Positions 1 through 64,000 of a stretch of DNA of 64,000 nt are shown in pieces. Below the pieces are notes generated by a model. It worked only from the letters and a program-made list of their open reading frames with translations, did not search any database and was not told the DNA's origin. Each line of letters opens with the position of its first letter. The stretch's first letter is position 1. A program made the position numbers and the translations under genes. This stretch comes from Ziziphus jujuba (taxonomy: Eukaryota > Streptophyta > Magnoliopsida > Rosales > Rhamnaceae): NCBI RefSeq assembly GCF_031755915.1, contig NC_083384.1, positions 19,474,001-19,538,000 on the forward strand, given 5' to 3'.

Positions 1-111
1 TATTAATTTGTAAAAATAAAAGTAAATTAATAATTGTTATATATTATTTGCTGATATTACATTTAGATAGCTAAAAGTAAGAAAAATTAGATAGTCCAGT
101 AAATGATAAAT

Positions 112-130
112 GTATATATATATATATATG
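112..130 (+). promoter_or_regulatory. TATA-box region of the AP2/ERF gene
   Basis: An alternating TA tract lies about 140-160 bases before the preferred start codon at 271 and is the only strong TATA-like element upstream of it. A start site about 30 bases downstream would give a 5' leader of roughly 110-120 bases. The tract is also a simple (TA)n repeat, so the promoter role is inferred from position. Confidence 0.5.
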
Positions 131-270
131 CTTTAGACCCTAATTGCTGAAATATAATCTTTGGTTGTCCGTGTGAAAAATTTATGAGAAGACTTCCTAT
201 TTCCTTTTCCTTTCCGTTGAAGCAGGCCATCTCATCACATTTTCTTCTAAACCAGGATCTCCCCACTACC

Positions 271-1011
271 ATGAAAGACCAATTCAATATAGAATGGGAG
301 GTTCAGAATAGTTCCTCCTCTTCAATTCCGGTTCTTTCAAAAAGTATTTGTACAGAATTCAAGGCCCAAAAGAGCTCCAGAGGAGCTAGTGGAAGTGAAG
401 CAAAGAGAAATGTAAAAAATAATCGGAATAATGATGGAAAGCATCCAACCTATAGAGGAGTAAGAATGCGTCAATGGGGCAAATGGGTATCTGAAATCAG
501 AGAACCGAGAAAGAAGTCAAGGATTTGGTTAGGAACGTTTCCGACAGCCGAAATGGCGGCTCGAGCTCACGACGTAGCTGCTATAACCATTAAAGGTAAC
601 TCAGCTTTTCTTAATTTTCCCGAACTGGCTCGAGAACTACCTCGTCCGGCAACCTCGTCGCGGAAGGACATCCAAGCCGCTGCCGCGAAAGCAGCTGCTT
701 TTGACTACCGTAGAAGCCATGAAACACCGCATGATGATGAAGCCACTGAGCCGAGGCAAGATCACGAAATAATTAATGTGTCTCCCTCTCCAACTGCTAC
801 TGTAGCTTATCCAGAAACTCATGATTCATCTGCGGCGTCTCCATTAACCGATGAGGATGATGCATTTTTCAACCTTCCTGATCTTTTGGAAGATGTTAAT
901 AACCATCAAGTGGATGAGCCTTCTTACTCTTTGCCTTGGCCTCTGGCTGGAGCTGAGCCAGCTGAGACCGGTCTCCGGCTTGAGGAACCTTTCTTATGGG
1001 ACTACTGCTAG
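271..1011 (+). CDS. AP2/ERF transcription factor, DREB subfamily (A-4/TINY-like)
   Basis: Intronless gene for a 246-residue nuclear DNA-binding protein expected to bind DRE/CRT (CCGAC-type) promoter elements. One AP2 domain spans about residues 61-118, starting at [19 protein letters not shown]. The Val and Glu of this segment match the V14 and E19 pattern of DREB rather than ERF-type domains. The stretch after the domain ([15 protein letters not shown], then an Ala-rich run) and the C-terminal PFLWDY end resemble DREB A-4 proteins, where an LWxY tail is common. The acidic C-terminal half ([15 protein letters not shown]) looks like an activation region. A Met at 184 is in frame and would add 29 residues, but 271 has A at -3 and 184 has a weak context, so 271 is preferred. 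No breaks are seen. DREB membership is secure; which A-4 member it is, and any stress role, are inferred. Confidence 0.93.
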
Positions 1012-1230
1012 TTTATACGCTTGAGGAATCTTTGATTGAAGCTAATAATATATTATGTTTTGCCATTGTTTTAAAGTCCCAAATTTGGACAATGACCAAT
1101 GCAGGAAGCACATCTTTTATTATTATTATTTTTTTTCTTTTTGAATCTTTACAGGTTTGCATTTTTTTTGTTTTTCTTTCTTATTTTTGTATACTGTTTC
1201 AAAAAGATTAGCTTTGGAATTTCAACATAG

Positions 1231-1236
1231 AATAAA
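1231..1236 (+). terminator. Poly(A) signal AATAAA of the AP2/ERF gene
   Basis: Canonical AATAAA 220 bases after the stop codon in a T-rich 3' region. The distance suits a plant 3' UTR. It is the first exact match after the stop. Confidence 0.5.
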
Positions 1237-2390
1237 GTAGGGATGTTTGTCCATATATGCCTGCTTTGTCAGCTAAATAATTGGAATGCACTATATTGTG
1301 CACACTGAACCACTGTAATATGAAGTATAATAATTGAATAACAAAGTCACAAATTTTAAGAGATAATGGGTTAAAATACTAATTTTTTAGGTTCTCTGTT
1401 ATTTTTTGATTTCATATTGGAGAATTTGCCATTCATTACAAATCATAAATTGTATTTTAACATTTCAGGATATTATGATTGGCTCTTTTAAATTTATTTA
1501 TTTTTTGTCTTGTAGTACAACGAATGTCAATTGAGTTTAAGGAATCGTTCCCCAACGGACAGTTCTAGTATATTTACGCAATTTAGAAATTCAATATGTC
1601 TCACAGCCTCTTCAGTCTTATACATATCATTCTTCTATTCGGTTGTCTTAATAATTCAGCCATCTAGTTTTTAATTATATATTGAATTGCGTCATGACCT
1701 AATATTTAGAAATGCACTAGTGTAAAGGAGTCAAAATGAAATATGTACTAAGAATCTAGGGGAAAAAATAATAGTTTATAAATTTAAAAAATGCCATAAT
1801 ACATCTTTAAATTTCATTTAATTAAGTTTCTAATATAAAATTATAATTACGAATGGTTCTGATCTGAAAATTTTTATATAATATATATGTATGTATGTAT
1901 GCTACGAAGCATCTCAAAAGAATATTTTTTATTTTTTATTTTTTTCATCTTTTTGGTTGTGATGGAATATCTTTACCTTCTCCAGTTGATTAAGTAAAGA
2001 CATGAACCAAGATGAGAGACATCTTTTCTTTATTCACTTACAAAAGTATGCATCTTTTGTGGTCACTCAAATCCAGACAGACGGCATACGTAGGGAAAAA
2101 CCGACTTGGTAATTAATTAATTGAATAACCTACTAATCAAGTATTAGAATTTTTTCTCAATTTCCTTCAAAATTTGCCCAAGGGGTTTTCTGATCAACTT
2201 CGTCAAAGCCCTTTGGCTTTTCCACAAACGTATAAAAATAAGTAACAGCTGGTGTTTGTTAGTGTTGAATAAAAATAATATATCCTTTCCATTATTTTGA
2301 AGTAGTCCATTTAATTTGATTTAGACCCGTTCACTACTTCTCACATATGGGTTTCCACCCGAGGCCAACAAAAATGAACACTGCTCACAA
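1237..2390. other. AT-rich intergenic spacer
   Basis: No reading frame with recognisable protein similarity and no RNA gene seen. It contains short TATG/TA repeats near 1,880-1,900 and otherwise ordinary AT-rich sequence. Confidence 0.6.
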
Positions 2391-3010
2391 GGGCGGAGCC
2401 AGAAAACAATCTTTGGTGGCCGCATTTTTTTTTTTTTTTTCATTTTTTAGTTAACAAATATAAATTTACTTACTAAAATTATAAAAATTTATAAACACAA
2501 GTTCAATATAAAATATTTATTAAGTATTATATGTTATATATCACCTAATTTCAATATTATATAGAGGCCATACAAAAATATAGGTCTCTAACTTAGTTAT
2601 TTTGTTTGATCCTCTAAAATTGGTTATTTTGTTTTATTTTTTAGGTCAAATGGTCTTTAAGCTAATTGACAGGTTAATAACACAGACAAATTGTTAATAT
2701 TTAATTTTTTAAAATAAAATTACATTGTCTGTCTAGAAAAAAATTATATTTAGATAAGTTTTGCTTTTAAATATTTATTTTAATCATAAAATACTATTTC
2801 CTAATTGAACACAATATCAAGAAAGTCTGAAAATTATATACTGAAAATCAAAAAGCATAAAATGAAAACAAATATTAGCACTTCAATTTAATAACTAATT
2901 ATATTATAAATGTTGATTACTAATTTCCTATTAAAATTTTCATCAAAAAATAAATTATCAAAAAAAAAAAAATTAAAAAACCTTAGGGGTCCGTGGCCAC
3001 CCCGCCCTAA
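2390..3010. repeat. MITE-like repeat with imperfect terminal inverted ends
   Basis: The left end (AGGGCGGAGCCAG) and the inverted right end (AGGGCGGGGTGGCC) share an AGGGCGG terminus and GC-rich subterminal sequence. Each is followed inward by a poly(T)/poly(A) run, and the ~590-base interior is AT-rich and non-coding. The GC-rich ends stand out from the surrounding sequence. No clear target-site duplication was found, so class and exact ends are uncertain. Confidence 0.35.
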
Positions 3011-4684
3011 CATAGCTTAACCTGTGGCTGCTCAAAACAGAAATTAGTTTTTTTTTTTCATCACAAAATAATTTTTTCATTATGATATTTCAAACTTATA
3101 ATTTTTTGAAACATAAATATGAATGTTTTGCGAACTAAACCAATTTCATTTGACATTTTATAAATTAGTTTGGCACCCTAATATTTAGAATGAAGATTTT
3201 AAAACATCCAAAACCACTTCTTGAAAAACCTAAAACACTTTTATGGTACTTGATTAAAAATGCTGAAACAATTTTAGCTTATACTATTTCAATAAAATTA
3301 ACGATTTGGTTATTATGAAAAAAGAACTATCAATGGTTGCTTTCTATTAAATTAATAGTTCTCAGACGCGCCAGTTTATTTCCAACAAATTAAAACCTGC
3401 AGATTATATATGAAATGTGAACGAAAATTGATTGATTACCAAACATTTCGTAGCAGCCAAATCAATTGTTTTCACATTAACGTCAGGAGTTTAATTTATA
3501 TACAGAGACCTACTAGCTAATTACTTTACATTTTAATGATAATTAATTAAAGTGTATGGATATGAAATATTCATGGACCACATGCCGTTGATATAGACCA
3601 TTAAATTTGATATGTTGTTTTCAAATTGGACCGGAACCAATTTATGAACTTGTATAGAGTACAAAGAAACATAAACACATTACATTTAATAGAGTACGTA
3701 AGAAGAACACATTAACCTTTTTCCTGGTTTGCTTGAATACAAATCATTTGATGACAAAAAAAGCTACTCTTATTTTTGCTGAAAAGAAAAAAAAAAAGAA
3801 AAAAGAAAAAAGTACTCCATGGAGTATTTATCTCTTTAATGTGTGTGTATATATACATATATATATATATATATGTATATATGAAAGTTTGAAATTATTT
3901 GTTTGGCATAAATTTTGTATTATGTTACTCTATGAGGCAAATCGATGTCTCATTTATTGGGAAATTTACAAAAACTAAGGGACTCTAACACACAGGAGTG
4001 GTCCACATAAATTCAAATTAAAACAAAGACGACAATTAAAATATTATGTATGACTGCTATGTATAAATCAAAACATGTATGTGCAATAGAAATAACTGGT
4101 CTGATTGTGATGGGAGCATCCTTTGCTGCAAAAAGGGGTAATAAATTATAAGGGGTTTTTTTAAAAAGTTATAAATAAACAAATAAAAAAGTGGCAATGC
4201 TTTGATTGCGAGGAAAAAATAAAAAAATACAAATAAAAATAATAAAAAAAAGACGAAAAGAAACTAGCTTTTTTCAATTGAGCAAAAAGCCGAACAGATA
4301 ATTAAGAACTACCTGTGACAAGGCTGGGTAGACAATTTAGAGTTTTAAAAGGCAAAAGCGCAAAATGGGGCATTTTGACTGTACGCAGGCAAAGTATAAG
4401 CCTTAAAATATTGAGGCCTATGCTTTTGATGAATCAAAGTATAATATTAAATAAATTTAACATATAAAAAATTAATAAAAATTAGATAATTTTTAGATTG
4501 CAAAATAACTTAATTAAAGTGTACATAAGTATAAAGTTTAATAACATATATATAATTAAATATACAATACCATATAAATTTATATATGTATAAATAATAA
4601 TCTATAAATATGAATGAGGACAAGATAAGTTTTTTTATAAAATAAAAAAAAAAAAAAGAATTTAACTATATGCCTAATTGACCA
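3011..4684. other. AT-rich spacer
   Basis: No gene seen. It holds poly(A) tracts near 3,790-3,815 and 4,640-4,655 and a (TA)n tract near 3,850-3,875. Confidence 0.6.
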
Positions 4685-4860
4685 GGAAGTTAACTCTAAT
4701 GATTGAGCACTTCTAGTTATCCCATGAGTGTATGATTCGAGTGCCTAATTCGACGCATGAAAAGTTCAGTATAGTGCAGTGTATATGTCCCATCTCCTAA
4801 AAAACGCACCTCTTTTTTGAGGTATTTTTTACGTGCCTCATCTCTCGACGAACCCAAAAT
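4685..4860 (+). mobile_element. SINE-like tRNA-derived repeat
   Basis: A box A-like segment (CTAATGATTGAGCAC, about 4,695-4,710) is followed about 35 bases later by a box B-like segment (GATTCGAGTGCC, 4,733-4,744), the spacing of an RNA polymerase III internal promoter. Moderately GC-rich sequence and T-runs follow. The body is too diverged for a functional tRNA. No target duplication was identified and the 3' end is a guess. Confidence 0.45.
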
Positions 4861-5149
4861 GTGCCGGTCTAATTACACTACAAATTTTGTCACCTAATGT
4901 CATCTTCTTTTCCAAAATTTCCTAAAAGAAACCTTGACTTTCAAAATAAGAAAAAAAAAAAAAAAATCAATCAGCATATTTATTTAAAGTTTACCGTAGT
5001 TAAAAAAAATTCTTAACTACTAAATTGACTTTTTCTTTTTCTTTCTTTTCTTTAGACTATTTCTATTTTGAAATAAAATATTTTTATTTAAAGTGAAGCA
5101 GAGATACAAATATGATCCCGAAAAACATCAAAAGCCAATTAGGACATTT

Positions 5150-5600
5150 CTCCGTTCAAGATTAAAATGACCCTATAGATAATGCATGATGACTAACTTA
5201 TAAGCTACTCGGTTAGCACTCCTACGACAATGAAAACAATGAAAATTTCCATGAATAGAATGTAAAGACTAAATCTCCCCTACAATAAAAATAATTCGCA
5301 TAAACTCCCAAGAACCCCTAGTCTAAGCTAAATAAAATAGCATCCTTGATTGCCACAAGCTCAACAATCAGCGGGTTCCAATGAATGTAACAAGGCTGAG
5401 AAAAAGCAGTCATTAAAGCAGCATTGGAATTTCATCTTACTCCGCCCACAACCACCAATACCAGAAGATTTTCTAATTGCAGCATCAACATTTACTTTTA
5501 AATCATCCGCAACAAGAGGTTATTTTATTCTTCCTTTTCGTAAGCCTTGACAAATTCCATATTCAAACTCATTTTGGGTTCTCTCCAAACATCGAAAGTG
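5150..5600 (-). pseudogene. LINE RNase H-like domain remnant (RVT_3 type)
   Basis: On the minus strand this reads, with frameshifts, as the RNase H-like domain found at the C-terminus of plant LINE-encoded or LINE-derived proteins. Recognisable pieces are LKVNVDAAIRKSSGIGG, a segment equivalent to VELVAIKDAI, and near the lower end a segment like SRSANRVAYKL. Stops and shifts break the frame. It abuts the LTR block that begins at about 5.68-5.8 kb, which may have truncated it. Confidence 0.6.
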
Positions 5601-5679
5601 GTCATGTCCAATGACGTGCTACCAAATTCTCTATGAAGATCTAGTAAAACTTCCTTGGAAATTGGATGTAGTCCAACAA

Positions 5680-5805
5680 TAAAAATAATATATCAGTAAT
5701 GCTTCTGATAGAATTCCCATAAAATCATCAATATAAACATCAAGGCTGGAAACTCAAGACCCGAAAGAAGGAATGATAAAATAGAGTTATACATATTAGG
5801 TTAAT
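5680..5805 (-). repeat. Fragment of the ~2.5-kb Gypsy LTR family
   Basis: This stretch resembles about 17,760-17,880 within the right LTR of the chromodomain Gypsy element (shared words such as CATAAAATCATCAA and AGAAGGAA..GATAAAAT). It lies outside the proposed end of the adjacent LTR, so it is read as a separate fragment or a rearranged LTR end. Confidence 0.4.
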
Positions 5806-8385
5806 TGACAGGATCTGCCCTGTGATCCCTCCTAGAATGTCTTGGATGGTCTCACCTAGTAAAGTCCTATTGGACAATCCTTAAAGGATATCCAATAGAA
5901 CCTTACTTAAAATGTAGACAAAAGAACATAAGCATTAAAATATAAAGCCATAACAGTATAAAAGTCCCAAACTATGGTCCACAACCAGTCTATTGTATTA
6001 CAGGCTATAACTATATACATATAAATAATATGGATTCTACTGTGTCCAATATTTAGATCAGAGCATTCTAATAGTATTTGTAAAGTTTGGAAGAACAAAT
6101 AAATAATAAATAAGTCCAGAAAGATAAGGATAAATAAAGAAAGATAGATACTGTTGCTGCTGTGGAAAGAACGAAGTGACAAACAGTGTGCGAAGTAGAT
6201 GGCCACTGATTGCTTGGACCTAGGGGAACGAATTTAAAACAAATAAAACGTAAGATAAAGAAATTTTAGTGAGTGACATCGTATAAATAGGAAAGTAAAA
6301 ATTTATTTTCGTAAAATTTTCTCTCAAGACCTTTCGTTCCACTATTTTGAAATGTTCTTCTTTTTAAATTCATTTCACAAAATCCAAACTTATGCCCCAA
6401 TTCAATATCATAAAACTGATGCTCAAAAAGTTATAAAGTGAACGATCATTATAATATTGTAAAATGTCTTAATCAAGATATAAATAAATATTGAGCATAA
6501 AGTATTATAAACACAATTTCATAAAATAATTATGAAAATGCAGTAATAACCACAATATTGAAAAACCAACAATATACTCTGAACCTATACAATGTACCAT
6601 ATGATATAGCAAATCATAAATCGTGGGATACACCCACCTCACAACCCTTAATGTACAAAAGGTATCATGGAAATAATAAACCGTTGGGATACACCCAACC
6701 TCATAGCCCGTGGCAATAATAACCTATGGGATGAACCCTACCTTACGGTACCGTGTCAATAATAAACCTGTGGGATGAACCCAACCTCACGGCACCGTGG
6801 TAAACCCACGCACTATAATATAATACTGATCCGAAAGACTGGTAATATATGGTATATCAATTAAAAATAAACAATACAGTATCCGTCAAAATAATCTTAT
6901 GAAATCATACTTTTCCAAACGATATTGTATTATAAATCATAATTTAATATTCAAACACAATCGCTTGTTTAAATATTTCAAAATTTTCAAATCAACATTT
7001 CATGCTTAAAACTAGAAATACCACATTGAAATATATATTACTACAAATCAATTTTAAGCACATAAAATTCTAAAATACTTAAACATGCTTAAAATCATAT
7101 AATTTTCAATATGCTTTCTCAAATCAATTAATTTACAAAATGATTTAAAACCTCAATTCAAATACCAAGATATTTAAATAACATGATCCAAAAGTTCACT
7201 ATGAACTCATCAGAGTTAGAAACCATTTAAAGTCTTATCAAAATCTACAAAAAATAATAACACGTATATATAAATGCTGATATTCGTATAAGCATAAAGT
7301 AATCATTTAAATAAAATGATATACATGGAATATAGCCAAACCATATGTATTATACTGCATGCCCTAAACATTTTAAAAAATATAACTACTCACTGTATTG
7401 TAGATGCTTACTCCTTCTAATGGGTCCTAATAATATCTAATTTCACTAATCCAACTTCAATTTTGTCCAATTTGATTAAATTTTGTCCAAATACAGTCCA
7501 AATTTATCTGGTATTTAACTAATTGACCCAAAAATAGAAAAATTATCAAACGACCTCCAAAATTCACAAATTTTATATCAATCAAAAGCCCAAGAGATAA
7601 GGAATGCAATGGCGTACTCACCTCGGTCCAAAAGTGTCGCCACTGGTCGGAAAACTTGTTGCAATACTCGGCCAAATTCCACATTGATGTATCTCTTAAA
7701 CGGTGAGGAATCTTGGAAAACGGATGATGGAAATGAGTTCAGAGGATCCAAAAATAGGGGGAAGGGTGTATAGGTCAGCCTGGAGCGGCCGAAAAATGGC
7801 CAAACGGTAAAAAAGTCCAAACTATCACCAATAGCTTCAAATGACCGATCCCGATGCATCGATTTGCACTTTGGCCTGAATTTTGGCCGGCATGGTCATC
7901 TTGAGGTGGGTAACAAGGGTGGCTAGCTCATGTATCAAGATGGTGGCTGGATTTGAGCAAAATGGTGATGACTCAGTTGGGTGTATAATGGGTTTGAAAC
8001 AACCTTATTCGGATCAGTGGTTCTGGAGAGAAATTTCTCAGGTTTAGGGGACAAAATGGATATTTTAGGGCTTATTTCCTATTGGGCATGCTTCCAACAT
8101 TTATATAGAGCCTTTGGTCACTAACAGACAAAAACTTGGACTGGTTTGGATACGGATATAAAACTGATATTTGAAACTTTACATAACCATAACTTTTTAT
8201 CCGTAACTCAGAATTTGGCATGCCACAAGTCTATAAACTCGTATCGACGAGCTTTACACAAGGATACATCAGTCAAACCAAAAATCTTAATGATAAAAAA
8301 AATGAACATTAGACTCACATATTGTCCTTTTGGTCAAACCTGGTCAAAGTTATACAACATGGATAGTTTGGTACAGGTCGTTACA
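5806..8385 (-). mobile_element. LTR of chromodomain Ty3/Gypsy family (LTR-A, copy 1)
   Basis: A 2,580-base LTR in minus orientation with TGACAGG...GTTACA ends in plus-strand view. Immediately right of 8,385 come the complement of a polypurine tract (ACCTACCCCCTTTA) and about 50 bases homologous to the pol end of the element at 11,507-11,556, so this was the 3' LTR of an element whose interior is almost wholly lost. The sequence shares the family's 5' region (AACCATAACTTT, GGCATGCCAC) with the copies ending at 11.5, 21.3 and 27.1 kb. Flanking bases (TTAAT and ACCTA) do not match, arguing against a simple solo LTR. Confidence 0.7.
6622..6808. repeat. Short tandem array inside LTR-A copy 1
   Basis: Four units each contain GGGAT followed by A/GACCC and CCTCA or CCTTA, starting near 6,625, 6,686, 6,728 and 6,772 (spacing 61, 42, 44). 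The later units share AATAA..CC..TGGGATGAACC. I did not find this array in the other LTR-A copies. Confidence 0.6.
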
Positions 8386-8436
8386 ACCTACCCCCTTTAA
8401 AGAAATTTTGTTCATGAAATTCATACCTTAGTTTAC

Positions 8437-11400
8437 CCAATTTTGGAAAATAAATTTTACCAATACTTATGAATTTTTCTAAAACATAAACTTCTCATAT
8501 CTCATGTGAAAACATAAAAGAACAAAAGAAATACCATAATTCATATAATAAAAATAAAAAAATTTACTTTCTAGACAATTGACTTATGAGCAAAAATACA
8601 AAATCCAATAACCTTAAGCCAAATAATCATCAACCACCCGTGCACCATATTAATTACCAAATCCTGTCATACAACCACATCAAGCGTTCTAGTGTGTCGT
8701 AGAGCCACAGAGAGTGGGAAACCGTCTCATAGTCCTTAGCATCCAAAGGCACCATAGAGCTAGGACCACACATCCAATCTCAGTGAAACACGTGATCAAT
8801 GAAGGATGTTAATTTAGTATTCATATCAATATCCATCAAATCCAATAGTCATGGTAAAGTGATTGTACACATAAAATCCATAAATCCATTATACCAAAAC
8901 CATATTTGTCATATAAAAGTATGATTTTCTTTAAATTCCATTATATTAATAAATCCATAAATACCAACATAATTATATACCAACATATTTATAATCAAAT
9001 ATTGAAAACAAACGTCTGCCAAAGCATTTCCACATTTGTTTTAAAAAATAATAAATCATATAATGTTTTCATCACATAATATAAAATCTTGCGATTTCAT
9101 ACTTCTAATTATGCAATTAATAATATAAATCAAAATCACAACCTCAAAATATTTTCAAAAATAAATTTCATCACAGTTAGTAGCTTAAGCTCGATTTGCC
9201 AATGGATCTAGTGCCTCAAATAATATTAAAATATTTTTCAGGATCCAAAAATTAAACGAAAGATATTGTACATATTAATATTCCAAAATAACTTTACAAA
9301 TCTAAAATTACTAAATTGGATATCGAAGGGTTCAATTATATTACGAGCCCTTCATACTTGGTACTTAAAATTGAGGTTTTTAACTTGAAAGCCAATTTTA
9401 TGAAATTTAACCTTCTAATGGATTCTAATAACTTAAAGAAACACAAATCCAACTTTAATTTAATTATGGTTTGTACAAACATAGTCTAATGTTAACAATT
9501 ATTAAACTAATTGATCAATAAATGGAAAATTATTCAACAATGCCGAAAATTCATAAATTTTATTTCAATGGTAAGCTCATGAGGTGCGGATCATATTGGT
9601 ATACTCAGTTTGGTCTAAAAGTGTTACTAGTGAGTGAAAAATCACCTTAAAATTTCAACCAAATTGATGTTGATGGATCTCTCAAGTAAAGGCTAATCTT
9701 GACAAATAAAGGTTGAAAATGATTCAGCAACTCCATAATAGAGGTGGTAAGGGTTATAGGTGATACGAACCTAGGACGACCTGCTCCTAAACCCGTATTA
9801 TATTAGCCCGGATCTTAATTAAGTTCAAGTTCTAATGGAATGGACCTCAACCCTTAACCAACCTATGGTTAGAAACCTTGGTATAATGTAGACGCCACAA
9901 TAGGGGATGGAAAACCTATTGATAAGTCAAGCTAAAACAACCAATTCTCATATGGTGTTTTAGGTGTTCTCAAAGAACAAAGAGATAATTAATCTCACAA
10001 GTATTTTCTTAATCAAATCAAAGTTAATTCTTATTGATAACTAAGCCATTAAATAGGCTTTGAAAAGACAACTTAAAAACCCTAGAACATAAAGAAAACC
10101 GGCCACCACACATAAAGAAACCTAGTTGGCCGAAACTATATTTCCTTTCCTAATCTAAGTTTGATTAATTAATTCCTTTATATTAAATTAGGAATTAATT
10201 AATTTACAATGGAAAGAATAAAATAAAAACCTTCCTAAATTTATTTGTCCAGAAAATAAATAAATAAAAGCCAAAAAGTAATGGTAGTTTCCTAAAACAA
10301 AAAGTAAAAACAAATTAGGAAACTAAAAATGCTAGCCTTTTTTATCAAGTTGACTTTGATCAATCTTTGACCTCTTTGAGCCCCAAATCAGCTTCTAGAT
10401 GCTTTTTAGGATGCCAAATAAGCTGAATATGAAGTCCCACATGTTGCCCATGCTTGGAAAAATAAGAAAAGGCTAATACAGTAAAGCCAGCAAGCAATAC
10501 AGTAAATTCGGCCAAATTGTTGATGCTGTCCGCACAAGCCCTTTTTGATTGCATTTGAGGCTGTTTTAACTTGATTCCATGACCTATTAGGCATATTTAT
10601 TGAACCCATAAAGCATTGGAACCATTTCATGCTTCCCGGACTCCAAAAATGTACCAAAACCGTCACCCGGGTCCGTATCGGCTTCCACCACTTAGATGCT
10701 TAGAATAGGCTTTGTATCTTCAAGTATGGACAAGCTCTATTGAGATTGATTACCCTCTGTATAAATACTCCCAGGTTGCCCTTAAATCTCTTAATTTGAG
10801 CTCTTGTAATTGGCCTAATCTTCATCCCTGTCGAGTCAGCACCCCAGCAGGTTATCAGTGGAGCAGGCTTGGGCAGAATCACATCAATGGGTCAACCTGA
10901 AATGGATGGAAAATGGTTGAAATTCTGGTGAATTGATCAAATGCTGACTTTGTCATGTGACCAGCCGATTGGCCTTCAAAATTTAAGGGTAAGCCTAAAA
11001 GTGATTGAGTAATTGAAGGGTTGAGTGCTTGTAGCTTTGTTCTGCAAAAAAATCAATGAAATTGATGAAACTAAGTTTGCTGTCAAAGTGAATCATGGAT
11101 CAACCCTGATATCTCATGAATCTGGTTGGGTTTCATAGGAAGAGGGCTTTTCACTACAATTTGATAATATTTTGAAATATTTAAGGTAAGGCAGAATTCC
11201 CTATGCATATATAGGCCTTTAGATGCACTACATGATAAAAACTTGTACTAGGTTGGATATACAAATAAAAATACTAATGCTTAAACCTTCTTAGGACCAT
11301 CATTTTTTTAACCATAACTCAAAATTAGTGGTGCCCCCAGTTTACGAACTTGTATCAACAAGCCCATATCGATTAGCTCTATAAAATGCTGCTAGAGTTA

Positions 11401-11506
11401 AAAATAAAAACTTGACATAGAAAGGTTATAGGACTCACATGCTGTCCAACTGGTTGAACCCGATCAAACCACTTAAAAATCTAAATTCTAATTACTTCTG
11501 AAGTAG
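8437..11506 (-). repeat. 3' LTR of the chromodomain Gypsy element (LTR-A copy 2, truncated)
   Basis: Begins at sequence matching 18,223 onward in the right LTR (TTTTGGAAAAT..ATTTTACC), so about 560 bases of its U5 end are missing. It ends at about 11,506, just before a polypurine-tract complement (ACCCCTCTTAG) and pol sequence. It is interrupted by the solo LTR at 9,761-10,886. Shared blocks with the right LTR include the ACAAAATCCAATAA..AACCACCC region and the AAATTTAACACTAG-like region. Confidence 0.7.
9761..10886 (-). mobile_element. Solo LTR of second Gypsy family (LTR-B)
   Basis: 1,126-base LTR in minus orientation with TGATACG...CACATCA termini in plus view, flanked by ATAGG (9,756-9,760) and ATGGG (10,887-10,891), a 4/5 target duplication. 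The uninterrupted target in the sister LTR near 20.68 kb reads GGTTATGGGTCC, which fits ATGGG as the original. No internal element sequence adjoins it. It contains the conserved RPITRAQIKRFK-like coding segment seen in all LTR-B copies. Confidence 0.88.
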
Positions 11507-13735
11507 GTTACCCCTCTTAGAGAAATTTTATCCATGAAATTTGTACCTTAGTCAAGGAAAAGATGTGGATGTTAGGCTCTCATATGCTCCTTAGTCTACT
11601 GCATGATTCATGCATAAGGCTTTCACAAAGACATGCTCTTGGTACAAACCTCCTGATTTTTACGGTCAAGGATGTCATCAAGCTACTTTTCAAAAGACAA
11701 GTCCTCTAGTAACTAAATCTATTGAGTCTCCAGCACACACAAGGAATTCAGTCTATATTTGCAAAGCATAAACACATGAAAAACATCATGAATCCGAGAA
11801 AGCTTCATCAATAAAGCAAGTCTATGAGCAAGTGACCTAACTTTCTTAGTGATCTCATATGCCCAATAAACCTTAGACTTAATTTCCCTTGTTTTCGAAA
11901 ATGCACTACGCCTTTCCAAGGTGGCAACTTAAAAAACACTCTATTTTTAATCTCAAACTCAAGATCATTTCTTATGAAATTTGCATAACTCTTCCTCTTA
12001 TCTTGAGGTGCCTTCAAGTTTTTAGAAATGATTTTGACATTATCAACTATCTATTAAACATAATTAGGACCTATAGGCTACTAATCACCAACCTCATCTT
12101 AACACATAGGAGCCCTACACTTCCTTCTCATACACTGCCTAATAATGTGCTATACCTATACTTGAATGATAGTTGTTGATGTAGGTGAGCTCTACCAAAG
12201 CTAAGTAAGACTCCCAAATCCATTTGAATATAGTACACAAGACCTTAACATATCCTTCAAAATCTGTATAGTCCTTTTTGACTACACGTTTATCTGAGGG
12301 TCAAAAGCATTACTAAAGTGGGGTTTTGTACTTAAAGCTGTCTGTAAGCCTTACCAAAAATGTGTCTTTATCCGTGACAATAGAGATAGGAACTCCATGC
12401 AAACTAATAATCTCTTTTATATAGAGTTGGGCTAAATTCGACAAAGAATAAGTCTTATAGATTAGTAAAAGTGTACAAACTTTGAAAGTTAGTCAACAAT
12501 TACAAAATACCATTATGACTTATATGTGTATGAGAAATCTTGAATAAGAAGTGCATAGTGATATGCTACCATTTTCATACTATAATAGGCAAAGGGTTCA
12601 AAAGTCTTATAAGGGTTTTGCAACTTTATCTTCACCTACTGACATACCAAACACTTGAATACAATATTTGTAATATCCTTCATCACTAACCATCAATAAT
12701 ACTTTTGTAAGGTACAATACATCTTGGTACTACTGAGATGTATGGTGTAAGTTAAACTTTGAGCCTCATAAACAATCACTCTCTTGAGTCCATCTACATG
12801 AACACAAAATCCAGTACTAATAACCAAAACCTCCATCATCTCTAATTATGAAAGCTATAGTCAATCTTTCTCTGACTTTGCCTCTCAACTTTATTAAAAA
12901 AAAAAAAAGGATCATGAAGTTGTTCATCATGGATATGATCAATAAATATGAGATGAGCTTGAAAACTAGCCAATGGAGCCCTATCTGGGTCCATACTCAA
13001 CACAACCCCCATAATCTACCATTGAAGGAAGTTGTACTATCTGCACATATGCCAAAAAAAGTGTTAGCCTTTCTACTTAAAGCATTGCTAACATATTTAC
13101 CTTGCCAACATGGTATAATGCAATCATAATCCTTAAGTAGCTCTATCCATCTCCTTTTCCTTGAGTTCAACTCCTTTCATATAAATAGATACTTAAAGCT
13201 TTTATGGTCAGTGTATATCTGACAAGTAGCTCCATAAAAGTAATGTCTCCTAGTGACCAATGCGAAGATCACTATTGCAAGGTCCAAGCCATAAGTAAGA
13301 TAGTTTACCTCATGCTTTTTCAACTGCCTTAAGCATAAGCCATTACCCTCTAATGCTGCATCAATAAACGTCCTAAACTCTAATAAAAAGTGTCACTATA
13401 AACCTCTAACCCTTTATTGCCTTTTAAAGTCAAAATAGGAGCAGAAGTTAACCTATTGTTTAACTTTTGGAAACTTTGCTCATACTTATCAATTCATTCA
13501 AACTTACCTATTTTCTTGGTCAGACAATGAAATGGTCATCTTATGTTAGATAATTCTTCTATGAATGTACAATTATACCCCACTAAACAAAGGAAATTAT
13601 GCATCGTAGAGAATAACCCTTCTATGAATCTAATATCTTAGAGAATCCTTTTATGAACTTTCCATAAACTAAGGAAACTACAAGTCTTCAAGGAAAAGAT
13701 CATCGTTGCAAGCTCTAAGTCATGATAATTTTGTA
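11507..13735 (-). pseudogene. Gypsy pol 3' part: RT tail, RNase H, integrase, chromodomain
   Basis: Minus-strand relic with several frame breaks. Reading from high to low coordinates: the post-RT segment (FLCLVGYNCTFIEEL, about 13.55 kb), RNase H (near 13.2-13.4 kb, TCQIYT.., ending in NALSRKAN), integrase core (12.1-12.9 kb), the segment KSYANFIRNDLEFEIKNRVF (about 11.94-12.0 kb), SRIHDVFHVFML (about 11.77 kb) and a chromodomain-like tail ending HPHLF (about 11.57 kb). A partly duplicated RNase H fragment (LELATMIFSLKT) lies at about 13.68-13.73 kb beside the LTR fragment. The core of RT is missing. The chromodomain would target integration to heterochromatin in an intact element. Confidence 0.75.
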
Positions 13736-15470
13736 AATTTTCAATCATGTTTAATAATTTTTCTATTTTTACGCTAATTACTTTAATAATGGGTAAAAAA
13801 TGGATTGTGTTTGGACACAGTTGGACAAAGTTGATAACATTGAAGTTAGATAAGTGCAGTTAGGTGTTAGTGGGACCTAATGAAAGGTTTAATTTCATTA
13901 AGTTAGCCTCCATGTTGAAAACCCCAACTTTGGGCATTGAGAAATTAGGGGGCACACAATGTAACTAGACTGTTAGGTGTCCAATTTTATAAATTTTAGG
14001 GTTATAAAATTTATTTTGGAACATTGGTATGCACCCAATGTCTTTAGTTTAAATTTTGGAGCCTGAGTAATTTTTTTGATTATTTTAGGCATTGGGACCA
14101 AGATTGGAGACAGTCCATTAAGTGGATCAGGTTTTAGCTATTTTCTGTGAGTGAATTTATTTTCAAAAATGTATGAGGCTATAAATATGTTCTATTTTAT
14201 GAATTGCATTTTAGAAGCAAAGTTTTTATATAATTTTACTTTATGCAATAAATCCTTATATGGTTTACAATTTTATTATTATCTATAATAAAGTGTTATG
14301 GCATAAATATGTTTTAAATATTTGTTTATAAATATATAACTATATTTTATGTTGATGTCTATGGTTTATTAAATGATTATCATTGTGGGAAATTTATATT
14401 TTGGACAAATTAATATGGGTTATGGAACTTTGGATTTATGAATTATTGTGTACCACATTACCTTACCTTGATTGTTGGATTTGACAGATATTGGTAATAT
14501 ATGTTATATTACCATCCTCCACTAATCATGTGCTTCACTGAGGTTGGATATGAGATCATAATTTAGCAATGCCTTAGGATGCTAAGGATTATAAGATAGT
14601 TTTCCCCTGCACATGGCTCTACGACATACTAAAATGCTAGGTGTGGTCGTATGACAATATTTGGTAGTAGATATAGTACGGAGGTGGTTGTTGATTATCT
14701 GGATTAGGGTTATTGGGATTTGCATTTTTAATCATGGTTTCAATAATTGAGAAATAATTATTTAATTAAATTATATGAATTACTATTTGATTTTTATATT
14801 TAATGTCGTTGGATGAACCAAAGGAATATTTTATGATTTTGGGGAACTATTTGGGTTTTGGTAAAATCATTTTCTAAAACATGAGACTTTATGATGAGTG
14901 AATGAAAGGTGTTGAGAGAAATGTTTTAGTAAGCATAATTATTTTCCAAGCTTTATTATTATTCACTGACTAAGCCTGTCTCATATATATATATATATAT
15001 ATTTTCATTTGCTTCACCAGGCCTCAGTTGACAGCTGGTACATACTTTGTCTAGGCACCTTTTCATCATTATCACCTTGATATATTTTGTCGTTATCGCA
15101 TTTTCACATTCATTATATTTTAATTGTTGATGTATTGTTTATTTTCTACTTTCTTATGAGACTGCTATTTATTTTATTTTATTTATTTTTTAACTCATTT
15201 ACTATTTTTAGTATGCTATGGTGGACTAACTTAGTATATATGTTTATTTCCATTTTTCTTTCTCCTAAGTTGGAACTCTTGATGGATATGACTGATTTCA
15301 AAATTTCGATTAAAAAAATTTGTTTTTCTCCATTATGCTATTGAGTTATATCCAATTTATGGTGAGGTTCCATTAAGCTCTCGGTACCTGTTCAAGTTTA
15401 GTGGGGTTTCCTAGGCAGGTCCATCTTGGGTGCTTAGAAAGGGCCCCAAAATGGTCCTATTAGCACTATA
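13736..15470 (+). repeat. LTR-A fragment inserted in opposite orientation, replacing the RT core
   Basis: Plus-oriented LTR of the same family as the surrounding element. Its start matches the reverse complement of the right LTR near 19.3 kb (AATTTTTCTATTTTTA, GGATTGTGTTT), so the 5' part of the LTR is missing. It ends near 15,470 in a U5-like GC-richer segment (TTTCCTAGGCAGGTCC). It splits pol between INYKQL on the right and the post-RT segment on the left, with about 130 RT codons gone. Read as an insertion followed by deletion. Confidence 0.65.
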
Positions 15471-17641
15471 ACATTTTTAGTTGCTTATAATTAATGCACA
15501 ACTACATTGATCCATCCTTCTTTACAAATAAAACTAATGCACATCGAGGAGAAATATTTAGTCTCTTAATCCCCTTGTTTGCTAACTCCTAAAATTAAGT
15601 CTTCAATTTTTTCAAGTTAGCTATGGCCATCTGATATGGCATTAAGGAGATAAGACTAGCATCATGAACTAAATTAATAGAAAAATCTATCTTTCATTCT
15701 AAAAGTAACCCTAAAAGTTCATTAAGGAATACAACCGAAAGATCACGTACCATAAAAATGTCCTTAAGCCCAACCTCACTAGCTCGAGTATCACTGATGT
15801 GTGCAAAAAATTGTTTATACCATTTCTAATGCAAGTAAAGCACAATAATAGTAGAAATAAAGCCTGAAGGAAGAATCTTGAGCTCCCTATGAAATGTAAC
15901 GTTAGGTAACCGTAAATGCTTAATGGTGACCTCTTTAATAAAACACTTCGTAGAAACACAAATGGCTGCAAGGCAATCTATCCTCAAGTTAATACCCTTG
16001 AAGCTCTGACAAAATCAAATATGCTTTCATCTTTTGATTGTTAAAGCTGATCATACAAGCTTTCCACACCTGAGTTTCCCACATGGACTTTCCTATAGGT
16101 GTAGAGATATTTATGGTTGAATCTAAATGAACAAGATGATTATCCACCTATGCTACTAAAATATATGATATGAAAGAATGTTAGCTCCAAGATTAATAAA
16201 AATATTTCTATATAAAAATTGATATCATACCTATAACCACAGCAAAGGTGGTTAGAGCCTCCTATTACATCATTAAAAAAACTTCATTTCCGACTGGTGG
16301 TCGTTGCTATTGACCATTACCCAAATTTCTAAGTGATGCTGGTACTTTACTATAAGAAGAAGTAGCATCAAACTATCTTGTTTGAGCACCCTACCTACTG
16401 GCATTACTAGTCTGCCACAATGAGAAGCTAGAACCAATCTACTGACAACGTATAATTTGTTCATAGACCAATCTATTATGAAGGATAGTTGGACATAAAA
16501 TTTCTCACATCGGCACTAAACAAAAGAGGGCACTCCCTCTTGAAATGACCATGCTATCCCCAATAGAAATATCCATCACCCTTCCTGCACATCCCTAAAT
16601 ATAATCTACTATAAAATCTACATGATGAGTGAGGCGAAGCACCAGAATAGCCTCTCTGATGACCACTGGGCTACTTAGAGCAACAATCTTATTATTAGCA
16701 CTAGACTGATATTTGGTACTATGACCGCAAGTATCACCATGAAATTTGCTACTACTAGCACCATGTGTGCCTTCTTTAAATCCACCTCTGCCATATGTTT
16801 GAAAGCTAAAACTACTTTTCTTGAATAACCCCTAGCAAAGAGCACCCAAAGACATACCTTCCAAAGATCATTGTCAAGACCTATCCATATTCATCTATGC
16901 CTCAAACTATAAAGCTACTTCTTGCAAAGCCTGATAGGTAGGATGATAAGCTCCAAAACACCAATAGTGATATGCTCATACAATCAATTCAAGAACCTCT
17001 ACTTTTTTGCTTTATCATCAAGAATCATGAAAAGGCCACACTATGATTGCTCTCTGAACTTCTTCTCATACTCATTAACAAATATGGTCCCCTTAGTCAA
17101 TCTTTCAAACTTTAATTTTTTGAACTCCCTATAGGCCAGACAACAAAACTCTGCATCTAAAGCTTCCTTTAATTGATCCCAAGTGTGATCCCATATTTCT
17201 CACTCACTAACTCACTAAGTGCGAGCATAACCTTCTAAAAAAACCCAACGATCTTAACCTTGTCCTCATTGAGATATTGTATGTCCTTCTTCAAAATCTT
17301 TTCAACAGTAGCAAACCAAGCCAAAGTAATTAATGGATTAATGGTGTCCTCAAATGTCACTGCACCCAACTTTCTAGCTTTCTTAACCCTGGTGCCTAAA
17401 AGGTTAGTGGCCTTAGTCAACCTCTCTATAGGCTTAACACCTAAGGTGGCCTCATATGTACTCTATACTGGCTCTTACTAACCACTAGGTCTACCATGTT
17501 TGGGATGCATCTTCAAATCTAAATATAAAAGACAAATTCTACTCAATACATCATTCAAACTAATAAAACAATTGATGGAGACAATGTTAAAAATGTACAA
17601 ACAATGTTGAAAGCAAAATATGCACATCATAGTGCGGGTCA
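15471..17641 (-). pseudogene. Gypsy gag, protease and start of RT
   Basis: Minus strand. gag begins at a Met at 17,510 (MHPKHGRPSG, then stops). It continues with AFEDTINPL..WFATVEKI-type gag sequence (17.2-17.4 kb) and a degenerate zinc knuckle (about 16.5-16.6 kb, YFYWG..GHFKRECP-like). Protease/linker sequence follows at 15.9-16.1 kb, then HISDTRASEVGLKDIFMVRD and ISLMPYQMAIANLKKLK (15.6-15.8 kb), the classic Tekay/Del entry into RT, ending at VKKDGSM (about 15.5 kb). Frames are repeatedly broken. No convincing primer-binding site was found next to the LTR at 17,642. Confidence 0.72.
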
Positions 17642-20600
17642 TGATTACCTTTGAGATCCTTCCTAGACATCCAAAAAGGTCTCGCCTAGGAAGCTCTACT
17701 AGACACTTTATCAAAAATCAAAGAAAACCTTTCTGTAAATGGGATGTAACCCAAAAGTTCAAATAAAATATTATGATCACTTCAATATAATTGCCATAAA
17801 ATCATCAACATAGACATTAAGGGTTCCAAACCCAAGATTCAAAAGAAGGAAGGATAAAATAATTGTCATATATATTACCTCAATTCATCAAACTAGCCTA
17901 AAAGAAGTATGGGATTTCAAAATTAAATAAAATGACATGAATAGCAAATCGCACAAAAGAATGTGGAAAAAGAAAAGTACATTAGTAACATACATACAAC
18001 GAAGATGAAAATGCAAGAATGATGAAATATGAAGATGATGATGAAGAGTGCTAGATTTCATATGCACCAACTATCAGCTGAGACCTAAGAGAGTAATTTA
18101 AAAATAAAAATAAAACTATGACACAAGCTCAATAAGTGAATAAAAATAAAGTTTGGAAAATAATTACATTTACTAAAAACATTTCCCTCAAAACGTTTTG
18201 TTCACTCATTATAAAGTCATCTGTTTTGGAAAATGAATTTTACCAAAGCCCATGAATTTTCCTAAACCATAAAAATCCCATATCTCATGTGAAAACATAA
18301 AAGAATAAAGCAAATACAACAATTCATACAATATAAATAAACAACTTATTTTCTTAGTAGTTAACTCATAAGCAAAAATACAAAATCCAATAATCATATT
18401 CCAAATTATCAACCACCCATGTACCATATCCATTATCAAATCCTTTCATATGACCACACCTAATATCCTAGTGCATCATAGAGCCATATGGGTGAAACTA
18501 TATTATAGTCTTTAGCATTCTAAGGCACTATAGAGCTAGGGCATCACATTTATCCTCAGTTAAACACATGATCAATGGAGGTTGTTAGTTTAGAGTGCTT
18601 TGTAATATTCATCGAATCCAATAATCATGTTAAGGTGATGGTACATATAAAATCCATAAATTCATGATCCCTAAAGTATATCAGTCATACAAAAGTAATA
18701 TTTTCTATAAAAAGCAATATTTTCCATAAATTCCATCATACTTAAAAACCATAAAAAGAAAAATAATAATATATGCTCCAATATATATAATCAAATATGG
18801 AAAACATATTTCGACCAATGCATTTTTGCAATTATTTTATAAAATGATAAATCATATGAAGTATTAATCGCATAATATAAATCATGTAAATTCATACTTC
18901 CAAAAATGCTATTAATAATATAAATCATAATCATATCCCCAAAACATTTTCAAAAATAAAATCCGCTAACAGATAGTAGCTCAAGCCTAATTTGTTGATG
19001 GATCGCCTTCAGTCTCAGTCCAGGTGTCTTAAATTATAGCAAAATATTTCTTAGGCTCCAAAATCAAATAAAAGACATTGGTGTGTACAATGTTCCAAAA
19101 TAAATTTTACAACTCTAAAATTACGAAAATTAGATACTTTGGAGTCCATTTATACTGCAAGCCTTTAATATCCGATATATAAAATTAGGGTTTCTACTCA
19201 AAAGACAATTTTATGAAATTGAACCATCTATTGAGTCTAAATAACATCTAAAAACACAAATCCAATTCAACTTGGTGCTGCAAAAACACAATCCAAATTT
19301 AACTAGTGTTAAACTTATTGACATAAAAATGGAAAAATAATCAAATGTCATCCAATATTCACAAATTATCTATCAATAGCAAGCCCATAAAATAGAGATA
19401 AGATTGATACACTCACCTTGGTCTAAAAGTGTTGTTAATGACCAAAAAATCCACTCAAAGTTTTAGTTAAACTTGATATTGATAGATCACTCAAATGGTG
19501 AGGAATCTTGACAAATGAAGGCGAAAAATGTTTTAAGGAGATTTAATAGGGGTGATGCGAATCCGTCCGAACCCGCACAACCGACAACCCACTAAGGTAC
19601 TGACCCGATACGGATGAAGACCGGGCTAATCACTAGGGCTCAAGCTAAGACATTTAGGGACAATCTAGCTGCCTTTATCCAGAGGGTAATTTATTCTCAA
19701 GAGGGCTTGTCCATATATGAAGATCCAAGACCTGTTTTGGGCATACAAGTGATGGAAGTCGATATGGACCCGGATAGCGGTTTTGGTGCATTTATGGATT
19801 CCAGGCAATGGGAAATGGGGTCAAATCTTCTTGAATTCACTTGATATCACTGATAATTCATGGGAACTGGTCAAGGTTAAAGTTTTTCTGGTCATTTAAT
19901 AGGTGTGCACTTGTCCATATTTGCTAGCTTTATTGTATTTTGCTGAGTTAGCTTTTTCTCTTTCCTCCAAGCAAGGGAAATGTGTGAGACTCCATAATAA
20001 TCATATTTGGCATCCTAAAAAGCATATAAAAGCTGATTTGGAGCTCAAATTGGTTAAAGATTTGTCAAAGTCAACTTAGTCAAAAAGCTAGTATTCTAGT
20101 TTCCTAATTTGATTTCTAGTTTTGTTTTAGGAAATTACCTTTACTTTTGGTATTTATTTATTTATTTTATGGACAAATAAGTTTAGGAAAGTTATCATTT
20201 TATTATTTTTATTGTAAATTAATTAATTCCTAATTCAAAATAAGGGAAGTAATTAATCCAAATTCGATTAGGAAAGGGTGTAAAATTAGGAATTTCCTAA
20301 TTGGATTCTATGTTGGCCAAAATTTTCTAATCCTTTTAGGGTCTTTTTTTGTTCATTCAAAGCCTATTCAAAGCCTATTCAAAGGCTTATTTTCAATGAG
20401 AAATCAAGCTTGAATTTTACACAGAAAATTATTAGTGACATTAAATTCTCTTTGTTCTTTTGAACACCTAAAACACCATTAGTGAATGAGTATTTTAGTT
20501 TGAATTATCAATAGTCATTCCATCACTTATTGTGGCGTCTTTATTATATACCAAGGTTTCTAATCACAGGTTGGTTAGGGGTCAAGGTGACCATTAGAAC

Positions 20601-21319
20601 TTGAATATAATTATATCCAGGCTAATATAATATGGGTTTCGGCACAGTTCATCCTAGGTTCGTATGAAGGGGAGTAAAGGTTATGGGTCCACCAGAAATG
20701 GCTAGAAATGGCCAAATTTTGGCGACTCGACCGAACACTTTTAATTGGTTTCAAATGTCGATGTCAATGCATCACTAGCCTAATTGGCCATGGGAATTTA
20801 CGGGTAGGTCAAAAATTAAGTGGGCAATTAAATAGTCAAGCGCGTGAATCTTTGCTCTGCTAAAGCATATATGAAAACTGGTGAAACCCAGCTAGAAGTT
20901 GAAGTAGGTTGCGGGTCAACCTAGTATCTTATGGATTTGGTTGGGTTTCGTGGGTTGAGGGGTTTTTAGGGCAATTTAGGAATTTTTTTGAATTACTTTA
21001 GCTAGGGTGCATTTTCCCATATATATATATATAGGCCTTTAGTTCTAGTAAAAGACAAAAAATTAGATTGGTTTTGACAAAGATAAAAATTCTGATGTTT
21101 AAAATTTCTTAGAACCATAACTTTGTAACTATAATTCTGAATTAGGCATGCCACCAGTTTATGAATTCATATCAATGAGCTCCACATAATGGTGCCAAAT
21201 TCAAAGCCAAAAACTTGACCATAGAAAAAGTTAACCCTAAAATTCAAACATGGTCTAATTTGTTAAACATGGTCAAACCACTTAAAAATTTAAATTCTAA
21301 ATTACTTATCGACGTGGAT
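17642..21319 (-). repeat. 5' LTR of the chromodomain Gypsy element (LTR-A copy 3)
   Basis: Runs from TGATTACC at 17,642 to about 21,319, where the shared sequence AAATTTAAATTCTAAATTACTT ends (also seen at 11.49 kb). Net length without the nested solo LTR is about 2.55 kb. It corresponds block by block to the left LTR. The outer end is approximate because a LINE relic follows without a clear target duplication. Confidence 0.7.
19553..20667 (+). mobile_element. Solo LTR-B, plus orientation
   Basis: 1,115-base LTR starting TGATGCG and ending CGTATGA (family end CGTATCA), flanked by perfect AGGGG target duplications at 19,548-19,552 and 20,668-20,672. It lies inside the right LTR-A, so it is younger than that element. 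It carries a 76-codon open segment starting MKTGLITRAQAKTF (19,614), homologous to the C-terminal tail of the family's polyprotein. Confidence 0.93.
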
Positions 21320-24115
21320 CATCATAAGCTCATCGGATTTTTACATTGACCCCATGAATAATTTAACCTCAATGATGCCAAATGCTCCATGCATTTAATG
21401 CAATCTTGACTTATCGGATAAAAGTAAGTTGTGGAAAAACCCACTCACATATATCTACAAATGTACCAAATTATCACACATAAAAATTAGTTTTTCTTCC
21501 ACATTGTCCAAGTGTAACATCTCGACCTGAGAAAATGTCTTGAATTTGAATTTTTGACCAAGGTTAACTGAGTGGGTTCCACAGTTGACTTTTTATCGTG
21601 GATGAAATTTTGTTTTGACTGAGGTATTATGGCAAAGTCATTGGCACAAGTTCATAGACTGGTGGTATGCCAAAATCGAAGCTAAGAGTAGAAAGCTATG
21701 GTCAAAACAAGATGTGATCCGAACTAATCAACGAGTCTGGAGTTGACCTTTTTATCCCTATAGATTTTGGCATTGAACCATGTATTATATGAAAGTGCTC
21801 ATCAATACGAACCTGAAGACTAGTGGCATGCTTAATTTGGACACACGGCTTAAAAGTTACGGGTCTGTAAAGTTATATCTATTTTTTTCCATGAAGAGAT
21901 CATGGATATGTCCTGACAGAGTGGTATTAGAACTCTAGGTCCTGTTAACCCTAAGAGTTTTCAAAATATGGTGTGATGGTGAACCTTAGGTGGTTAGTTA
22001 TCATCATATAGTTATGGTCTATCAGAGGTTAACGTGCCAAATAGTTTGAATGGAGGATGTAAGTCCCTATTGACTCTACTCCTAATCTGGGTCTATTAAA
22101 TTTCGAGAATGAAATTTTTATAAAGGGGGTAGATTGTAACGTACCGACTCAAGAAAATACCCCAAATTTGAAATTTTAACCAAGGTTAACCAAGTAGTTC
22201 CCACAATTGACTTTTTCCCATGGGCGGAATTTCATGTTGACTGATGTACCATGGCAAAGTACTCATCGACATGAGTTCACAGACTAGTGATATGCCAAAA
22301 TTGGAGCTAAGTGTAGAAAGCTATGGTCAAAATAAAATGCGATCTGGACTAATCAACAAGTCCCGAGATAACCTTTTATTTATATAGAATTTGGCGTTGA
22401 TCCATGTATTATATAAAAGTTCTCATTGATACGTGTTTGTAGACTGGTGGCACGATTAATTTGGACTCACGGTTGAAAAGTTATGGGTCTGTAAAGTTAT
22501 ATCAATTTTTTTTTTCAGGAAGGGATCTTGGATGGATCCTGACACCATGCATTCAAGCAATCCCATAGTGCATGAAGATCACAAAGTGCCCTGTCCAAGA
22601 AATTCCTACAACACCATCCATAAGCACACAACAATCCCTAACAAGAAGCTCTCCACATAAAACTTTCATCTTAATCATATACGAACACTTGTTATCTCTT
22701 AGATGACTCGAATATCCTATATGCACAGTTTCTTCTTAGTCTCACCTACTCCAATAATCAAACTTAACCATATATAACCCCAACTGAGTAAAACCACAAG
22801 CAAGCCTATCTTCTTTTCCAAATCCTCTAATACTCAAGCTTAAAATACTATCAACTTCATCTAGAGAAAAGGATGCATGCCCTCAGATTTAGTAAGAAGA
22901 TTAGAAACAACGGCCCCTCGCTAAGAAGTGGAGGTGGAGTCATGCATGTTTGTAAATTAAAACATTTAGACCATCACTGATTCTCCAAATACCTCAATTT
23001 TTAATAATACCATTACCTTAACAAAGGCTTGCCATAAGTGAGAAGGTTTAGCACCTATTCGAACCTATATAAAAATATGTATCTGGAAAATATCATGCTT
23101 TTAGCACTCTCCTGATATTTTAATAACCTCCAGTATTGTTTCACTAAAAGAGCTCTATTGAACTCCTCTAAAGATAAAAAATGCCGAATCACCAAAGGAT
23201 TTGGCGACACGTCCAATCCTATCTAACCTGACCAATACCCTTTTTAATTTTAAAGCTACCCCACCAAAAATAAGCCATCATCCTATCCAAATCATGCAGT
23301 AAATGCTTTGGAAATTTAAAGCAATTCATACTATAAGTTGGAATTGATTGAGCCACTATTTCTACCAAAATTTCCTCGTCAGCTTTGGAAAGAAACCTTC
23401 ATATCCATCCCGCAATTTTCTTCCAAACTTGGTCCTTTGTTAATTGAAAAACATATATATATTTTTTTCTTACCAATAATAGAAGATAATCCTAAATACT
23501 TCCCACACCCATTGTCACTTTCTACCTAAATTTTCCCTTTAATAAAATCGTGAACATTTTGTAGTGCGTTTGGATTGAATGTGACAATTGTTTTCCTGTA
23601 ATTAACTTCTTGACCAAAAACTCCCTGATGTTGCTAAAAATAATTAAAAATCATCTCTCATTCATTCACACTAGCTTTACAAAGAGAAAACTATCATCTA
23701 CGATAAAGAAAAAAAAAAAAGCAAAAAAAAAAAGAGAAATCATCTCTCATTCATTCACATTAGCTTTACAAAGAGAATACTATCATCTATGATAAAAATA
23801 TATATATATATATATATAAAAGGGAACACATTTGGGGTACCCTTTGCAACCTAAATTCCCTTAAGATCTCCAAATAATTAGCTTTCCTAAACTAACAGGA
23901 CAAACCCTTTTGCATACAATAGGAATGAAGAAATAAAGGATCTCTTTGCCCTAAACCTGACCAAGGCTAATCTTCATAATTAAATTGACCCAAACATTAT
24001 CAAATCCCATTACCTCCATCTTTCTTTGGATAAAACTCCACTAAACCCTATCATAAGCCTTATTCATATCCAATTTACCTTATTATACAAGCTTACCTTA
24101 CAATGTATGTATCAT
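21320..24115 (-). pseudogene. LINE (L1-like) reverse transcriptase relic
   Basis: Minus-strand non-LTR retrotransposon remnant interrupted by a miniature LTR element. From 24.1 kb downward it reads KLDMNKAYDRV and MGFDNVWVNLIM (RT core; a large part of RT is then absent), VWKKIAGWI..LSKADEEILV and AQSIPTYSMNCFKFP (about 23.3-23.4 kb), a RALLVKQYWRLLKYQESAK-like segment (about 23.1 kb) and sequence of the zf-RVT type (about 22.8-22.95 kb). Below 22.5 kb and left of the insertion the similarity is only guessed. Stops and frameshifts are frequent. The RT motif containing YxDD is not present. Confidence 0.75.
21513..22544 (+). mobile_element. Miniature LTR retrotransposon (TRIM-like, deletion derivative of Ty3/Gypsy)
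   Basis: Two direct LTRs, 21,513-21,918 (406 bases) and 22,135-22,544 (410 bases), both TGTAAC...CCTGACA, surround only 216 bases. The interior starts with a primer-binding site (TGGTATTAGAAC at 21,922, matching the initiator tRNA-Met site TGGTATCAGAGC with few changes) and ends in a polypurine tract (AAAGGGGGTAGA, 22,122-22,133). Just before that tract, TTTCGAGAATGAAATTT looks like the pol end of Gypsy elements. Flanks CCAAG (21,508-21,512) and CCATG (22,545-22,549) form a 4/5 target duplication. There is no coding capacity, so it would have depended on another element's enzymes. Confidence 0.88.
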
Positions 24116-24470
24116 AACAAATATTTCATTACTATTTTATCATTTTCTATAATTATAATAATGTATGTTAAAAATGCCACTTATTAGACTTTATGAACAT
24201 ATGATTAAAAAAAAGCCTATATAAGAAGAGGACAAATTACATTTTTCAATGCATATTGTTATATAAAATAAAGGAGAGTATAAAGTTTATAATATGTTTG
24301 TTTTGGTACATGTTAAAATATATTTTTGCAAGTTAATTTAGAGTAACAAAGTAATTTTTTCTATCATAGAAAAAAGAAAAAAAAAACAAAAACAAATTTT
24401 ACTTATTACACTTAATGTTTGTAGTGTTGTCGATGTTTTTCTAACAAAACAGCTTTTAGGATCATTCTCG
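24116..24470. other. AT-rich spacer
   Basis: No coding or RNA feature seen; poly(A)-rich around 24,370-24,390. Confidence 0.55.
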
Positions 24471-27118
24471 GATACCAAAACTGATCCCTCCTAGAAAAAA
24501 ATCCTATTAAAATCTTTACAAAAATTTTGGCAGAACCTTCTACATAAAATTGGATATTACCTTAAAACATTTAGAGGTGAAACTTTTAAAATATTCTCAA
24601 CAACAATAACGACTATATTAATTTCAAAATCAATATAATTAACAAAATGGTTTTGCATTTATGGGTTAATCTACCAAAGCAATTGAAGGAGTACAAATGA
24701 ACAAATTCAAAATCCAAAAGTGCTTAAAATAATTTATACATTGAAACTAGAGAAAAAAAGGAATACATAATATCATCAAAGTAAAAGAACAAACAATCAG
24801 CATCAAAATAATATAAAAAAAAAAAATAAAGATGTCTAGACATGATGTATGTAACATTTTCGTTGAGCCCTAGGGAAAAAGTTAAAGATAAATCTATGAG
24901 AAAAGTTTTGTGAGTGGAATAAAATAATAATATTAGAATAATCAATTTATCATCAAAACCTTTCTATTTTGAAATAGCTTTTCATAAAACCCGAGGAAAA
25001 CTCATGTTTCATAAACAAAATGAGTACTTATAATAAATATTATAATCTTAAATACTAAGTAAATCATATGAAAAAATATCATTTCTTAAACATAAAATTA
25101 ATAATACTAAAATATTATGTACCATATCCAATACTAAACATGTCGTACGTCCATACCTAGCGTTTTAGGGTGTTGCATACCATAAGGGACGGAGAGCTCT
25201 CAATGACCCTCTTAGTCCAAGAAGCATTGGAGGTGGGACCTTACATCCACCTCTATACTAAGTGGCCATAACGAAGGATGACAAAATATTAAGCATGCAT
25301 AACCACATCCATCAAATCCATAATCATGGTAAAGTATTGGCTCACAATATCTCAAATCCACAATCATCCTAAAATATAACATCATTTTTTTTCCTTTTAT
25401 TTCCATAACGAGATTCTTTACATTTGATAATATCATATATCATAAGATAATATGAACAATAAAATAATCAAAATATATGTACCTTTGATGACAAAAATAA
25501 TATCACTTAAAGTTATATAGCAATAAACAATTTATTTACCAACACTTTTTAAATATCAAGATTTGCGATTTCACCATAAGCATATTAAAATTTGAAACAT
25601 TAAAAAACTTGCCAAAAAATCACATGAAATGATAATATTTATATATGTTCATATATATATATATATAAAGATATATAATTATAGGACCAGGCTTAAGTTA
25701 GATTTTTAAGTTCAAGACTTGATGCAGACCAATGTCCCACAACATGTTGCAAGACAAATTTTCTCCCACAACATATTTAAGGAGCTGACCTAAGCCGAGC
25801 TTTATAATTATATAACCATAATTTATGAAAACTTCCATAAAACTTTAAAGCATGAACCATCAATTTAACACCCCAAATATATTTATGAAAAATAAATCCA
25901 CTCATAAGTCATAGCTCCATCTTGATCCACAATGGTATCATCTCCAATCTCAGTCATGGCAGCTAAAATATACTAAAATAATTCTCAGGCTTAAAAAAAA
26001 AAACTAAAGATATTGTGCCTAACCACTATCCCTGAATAACTTTACAACTTTAAGATTACCAAAATTGAAAACCAAAAGGTCCAATTATATTTCAAACACT
26101 TAGGACAGGGCATCCAAAATTAGGGTGTTTCACCCAAAAATCAATTTCATAAAAGTGAACCTTCTCTTAGATTCTAGTAACATTTGAAAAAAAATTTCAA
26201 CTTCAATTTAATTCTAAATTGTTCAAACATAGTCCAAATTCACTAGATATTAATAGAAAAGGACCCATATTACGTAGCCACCCAAACCTTAACCAAAATT
26301 GATGAATTATACATCAAATTAAAGCTTGTTGAATGGGTAACAGGATGATGAGCTCACTTTTCCAATCATCATTGGTGGTGGCTGGAAAATGGACCCAAAG
26401 ATTAGGTTAAACTTCAACTCTTCATATCTTACAAATAGCTTGAATTTATAAAAAATAAATAAATAAAAAGGTCATAATGGAACTCAGGACGTCCAAAAAT
26501 GCTGTGTTAGGGTGTTCTTGTAGCTTGAAACTGGTCAGATTCCAATAAAAATTCAATGATCAGAAAATTTTACTTTGCCAAAAAATTTCCTAATTCCGGC
26601 ACATCCATAGAAGATTTAGCCTAGCAGTATGGCACATTTGAGGTATCTTAGATAGATTTTCGATTTGGTGATTATGACGGGTTGTACAATAAACTTAGGC
26701 ACTGGTTCAATTTTCATTGTGAAGTTAGCTGATTGGATCTTGGGGTAGTTTGAGTGTATTTTGGGTGTTTTAGAATTATTTATTATTATGGCATGCCTCT
26801 TAAGTTATGTATAGGCTTTTGGGTCACTAATAAACAAAAATATTTGATTAATTTTGACACTGCTAAAATATTGATGTTTTAAATTTTTCAGAACCTTAAC
26901 CGTCTATTCGTCACTCCGAATTAGGCTTGCCACCAATCTACGAACTCTTATTGATGACCTCTTCAATTTAATGGTGCAAGAGTCAAAACGAATTTTTATC
27001 GATAAAGAAAAGTCAAACTTTGTCCCAATTTGAAGTCTAATTTGGTCAAACTTGGTTAATCCTTATCAAACCATTCAAAAATTCAAATTTAGGGTTTTTT
27101 TGAAGACTAATTGTCACA
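24471..27118 (-). mobile_element. LTR-A family solo LTR (copy 4, diverged)
   Basis: About 2.65 kb in minus orientation. The left end (TGATCCCTCCTAGAA) resembles the U5 end of copy 1 (TGATCCCTCCTAGAA at about 5,820). The right end (AGAACCTTAACC..CACTCCGAATTAGGC..GCCACC, then CTAATTGTCACA at 27,118) resembles the U3 ends of the other copies. No polypurine tract or pol end adjoins the right end, so it is probably solo. The target duplication was not resolved and the left boundary is approximate. Confidence 0.6.
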
Positions 27119-27890
27119 TTTTCAAAATTTCCACGAGCCAAATGTATTTTCTTCCAATGAAGTAGGTAAAATATTCTAATTTTTTATAACCATATCATTA
27201 GTTTTCTGTTATTGAAACTCATATGGGGACAAAATTTTTATAGCTATATCTTTTATTACTAAAAATGAAAGTTATAGCTATATATTTCATTAGTAAACTT
27301 ATCGAGTCACTAAATTTCTTTGCAACAAGATGTGCCTATAACCCATCATAAAAGTCCCCAAACACGAACTTCAATGGTTTGTGACAATAATTTAAGCGAA
27401 AAACAACAAAAACATCAATAAGAATCAAAACAATTTATACTACAATGCATATGTTTTGTCAATAAAATTTCACTTATAGTGGAAAGGGATTAAAAAGATA
27501 AAATGAAAAAGAGTTCTATATGTATCTCAATAAAGACTAAAGGGATTTTTTTTCTTCTTCATTTTAATATCCTCTAGTTTCAAAAATTAGCGCTTTTGGT
27601 TTTCAAGTTTAGAACACTTCAATTAGATTTTTCAGTTTTAATTATTTTGTATTTTGGTCTGATTGGAGTTTTTTATCGACACTATTGAACATAGATTCCA
27701 TCTCATATGAGTCATATGACTAATATTAAAATGCTATTTTATCCAATTTGTTGTAATTTATACCTTATAGATTTAATTTGTAAAGATTTAAGCCACCTTC
27801 ACAGATATAACTTGTAATCTTTTTAATTTAATGTTGTTTGAAGAATTGGGGGTTCACTCCCTTGTGTAATTTATTGAGTCTTAGGATTCA
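27119..27890. other. AT-rich spacer with dispersed-repeat-like sequence
   Basis: No gene seen. Around 27,550-27,790 the text resembles low-copy plant non-coding repeats also glimpsed at about 2,580, 38,250 and 41,520 (phrases like TTTTGGTC, CAATTAGA, GACTAAT), too diverged to classify. Confidence 0.5.
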
Positions 27891-27894
27891 CCAT

Positions 27895-28530
27895 AAAAGG
27901 TTAAACCCATAAAGAGCTAGGAATTCAAGCCTCTTATATACCCTTTAGAATATCTAAGTCTAACCAATTTGGAATTTATGTTTGCACATTCTACAATCAC
28001 CCCATTGAACTAAGGACCACCAACTATTTTCTTGGTTGGCACCTCTTCAAGCTAAGGACCATTTACCTTTTTTTTTTTTTTTTTTTTGTTTTTTTGTTTT
28101 TTCTCTTTGGCTAGCACCCCTTTAAACTTAAATCGACAACCACTATTTTGTCCCCATTCCATCAAGATGTGTCTACCATAGCTCGGCCCACCATATTATT
28201 ATGGAGTTCATGTCATGGTCTTCTTCATGTGATCCCCAGCATGTAGGACCACCTTGATGCAAAATTTTCATTATCAAGTTTTCATAACTGATCATGGGGT
28301 TTCTCTTCACCAGCATGAGGCGGCCCACCATTGCTCGATTATCTTGGATTTTATTTTGTGTGTACACATGGTTTTATGTGGGTCCATCTTTGATACCACA
28401 TGTTAAGGCTTGCAGTTCCACTCTAAAAGGTTAACCTTATAGGAAGAATAAGCCAAGCCTCTTATATAACCTTTTGAATATCTAAGTCTAGCCAATATGG
28501 GATTTATGTTCACACACTCTATGTAATCCC
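27895..28530 (+). repeat. Pair of diverged ~110-base direct repeats (TRIM-like?)
   Basis: Copy 1 (about 27,895-28,000) and copy 2 (about 28,425-28,525) share AAAAGGTTAA, CAAGCCTCTTATATA, AATATCTAAGTCTA and TTTATGTT..CACA in the same order. The shared CTCTTATATA could be a promoter core. About 420 non-coding bases lie between them, including a poly(T) run at 28,068-28,086. Two direct copies with a small interior would fit a short LTR element, but no primer site or polypurine tract was recognised. Confidence 0.4.
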
Positions 28531-28548
28531 TTTGTGGGTTGCCCTTTG

Positions 28549-29662
28549 TGATACTAATCTGGGTCGACTTGCTTCTAAACTAGTATTATATTAACCCGAA
28601 TCGAAAATTAAGTTCAAATTTTAATGGTCACCTTAACCCCTAATCAACTTGGGATTAAAAACCTTAGTATATGATGAAGACACCACAATAGGTGATGGAT
28701 ATCCTATTGATAAGTCAAACTAAAACACATGATTTCTATAAAGTTTTTTAGGTATTCAAAGGGAATAAAGAGAACTCTTTCTCACAAATAATTTTTTGAA
28801 TAATATCTAAGCTGCTTTCTCATTGAAAAATAAGTCTTTAAATAGGCCAAAAGTACAAAACAAAAACCCTAGAATATTAGGGTAAAATTTGGCCAACATT
28901 GGTGAACAAAAGGAAATTGCCAAATTTCACACCCTTTCCTAATTAAATTTGTATTAATTAATTCCCTAATTTTGAAATAAGAATTAATTAATTTACAATC
29001 AAAATAATAAAATTCTAACTTTCCTAAAGTAATTTTTCCAGCAAATAAATAAATAAAAATCAAAATAAAGACTATTTCCTGAAACAAAAGTCAAATGTTC
29101 AAATTAGGAAACTAGTTTACTAATTTGCCAACTAAGTTGTCTTTCTTGATCCCATATGTTGCCTCTTGATTGGAATAAGTCAAATAGGATTAATATTGAT
29201 TCTCATATGTTGCCTCTTGATTGGAATAAGTCAAACTTTCTTGATCAACAAAAGAAGTCAAAGTGAGCGCCAAAATAAGCATTTTTGGCCAACATGAAGT
29301 CTTGTGCGCCAACATGTTAATTAGCAGCTTGCCTTATGTCTTGACATGATTTCATGGTCCTTTGGAGTGTTCAATCACATTCATAAGTCAACAAATTCAT
29401 TCCTTGCTATCCGAAGTTCATAGAAGTACAAAACCAACTTGCCAGGTCCATTTCAACCTCTTTAGCTTGGATGCACAATACAGACTTTGAATCTTTGTGT
29501 ATTATCATGCCTTTTTGTGATTTAATAATACATTGTATGAAACTAACCAGGTTGTCTTTAAACCTCTTAGCTTGTGCCCTAGTGATTAGTCCCATCTTCA
29601 GTTGCACAAGATCAGCGGCCCAGCGAGTTGTAGGTTGTACGGATACAGATGGATTCTCATCA
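28549..29662 (-). mobile_element. Solo LTR-B, minus orientation
   Basis: 1,114 bases, TGATACT...CTCATCA in plus view, with perfect CTTTG target duplications at 28,544-28,548 and 29,663-29,667. It contains the minus-strand MGLITRAQAKRFKDNL-like coding segment (29,407-29,607) typical of the family. It sits just after the second direct-repeat copy at 28.4-28.5 kb. Confidence 0.93.
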
Positions 29663-29667
29663 CTTTG

Positions 29668-30618
29668 GCTTGCTTAATGTAACATAACTTACAGAAGAAA
29701 GAAAAAAAGATTTAAGCCATCTAGTTTCATATATTTGTTATAAGCTAAAAATTCATATTGGATCAAAATGCAACAAAACGAAACTTAAGAGTATATAAAG
29801 CAACATTTGAAACTAATGGGCTAAAAATATAATTTTTAAAATTAGAAAGCATTAAAATGCAATAAATCCAAAAATAAAAGTGCACTTATTATCAAAGGGA
29901 GTAATATTGGACATTTTTATTTAATTGTTAGTTCAGCTTTTTTTACACCGTATTCATAAAAAAATAAAAATAAATAAATAGTTTAATTGACATAGTTTAT
30001 TTAGTTTAATAGATTTATAGGCCTTTGAAGATATATACTCATATGTGGTTTTGACATGGTAAAACATTTTTAGAAAGGGACAGTAAAAAATAGTCCTTAA
30101 CCATATCATTTTTGTATAAATATATATTTATATATTCTGAATAGATTGGAGAGGATAATATTGTCATTAAATTGTAGCTTTTCAGCCTGATGAAAACAAG
30201 TAATCAGAGATCATTATAAAATATGCACTTTAGTAGCTTATAAATGTTTCTTAAATCTCTACTCGTTGTGTAGAGAGAGCAGTAAGAATATGTACTCTAG
30301 AAGGCAAGAATGACAATGTGTCAGCAGACAGTTGTCACAAATGAAGCCTTCTAGAAAGATGTCTCTTTCTTTTGAGTTGGAAAGAACATGCATGTATGCT
30401 GTTTATCCAAATGATTAAGATACTTGTATACTTTTCATTCGCGTGCATATATATATATATATTATGTATTGCCTTTTTTTTTTCTTTATTATTGTTATTA
30501 TTATTATTTTTTTTTGTCTCTCTCTCATAAAGTGAGTTCTTAGATTGACAAAAATATTAAATAATTGGTATCGGGAGAAACCGCAAACATTCTTTATGTT
30601 TACATTACATGTTGACCC
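29668..30618. other. AT-rich spacer left of the hAT element, with a hairpin
   Basis: No gene seen. An inverted repeat at 30,296-30,355 has 10-base perfect arms (TCTAGAAGGC / GCCTTCTAGA) and a second internal pairing (TGACAA / TTGTCA), so a transcript could fold into a ~60-nt stem-loop with an asymmetric internal loop. The right arm also contains TTCTAGAA, a heat-shock-element-like palindrome. Confidence 0.5.
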
Positions 30619-30626
30619 CTGTGGAG

Positions 30627-30663
30627 TAGTGAAGAAAATATCGATGTCGATGGAAATGTCGAG
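30627..30663 (+). repeat. Left terminal inverted repeat of the hAT element
   Basis: Starts TAGTGAAGAAAATATCG and contains GGAAATGTCGA, aligning with the inverted right end (CAGGGAAGTAAAAATCG ... AGAAATGTCGA). A further AGAAATGTCGA copy lies at 30,689-30,699, making a subterminal repeat. Confidence 0.82.
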
Positions 30664-30945
30664 GGTATGATTATACGGAAACATCGATAGAAATGTCGAT
30701 ATCAATGGAAATATCGGTAAAGTTATGGAAACTGTAAATTTTTAATTTAGAAAATAATTTTTTATATATGAGATAATTAATATAATAAAATTATATTAGA
30801 ATATAATAATCATAAAATATTCTATAAATATAACAAATTATTTATAAGTGAATAAAATATAAAGTTAATTCACACCAAAATATAGAAAATTTAACAGATA
30901 ATAGTAAGATATAAGAAATTCTCAAATATAATCCCTAATACATTA

Positions 30946-31558
30946 TTAATACCAAAAAGAATTCCTTGGTTCTTCAAATTGATAATCATATCTTGATATT
31001 TCACGTGTATAACAATAGACATTCCAACTCATCATATTAGAGAAATTTTCCATGTAATTGTAGATGTGCCAAGTATATCTTTCTCTATCAATCCCAACCA
31101 ATTGTCCAAGTGGAGGATAGTGTGGATTTATCCAATGAGGAGTGTAGCATTCATTTTGAGACATGGGATGATTGAAGATATCAACATCGTAATCTCTGTG
31201 AGGATTATGTGAGCTCATTTGACCAATTGGATACACAATTGGAATCTTAGAATTTCCAGATTGAGAATTAACTTGTGTATTTAAACTCATTGCATCCAAA
31301 GAGTTAGAAAGATAATCTTCATCATGTTGATTCATCATCGAATTGCCATAATGCCTTCTTGAACCAGTGCCTGCTGTTCGAGTTCCATGATCAAAATCCT
31401 GTGTTGCATGTGTATATTGATCTTCACCAGTAAATGGGCTTAATGGTTGTTGGCTTGGTTCTCGATAGTATGTTCCACTCCCAGCTCCACCTATATTATA
31501 TCCTCCTCCTCCATTGCCACCACCACCACCACTGCCACCGTCATCGTCATCGTCATCG

Positions 31559-31589
<31 letters not shown>

Positions 31590-34349
31590 TATCAAGATCA
31601 ACAACATCATCATCATCTTCATCCTCATATTCATTTCGTTGAGAATAACTACTACCAAATGTTTCTACACGAGGACTAAATCGTCTAGTTGAAGGCCTTG
31701 TCACTACTTCAAACGAATAATTTCCTCCACTATCACTGCTCATAACTTCTTCAGCAATAACATTCTCAACATTTATCCCTAATTGTGAAGCATGCATTGC
31801 GACTCGAGGATCTGGATTGCCTTCATCATCATCTAAGTGTGAATTCTTAACCCATTGGATAATAGGATTATCTTCAACTTCACCAGGGTCAGCTCCAATT
31901 TCAAGAAAATCCAAATAATCAGAATCTAATTGCGGTTGATTTGTTAATTCCATATCACATATCTGCAATTTCATATTATAGTAGTAAAAAACCAATTTCT
32001 GAAGTTGTTCATATGCGAGTCTATTTTGTTGTTTTGTGTGTATTAAAACGAAGGTGCTCCAATTACACTCGCATGCGGATGATGATACAGTTTGTGACAA
32101 AATACGCATTGCCAATTTTCTGAGTGTTGGGGTGCTATAACCATACATTGTCCACCATTCAGCTGTATATTTCAACATTATAAATTAAAATATATTAAAT
32201 TTTAAAAAAAATTTAATTATTAATAAAATTTTTGATATTAAGCACATTTTTTTATAACAAGTAATTGAAATGCACATACCAGGTATCATTTCTGCCTGGG
32301 CGGCAATTGCTGCACGATCACCAAACCCTTTTCATGCATCTCTAAATCATATTATCTATATGTAAAAATGAAAAAAATTATAAAAAATGTTATTAGTATG
32401 TTAGTTAAAAAATAATAATAAACAAAATCTTACTTCATTTCCAAATTGAGATATACGATCTGAATTTGGATATAATGCTGCAAAGACATCATGAACAGCT
32501 TGTACAAGATCTGAATCAGTGCCAATTCCTTCTTTATACTGGAACCGTGGATTCAGAAAGTATGCTACAAAATAATAATAAAAATTAAATCTAATATATA
32601 AATTATAAGACAAAATATTAATTAATAATAAGTAATTGACATAAAATTACCAGCCATATGGAGAGGATGAGAAAGTGTATTGTCCCATCGAGCATTTATG
32701 ATGCCCATCACCCACTGAATTCCTCTTTGGTTATTGATTGCATATCTTATTTTTTGAAAACAATCATACAATATTGGCATCGTAGGTATGAACTCAGCAT
32801 CAACAATTCGCAAAATATTATATAATGGCCCATTCAAATTAACAACGTGAGTAACAGAATCCCTAAAATAATTATCAAGGACAAGTTTCTCCACTTCTTT
32901 ACCTGCTTTTGTTTGACTCAATTGATGCTCAGCCCATGCATCGCTTGTAAAGACTTGTTTTAGAGAAGCTTTCTTTTTAAGGAGACTATTTAAAGCAATA
33001 TAGTTTGTTGCAAACCTTGTTGCTCCTAGTCGAACGATATCTCCTTTGCATATATCTTGCATTAAAGAAAATAACCAATTATGATTATAAATATAATTGG
33101 TTATCATTCTTGCACGCTGAATGATCCTTGTAATACTTTCATGCTTTCCAATATCCTCAAATATAAGATCAATACAATGCGCAGCACATGGTGTCCAATA
33201 CAAGTTGTACTGTGTCATCAATTTCTTACCAGCCTTTACGAATGCAGAACCGTTATCCGTGACTACCTGCACAACATTGTTCTTGCCCACTTCATTAATA
33301 ACATTCTCCAAAAGTTTGTATATATACTTATAGTTTTTTATTTTATCTGAGGCATCAATTAACTTAAGAAACACTGATGACCCTTTGCAATAGACCATAA
33401 AATTCAATATTGACAGCTTAGTTGATTCTGTCCATCCATCGCACATAATTGTACAACCATATGTCTTCCAGCTTTCTTTAAACTTTTCAATATGCTGTTG
33501 CATCTCTTTATATTCTATGTCTAGATATTTTTCCTTAATTTCATATGGAGATGGAATTTGAACTCCCATACCTGATTGTTGAGCACCAACGATCATGTTT
33601 TTGAAATGGTGCGATTTTGCCTTTGCAGGTGAGACATTATCATAAATAAAGAACTTTGCTACTAGTCTTCCCAATGTGTTTTTCAAACCACCTTTTGTCA
33701 ACACATCTTTTATATTTTTTTGTTTTGCACCGGATGACTTATACAACGAAGGTGCAAGTGCAACTGGAGAAAATTGTTGAGATTGTTGTCTACGAATGGG
33801 CTCCCTCACACTTGTTGCACGACGAAATTGAGCACATGGTTGACTACCACCCTCTCGAGAAGATCCTGATCCTTGACCTCTAGGGTTAACAAAGTTCCTT
33901 CCTTGTTCTTCTTCCCATCTATCTTGTTTAGATGCACGGACTGCAGCTTTATATGAGTCTCTTTCATCAAGATGCATATCTGCTGGATATATACATATAT
34001 CATCATTATCATCATCATCATCGTCACCATCGTCATAATTACTCCGAGATGGAGCTAAGTTACCCCGTAATTCATTACGAATGTCTTCCTCCATTGTCTT
34101 TTTCTTCAATTTTGCATGTTCTTTCTTCCTCAAATAATGGTAAATCTCTTTCTTCACTTCTGGAGGTACATTGGGGCACTTTTTGACATTACTTTTTGGA
34201 TCAGAATGTGCTAAATGATACTTTAATCTTGTCATTCCATCACTTTGCATTTTATGGTTACAATATTTACAAATTATACCATACTTGTTACCTTCAATTG
34301 GAATACAATGTGACCAAGCTGGATCTACTTTTCCGCTACTACTTTCCAT
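30946..34349 (-). pseudogene. hAT transposase gene (BED zinc finger, DUF659, hAT dimerisation), four exons, two nonsense codons
   Basis: Exons 32,651-34,349, 32,434-32,564, 32,280-32,355 and 30,946-32,162 have GT-AG introns of 86, 78 and 117 bases and consistent phase, giving 1,040 codons before the stop. Residues 11-60 hold a BED-type finger (C27, C30, H45, C58). About 200-370 is DUF659 (IMCDGWTES, WTPCAAHCIDLIFEDIG). Exon 2 carries YFLNPRFQY and the start of exon 4 carries AEWW and SSACECNWSTF..HTKQQNRL, the hAT-C dimerisation domain. The tail has an Asp run then Gly-rich sequence. Exon 3 has in-frame TGA at 32,347-32,349 and 32,332-32,334, although the reading around them (FRDA, KGFGDRAAIAAQ) is family-like. 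The protein would therefore stop before dimerisation unless exon choice differs. A recently inactivated copy is the simplest reading. Confidence 0.85.
31540..31590 (-). repeat. TCA/TCG trinucleotide repeat encoding poly-Asp
   Basis: On the coding (minus) strand this is a GAT/GAC run giving about 17 consecutive Asp residues, followed by a Gly run from GGT/GGC codons. Opposite-strand readings give poly-His or poly-Ile and are not real. Confidence 0.85.
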
Positions 34350-34374
34350 TTTTCCTTTTAATAATCATACATAA

Positions 34375-36105
34375 TTATTAAGTTAATAATAATATTAAGA
34401 ACAATAATAGGAATAAGAAAAATAATAATAATAATAACAACTAAAAAAATAATAAAAGTAATAATAATTTCAATAATAATAAGAATAACAATAATTACAA
34501 TATTAATAACAATAATAACAACATTAATACTAATAACGATAATAAATATAATAAGAATAATAATTAGAAGAAAAATAACAATAATAATAATATTAATAAT
34601 AATAATAATAAACAACATTAATAACAACATTAATAATAATATAAATAATGACAACATGATAATAATAATAATAACAATAGTAAGAAGAATAATAATAACC
34701 ATAATAACAATAATAACAACATTAATACTAATAACGATAATAAATATAATAAGAATAATAATTAGAAGAAAAATAACAATAATAATAATATTAATAATAA
34801 TAATAAACAACAATAATAACAACATTAATAATAATATTAATAATAGAAATAATAATAACTACATTAATAAAAATAATAACATCAACAATAATAACAACAT
34901 TAATAATAATCATGATAATAATATAAATAATAACAACTTGATAATAATAATAATAATAACAATAAGAAGAAGAAGAATAATAACCATAATAACAATATTA
35001 ATAACAATAATAACAACATTAATACTAATAACGATAATAAATATAATAAGAATAATAATTAGAAGAAAAATAATAATGATAATAATAATAAACAGCAATA
35101 ATAACAACATTAATACTAATATTAATAATAGAAATAATAATAACTACATTAATAAAAATAATAACATCAACAATAATAACAACATTAATAATAATCATGA
35201 TAATAATAACAATATTAATAATAATATAAATAATGATAACATGATAATAATAATAATAATAACAATAGTAAGAAGAATAATAATAACCATAATAACAATA
35301 TAAATAACAATAATAACACATTAATACTAATAACGATAATAAATATAATAAGAATAATAATTAGAAGAAAAATAACAATAATAATAATATTAATAATAAT
35401 AATAAACAACAATAATAACAACGTTAATAATAATATTAATAATAGAAATAATAATAACCACATTAATAAAAATAATAACATCAACAATAATAACAATATT
35501 AATAATAATCATGATAATAATAACAATATTAATAATAATATAAATAATAACAACTTGATAATAATAATAATAATAACAATAAGAAGAAGAAGAATAATAA
35601 CCATAATAACAATATTAATAACAATAATAACAACATTAATACTAATAACGATAATAAATATAATAAAAATAATAATTAGAAGAAAAATAACAATAATAAT
35701 AATATTAATAACAATAATAATAATATTAATAATAATAATAAACAAAAATAATAACAACATTAATAATAATATTAATAATAGAAATAATAATAACTACATT
35801 AATAAAAATAATAACATCAACAATAATAACAATATTCATAACAATCATGATAATAATAACAATAATAACAATATTAAAAATAATATAAACAATAACAATA
35901 TTAATAATAATATAAATAATGACAACATGATAATAATAATAATAACAATATTAATACTAATAACGATAATAAATATAATAACAATAATAAATTAGAAAAA
36001 AAATAACAATAATAATAATATTAATTATAATAATAATAACAATATTAATAATAATATAAATAATAAGAATGTTAATAAGAATAATAACAATAATAATTAG
36101 AAATT
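34375..36105. repeat. (AAT)-like low-complexity array with ~300-base higher-order repeat
   Basis: About 1.7 kb built of AAT/AAC/ATT words, almost without G on the plus strand. It is not a simple microsatellite: the word ACATTAATACTAATAACGAT recurs at 34,521, 34,719, 35,016, 35,318 and 35,633, with a variant near 35,949 (spacings 198, 297, 302, 315, 316). Long stop-free readings (Ile/Asn-rich) are composition artefacts. It lies upstream of the transposase start codon, inside the hAT element, and could sit in a 5' UTR intron on the minus strand: donor-like AAA|GTAAGC sites lie in the duplication at 36,123-36,218 and AG lies just before 34,355. Confidence 0.9.
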
Positions 36106-36122
36106 GTTAAATAATAAACACA

Positions 36123-36218
36123 ATTTTAACAATATTTATTATTGAAATGCTTACTTTTGAGGATCTAGAAATTTTAACAATATTTATTATTGAAATGCTT
36201 ACTTTTGAGGATCTAGAA
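36123..36218. repeat. Tandem duplication, two 48-base units
   Basis: Two essentially identical 48-base units (36,123-36,170 and 36,171-36,218) begin ATTTTAACAATATTTATT and contain GAGGATCTAGAAA. On the minus strand each contains CAAAA/GTAAGC, a good donor site, so the putative 5' UTR intron would have two alternative donors. Confidence 0.85.
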
Positions 36219-37357
36219 ATTGTGAATTGAGAATTTTTTTCTAACGTGAATATTCCAAAAGTTCTTCCTTTTATGAATATAAATGTTGAATAAAGAAAGA
36301 AAAGAAGATTAAAAACTAAACTTTGCGTGCACTCAATTTCATTTTTCTAAAGCTTTATGTTTACTCTCTCTATGATTTATGCTGAAAGTGAAACAGACGG
36401 ATTCAAAATATCAAAATATAGCTGAGGTGCTATACACCCATTTTTATAGTACATTCATTTCCTTACCTCTTCAAGATTATAATTGTCTTGTGAATGTACT
36501 TTAAAAAAAAAACAAAAACGACAGCACCAACTTACCTATAATAACTTTATTTTATTATTTCTTTCCGCAATTCTCTCATTGTATTATTTGTTTCTGCAAT
36601 TGTTTGATGATTTTTTTTTCGTCACTTTTACTTTTTCAGTCAGAGGCTCAGAGGCTCAGAGCATGTGAACTCACAGTAAATTTATTATTTTTTTCATTTC
36701 AAATTTTTTTCCTATACTTTCGGTATCATACTTGATTAATATTTTGAAAAAAAAAAAATCAAACAATCAATCAATTATTTCGGCACATTCATTCATGTTT
36801 TATTTCTTCAATTTTGTCTCTCACCCTCTCATTCAATTTTTTTTTTTAAGCCAATAACAACCAAAAAAGCAAAAAAAAAAAAAAAAAAAAACCCAATTTC
36901 CCAATTTCGGCCTCTCTCTTCTCTTCTCTTCTCTTGTCTTCTCGTCTCTTCTCTATGTGAAACCCCCATCTCTTCCCCCCCTCCGACCGGCCCTCTCTTT
37001 CCCCTCTTCTCTCTTCTCGACCGGCCATCTCTTCAAACTTCTTCTCCCGGCTGACCAAACACACAGCAAACACACACACACCCAAGACTCATAACACATG
37101 GAGTTAAAAAAAAAAAAAAAGTTATTTGCCTTGCTAGTAAATTGACAGATGGTTAATGGTATTCAAGAAGGAAAGATCATACACAAAAAGAGAAAAAATT
37201 AGCTAAATGGTGGTGGAATTGAAGAAGTAGCACCAGGCTTCATAACCGATTGACTGCGTGCGTCAGTGCGTGAAGGGGAGATATGGGAGTAGCGTCGCTG
37301 GAGCCCTGGGTATTTCTCTTTCTCGCTGCTCTGCTCTTCTAAGTTCTAACTTTTTAG
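36219..37357 (-). other. Non-coding 5' region of the hAT element
   Basis: No coding sequence recognised. It contains poly(T)/poly(A) runs, a TCTCTTC-rich pyrimidine tract on the plus strand (36,905-36,960; GA-rich on the transposase strand) and the probable promoter/leader of the transposase gene. Short open readings in the pyrimidine tract are simple-sequence artefacts. Confidence 0.55.
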
Positions 37358-37735
37358 TTTTCTTTATTTTTTCTGTATTTTTCTTCTGCTGTTTGGAAAA
37401 TTGGATTGATTTTTTCATTTCTTTGTTTGCTGCATCAATTTCCCCTCATTCCCCCCGAACCGAATGAATTCTTCATTCCCAATCATTATTTTCTTTATTT
37501 TTTCTGTATTTTTCTTCTGCTGTTTGCTAAATTGGATTGATTCATTGTTTGCTGCATCAATTTCCCTTTATTCCCCCCCGAACCGAATGAATTCTTCATT
37601 CCCAATCATTATTTTCTTTATTTTTTCTGTATTTTTCTTCTGCTGTTTGGTTAATTGGTTGATTCTTTGTTTGCTGCATCAATTTCCCTTTATTCCCCCC
37701 CGAACTGAATGAATTCTTCATTCCCAATCATTATT
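37358..37735. repeat. Three tandem ~120-base units near the hAT 5' end
   Basis: Each unit contains TTTTCTTTATTTTTTCTGTA, TTCTTCTGCTGTTTG, TTGCTGCATCAATTTCCC and then a C-run followed by GAAC..AATGAATTCTTC. Unit spacings are about 131 and 123 bases. Apparent hydrophobic peptides repeated in one frame follow from the DNA repeat and are not evidence of coding. Confidence 0.85.
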
Positions 37736-38008
37736 CTCATCTCATTTCATATGTAACTATAATTATCTTCAATTAGTAAAACTGTAAAGGTATGAACCAG
37801 TCCGGCCGATATATCCAGAAATTTCCACATTTTCCCCTCGACAACTGGCCCGATCTTTCCACCTTATCCACCCAAAACCCGACATCTTCACCGACAATGG
37901 ACGATTCCGTCGACTTCCATCGATTCCAGCGACAATCGACGACACGCGTGCAAGAAACTTCTTCCCCCCCCTATCGGTGTCGGACAGCGTCGACAACGGA
38001 AATTGTCG

Positions 38009-38046
38009 TCGACATTTCTACTGTCTCGTCGATTTTTACTTCCCTG
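38009..38046 (-). repeat. Right terminal inverted repeat of the hAT element
   Basis: Reverse complement starts CAGGGAAGTAAAAATCGACG and contains AGAAATGTCGA, pairing with the left end. The 240 bases inside it are rich in TCGAC/GTCGA words. Confidence 0.82.
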
Positions 38047-38054
38047 CTGTGAAC

Positions 38055-39095
38055 CTTCAAGAGAAGGATGTGTTAGTCAATTATCTCTGATATATTGTCC
38101 TTGATAGTTCTGTTTCTAACCTTTTAACTATTGACGGTGTAGTAATACTCTATCAATATTGAGCACCACTTGGTAATTCTCTCTAAACCTACCCCCACAA
38201 GAAAAGGAAAAAAAAAAAAAAAAAAAGCTGCAAATTTTGTACCTTATACTTTAGGTAATTAAATTACAATGGTGCAATAACCTTTCAAATTTTAATTTGT
38301 TGAACCTTGGTCTAATTGGATCTTTTGACTAACAATGGTTAATTAACTGTTTGTGGCATATAACTCTCACATGACTAATACTAAAAACACAATCTTAAGC
38401 CACTAAAAAGTAAAATAAAATGAACGTAAAACAAAATAATTTGGTTGTAGTTTTAGCCCTTTAATTTTAACTTTGTATGACTTGACTCTCTAAATATTTA
38501 TATTTAGCAGCCTTTAACTATTAACCAAATAACCGTTGTCAGTAGAAAATTAATCTAATTGGACCAAAATTAAAGAAATTGAAATTTGAAGGCTAATTAC
38601 AATGTTGAAAATGAACAATTAAACAAGCTATTAAATTAGCAGTTTTAGCTTCGTTTTTCTAAATGATATTAAATTTGTCTAATATAAAAACCCAAAAAAA
38701 GAAAAAAGTAATGGGCTGCAAATTACATTAAATTTGGCAGATAAAAACATATAAAAATTACCGGTTGCGCGAATAACATTAATTAGCAAATAAAAGGACC
38801 AGCATAAAATATTATTTTACGCATTTATTAATGAGTTTTTCTACTTATTTTATGGCCATGATCACTAGTTCGTCCCATGTTCGCATGCCAATTGTTTTTA
38901 TTTATTTATTATTAGTATTATTATTATTGAGCAGGGTATGTCAACAATTAATAGCTTGCAGTTAGTTTTTTTTTTTTTGTTTTTTTTTCCCTTAAAAAAT
39001 AATAATAATAATAACAAAACAAAACAAAACAAAAGTGCTCTAGAGATGATGATTACAAGGGCATGCGTACATGGTGGGATGGCCCTTCCCTTAAC
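38055..39095. other. AT-rich spacer
   Basis: No gene seen. It contains poly(A) at 38,207-38,226 and AAT/AAAC simple repeats near 38,995-39,035. About 38,230-38,600 resembles the diffuse non-coding repeat at 41.5-41.9 kb. Confidence 0.5.
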
Positions 39096-39375
39096 TAGGG
39101 ATAGCAATAAGGCGGGGTGGCCTCTTTCGTTCGCCATCAATTAGGGGATCCCCATCCTCATTCCCTTTTCATTACGAGGCGGGCAAGCCAGGGTGGCGAC
39201 TCCCTGTAATAGGTTGGGGATCCCCATTACACGCGCAATTTCTTTGTTTAAATTTTTGTCAATTTTTATTTTTATAATAATATTTTGAAACTTAAATAGT
39301 ATTATAATTTCGTTTTATAATATTATTATAATAATATTTTAATTTTCCATCCCCATTCCCTAGCTATTTCCCATC
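39096..39375. repeat. MITE-like or hAT-derived GC-rich ended repeat
   Basis: Starts CTAGGGATAGCAATAAGGCG with GGCGGGGTGG and GGGGATCCCCAT words and ends near CCCATTCCCTAGCTATTTCC, so CTAGGGA appears inverted at both ends around an AT-rich core. GC content is far above the neighbours. Ends and target duplication are not certain. Confidence 0.35.
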
Positions 39376-41514
39376 CAGGAAAAAAAAATTATTTAACAAA
39401 AAAATCATTTTTTACATATTATTTTAACTTAATATTTACATTTTTACTAATATATTGTATTTTCATAAAATAAAATCATATTAACATGTATACGCATTTA
39501 AATATAAGAAAATATATTTATATATTTATATATCACCACTGTTCCAGGGCAAAGATGTTGTCCTCGTACCTTGTCTTTTTCCCCATTTGAATGAGGAATC
39601 CTTGCTCCCAAGGTTGATTCTCTTGGAGAATAAAAGGTGGCAAGGAAAATTGTCATCCTTAAAATGAACCCATAAGGGTTACAAGTTAAATTGCAATCTG
39701 AATGCTTAAGTTTCGTCAGTGATAATCGTTGATGGTGAGAAATCAAATTTGTTCTTTATCGATTGAACCATTTTGAGGGATTTTATTGCGTTCTACTGCT
39801 CTATATAATATTACTATCACTAATATTGAAGTCCTCACACATAGTACAAAAGATCACCCTTATTTTGTTTCTTATCTTCTTCATCCTTTTTCTTTTCATC
39901 ATTATTTTCCTTTCTCTTTTAGTATTTTTATTGATAAAGAGGCAAAGTTGCAAAGCGTGAGGCATGACCAACATGATATCCCCCCGCCAGCCTCCTCCCT
40001 AATATATGGGTAAAGAATAGAGCCAGTGATTTTCTCTTTGTTTTGGTAAAGCAACGGATTGCAAGTGACAAATATTTATACTTTAATTTAATGAAGATCC
40101 GACAAATATTTCTACTCAACCATTATATGTGAAGGTCCGGAAGCTGCTGGTTTGATGCTCTATCTGATCAGGTCATTTCTTTTTCCCTTGCTATTTAAGA
40201 TTTTCATTAGCTTAACGACATTAATAGTAATACTCATAGTTTGGTAATATTGAATATTATTCAATCACTACTTCAAGTAAGAAAAAGTAAAAGAGAAATT
40301 TCTAGTCTCCGATAGCGTCGTAATCTAAAAGAGGACGCACCTAGGAATTCAGTAGGACCATTACTAAAGGCAGTCCCCCACTCTTTTTCTTTTTGATCGT
40401 ACTACACTGGCTATCTATAATTAGATCAATTTTTTCTTCTTCTTTTTCCTTTTTTTTTTTTTTCTTTGGGCCGATTATTACTTTAATTAAGAATTTGAAG
40501 GTTAGTAATGCAAATTACTAAAGGAATTGTATTTAATGCCCCATTCTCTTACTTCAGACAAAGAAAACAAAATGCTCCATTCTCTTATCTGCTTTGACCC
40601 ACGGGAAAAAAAAAAAAAAAAGGGGGAAAAGGAAATATTCTGGCGTGTTGGATAGCTTATAAGAAGCCAGAAGTAATTTTTAAGGTTCAGAAGCTTTTTT
40701 ATTTTTTATTTTTATTATTTTTATCTTTTTTTAAGTATTTGAATAATTTTTAAGAAATATTTTAAGTCTTCATAAGCATTTTTGACAAAAGTTGTGGAAA
40801 GTAACTTACTCGGAAAGTATTTTTGAAGAAACATAAGAAGCAGAAGCAAAAGTAAAAGCTATGCTAAACGGTGCATTTATTAGGGAGTGAAAGACTTATA
40901 CCCTTGTTCTTACCACTTAAAGTTTACAAAAATTAATTAATTGTTTATATATTCGATGGTATACCATTACCACCTTCATCTTCACCAGTAAGCAACTTCA
41001 ATCTTGCTGTTAGTGTCTGATAGCTAGTTTCTGTCTACCGTTCAGTTTCTCAATGTTAAGAGAGTAGTAAGAAAAAAAAAAAAATATATATATATATATA
41101 TGGCTAGACATTTGGCTTCTAATAAATATTATAAAATGTTGTCATATTTGTGGTATTTCAAAAACGTATCTCAAAAACTAACATGCCGTAACCTATTTAA
41201 AAAATATAAGTATATTGATAATGTACCTTCCTTTAGCTTAAGTTTTTTGCAAAATGATAATTCCAATTTTGTATTAGATCTTAGAGATCCAAGAGTGAGC
41301 CCAAAAAATGACCAGGCCAAGTATAAGGAGGGGGATTTGACTGTAGTATAAGTATAACGAATATCACCTTCAAACAATATAAGTGTTTCGAATAAACAAT
41401 AATATAACTTAACTGCATGCTATATTTGATCAATATGATTGCTAAACCTTATGTTTGACAAAAATTTCTTAATTATCAAATAAAGAATTAGAAAGAAAAC
41501 ATTTGGGTTTATTG
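39376..41514. other. AT-rich spacer, no gene recognised
   Basis: Short readings at 39,498-39,746 (minus) and 41,100-41,351 (plus) have no family resemblance and sit in AT-rich DNA. Poly(A)/(T) and (TA)n tracts are present at 40,446-40,461, 40,606-40,622 and 41,071-41,101. Confidence 0.5.
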
Positions 41515-41875
41515 CAATTTAGTACCCTCTTGTTTGAAGGTTGTATTTTGGGTACTCAAATTTAAAATGATATAATTTAGGGCCTCAAGTTTCAATTTGT
41601 TTCATTTTGTTCCAATCAAACTTTTTGATAAATGATGGTTAGCGTGATCTTTAAATTTAGAGATATTAAAATGCAAAAATATTAGATGACTCATCTTGCA
41701 GCGAATTCAAACAAGAGAGAATAAATTGTAATAAAGTCTATTTTAGTGAAATGAGATATACCTATAACTACCGTTAGTTAAAAAAATCCAATTGGATCAA
41801 AATGCAAAAAGCTGAAAGCTGGAGACCTAAATTGCTTTATTTTCAATTAGAAAAACCCAATATCTAATTCCCCAA
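41505..41875. repeat. Possible non-autonomous element with inverted ends
   Basis: The left side TTGGGTTTATTGCAATTTAG and the inverted right side (TTGGGTTTTTC ... AAGCAATTTAG) share a start and a GCAATTTAG box about 370 bases apart, with a non-coding interior. Similar text is found near 38.2-38.6 kb. Terminal pairing is short, so the class is left open. Confidence 0.35.
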
Positions 41876-42049
41876 ACTAAAGAATAGTAAAGTACAATTA
41901 ACCCAAAATATTTTGAGAGTGTTATTGAATGTTGTCATTGAGTTGCTAATTAGTTTTTGGTCACAAGTAAGTTGTTTTATTTTTATTTTTTTTTTATTAT
42001 TTTTTTTGGGTAAATGTTGATTAACTATATTATCTAATGTTTATATCCA

Positions 42050-42082
<33 letters not shown>

Positions 42083-42650
42083 AAAATCTATATTATCTAA
42101 TATGTTGAGAAAGCATTGACTATTCTTCAATATTATCAACAATGGATTTTGAAAACACATGTTATACGTTCTCAAACGTTTACAACTTTTTCTTTCTTTT
42201 CCAAAAGAAAAAAGTAAGAAAACAAAATAAAATCATTCTCATGGAAGAAAGGTGAAAGGGACATGCAATCAAAAGAACAGACTGGAAGGACTAACCGATA
42301 CTTGGCATACAAGGTAGAATCCAAAATGATTGCATGTATTGTCACCAGCCCAAGGAACTTTCTCAGCACCAAAAGAGGAAAAGAAAAAAGGATTCCAATA
42401 TAAATTAGAATACTACTAGCTAAATATCAGCTAGGAAAAATGGGTTAGGCTACAAAATACAACAACCCTTCAAGAAGTATTGAAATTGTTAGCCAATTTA
42501 CGCACAATATTACTCAATTTAGTGGTAATATTATATTTATGGAGAGCATGTTTCATCCAATTTATGTAACATGTTACCTAATTTGTACACAATGTCAATA
42601 TTTTAGAGTGTTACTCATTTTATGATCATATCAAAATTTATGGACTATAT

Positions 42651-42924
42651 TGATAAGTAAGAAGACAACTCAAACATACACCTATGCACTGCACCTACTG
42701 CATCAACTCCTTCTGTCTGCTGATACTGCTCAATGTTCGTTTTCCACACCAAGATATTTCTTGTATGGCAAGACTTCAAGATAGTAGTTGACCTTCTTAA
42801 ATGTCTTTTTGAATTTTTTCAAATACAGGAAATAGTAATTAGCTTCCTTCCTTGCTCACAACCACACACATCTGTAAAAATTTTGTCCATTTGTAAAGTT
42901 TCCATGCATCGACTACTTTCTCCA
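42651..42924 (+). repeat. 5' LTR of the Copia element
   Basis: 274 bases, TGATAAG...TCTCCA. Shared with the 3' LTR: ACACCTATGCACTG, CTGATACTGCTCAATGTTC, AAGATATTTCTT and CATGCATC. The 3' LTR is longer through small internal duplications. Confidence 0.88.
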
Positions 42925-42925
42925 T

Positions 42926-42937
42926 TGTATTAGAGCA
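42926..42937 (+). other. Primer-binding site of the Copia element
   Basis: TGTATTAGAGCA directly after the LTR matches the initiator tRNA-Met site TGGTATCAGAGCA with few changes. It is not a tRNA gene. Confidence 0.6.
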
Positions 42938-42959
42938 ATATTCCACACATATCACCACT

Positions 42960-44209
42960 ATGGATTCCCAAAATGAATTTTCTTCACAACCAAACACTAG
43001 CACTAGAGCCTTTGTTCCACACGAACCCATCTTAACTATTCAATTCTTTCACCAGTGCACTAGTTTGGCCTTTATCAAACTACATGCCTTGAATTTTCTT
43101 CTTCGGCATTCAAAAATCATCCCATTAGTGAGAAGCCTTGGAATATACCACCATCTCACTAAGGGTGAACCACCATGTGAATTTTTACATGAAGAAAAGG
43201 AGGTTCTTGTCATAAATCCAAACCATAGTGCATGGATCAGTAACTATAGGATGTTGACAACCCTGTTGCTTGGCATTATGTCTAACGAAATTCTGAGTTT
43301 GAATGTAGATATTGATAGTGCATATCTACTATGGAAATCCATAGAAGACTTGCTATTGCCAACAACAAAGGAACAAGAACATGTTCTTAAGGATAGGCTT
43401 GCTTCACTTAAGAAAGGAAGTCTTCCAATTGATGAGTACTTGAGAAAGTTCAAGCAAGTGTGTGATAATTTAGCTGCTATTAATGCTCTAGTTTTAGACA
43501 TAAATAAAGTATTTTCTTTTGCTTGAAGACTTGGTCCTAGCTGTAAAGATTTTAGAGTTGTTATGCTTGCAAAGCCACCCTACCCATCCTTCAATTAGTT
43601 CATTTTGGCATTACAAAGCCAAACCACATGCTAGATATTGAAGATGAAGAACATGACAGCAACCAAGCTTATTTTGGATAACATGGACATGGAAGAAGTT
43701 GAGGAACTCGTGGTGGTGGCTGATTCAATTTTCAAGGTAAAGGATTCACACTTGCAGGGAACTTTAGTGAAACCAAGAAACCAGCCAGAGATCAAAATTC
43801 ATGCTGAAGGGAATCCTGTACAAAATATTGAAGGTAAACTTATTTGTCAAATATGTGATCAATTTAACCATAGTGCCATAGATTGCTGGCACAAGTTTGA
43901 TCATTCATACACCAAGGAAAACATTCCAGAGGAACTAGTAGCACTCAAAATTGCAAATAACCTCGATCTAAATTTCTATGTAGATTCAGATGCCATTGCA
44001 CATATGAAAAATAACAATGGTAAAATAACTAAATATTTTCCTTATAAAGGTAGTGATAGAATTTATGTTGGTAACAGTCTTACAATTTCTTTCATTGGTA
44101 ATGTCAAACTAAAACTAAAAATGGATGTTTAGAGCTCAAAAAAGTTATTGGAGTAACAAAATTAAAGAAAAATCTTCTATCAGTTAGTCAACTAACAATT
44201 GATAATGCT
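42960..44209 (+). pseudogene. Copia gag and protease (5' part of polyprotein)
   Basis: A 188-codon open piece (42,960-43,526) starts MDSQNEFSSQPNTS and has the gag fold region (SAWISNYRMLTTLLLGIMS, LWKSIEDLLLPTTKEQ, SLPIDEYLRKFKQVCDNLA) of the UBN2/Copia type. After a stop and shift, 43,638-44,132 has a zinc knuckle C-x2-C-x4-H-x4-C (CQICDQFNHSAIDC) and protease FYVDSDAIAHM, where the usual DSG triad reads DSD. The frame continues towards SVSQLTIDNA at 44,209, where the Gypsy element interrupts it. It resumes after the duplicated ATGCT at 51,711. Confidence 0.85.
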
Positions 44210-45342
44210 TGATACGAACCTAGGTCGACACGCGCCTAAACCCGTATTATATTATCCTGGATCATGATTAAGTTCAAGTTCTAATGGGGTGACCTTAACC
44301 CTTAACCAACCTGTGATTAGAAACCTTGGTATAATATAGACGCCACAATAGGTGATGGATATCCTATTGATAAGTCAAACTAAGACACTCACTCACTAAT
44401 GGTATTTTAGGTGTTCAAAGAGAATAAAGAGAAATTCAATCTCACAAAATAAATTCTGAATATTATTAATGGTGTGGTCTTCCTAAAAAACAAGCCCTTA
44501 TATAGGCTAAGAGAAAACAAAATAAAACCTACAAACTAAAGCAAAGACCGGCCATGCCTTGTTGTTTCTTAATGTGGCCAAATTTTATCTCTCTTTCCTA
44601 ATCTAATTTTGATTAATTAATTTCTTTATTTTGAATTAGAAATTAATTAATTTACAATGAAAATAATAAAATTATAACTTTCCTAGACTTATTTTCCCAG
44701 CAAATAAATAAATAAAAACCAAAAGTAAAGGTAATTTCCTAAAACAAAAAGTAGAAATCAAATTAGGAAACTAAAATACTATCTTTTTGATTAAGTTGAC
44801 TTTTACCAATCTTTGACCAATTTAAGCTCCAAATCAGCTTCCATATACTTTGTAGGATGCCAAATAGGATTATCATGGAGCCCCACATGTTGCTCTTGCC
44901 TAGAAGAAAGAGAAATAGCAAACTTAGTAAAATACAGTAAAGCCAGCAAGTAATATAGCAAAACTGGCCAAATTTCCATTCCATGTGCACAACCCCTTTT
45001 TGGTTGCCTTTGAAGCTGCCTTTAATTGATTCCATGATATTTTAGACATATGTATTGCATCCATGAAGTATTGGAACCATTTCATGCTGCCCGGACTCCA
45101 TAAATGCACAAAAACCGCTACCTGAGTCCATATCGGCTTCCACCACTTGTATGCTCAAAACATGTATTGGATCTTTAGGTATGGACAAGCCTCCTTGAGA
45201 ATGAATTACCCCCTGGATAAAAGCTTCAAGGTTTTCCTTAAACCTCTTAGGTTGAGCCCTAGTGATCGGCCCAGTCTTCATCCATATCGGGTCAGCACCT
45301 CAGCAAGTTGTCGGTTGTGCAGGCACAGGTGGATTCACATCA
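44210..45342 (-). repeat. Left LTR of the chimera (LTR-B subfamily), minus strand
   Basis: 1,133 bases with TGATACG...CACATCA ends in plus view, co-linear with the three solo LTR-B copies. A polypurine tract (AAGAGGAAGGGAA on the minus strand, 45,343-45,355) precedes it. The minus-strand segment MKTGPITRAQPKRFKENLEA (45,281 downward) is the family's polyprotein tail encoded within the LTR. Confidence 0.92.
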
Positions 45343-45353
45343 TTCCCTTCCTC

Positions 45354-45764
45354 TTAAAAAGGATTTGCCCTCAAATCAAAGTCATCACCTGCAAGAAAAG
45401 GAGATAAATCAGAAACATTAAATGTGGGCCTAACATTGTACTCACCTATTAAATTGTAGGCATTCTCGTTAATCCACTCCAAAACTTGAGAAGGTCCATC
45501 CACATGCGGCATAAGCTTTGACTTTCTTTGTTCGGGAAACCTTTCCTTTCTTAAATGCAACCAAATACAATCCCATGGGTCAAACACCATCACAAAAAAT
45601 ACTACAAATACAAGTTCATTTCGGCAAAAATCACACTTTTTATTATTAGCAAATAATCTCTCCCACATTTTCAAATTTTCACTAAGTAAAGCTTTCAACA
45701 ATGCAGATAAAGTTTTATACAACAAAAATATCTTTAAATAAGCATCTTTATGAATTATAACCAA
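45354..45764 (-). pseudogene. Gypsy pol remnant: RT end fused to integrase C-terminus
   Basis: Minus-strand open stretch of 136 codons. ERLFANNKKCDFCRNELVF (end of the RT palm/thumb region) runs directly into WLHLRKERFPEQRKSKLMP and YNVRPTFNVSDLSPF, the conserved C-terminus after integrase. RNase H and the integrase core are deleted. It ends DDFDLRANPF just before the polypurine tract. Confidence 0.8.
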
Positions 45765-45808
45765 AAATTATTTCTTATTCAAAATTGCTTTATTAGCATC
45801 ACAAAAAC

Positions 45809-47381
45809 TCAAATAAATTTTTTTATTTTTCCTCTCTTTTCTTTCTTGTTGTTTCTTTCTCTCGGTTTGGCTCCCACTCTCAGTTTTTTCAACCTCCCTC
45901 TCACTCTCGGGTTTCTCTTGGTTTTTCCATTCAATTTGAGTCGTAGAATACTTATCTTGAACAACAAACTCAGACTTACCCTCTTGGATGGATGGTAAAG
46001 CTGTAGGTGCCATACTAGCTTTCTCCTTGAGCTTTCAGCCTCCCTCCTTTGTTGCATTTGTAATTGGTCTCTAAAAACTTCCTTCGGGGTCAATGGCTCC
46101 AGCTTGACCTTCTTTCCTTTAAACTTAAAAGCAATGGAGTTCTCTCTAGTATAATGTATGGCATCTTTATCAAATTTCCATGGCCTTCCCAATAATAGAT
46201 GACCAGCATGCATAGGCACAATATCACACAATACAGCATCCACATATTTATCTATGCTAAATTTTACTTGGGCTTGTTTATTTACTTTTATCTCTCCACT
46301 ATCATTAAGCCATTGAAATCTATATGGTTCTAGATGTTTAATAGTTGTTAAGCCTAATTTATCAACTACCATGCCACTAATTATATTTGCACAACTTCCA
46401 CTATCTATAATCATATTACATATGTTACCTTGAATTTCGTATCGAGTGTGGAAGATGTTTTCTCTTTGAATTTGATCCTCATCTTTGTATACAGTAAGGA
46501 CCCTCCTTGCAACTATGCTCAAGTCAGCCCTTGAATGGTGGAGTGTTTCGGATTCCTCATGCTCATCCCCTCCAAGTTCTTCATCATCCAATTCGGCCTT
46601 TCCCCCACTTTCCTCACTTTTGGATTCTAGTTCACTATTACCTTTCAGCACCATGATCCTCCTATTTGGGCATTAATTGGCAAGGTGTCCTCATCCCTAA
46701 CACTTAAAATACACAATTTCATGAGTTCTAGAAGGTTTAGCATCATATTTACATTCATTTTTGTGTGCTTGGACAGATTCAGTTCACCATCTCTCCTTCG
46801 GGTGTTTTTCTCATTGGTCCACTGTTATAGTGCATAATGACTAAATTCCATTGCTGCCAGTTTCACCTTCTTAGTCTCCGAATAGTTGTGGCAATCAAAG
46901 ATCATCTCCATACATTCCTCCCATTCCAAGTAAGCCTCTGGGTTACTTTTTCCCATGAAAGGTGGTATGTTTACCTTGATGTTTCCAAGATCATCATCTT
47001 CCTCCTCTCTTCTATGCCTCCCACAGCCTAGCCTCTCTTGGATAGCAAGTGTTTCATCCATTCCTTCCTCGAAATCATCTTCAAAATTTTCCTCTTTGAA
47101 CTCCTCTCTAGGTCGTCCATGGCCTCCTCGATCTCAACCTTGACCTGAACCTCCATGGAACTCTTGCCTCAAATTTGTTCCTCCATGAGATATTTCTATT
47201 CTGTCCATCCTTTGATTTATGCAGTCAAATTGAGCAGTCATCCCCTGCAATTGTTCCATGACAGCCTTCATGTCGGTTTGCTCACAATTCCCCACAGCGC
47301 GAGAATCACCATGGAATCCTACAGATTCTTTTTCATTGATTCTTATGGTAGATCTGCTCTCCTCAACCTTGAATCTACCAT
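45809..47381 (-). pseudogene. Gypsy gag and protease
   Basis: Minus strand. gag starts at ATG 47,381-47,379 (MVDSRLRRADLP, then a stop; the copy at 63,720 starts MLDPRIRRGD). The Retrotrans_gag region reads KVNIPPFMGKSNPEAYLEWE and KKVKLAAMEFSHYAL (46.8-47.0 kb). A degenerate zinc knuckle ending CPNRRIMVLKG lies at about 46.62-46.7 kb. Protease follows in a 281-codon open stretch (45,809-46,654): CNMIIDSGSCANIIS is the aspartic protease motif and LLLGRPWKFDKDAIHY the flap-side motif. The last 80 residues are Lys/Arg-rich, probably out of frame after a deletion. Confidence 0.85.
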
Positions 47382-48293
47382 GTTAGTATAAGTAATGCAA
47401 AATAAAATATATTCTCACCAAAAAGCACTTCTTCACGTGTTTCACTCAATCAAGGTCTCAACACTCGTGTTTTCACACTAGTTTCGAATTTTATCCTCTT
47501 TTAAGCTCACACACTCATTCCTTTTACCACTCTAGTAATTCTATTTGGTACTGTGCAAACTAATTTCAAATTAAACCAAACTAGCAAGTAATAATCCAAA
47601 TAAACCTATCAAACGGTTATGAAAGAAAAGCTAAGAAAAAGGCAATGATGATAGGTTCAGTTTTCAACAAGAAATTTGGCACAAACATCAGAAACTAGAA
47701 TGTTAAGAACAAATTGGAATCAGATTTGCAAAGTGGAATTAGAGAATATTGAACAAACCTTATTTTCGATATTGATTTTGGCTTGTTTTTGGTGCTCCTC
47801 AAATCAATCAAAAAAACTTTCACTACCTGTTTTCTCTTGAAATCTCAATAATTCAATGCCATAAACCACAAGAATAAGAAAAAATTTAAGCATGAATCTT
47901 TTTTTTTTTTTTTTTTTTTTTGCGTTCTAGCAACAATAGCAATCTTTATCAATCTATAGTAATACCAATCGCACCAAACTTCAATGAAAACACACCAAGC
48001 CTAAGGTTTAGAATGCAAAGAAGAACAAAGAATTTTTTTTTTTTTAAATATATGTAAGGTATGATCTGATGAATGAAGAAGAACCAAAAAAGAAAAGATG
48101 CAAAGAAGAACGCAATGACTAAATGGATAAGACAACCAAAGAAATCAAAGATGCAATTTCTAACCTAATGCTAAAATCGTGGAAAGCCAAGAACAAAGAA
48201 AAACAATGAAAGCAAACATAGATAGATCAAACCTGTAATTAAAAACTAGATAGATCAAACCTGTAATTAGAAACTATCTGTGATACTAAATTT
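47382..48293 (-). other. Gypsy leader and primer-binding site; junction of the two halves
   Basis: Minus-strand untranslated leader matching the one at 62.6-63.7 kb: GTTGAGACCTTG..TGAGTGAAACACGTGA just before gag, and CAGGTTTGATCTATCT near the primer site. At 48,281-48,293 the complement of a decayed primer site (TTTAGTATCACAG on the minus strand; consensus TTTGGTATCAGAG) is followed at once by plus-strand pol. A 28-base tandem duplication (48,221 and 48,249, GATAGATCAAACCTGTAATT) lies beside the junction and is absent at 62.6 kb. Poly(T) at 47,899-47,921. Confidence 0.7.
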
Positions 48294-50728
48294 AGCATCA
48301 AATTGATTTTGTTCCAGGATCAACAATTCCAAACCGGCTGGCTTATATGAGTAATCCATAGGAGACAAAGGAACTTCAAAGGCAGGTAAGTGAATTGCTT
48401 GAAAAGGGATATATTAGAGAAAGCATAAGTCCATGTGTTGTACATGTGTTATTAGTCCCTAAGAAAGATGGAACATGGAGAATGTATGTAGATTGTAAGG
48501 CTATTAATAATATAACTGTCAAATATCATCACCCTATTCCTAGGTTAGATGATATGCTTGATGAATTGTATGGTGCATGCATGTTTTCAAAAATTGATCT
48601 TAAGAGTGGTTATCATCAAATTCGTATGAAAGAAGGTGATGAATGGAAAACAACATTTAAAACAAAGCATGGTTTGTATAAGTGATTGGTTATGCCATTT
48701 GGGTTAACTAATGCCCTTAGTACTTTTATGAGACTTATGAATCATGTTTTGCGTGCTTGCATTGGAAAGTTTGTGGATGTGTACTTTGATGATATCCTTG
48801 TATATAGTAGGAGTTTAGAAGAGCATGTAGGGCATCTTAGGCTAATATTAGATGTTTTTAGGAAAGAAAGACTTTATGCCAATCTTAAAAAGTGTGACTT
48901 TTGTAAATCTGAACTTACGTTTCTAGGCTTTGTGATTAGTGCTGCAGGTATCAAAGTTGATTAAGAGAAAGTGAAAGCCATTCAAGAGTGGTCCATGACA
49001 ACTAGCATTACCCAAGTTAGAAGTTTCCATAGTTTGGCTAGTTTCTATTGAAGGTTTGTTAAAGATTTTAGTACTATTGTTGCACCTTTGATAGAGGTTA
49101 TTAAAAAGAATGTAGGTTTTCAATGGGGAGAAGCTCAAGAAAGGTCTTTTAAGTTATTAAAAGAAAAACTAACAAATGCCCCTTTATTGGTGTTGCCTAA
49201 CTTTTCTGAAACCTTTGAGATTGAATGTGATGCATCAGGAATAGGTATATATGCTATTTTGATGCAAGAGGGAAAACTAATTGCTTATTTCAGTGAAAAG
49301 CTAAGTGGGGCAGCCTTAAACTATCCAACTTATGACAAAAAGCTATATGCATTGGCTAGAGCATTGGAGACATGGCAGCACTACTTATGACCTAAAGAGT
49401 TTGTGATTCACATAGATCATGAGTCTTTAAAGCATATAAAGGGACAAGGAAAGCTCAATAGGCACCATGGCAAGTGGATGGAATTTCTTGAGACGTTTCC
49501 CTATGTTATTCGCTACAAGCAAGATAAGAAAAATATTGTAGCTGATGCATTATCACACAGGTATGTACTACTTTCTACTTTGGATGCTAAATTACTTGGT
49601 TTTGATCAAATTAAAAAATTTATATGATTTAGATCATGACTTTGGTGAAATTTACAAACTTCATGAAAAACATGCTGCGGGAAAGTTCTATAGATTTGAG
49701 GGATTCTTGTTTAGGGAAAATAAACTTTGTGTGCCAAGTTGTTCTTTACATGATTTACTTGTTAGAAAATCTCATTTGGGGGGGGGGGGGGGGGGGGGGG
49801 GGAGGGGGGGGAATTAATGGGACACTTTGGAATAGCTAAAACCTTAGCTGTTCTACAAGAACATTTTTATTAGCCACATATGAAAAGGTAGAAAGAATTT
49901 GTGATAGATGCATTAAATGTAAACAATCTAAATCATGGTTGTAACCACATCGGTTGTACATGCCACTTCCTATACCTAACCAGCCTTAGGTAGACATTTC
50001 TATGAACTTTGTTTTAGGGTTACCTAGAACAAAGAAAGGAAGGGATTTAATTTTTGTGGTTGTGGATAGGTTCTCTAAAATGGCACATTTTATTGCATGT
50101 CATAAAACCGATAATGCATCTTATATTGCTGATTTGTTCTTTAAAGAAATTATTAGATTGCATGGAATGCCTATAACAATAGTATCTGATAGTGATGCAA
50201 AATTCTTGAGTTGCTTTTGAAAAACATTGTGGGCTAAGTTGGATACTAAATTGTTGTTTTCTACTACTTGTTATCCATAAACTTATGGACAAACAGAGGT
50301 AGTAAATAGAACTTTGTCTACTTTGTTGCATGCTTTGATAAATAAGAATATCAAAACTTGAGAAGAATGTTTACCTCATGTTGAATTTGCTTACAATAGA
50401 TCTGCACATTTAGCCACTAAATTTTCACCTTTTGAAATTGTATATGGTTTTAATCCTTTAACTGCATTGGCGTCAAGAAGTTCTTTTTTGAGCTTGGAGA
50501 TTAGGCTTGGTTGCATTTAAGAAACGAAAGATTTCCGGTACAACGAAAGTCTAAACTCATGCCACGTGGAGATGATTCATTTCAAATATTGGAGAGACTT
50601 AATGACAATGGTTACAAATTAGATCTTCCAGGTGAGTATAATGTTAGTGCTACCTTTAATGTCGCTAATTTATCTTCTTTTTGTGCAGGTGATGATTTGA
50701 GGACAAATCCTTTTCAAAAGGAGAAAAA
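48294..50728 (+). pseudogene. Gypsy RT, RNase H and integrase
   Basis: Plus strand with many stops. [48 protein letters not shown] and catalytic YFDDILVYS (about 48.78-48.81 kb). RNase [57 protein letters not shown]. Integrase: [12 protein letters not shown] (first catalytic Asp replaced by Asn), SDSDAKF and QTEVVNRTL (about 50.0-50.33 kb). The C-terminus [35 protein letters not shown] runs to 50,741. A G-run interrupts the integrase N-terminal region at 49,778-49,811. Part of the linker before LRNERF is deleted. Stops fall at expected Trp/Gln/Arg positions (for example TGA at 48,684). Confidence 0.9.
49778..49811 (+). repeat. Poly-G homopolymer (25 G, one A, 8 G)
   Basis: Lies in the integrase zinc-binding region where related elements have a short Gly-rich segment, so a few GGN codons have expanded. 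Could form G-quadruplexes, and could equally be a sequencing or assembly artefact. Confidence 0.9.
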
Positions 50729-51705
50729 TGATGAGGACTAGCCGAGGAGTACCTCAAGATGGAGTGAAGAGCCGCTTCAAATCTCTACGAGACTGACAAC
50801 TAAAGCTAGAGCAAAGCGGTTTAAAAAAGCACTAAATGGTTTAATCCAGCAAGTGTTCACATCTCAAGGAAGCAGGTTCATTATTGAAGATGAACCAAAA
50901 TTGGTCCATATGATTGGAACGGTGAATGCCAACATGAAAGAAAGCTTAACACAAGGAATCCTACAACATGGTGATGTGGCAAGTTTTGATGACATGGATG
51001 TTGATGTGGCATCCTATGGTGACATGGCACTTTTGCCATGTGGAGGGTGATATGTGCTTACATGGCTTCCAACTAAGTTTGGCCGAATTTTATAATTAAG
51101 AAAACATTAATTTTTATTTATGTCTTGATTGGATTTTGGCATGTTGCCTATTTACTTTCCTAGTTTAGGTTTCATTAGGTTTTTAAATTACTTTCCTAAT
51201 TTTATTAGAGTTGAATTGGTCAAAGTATTAAAAGCCATTCAAATTAGGAAACTAGGAGCCAAATTAGGTTTCCTAAATCTAATCACATTAGATTTTCTAA
51301 ACCTAACCACATTAGGTTTTCTAGACCTAACCAAATTAGGTTTCCTAAACCTAATTTTCGTCCATCTTTATTTTTAGTAAATTTAGGAAAGCTTTGTAAT
51401 TTATTTTTCCTATTTAAAGGCATAAAAGTCATGAATAAAAATTAGATTAGAATTTTGATTCAAAGTGAGAGTTATTATCTTGGTTCTTTAAGAACTATAT
51501 TGAACTTTTCAAGCTTTGCTCATGGAGTTCAAATTTAACTTATCAATAGGTTATTCCACACCTTATTGTGGCATCTTCACTATACCAAGGTTCTTACATC
51601 AAATATAGGTAAAGGGTCGAGGTCTTCCATTGATAATTTGTAATTAGATGGTCCAAATCAATCTTTGTTACGGGTTTAGAGACAAGTCACTCTAGGTTCG
51701 TATCA
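50729..51705 (+). repeat. Right LTR of the chimera (diverged LTR-D subfamily)
   Basis: 977 bases, TGATGAGGAC...CGTATCA, after a purine tract (AAAAGGAGAAAAA). Its 3' part shares ACTTATCAATAGG..ATTCCACACCTTATTGTGGC, TATACCAAGGTTCTTA and the end TAGGTTCGTATCA with LTR-B; the middle is unlike it. It encodes the polyprotein tail KARAKRFKKALNGLIQQVFT (about 50.8 kb). Confidence 0.88.
51263..51358 (+). repeat. Four 24-base tandem palindromic units in LTR-D
   Basis: Units start at 51,263, 51,287, 51,311 and 51,335 (exact 24-base period), each close to ATTAGGTTTCCTAAACCTAA, which is itself an inverted repeat (TTAGGTTT / AAACCTAA). The array can fold as several hairpins. Confidence 0.88.
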
Positions 51706-51710
51706 ATGCT

Positions 51711-54700
51711 TGTATTTTTTTATTCTCATCCAATGGTTTTGTGATAAAGAACTACAGCCAAAGAATTATACCAATAGCGTACAAGAATGGAAGGCTATAT
51801 ATTTTGAGTGAAGAGAAACATCATGCTCTAAGTGCAACAAAGGCCTCGGCAGACCTATGGCACCAATAGATGGAACATCCTAGTTTAAGAGTTTTAAAAA
51901 ATTTATGTTCTAATAATGTTATCAATATTTCAAATTGGACAAATAACTTTAATAGTCGATCTAGTTGTCAGTTAAGGAAAAGCTGCAAACTTCTGTTTTC
52001 TATTTTTAATAAAAGTTTACTCTTTCATTTAGAAAAGATTCATTGTGACATTTAGGGACCTGCCCCAACAATTTCCACCCAAAAATGTTGTTTCTATGTC
52101 ACTTTCATTGATGATTATTCTATTATACTTGGTTGTTTCCTTTGCATAAAAAATCAAAATGTTTTGAATATTTTCTTAAGTTTCAAAGAATGGTAGAGAA
52201 TCAATTTGACCGACGAATTAAAATTTTTTGGAGTGATGGAGGAGGTCAGTTTATATCTCCAGCTTTTAAGAAACACTTGGATAAATATGGAATTATTTGC
52301 CAAATATCTTCTCTAGGAGCCCAACAACAAAATAGGGATGTTGAAACAAAACACACACATGTGGTTGAAATGGGCTTAACTATGATGTTCCATGCCACTG
52401 TACGCAGGAAATTGTGGGTGGAAGCTTTTTTAGCGACAACTTTTCTTATTAATAGGTTACCTTCATCTGTGCTAAAAAATAAAACTCCATATTTGTGGCT
52501 ATTCAAAAAAACATCCTGATTATCTAATTTTGAGAGTTTTTGGTTGTAGTCCTTACCTTTTTAACTATGCAGCCAACAAATTTTCAAGAAAAACTCTTTT
52601 ATGTATCTTCATGGGATACAGTTCCCAACACAAGGGATTTTTCTGTTTTCATCCATCAACCAATCGAGTATAGATTTCTAGGCATGTCGTTTTTGATAAG
52701 CAATATTTTCCATAGTTATCTACCATTGATAACTCACAAAAACATCTTGAGCTTGTTAACTTCCTTGACAACAACTCAAGAGACACACGGCATACTATAC
52801 TTGATGGCCTATATCCACCTCCCACATCAAATCACATACTCGAATCTTATCTAGGAAAATAACGTCTATTTACACAGCTAGTACACACCATGAACCAAGA
52901 AATAAAAATGAAAATTTATACCATGTGACACATACAAGCCGAGAAGACCATGCTGTTCAACCAACCTAAACACATGACAACAGTACATATACACCAACTC
53001 CCACTCACAATATCTCACAAATGTCAACCGAATTAGTACCAAAGCAAATTAATATAGTAGCTACTGTTCCAACTTTCAACCACTCCAACTACCTTGCTAC
53101 TGAAAATGATACATCAGTAGTTGACCAACCTATTGTTGAAAAGGAGACATCATCGGCTGCTGAAAAGGACACATCATGGTTGCTTCATCTGCTGAACAAC
53201 TTATTGAATTAAATAAATTTCACATTTTTCACCACTTTAACAACCCTGCTACTGAAAAGGGCACATCACCAGCTGTTGAAAAGAACATATTATCGGTTGC
53301 TCCATCTATTGACCAACCTGTTGAATTAAATAAATTTTATGTTTTTTACCCTACAGGTATACAAGAAAAACTTGTCATTGATTTGTAGGTTTCTACTTTA
53401 GCTACCTCCCCGAGACAAGATCAAGACACACATCAGGTCATAACAAGGCACAAGTTAAAATCAAACGGAGAGCTAGCATCTCAAATGCCCTCACTGTCAT
53501 CCATAACAAAATCGAAAACATTGAAATATGCTCTTGAAAGTCTTGAATGGTTTCATGCTATGCTAGAAGACTTCACGACCATGCTTGATAATAAAACTTA
53601 GGAATTAGTTCCATGCCAAAACACATAAATGTTGTAGGTTCAAAATGTTATAAAACCAAGTATAAAGAAAATGTTCCATAGACAAATTCAAAGCTCCTCT
53701 CGTAGCAAGGAATTTTACGTAAATTGAAGGACAAGATTTTGATGAAACTTATAATCTTGTAATCACACATACTACTATAAGAATGATTATATCTATAGCT
53801 GTTACATGCAGGTGGACAATTTGGCAGCTACTCAAAGAAACTGTCTATATGGAACAACCTCTAGGTTTCATCTATCCTTCACATCCTCACTATGTGTGTC
53901 TTTTAGGGAAATCATTATATGGCCTTAAATGGGCCCCTCAAGCATGATTTGATAGACTTTCTCAATTTTTAATTTCTCTAGACTTCATATATAGCAAGAT
54001 TTATTCCTCACTTTTTGTGCTTTAAAGTTCTAATATAGTTGTGTTATTACTAATTTATGTAGATGATCTTTTAATAACAAGAATCAACCTCGATGTTGTT
54101 GATGATCTCATTAGTAAAACGAGTGCCAAATTTGCCATTAAAAATCTAGGAAAATTGCATTACTTTCTTGGACTGGAAGCAAAGTATTTTTGAGGGGGCC
54201 TGTTTCTTACACAAACGAAGCACATACATGAGCTTCTATCTCATGCAAAAATGATTGAATCATGAAAATACCTCTAGGTGCCAAAACACCAACTCAACCA
54301 AAAGATAATGTTTTTGTCGATGCAACTGAGTACTGTAAGCTTGTTGGTAGCTTGTAGTACCTTACCTTCACTCAACTAGACATATCTCATGCTATTAGTC
54401 GAGCTTGCAATAGTTTTCAAGAACCCACAATGATGAATCTTATGGAAGTTAAAAGAATATTAAGATATCTCAAGGGTACCATTATGTATGGGTTACATTT
54501 TTTTATCTCAATGTTCTTTTAACTTGACAGGATTCTGGATGCTGACTGGTTAAGGTGTTCAACCACAAGATGAAGCACAAATGGCTACTGCATCTTCCTT
54601 GGAGCAAGCTGCATCTCCTCCTCCTCCAAGAAGCAACCAACAATAGCTCGTTCAAGCACAGATGCTAAATATCAAGCTACGGCAACAACAATGGCTGAAA

Positions 54701-54990
54701 TAACACGGCTTACCTATTTACTAAGGGACATTGGCATAACCTTGTACTAACCACCTTACTTACTATGTGACAACATCAGCGCCTTACACAAGACTATGAA
54801 CCCTATCTTACATGGACAAATAAATCATATTGAGATCAACTACCACTTTGTCAAAGAAAAAATAGTCGTTGGATAGCTCATCACTTGTTATAGTCTTTCC
54901 AATTTATAAATTGCAAATACACAGACGAAGCCTCTTTAAGTAGCAGTGTTTCAACAATTTAGAAATAAGCTTGAAGTCCATACAGCACCT
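51711..54990 (+). pseudogene. Copia integrase, RT and RNase H (3' part of polyprotein)
   Basis: Resumes the Copia frame after the Gypsy insertion: CIFLFSSNGF, then GRLYILSEEKHHAL and a MEHPSLRVLKNL pre-integrase segment (51.8-51.9 kb). Integrase has FIDDYS, FWSDGGGQFIS and QQQNRDVETKHTHVVE (52.1-52.4 kb), with LINRLPSS. RT has MEQPLGFIYPSHP, YGLKWAPQ and catalytic YVDD at 54,056-54,067, then NLGKLHYFLGLEAKYF. RNase H follows near 54.58-54.88 kb (GYCIFLGA, ARSSTDAKYQA, LLCDNISALH, IEINYHFVKEK). At least a dozen stops or shifts break it. A region of 52.9-53.5 kb with ATEKGTSPAVEK-like repeats is the variable linker between integrase and RT. Confidence 0.88.
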
Positions 54991-55010
54991 CCTTCAAGCT
55001 TGAGGGGGCA

Positions 55011-55337
55011 TAATAAGGAAGAAGACAAGTCAAGCATACACCTATGCACTGAACCTAATGCATCAACACCTGTATCAATGCCTTCCCTCTGCTGATACTG
55101 CTCAATGTTCACTTTCCAACGTTCACTTTCTAAACCAAGATATTTCTTATATGGCAAGACTTTCAAGATAGTAGGACCTTCTTAAAAGTCTTTTTGAATT
55201 TTTTCAAATATAGGAAATAGTAATTAGCTTCCTTTCTTATCGAAGCTTCCTTCCTTACTCACAACCACCTGTGTAAATTTTGTCTGGTTGTAAAGTTTCC
55301 ATGCATCAAAGAAATACACAGTTGATTACTTTCTTCA
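55011..55337 (+). repeat. 3' LTR of the Copia element
   Basis: 327 bases, TAATAAG...TCTTCA (TG start mutated to TA). Longer than the 5' LTR because of small duplications (AACGTTCACTTTC and TTCCTT..GAAGCTTCC segments). Followed by TATAT. Confidence 0.88.
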
Positions 55338-55510
55338 TATATTATCGAAAAACAAATTAAAAATACCTTCTTATAATGAATTATTTTGATTAAGCTTTTG
55401 TGTAAAATTATTTTGTCATGTTGCCCATCGATTAAACAGTATTGGTGCTACTTTATGTTAAACCTTTGGAAATAATCCATTTACCAAATATGTCATATAA
55501 TTTGACTGTA

Positions 55511-55835
55511 GATAGTTCAAATAGAACAATACTCTCTCTCCAAGTATATGAATAATGTCACACCATTTATATCTTTTCAAATTTATTTTATTTTATAAAT
55601 AACCAGGTTTGTTTAAAATTAAATATTTATTTATTTATCTATTTATTTATAACTAACCAGGTTTTTATTTTTAAATCATTTATGGACAACTCACCCATAG
55701 CCACTTACCACATACTTAACCATGCTTTCCATCATAGTTTGATAGATAGTTCAAATAGAACAATTCTCTCTGCAAGTATATGAATAATGTCACATCATTT
55801 ATAGCTTTTTAAATTTATTTTTTTTATAAATAAAG
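55511..55835. repeat. Two ~90-base direct repeats
   Basis: Copies start at 55,511 and 55,745 (period 234) with GATAGTTCAAATAGAACAAT, GTATATGAATAATGTCACA and CATTTATA. An old local duplication in non-coding DNA just right of the Copia element. Confidence 0.75.
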
Positions 55836-55978
55836 CCTAAACATGTGAGGAACAATCCATTCGTTTTATCTAAGAAGACCTACACATAATTGTCATTAAT
55901 GTTTGATTAACAGTTTTAAACTTTTATTCTTACTTAGAAGCCGACATGAGAAGTTTTCTCCATAAGGTTATGTGCATG

Positions 55979-56018
<40 letters not shown>

Positions 56019-56220
56019 GAACTAATCTATTAGGATATAGTTCCTTTCTTATCCAGGAAAAAAATAAATAAATAAACCAATGTTTATCTTATTTACTCTC
56101 ATTCAAATTTAATTTGTTGTCCTAACTTTTCAGTATTAGGTTTTTAGTTTTCAAAAGTTAAAAGAAAATTAAATGATTAACATATAAAACCAAGTACTAT
56201 AAAAATGAACAAGTAATATT

Positions 56221-56330
56221 GGCCCAATTAGCAAAGCTCCTTACATCCCATGTCTTATATTATAGGTTCGAGTTATCTCCGCCCTCTCCCCTTTAATATT
56301 TAAATTATTGTAATTTTGGCTAAAAAAAAT
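56221..56330 (+). mobile_element. SINE-like tRNA-derived repeat
   Basis: Box A-like ATTAGCAAAGCTCC (56,228-56,241) and box B-like GGTTCGAGTTATC (56,265-56,277) at polymerase III spacing, followed by a pyrimidine-rich stretch and an A-rich end. Not a foldable tRNA. Ends approximate. Confidence 0.45.
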
Positions 56331-56427
56331 GTTAGTCAAAAATGACAAACAAAAAATGAAAAATAGATTCTTAATTAAGTGAATTGGACATCCATATCAA
56401 TCTGTCCAATAGTTGTGAATCTGACAA

Positions 56428-56648
56428 TTATTAGAGATTTTAGGATAACATTATTAAATTAACCTTATAAAACACTTATTGCAAATATATATATATATAC
56501 AAAAATAATTTTGTATGAGATCCAAGTTTAGTTATTTGAGAACCGTTCGCATTTCCCTCAATAAAATTAGGGATTTCATATTGTACATTTTGTGTCTTTC
56601 CTTATAATAGAAGACTGTACTTTAAATCCAAAATTATAAATTATATTT

Positions 56649-56679
<31 letters not shown>

Positions 56680-57350
56680 GGTTGCCATTCTTTGCAATAC
56701 AAGACTATACTTTAAATCCAAAACTATAATATATGTAGTTATGATTTAGTAATAAGCCGGGAGCTAACTCTCAATAGATTAGTTATGTATATGTACACCA
56801 AAGAGTTATCACCTTAGGTTGGACATCTAGTAATACGGTAAATGTTAAAGTTTGCTACTTTCGAAGGCTTTAGTATTAACTCATTAACTAAGGTGGTATT
56901 CTCAATATCTTAAACGTCACTAGATGCCCAACTTATATTCAGGCCATATTCCCAATAAAACAACTTTTTGTATGTATATATAGTCAGCCTCTAATAAAGT
57001 TAAACTGAGAATATTACACCAAAGAGTTATCATATCAACCTTTTCAGATTTAATTTAAAAATATAGGCTTAGCATAATTAAACAGACTCAAAAAAAAAAA
57101 AAATCTAACAATTGTAAATTCAATGGTCGTTATTAGAGATTTTAATTTAGGATTATCAAGTTAAATTGATAAGACACTTGTTGCATACATATCATAAATA
57201 ATTTTCTTATCAAGATCCAAGTTTAGTTGAATGAGAAACATTAGTATTTCCATGGCTTAATAAAATTAGGGATTTCATAAGGTGCATCTTGTGTCTTCAT
57301 AATGCAAGATTGTACTTTACATCCAACATTGTAAAGCATATATTTATATT
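56428..57350. repeat. Two ~220-base direct repeats, 702 bases apart
   Basis: Copies at about 56,428-56,645 and 57,130-57,345 share TTAGAGATTTTA, AGATCCAAGTTTAGTT, AATAAAATTAGGGATTTCAT and GTGTCTT..ATAA/CATAAT..AAGA.TGTACTTTA in order. A partial third copy of the last block is at about 56,690-56,735. Non-coding. Confidence 0.7.
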
Positions 57351-59548
57351 TTTGATTTAGTGGATTGCCTAACTCTCTTAATGGCTTGCCATATGAATAT
57401 ATAATTGACAAATCATAAATGATAATATTAATTTTCAGCCTTTATTATTATTATTATCATTATTATTATTACTTCTTAATACTAATAATCTAGAAAGAGA
57501 ATGCAAACTCTTTAATGAAAGCTAAGTAAATTGTCACATGGTGTATATATCAAACTAAGTTTTTTCTAAAAAATTAAAATTTTATGCATTTCTTTTTTAG
57601 TCCTCATTTAATATTATACTACATTATTATCAAGTACCATAAAATAAGCTAAATAACCCAACATATGAAAATCATATATCAATACATATAGTCAATGAGG
57701 TTCAAATAAAGTCGACCTTACTTTATTAATTAAATTCCACCCTTCATAACTATTGGATTCTCACTTAAAAAATAACACCCAACCTATTGATAGAATCCAA
57801 TGGTCAGTAACGATGAACTTTAATTTAATAAACTATGTTGGTGTTTACTTAAAATTGACCATATATAAAATTTTTAATGAGATAAGAACTTCTTGAAAAA
57901 ACTTGCCACATGTCATATCAGTTGCCATACAAGAAAAGTTTTTCAATCAACCTTAAAATAGCCGAATCAACTACTTGCTCTTTGCCTATTTAAGTTTTAT
58001 TTAAAAAATTAAAAAAAAACAGTTTAAATGATGTGTCATTATTTGAATGATGTGAGTTAACATAAAGGAGTCATATGGGATTCCTCTTTTTCTAAAGTTT
58101 TTTTATGAACTCTTTGCTATATCAAATCCCTATATATATATATATATAATTAAGTTCGTATTAGGTCAACTTTATAGTTTACCTATAGGACTTCTTTTAT
58201 TGACCATTGGATTGTTTCAAGGGTAGAGAGTGAAAATATATTTTATGATTCATCAAGTTTTTATAGGGTTTATAAATTCATATTAGGTTATTAATTGATT
58301 TTTAAATCTTAGTTCTTGGAATGATCTAAAGGTAATTAATGGAAGCTTTGACGCTAAATATAATAAATCGATTTGATGTAATCCTGATTGGGTCACAAAT
58401 ATTTTTGATAAATGTCATCTTGTCAATTGAAAAATCCAACAATTCTAAAGGATTAAGCTCATTGTCCTTATAGCAAAGTGATATTGATATATATATATAT
58501 ATAGGAAGCTCCTTATTTAGTTAAAGTAAGAATATTTAAATGCAAAAGTTTAACCATTATACCATGTGATAATATTTGAGTTTAAAATCTAAAGTCTTAG
58601 ATGGGATGTGGAAATCTTTTGCACTTGCCAACATACTTATCCTTCAGTAAACACAAGGAATCCTTGACTAGATAATTACTTTAATGAGGATGCGCTCAAT
58701 AAGTTGAGAATAAGTAAGCCATTCATTTATAGTAGTTGGATACATGTTATTAAAAGTAATTTGAGAAATGAGCATGTAACTACACAAATGAAAGAGCTAT
58801 AAAGTTGACGACATCCTTAATTAAGTCTTATTGCATATAGTAATTTTCAGATTTGGGTTGCCCTAATAGAAAATGATTATTATAACAACCCTTGTATTGT
58901 TTCGAAAACTGAAACTTAAGGACGTATTTGGGATATAAAATTTTACATGGATTCATATAAGATACACTTTCATATAAGATACACTTGATCCTTCCAATAT
59001 TTTAGTATTTCATTGCACTCTAAATCCCAATAATGCAATTTTAAACCTCAACACAATGATTATAGTTTTAGCATTATATGACATCCTAATATAAAAATGA
59101 ATATATATATATAGATGGAGCATCTTAACAACAAACTTTTATACAAATGATTTTGACAAATTATCTGAAAATCATCTTATTTGTTGGTATATAAAAGATT
59201 AGACATTAGAAATTTCATATCCACAATTGTTTTTAATTAACTTTGAATCTTGTATTTATCAGAGAACAAAATAACTTCAAATCTTTTCTATATACACAAT
59301 TGGATAAGATCATTTCAATTGTTGGGTTTGTCAAAAACCTTTGGCACAAACAAAACTCCATATATGTGGGTATTATTTTGCATATCCTTTATTATCTTTC
59401 TCCAAAATTTAAGGTTGTCCTTTTACATTTAAAGTATTTTATGAAAAGTCTAAAATCATCACCATCATAGATAGTGACAAAATAATTCAAATTAAATGCT
59501 CCTATCAATGTGCAGCATTGTACAGACCACATTCGATGGATTTATATA

Positions 59549-59985
59549 AACTCGATAGAGTCAATTCTTATTGAAAATTATATAGGAACTGAACAACAAA
59601 ATTTCCCAGTGGTGCACCAAATTTTTTTTCCAAAACCGACAAAATTATCAATATCTATTACACACACACACACAAACAGACATATGTATATATATATATA
59701 TAATTTTCCTAAAAAATGCACCAGATCTGCATCACGAGGAGCATACCATAAGTTTATTGTTGACAATAGATTGTATTTTCCAGTGCCCCTTTTGATCCAA
59801 GACTAGCACCCACTGTAGTAGAACTGTATGTATATATATATATATATATATAAGCATTTGTTCAAATTTTTTATATGTATACCAAGTCAATTCTACTTAA
59901 AAATTAAATAGGAACTGAACATATAAATTTCCTAGTAGTGTACAAGTTTTTCTTCCGAAGCCAACAAAATTATCAAAACTTACAT
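59549..59985. repeat. Two ~105-base direct repeats, ~331 bases apart
   Basis: Copies at about 59,549-59,656 and 59,880-59,985 share GTCAATTCT, ATAGGAACTGAACA, AATTTCC and CAACAAAATTATCAA in order. Each copy is followed by a CA/TA dinucleotide tract. Non-coding. Confidence 0.65.
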
Positions 59986-61116
59986 ATATATATATATACA
60001 CATATATATATTATGAGCATTTCTTCAAATTCTTTGTGGGTATAGCATAAATTTCAAGGTTGTTTGGAAGAGCTACCAAACTAAAAGCACCCATATCATG
60101 AAGGATGTTGCTATGGTTCTTTTAGTGACTCTTTTTCTTGTAACATCTCTTTCAAATAAAAAAAAATGACAGAACATGTAGAAAAATTAATGGCTAGGAC
60201 CATGCCTTTTTATCATATATGTATTGCATCCAACAATTTTGGACCATATAGTATAAGGATGTACATCATTCGGAGTACAAAGCACACCGTATCATGGTGG
60301 CCCTGACCCACAGTTGTCTTTTAGCAATTCCTCTCCACCTGAGCTATCCTCCATGCTCTCTCTTTCACTTTCTCAAAGAAATACATAAACAACCCAGAAA
60401 AATATTGTAAAACATGAGATAATATGAATATTGGGTACCAATAACACATGAAAAGTTGCTTGACACTTAAAGGAATATATCAAATAGATAAAAGTAAGAA
60501 GACCAATTAGTGTTTCTTAGAAATCCAGTGAATAACTAAAAGTAAAATTGAATAACAACTCATCACTCAATAAAATTGATCAAAAACATATAAAAAATGA
60601 AGATTTAACCTGGAAGCACAATCTCATAATACCATACTCTAAATTCCTTAATGATTCTTCATTTTTCTTGTGGCCAAATTTCTCCCTAGAACAACTTCAA
60701 GAAATCAAGAACAAGACAACCACAGCTGTTAAAATGTGCATGTCCTAGGTTTTATGTAAATCAAGAAAAAGGAAGTAAAAAGAAGAAAGAGAAAAGAAAC
60801 TAAGTTTGCAACTGGCAAGCCTAACAAGACAATTGTACATGCTAACCCCTTAGTAACGACAAATCATATTGCAAGATAAAAGAAAAACACCTTAGCTTCA
60901 TCCTAAGGCAGTTGATCTTATGGATGACATTCTCAAACCTCTGCTCAAGAGGCCAAGAGTTGAGAGTTTCACATGCCAAATCTATTTACTTAGAATGTGG
61001 TAATTGTCACACTTATAACACTTATTAGAACTTATAAATGCGAAATATAAAAATCCTCCAAAATATCACTAATAAATAATATTAAAAAACAACTCCTTAA
61101 AAAAAAAGGCTCAAAT

Positions 61117-62588
61117 TAATGAGAATCCACCTGCACCCATACAGTCGACTACCTGCTGGGGTGCTGATCCATTACAGATGAAGACCAGACCAATCACTAG
61201 AGCACAAGCCTAGAGATTTAAAGAAAACCTGGCTGGATTCATAGAGTGACTTATCAATTCTCAAAAGGGTTTATCTATATCCGAAGATACAAGAGCCAGT
61301 TTATGCATCCAGGTGATTAAAGCTGATACAGACCCAGGTAGCTGTTTTTAGACTCCGGGCATCAAGGAATGGGTTAAACACTTTTTGAAATCAATTGATA
61401 CTAAGAGTTCATGGGAACAAGTCAAGGCAGAAGCAAAAGCAATTAAAGAAGACATTTACGCATAGGAGGAGTTTTTCGCTGAAATTACTGTTTTTGTTGC
61501 TGACTTTATTGTATTTTGCTGATTTGCCATTTTCTCTTTGTGCCAATCAAGGACAACGTGTGGGAATCATCATTAATCCTATTTGAAATCCTTCATGGCA
61601 CATTGGATCAGATTTTGAGCCTTTACAAGCTGAAAATTGGTCAAAGTTATCTTAGTAGTTAAACTAGTCAACTAGTTTCTTAATTTGATTTTGACTTTTT
61701 GTTTTAGGAAACTAGCTTTTATTTTGGTTTTATTTAATTATTTTGCTGGAAAAATTAACTTAAGAAAACTAATATTTTATTATTTCAATTGTAAATTAAT
61801 TAATTCCTAGCTCAAAATAAATGAATTAATTAATCAAAATTAGATTAGAAAAAGAATGGAATTTTCGGCAACATTAGGAATTTGTCAATGTATGGCCCGT
61901 TTTGTCTTAGTTTTTAGGGTTTTATTTTGTTCATTCAAAGCCTGTTTAAAGGCTTATTTTCAATGGGAAATCAGCTACATATTATTCAGAAAATTATTTA
62001 TGAGATAGAATTTTCTTTGTTCTCTTTGAACACATAAAACATTGAATAGAAATCAAGTAAAAACTAGCTTTTATTTTGGTTTTATTTAATTATTTTGCGG
62101 GAAAAATTAACTTATGAAAGTTAATATTTTATTATTTCAATTATAAATTAATTAATTCCCAAATCAAAACAATGGAATTAATTGATCAAAATTAAATTAG
62201 GAAAGGAATGGAATTTTTGGCCACATTAGGAATGTGTCAATGTATGGCCGGTTTTGTCTTAGTTTTTTGGGTTTTATTTTGTTCATTCAAACCATATTTA
62301 AAGGCTTATTTTCAATCAGAAATTAGCTTACATATTATTCAGAAAATTATTTGTGAGATAGAATTCTCTTTGTTCTCTTTCAACACCTAAAATACTATTA
62401 GAGAGTGAGTGTTTTAGTTTGACTTATCAATAGGATATCCATCACCTATTGTGGCATCTTTAATATACCAAGGTTTCTAGTCACAAGTTGATTAGGGGTT
62501 GAGGTGACCATAATAACTTGAACTTAATTTTTCGATTTCGAGCTAATATAATACAGGTTTAGGTGCAAGTCGACCTAGGTTCGTATCA
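61117..62588 (+). mobile_element. 5' LTR of a third LTR-B Gypsy element, with internal 352-base duplication
   Basis: Starts TAATGAGAATCC (family TGATGAGAATCC) and ends CGTATCA. At 1,472 bases it is about 350 longer than the other LTR-B copies because a segment is duplicated in tandem: AACTAGCTTTTATTTTGG occurs at 61,710 and 62,062 and both copies continue through TTAATTAATTCC and the GGCC.GTTTTGTCTTAG block. The KTRPITRAQA-like tail codon segment is present near 61,180. The element continues beyond the window. Confidence 0.88.
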
Positions 62589-63719
62589 TTTGTTATCAAA
62601 GCCAAGATTTTATTCAGGTTTGATCTATCTTATTGGTTTTATTTTGTTTTGTATTAATCTACAATTTTGGCATTAGGTCAAGATTGTTCTTAGTTCAACA
62701 CGTTCTGCAGTATTAAAAAAAAAAAATTTATTCCTAGTCAAATTAGGTTACCTTGTTTTACTGTATTTTTGCTTCCTAGTTTGTTTGATGTTTTTCATCA
62801 TTGTTCTTGTTAATTTGGTTTAGTGTTGATTTTTCTTTGTTGTTTTAATCTTAATTAGTTGCATTCATATATTCAAGAAAAAAAAAAAGAGTTTTGAAAG
62901 CATGTTGCATTAAAACCTAAAAAATTGTGCAATTTGTTATTATTGGAGTGAGGTCTCGGGTTTGGTGGAATTTTGGTTTTGGTATTGCAATTTTTATTAT
63001 TGATTCTTGCTATAGGAGTTTTTTTTGAGTTCTGTAGTGAATTAAGGAAAAAAAAAGCCGAATAAAAAAAAAAGGGTTGTTTTATTGAAATTTAGGAGTT
63101 CGAATTTTGTTTGAGATGGAAATTTTGAATTGTGAAAATTGCAGTTGCTGGAAATTTAATTTTGCTGCTGGATATTTGAATTTTTAGTGCTAAAATAATT
63201 TCAATTAAAATTGGTAAAGGATTTGATACGAAACATAAATTACAAGAACAATAATCAATTAAATTATAAGAACAATAATCGACAACTATTCCCTATTTTG
63301 TTCGAATTGATTCTTGTTCATTGTTTGAATCTCTTTTCTATATTTTATCCTTGAATTATTGGTTTATTAATATTCTGGTCAGCTTTTTATTCATTTTGAA
63401 AATTTTTCTTGTTGATTTACCTTGTTTTTGCAAGAAAAGCCGAGAACTAGGTTTTATTAATTCACTTAGTATTGCTTGCTTTTTGCTACTGTTTTGTTGA
63501 TAAGTTTAATTAGAACATACTTGTGATCTAGTTGCTATTTTGTATGTGTTTTTATTAGAACTTTTAGAGAATTCTTTGAGGGGAAAAAAGCAAGAGAGTG
63601 TGAGCTTAAAAGAGGGTAAAAGTCAAAAATAGTCTGTAAACATGAATGTTGAGACCTTGTTTGAGTGAAACACGTGAGGGAGTGAATTTGGTGAGGATTT
63701 TTGTATTATTTTTGCTAAC
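62589..63719 (+). other. Primer-binding site and leader of the LTR-B Gypsy element
   Basis: TTTGTTATCAAAGCC directly after the LTR matches the initiator tRNA-Met primer site (TGGTATCAGAGCC) with two changes. The following 1.1 kb is T-rich untranslated leader, co-linear with the reverse complement of 47.4-48.28 kb. Confidence 0.75.
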
Positions 63720-64000
63720 ATGCTAGATCCAAGGATAAGGAGAGGAGATGGATCATTACAAATTAATGAAGAGGAATCCATAGGATTCAAAGGTGATTCC
63801 CGAGCTATGGGAAGTGAAGGTGAGCACACGGATATGATGGCAGTCTTGGATCAATTACAGTGGATGAATGCTCATTTTGATCACCTAGATCAAAATATGG
63901 AAAGGTTAGAAACATCACAAGGTAGGCCAAATAGAAGGTTTGATGTACGTGGTGGTTGAGGTCGAGGTTGAGAAGGCCTAGGGCGACTTAGAGAGGAATT
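63720..64000 (+). pseudogene. Gypsy gag N-terminus (partial, runs off the window)
   Basis: Starts MLDPRIRRGDGSLQINEEES and has a coiled-coil-like segment (LDQLQWMNAHFDHLDQNMER) typical of the start of this family's gag, followed by an Arg/Gly-rich stretch (RPNRRFDVRGG). An in-frame TGA at 63,957-63,959 and further stops indicate decay. Confidence 0.75.

Follow-up and report, generated by a model that had tools for sequence, protein, structure and literature searches.

A 7.5-kb inverted-LTR unit inserted in a Copia element

The window, a stretch of 64,000 nucleotides of Ziziphus jujuba DNA, contains at 44210-51705 a Ty3/gypsy unit of 7.5 kb with inverted LTRs, inserted in a Copia element. Identical 5-bp sequences, ATGCT, flank the unit on the left (44205-44209) and on the right (51706-51710), as had been pointed out in a sequence-only reading of this DNA; by simple arithmetic, a chance match of this length has a probability of 1/1024. 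The outer tips of the unit (44210 TGATACGAACCTAGG versus 51705 CCTAGGTTCGTATCA) repeat each other exactly in inverse orientation, with inverted terminal repeats of about 15 bp, and both are U5 tips, in agreement with the same reading.

We fused the Copia flanks over a single ATGCT and obtained an open stretch running across the site, which bears out the earlier claim that the Copia frame closes when the unit and one ATGCT are removed. The Copia host is itself broken, with a frame change slightly upstream and a stop downstream. Two database proteins were found that cover the joined flanks. The best match had no gap at the site, with 42 of 81 columns identical and 3 gap columns further on, and the second had one gap column, 3-4 residues before the site. 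The anatomy of the unit, its duplication and the Copia homology across the site are thus directly visible.

Two LTR families and a recombinant minus-strand half

The left LTR (44210-45342, minus strand) is a type A 3' LTR with its U5 tip at 44210, its U3 start at 45342 and TGATG...TATCA ends, and full-length type A copies are found genome-wide at up to 88%. The right one (50729-51705, plus strand) is a type B 3' LTR, with type B copies at up to 89% over the full length and 90% over positions 28-975. Read in the minus and plus senses, respectively, both start with TGATG directly after a polypurine tract, AAGAGGAAGGGAA in the A half (45343-45355, minus strand) and AAAAGGAGAAAAA in the B half (50716-50728, plus strand). 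In the alignment of the two LTRs identity was 54% over 936 ungapped columns, and local likeness (71%) was mainly that of the terminal ~170 bp on the U5 side. As A and B each have their own full-length copies genome-wide, they are distinct families. A simple inversion of one element was therefore rejected, as the sequence-only reading had argued from the differences between the LTRs. The unit lacks an LTR pair, which makes LTR-pair dating impossible. In five relatives the LTR pairs are 86-90% identical, indicating that the copies are old and that later changes could blur details. In all genome searches, the best 40 candidates per search were scored.

The plus-strand half begins with a type B RT, RNase H and integrase region (48295-50741), followed by the type B LTR, as previously described. 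The region was recognized from Pfam pieces corresponding to RT, RNase H, the integrase core (below cut-off) and SH3; it starts within pol and has stop codons. Its beginning is 90% identical to L075, and up to 95% over 155 bp to other copies in the genome. An open reading frame at 50505-50741 ends 13 bases into the LTR, and a run of 25 G residues is located at 49778-49802. The B gag and protease are absent from this half, which counts against the explanation that we favor below.

The minus-strand half had been described as LTR, pol end, protease, gag and leader. The layout was confirmed, but the "pol end" is a scrambled remnant (45354-45767, minus strand) with an SH3_Tf2-1 match. Its order, seen against the B half, is an integrase fragment (45718-45665), an RT fragment (45662-45591) and the integrase C-terminal SH3 (from 45584). 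Matches to most or the whole of the region 45343-46000 were scored at 39 other places; the remnant was therefore not produced by the event at 44210-51705, and we rejected the scramble as part of the insertion event. No protein carrying the INT-RT-INT order was found among 120 listed of 158 matches. Next come a type A protease region (45809-46672, minus strand; gag-asp_proteas, E 3e-4, below the curated Pfam cut-off) and a type A gag region (46673-47540, minus strand) with an internal deletion of ~450 bp near 46,780 relative to its relatives. The Pfam domains of this half are thus the aspartyl protease, below cut-off, and the integrase C-terminal SH3. The A family is non-autonomous, without intact RT or integrase.

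The leader (47541-48291, minus strand) proved to be of type B, matching those of the B-LTR elements L038, L039, L046 and L052. It includes the primer-binding site (48277-48288, minus strand), with 9 of 12 positions intact, and a 3-nt spacer (48289-48291). In relatives, ATTTGGTATCAGAGC or close variants are found directly after the 5' LTR; we take this motif to be of the initiator tRNA-Met type. Because of its type B leader, the half does not belong to one subfamily, and the idea of a pure type A half was dropped. Sliding identity and alignment placed a homologous crossover between type A gag and type B leader at 47525-47540, directly visible in the sequence: from gag to the 3' LTR the half is type A, whereas its leader and primer-binding site share type B with the right half. 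All 39 of the other best-scoring copies stop at the crossover. An A leader was found in 17/17 informative A elements, in a test in which 9 of 20 slices were uninformative and 6 of 12 fetched loci were left out. On the sequence data, the minus half is a recombinant that switches from A to B at one homologous point. The leader and the right half are of the same type, as expected if a single B RNA supplied both; B would have supplied the leader and right half, and A the part from gag to the 3' LTR.

The head-to-head join and its probable origin

The two halves meet at 48290-48294, within 3 nt of the boundary between the primer-binding-site spacer and U5. Minus-strand synthesis comes to its end at this boundary before second strand transfer takes place. 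The join has a 5-nt overlap, ATTGA, common to relatives of both parents, which is reached by 0.8% of random joins; copies still closer at this point (up to 95%) lie outside the comparison, and the overlap was judged from relatives at 75-90%, of which L075, L045 and L021 have ATTGA and L037, L047 and L076 lack it. The window itself has ATTTA, with one of the five bases (48293) unlike that of the relatives of either parent. Where the halves meet, and with what overlap, is directly visible. There is no LTR at the join and no internal third LTR in the unit. In a genome search for other copies of the same junction, none of the 39 other scored copies spanned the join.

The unit most probably arose from an abnormal cDNA with two U5 ends, built from co-packaged A and B RNAs by a minus-strand switch from A to B and a join at the primer-binding site, and integrated once. 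The co-packaging and the sequence of steps are inferred, and so is the choice of priming over end joining for the final one. One particle would have held RNAs of two CRM-like gypsy families, the non-autonomous A and B. Minus-strand cDNA would have started at the A 3' LTR, copied A as far as the beginning of gag, changed template to B RNA at a point of homology and run via the B leader to the B primer-binding site, where the reverse transcriptase would have had at most a few template bases left. Instead of normal second strand transfer, its 3' end would have been joined, by means of the common ATTGA, to another minus-strand cDNA that had been copied from the 3' end of B and had stopped within RT. 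Extension from this join would have given a double strand with a U5 tip on each end, and integrase would have put this molecule as one unit into Copia, making a normal 5-bp duplication. A single integration of a two-U5 cDNA from two related RNAs had already been proposed. It remains the best fit and is strengthened by the join at the primer-binding-site boundary and by the A/B crossover, although the halves are not pure subfamilies.

A possible but less probable variant keeps the two-RNA origin and the single integration, the join being made before integration by host end joining of two double-stranded truncated cDNAs. The 5-nt overlap fits microhomology as well as priming. End joining alone leaves the end at the spacer/U5 boundary unexplained, yet a cDNA without second transfer would share that end.

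It is unlikely that two ordinary insertions, an A-type element on the minus strand and a B element on the plus strand, occurred at the same Copia position and were followed by a deletion from the A-type 5' end to the B RT. Such a course would require that both insertions hit an identical 5-bp target and that no Copia sequence was lost, that the deletion stopped no more than 3 nt from the LTR/primer-binding-site boundary, and that an A-type element had a B leader, despite the A leaders of all informative A elements. Insertions of the same LTR family can nevertheless lie close, as judged by eye: two related host repeats in the window carry solo LTRs, two in all, at nearly the same place, and the duplications of these LTRs differ. 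A-type head-to-head layouts without matching outer duplications also exist, in two of the 12 fetched loci, L022 (C10) and L027 (C6). The outer edges of L022, GTAGG and ATAAG, are alike at 3 of 5 positions with both differences G/A; they may be a decayed duplication, but no target continuity was seen at this locus. In L027 a further primer site and leader follow the right LTR. As neither carries the mark of a single insertion, other routes to a head-to-head layout may exist. The two loci, which may or may not be of the present unit's kind, slightly lower our confidence in the two-RNA cDNA and in the interrupted-transcription reading given below, and make two separate insertions slightly less improbable. 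By-eye comparison revealed no second A/B inverted pair among the A and B LTR places listed; the LTRs lying back to back in L031 and the inverted B LTRs that abut on C5 were read as neighboring or nested insertions.

An assembly artefact fusing different repeat copies is very unlikely. The region is repeat-rich and includes the G run, but a random misjoin would account neither for the matching duplications nor for the ungapped match to the empty site, nor for a join placed at a functional boundary. DIRS-like elements have a tyrosine recombinase and make no target duplication; a DIRS-like element or self-propagating inverted-LTR family, suggested by the ~15-bp repeats at the tips, is extremely improbable here given the integrase-type 5-bp duplication, integrase domain pieces and gypsy RT/RNase H, and given that the join and the crossover are each absent from all other scored copies.

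With regard to the two-RNA cDNA, the locus may, in our nearly even judgment, be a record of reverse transcription stopped just before second strand transfer, in which the 3' ends of minus-strand cDNAs from co-packaged RNAs of two families came together, one end lying at the primer-binding site, and of two-U5 integration by a plant gypsy integrase. If so, clean insertion in plants needs no U3/U5 pairing, and one locus shows particle sharing by two families, switching of reverse transcriptase between RNAs, and an integrase accepting U5 ends of different families. Inverted LTRs, one duplication and a join at the primer-binding site make up a signature that can be searched for to determine frequency. 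Annotation software built on the expectation of direct LTRs would probably break such a unit into fragments.

Relationship to known elements and integration systems

Hairpin or palindromic cDNAs occur in retroviruses and pararetroviruses. We recognized no description of an inverted-LTR insertion of the jujube unit's kind in the open-licence literature; the phrase "inverted LTRs" occurs in one paper, on Dictyostelium (PMC5633606). The unit appears to be a previously unrecorded variant of template-switch insertions, although priority is not established.

According to Neumann et al. 2011 (PMC3059260), plant chromoviruses of the CRM clade have TGATG and T/CATCA LTR tips, a tRNA-Met primer site, a 5-bp duplication and a pol that ends close to or within the 3' LTR. 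The unit shares these features: TGATG and T/CATCA are present in both LTRs, relatives have TGGTATCAGAGC or close variants after the LTR, with 9 of 12 positions kept in the window copy, ATGCT occurs twice here as CTTTC does at L021, and the open reading frame at 50505-50741 ends in the 3' LTR. Normal CRM members, as described there, differ in having direct LTRs and one 5' end.

In the einkorn centromeric pair Cereba/Quinta, a non-autonomous family without RT and integrase has likewise been proposed to be moved by an autonomous relative with matching primer-binding site and LTR tips (PMC11302176). Those partners are described there as separate elements, whereas the jujube unit holds both in one insertion. 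Concerted integration studied in vitro with pairs of U5 ends (PMC8742673, PMC3790719) likewise features two U5 ends and a 5-bp duplication; with HIV-1, U5/U5 pairs were preferred over U3/U5 or U3/U3 pairs, with mostly 5-bp duplications (PMC8742673), which speaks in favor of the two-U5 cDNA. Those assays used purified retroviral enzymes and short DNAs, whereas the jujube case is a genomic insertion.

Sabot and Schulman (2007, PMC1950507) described complex LTR retrotransposons in Triticeae, rice and maize that arose by template switching; these similarly derive from two RNAs that gave one insertion with one 5-bp duplication. Those complexes have three direct LTRs, the outer ones highly similar. 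The jujube unit shares the duplication of a single integration with them, but its two LTRs are inverted, belong to different families (54% identical) and enclose no further LTR, and its halves are joined head to head at the primer-binding site.

Structure of the inverted unit and its insertion site

The head-to-head Ty3/gypsy unit extends from 44210 to 51705 in the window sequence, which corresponds to G000:C6:19474001-19538000 in a 394-Mb assembly. Its tips, TGATACGAACCTAGG and CCTAGGTTCGTATCA, are exact inverted copies of one another, and ATGCT borders it on either side, confirming the inverted LTRs, same-type tips and perfect ATGCT duplications of the sequence-only reading. Each half bears at its outer end a complete LTR in 3' position preceded by a purine tract, and comparisons within the window sequence revealed no LTR in the centre. 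A run of 25 G at 49778-49802, inside the integrase region of the right half, could be a real expansion or an assembly fault.

Removal of the unit and one ATGCT yielded an open Copia stretch across the insertion site. We compared the joined flanks with database proteins, and two of four candidates passed. P0241 aligned ungapped at the site, with identity in 42 of 81 columns and 3 gap columns beyond it, and P0242 showed one gap column, 3 to 4 residues ahead of it. The claim that the Copia frame closes held at the emptied site, but the host itself is broken, with a frame change slightly upstream and a stop downstream. A direct repeat (42653-42910 and 55013-55307; 77% identity) may represent the LTRs of the Copia host, in which case the host would be old.

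Parentage of the two halves

The LTRs of the minus-strand half (44210-45342; family A) and the plus-strand half (50729-51705; family B) show 54% identity across 936 ungapped columns, whereas the A LTR is 68-88% identical to eight other A-type LTRs. Genome searches returned full-length copies of each, at up to 88% for A (40 of 8,433 candidates scored) and up to 89% for B (40 of 1,645 scored), with B also reaching 90% across most of the LTR. These results support the assignment of the LTRs to two different subfamilies. L021, an A-type element of 8 kb, carries pol, an LTR at either end and a CTTTC duplication. At G000:C5:21862304-21868035, a B element apparently sits inside a B LTR, with a 5-position overlap between the query pieces (228-232), as expected from a 5-bp duplication.

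In the pol remnant of the A half, an integrase piece comes first, then an RT piece and the integrase end. Matches at 80-87% covering most or all of the region 45343-46000 were present in 39 other scored places; the scramble is therefore old, and A is a member of a non-autonomous family. The A half also lacks approximately 450 bp of gag that its relatives have. In the elements L037 and L027, RT ends near B position 636-640 and is followed directly by the integrase end, apparently through an internal deletion common to both.

The minus-strand half is itself mixed. Its leader and primer-binding site (PBS), from 48291 down to approximately 47540, match the B-LTR elements L038, L039, L046 and L052, with A elements giving weaker matches or none; from gag onward the A elements match and the B elements give weaker matches or none. 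The proposed composition from two subfamilies thus stood, but not with one subfamily for each half. With 46900-47900 as the query, 39 of 39 other scored copies covered the gag side only, ending at 47525-47540, although a ranking of the best 40 of 3,530 candidates could overlook chimeras that are less common or more divergent. In separate slices, the A leader was present in 17 of 17 informative A elements (11 of 20 fetched slices, the other nine being uninformative on leader type, plus L021, L023, L025, L028, L029 and L030, the six loci examined for leader type in another set of 12). The probes for the A leader were taken from L021 and L028, with an 86% match between the two. Short, weak matches to the window leader also occurred in four of the 17 (L029, L059, L062 and L066), below 40 bits versus 151-461 for the A leader. 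Beside the PBS, the window leader carries a tandem duplication of approximately 28 bp (48205-48275), with none seen by eye in five B leaders compared.

Other repeats were observed in the window. Three solo A-type LTRs lie at 9761-10886, 19553-20667 and 28549-29662, with flanking 5-bp duplications matching at 4, 5 and 5 of 5 positions, respectively. The first two occupy related host repeats and face opposite ways; judged by eye, their positions there apparently agree to within about 20 bp. The 5' LTR, PBS and leader of a further A-type element occupy 61112-64000, with a direct duplication inside the LTR (61709-62039 and 62061-62392; 91%). A very AT-rich low-complexity tract at 34300-36000 (GC 0.155 over 34001-36000) adjoins long minus-strand ORFs at 30946-34364, by eye a candidate hAT-type transposase.

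The join and similar layouts elsewhere

At the LTR/leader boundary, B elements read GTATCA, ATT and TGGTATCAGAGC in succession, with small changes among copies. On the window plus strand, the PBS complement (48277-48288) and a spacer (48289-48291) are followed by RT sequence. L075, the closest fetched B relative at the join (90%), reads GGGATTGAGCATC. It shares ATTGA with the boundary, as do L045 and L021, but ATTGA is absent in L037, L047 and L076; the window itself reads ATTTA (48290-48294) and so differs from the overlap at one base. This comparison covers the fetched relatives, a set separate from the copies returned by the 48150-48450 query, in which 39 of 39 others scored matched only the RT side at 91-95%, their matches beginning at 48290-48297 (40 of 1,491 candidates scored). 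Overlaps of at least 5 occurred in 0.8% of 200,000 random joins between the parental relatives L038 and L075.

The layout recurs elsewhere. In two of 12 loci, L022 (57-6644, contig C10) and L027 (920-7106, C6), a pair of A-type 3' parts is arranged head to head, U5 facing outward, but neither carries the clear mark of one integration seen in the window unit: the outer edges of L022 (GTAGG and ATAAG) agree at 3 of 5 positions, and in L027 a further primer site and leader follow the right LTR. These two loci could be degraded relatives of this type, or could have arisen by nesting and deletion, and they slightly lower our confidence in the origin proposed below. L022 also contains a solo LTR at 3132-4265, with edges CAAAT and CAAAC.

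Proposed origin and comparison with known systems

In reverse transcription, minus-strand DNA stops at the PBS ahead of the second (plus-strand) transfer. A first minus strand would have begun on A, switched to B and stopped at the PBS of B; its joining to another minus strand, a truncated one made from B, would give exactly the observed anatomy. The truncation would reflect a B RNA broken near the start of RT. The final step of the join was perhaps priming, with end joining somewhat less probable. Reverse transcriptase can switch between co-packaged RNAs (PMC3187697). The completed DNA would have U5 at each end, a plausible integrase substrate, since HIV-1 integrase in vitro prefers pairs of U5 ends and leaves mostly 5-bp duplications (PMC8742673).

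Several points count against this proposed origin. The overlap has one mismatch and is missing in some relatives, nothing but a broken template explains the absence of B gag and protease, head-to-head loci exist without duplications, and the genome searches comprised 40 scored candidates each.

Among published systems, the closest is the template-switching complex of Sabot and Schulman (PMC1950507), likewise a single integration built from two RNAs; it differs in its internal LTR and similar outer LTRs, which the unit does not have. Judged by sequence features, the parents of the unit would fit the CRM clade, which they resemble in the tips of their LTRs, their primer site, the length of the duplication and where pol ends (PMC3059260).
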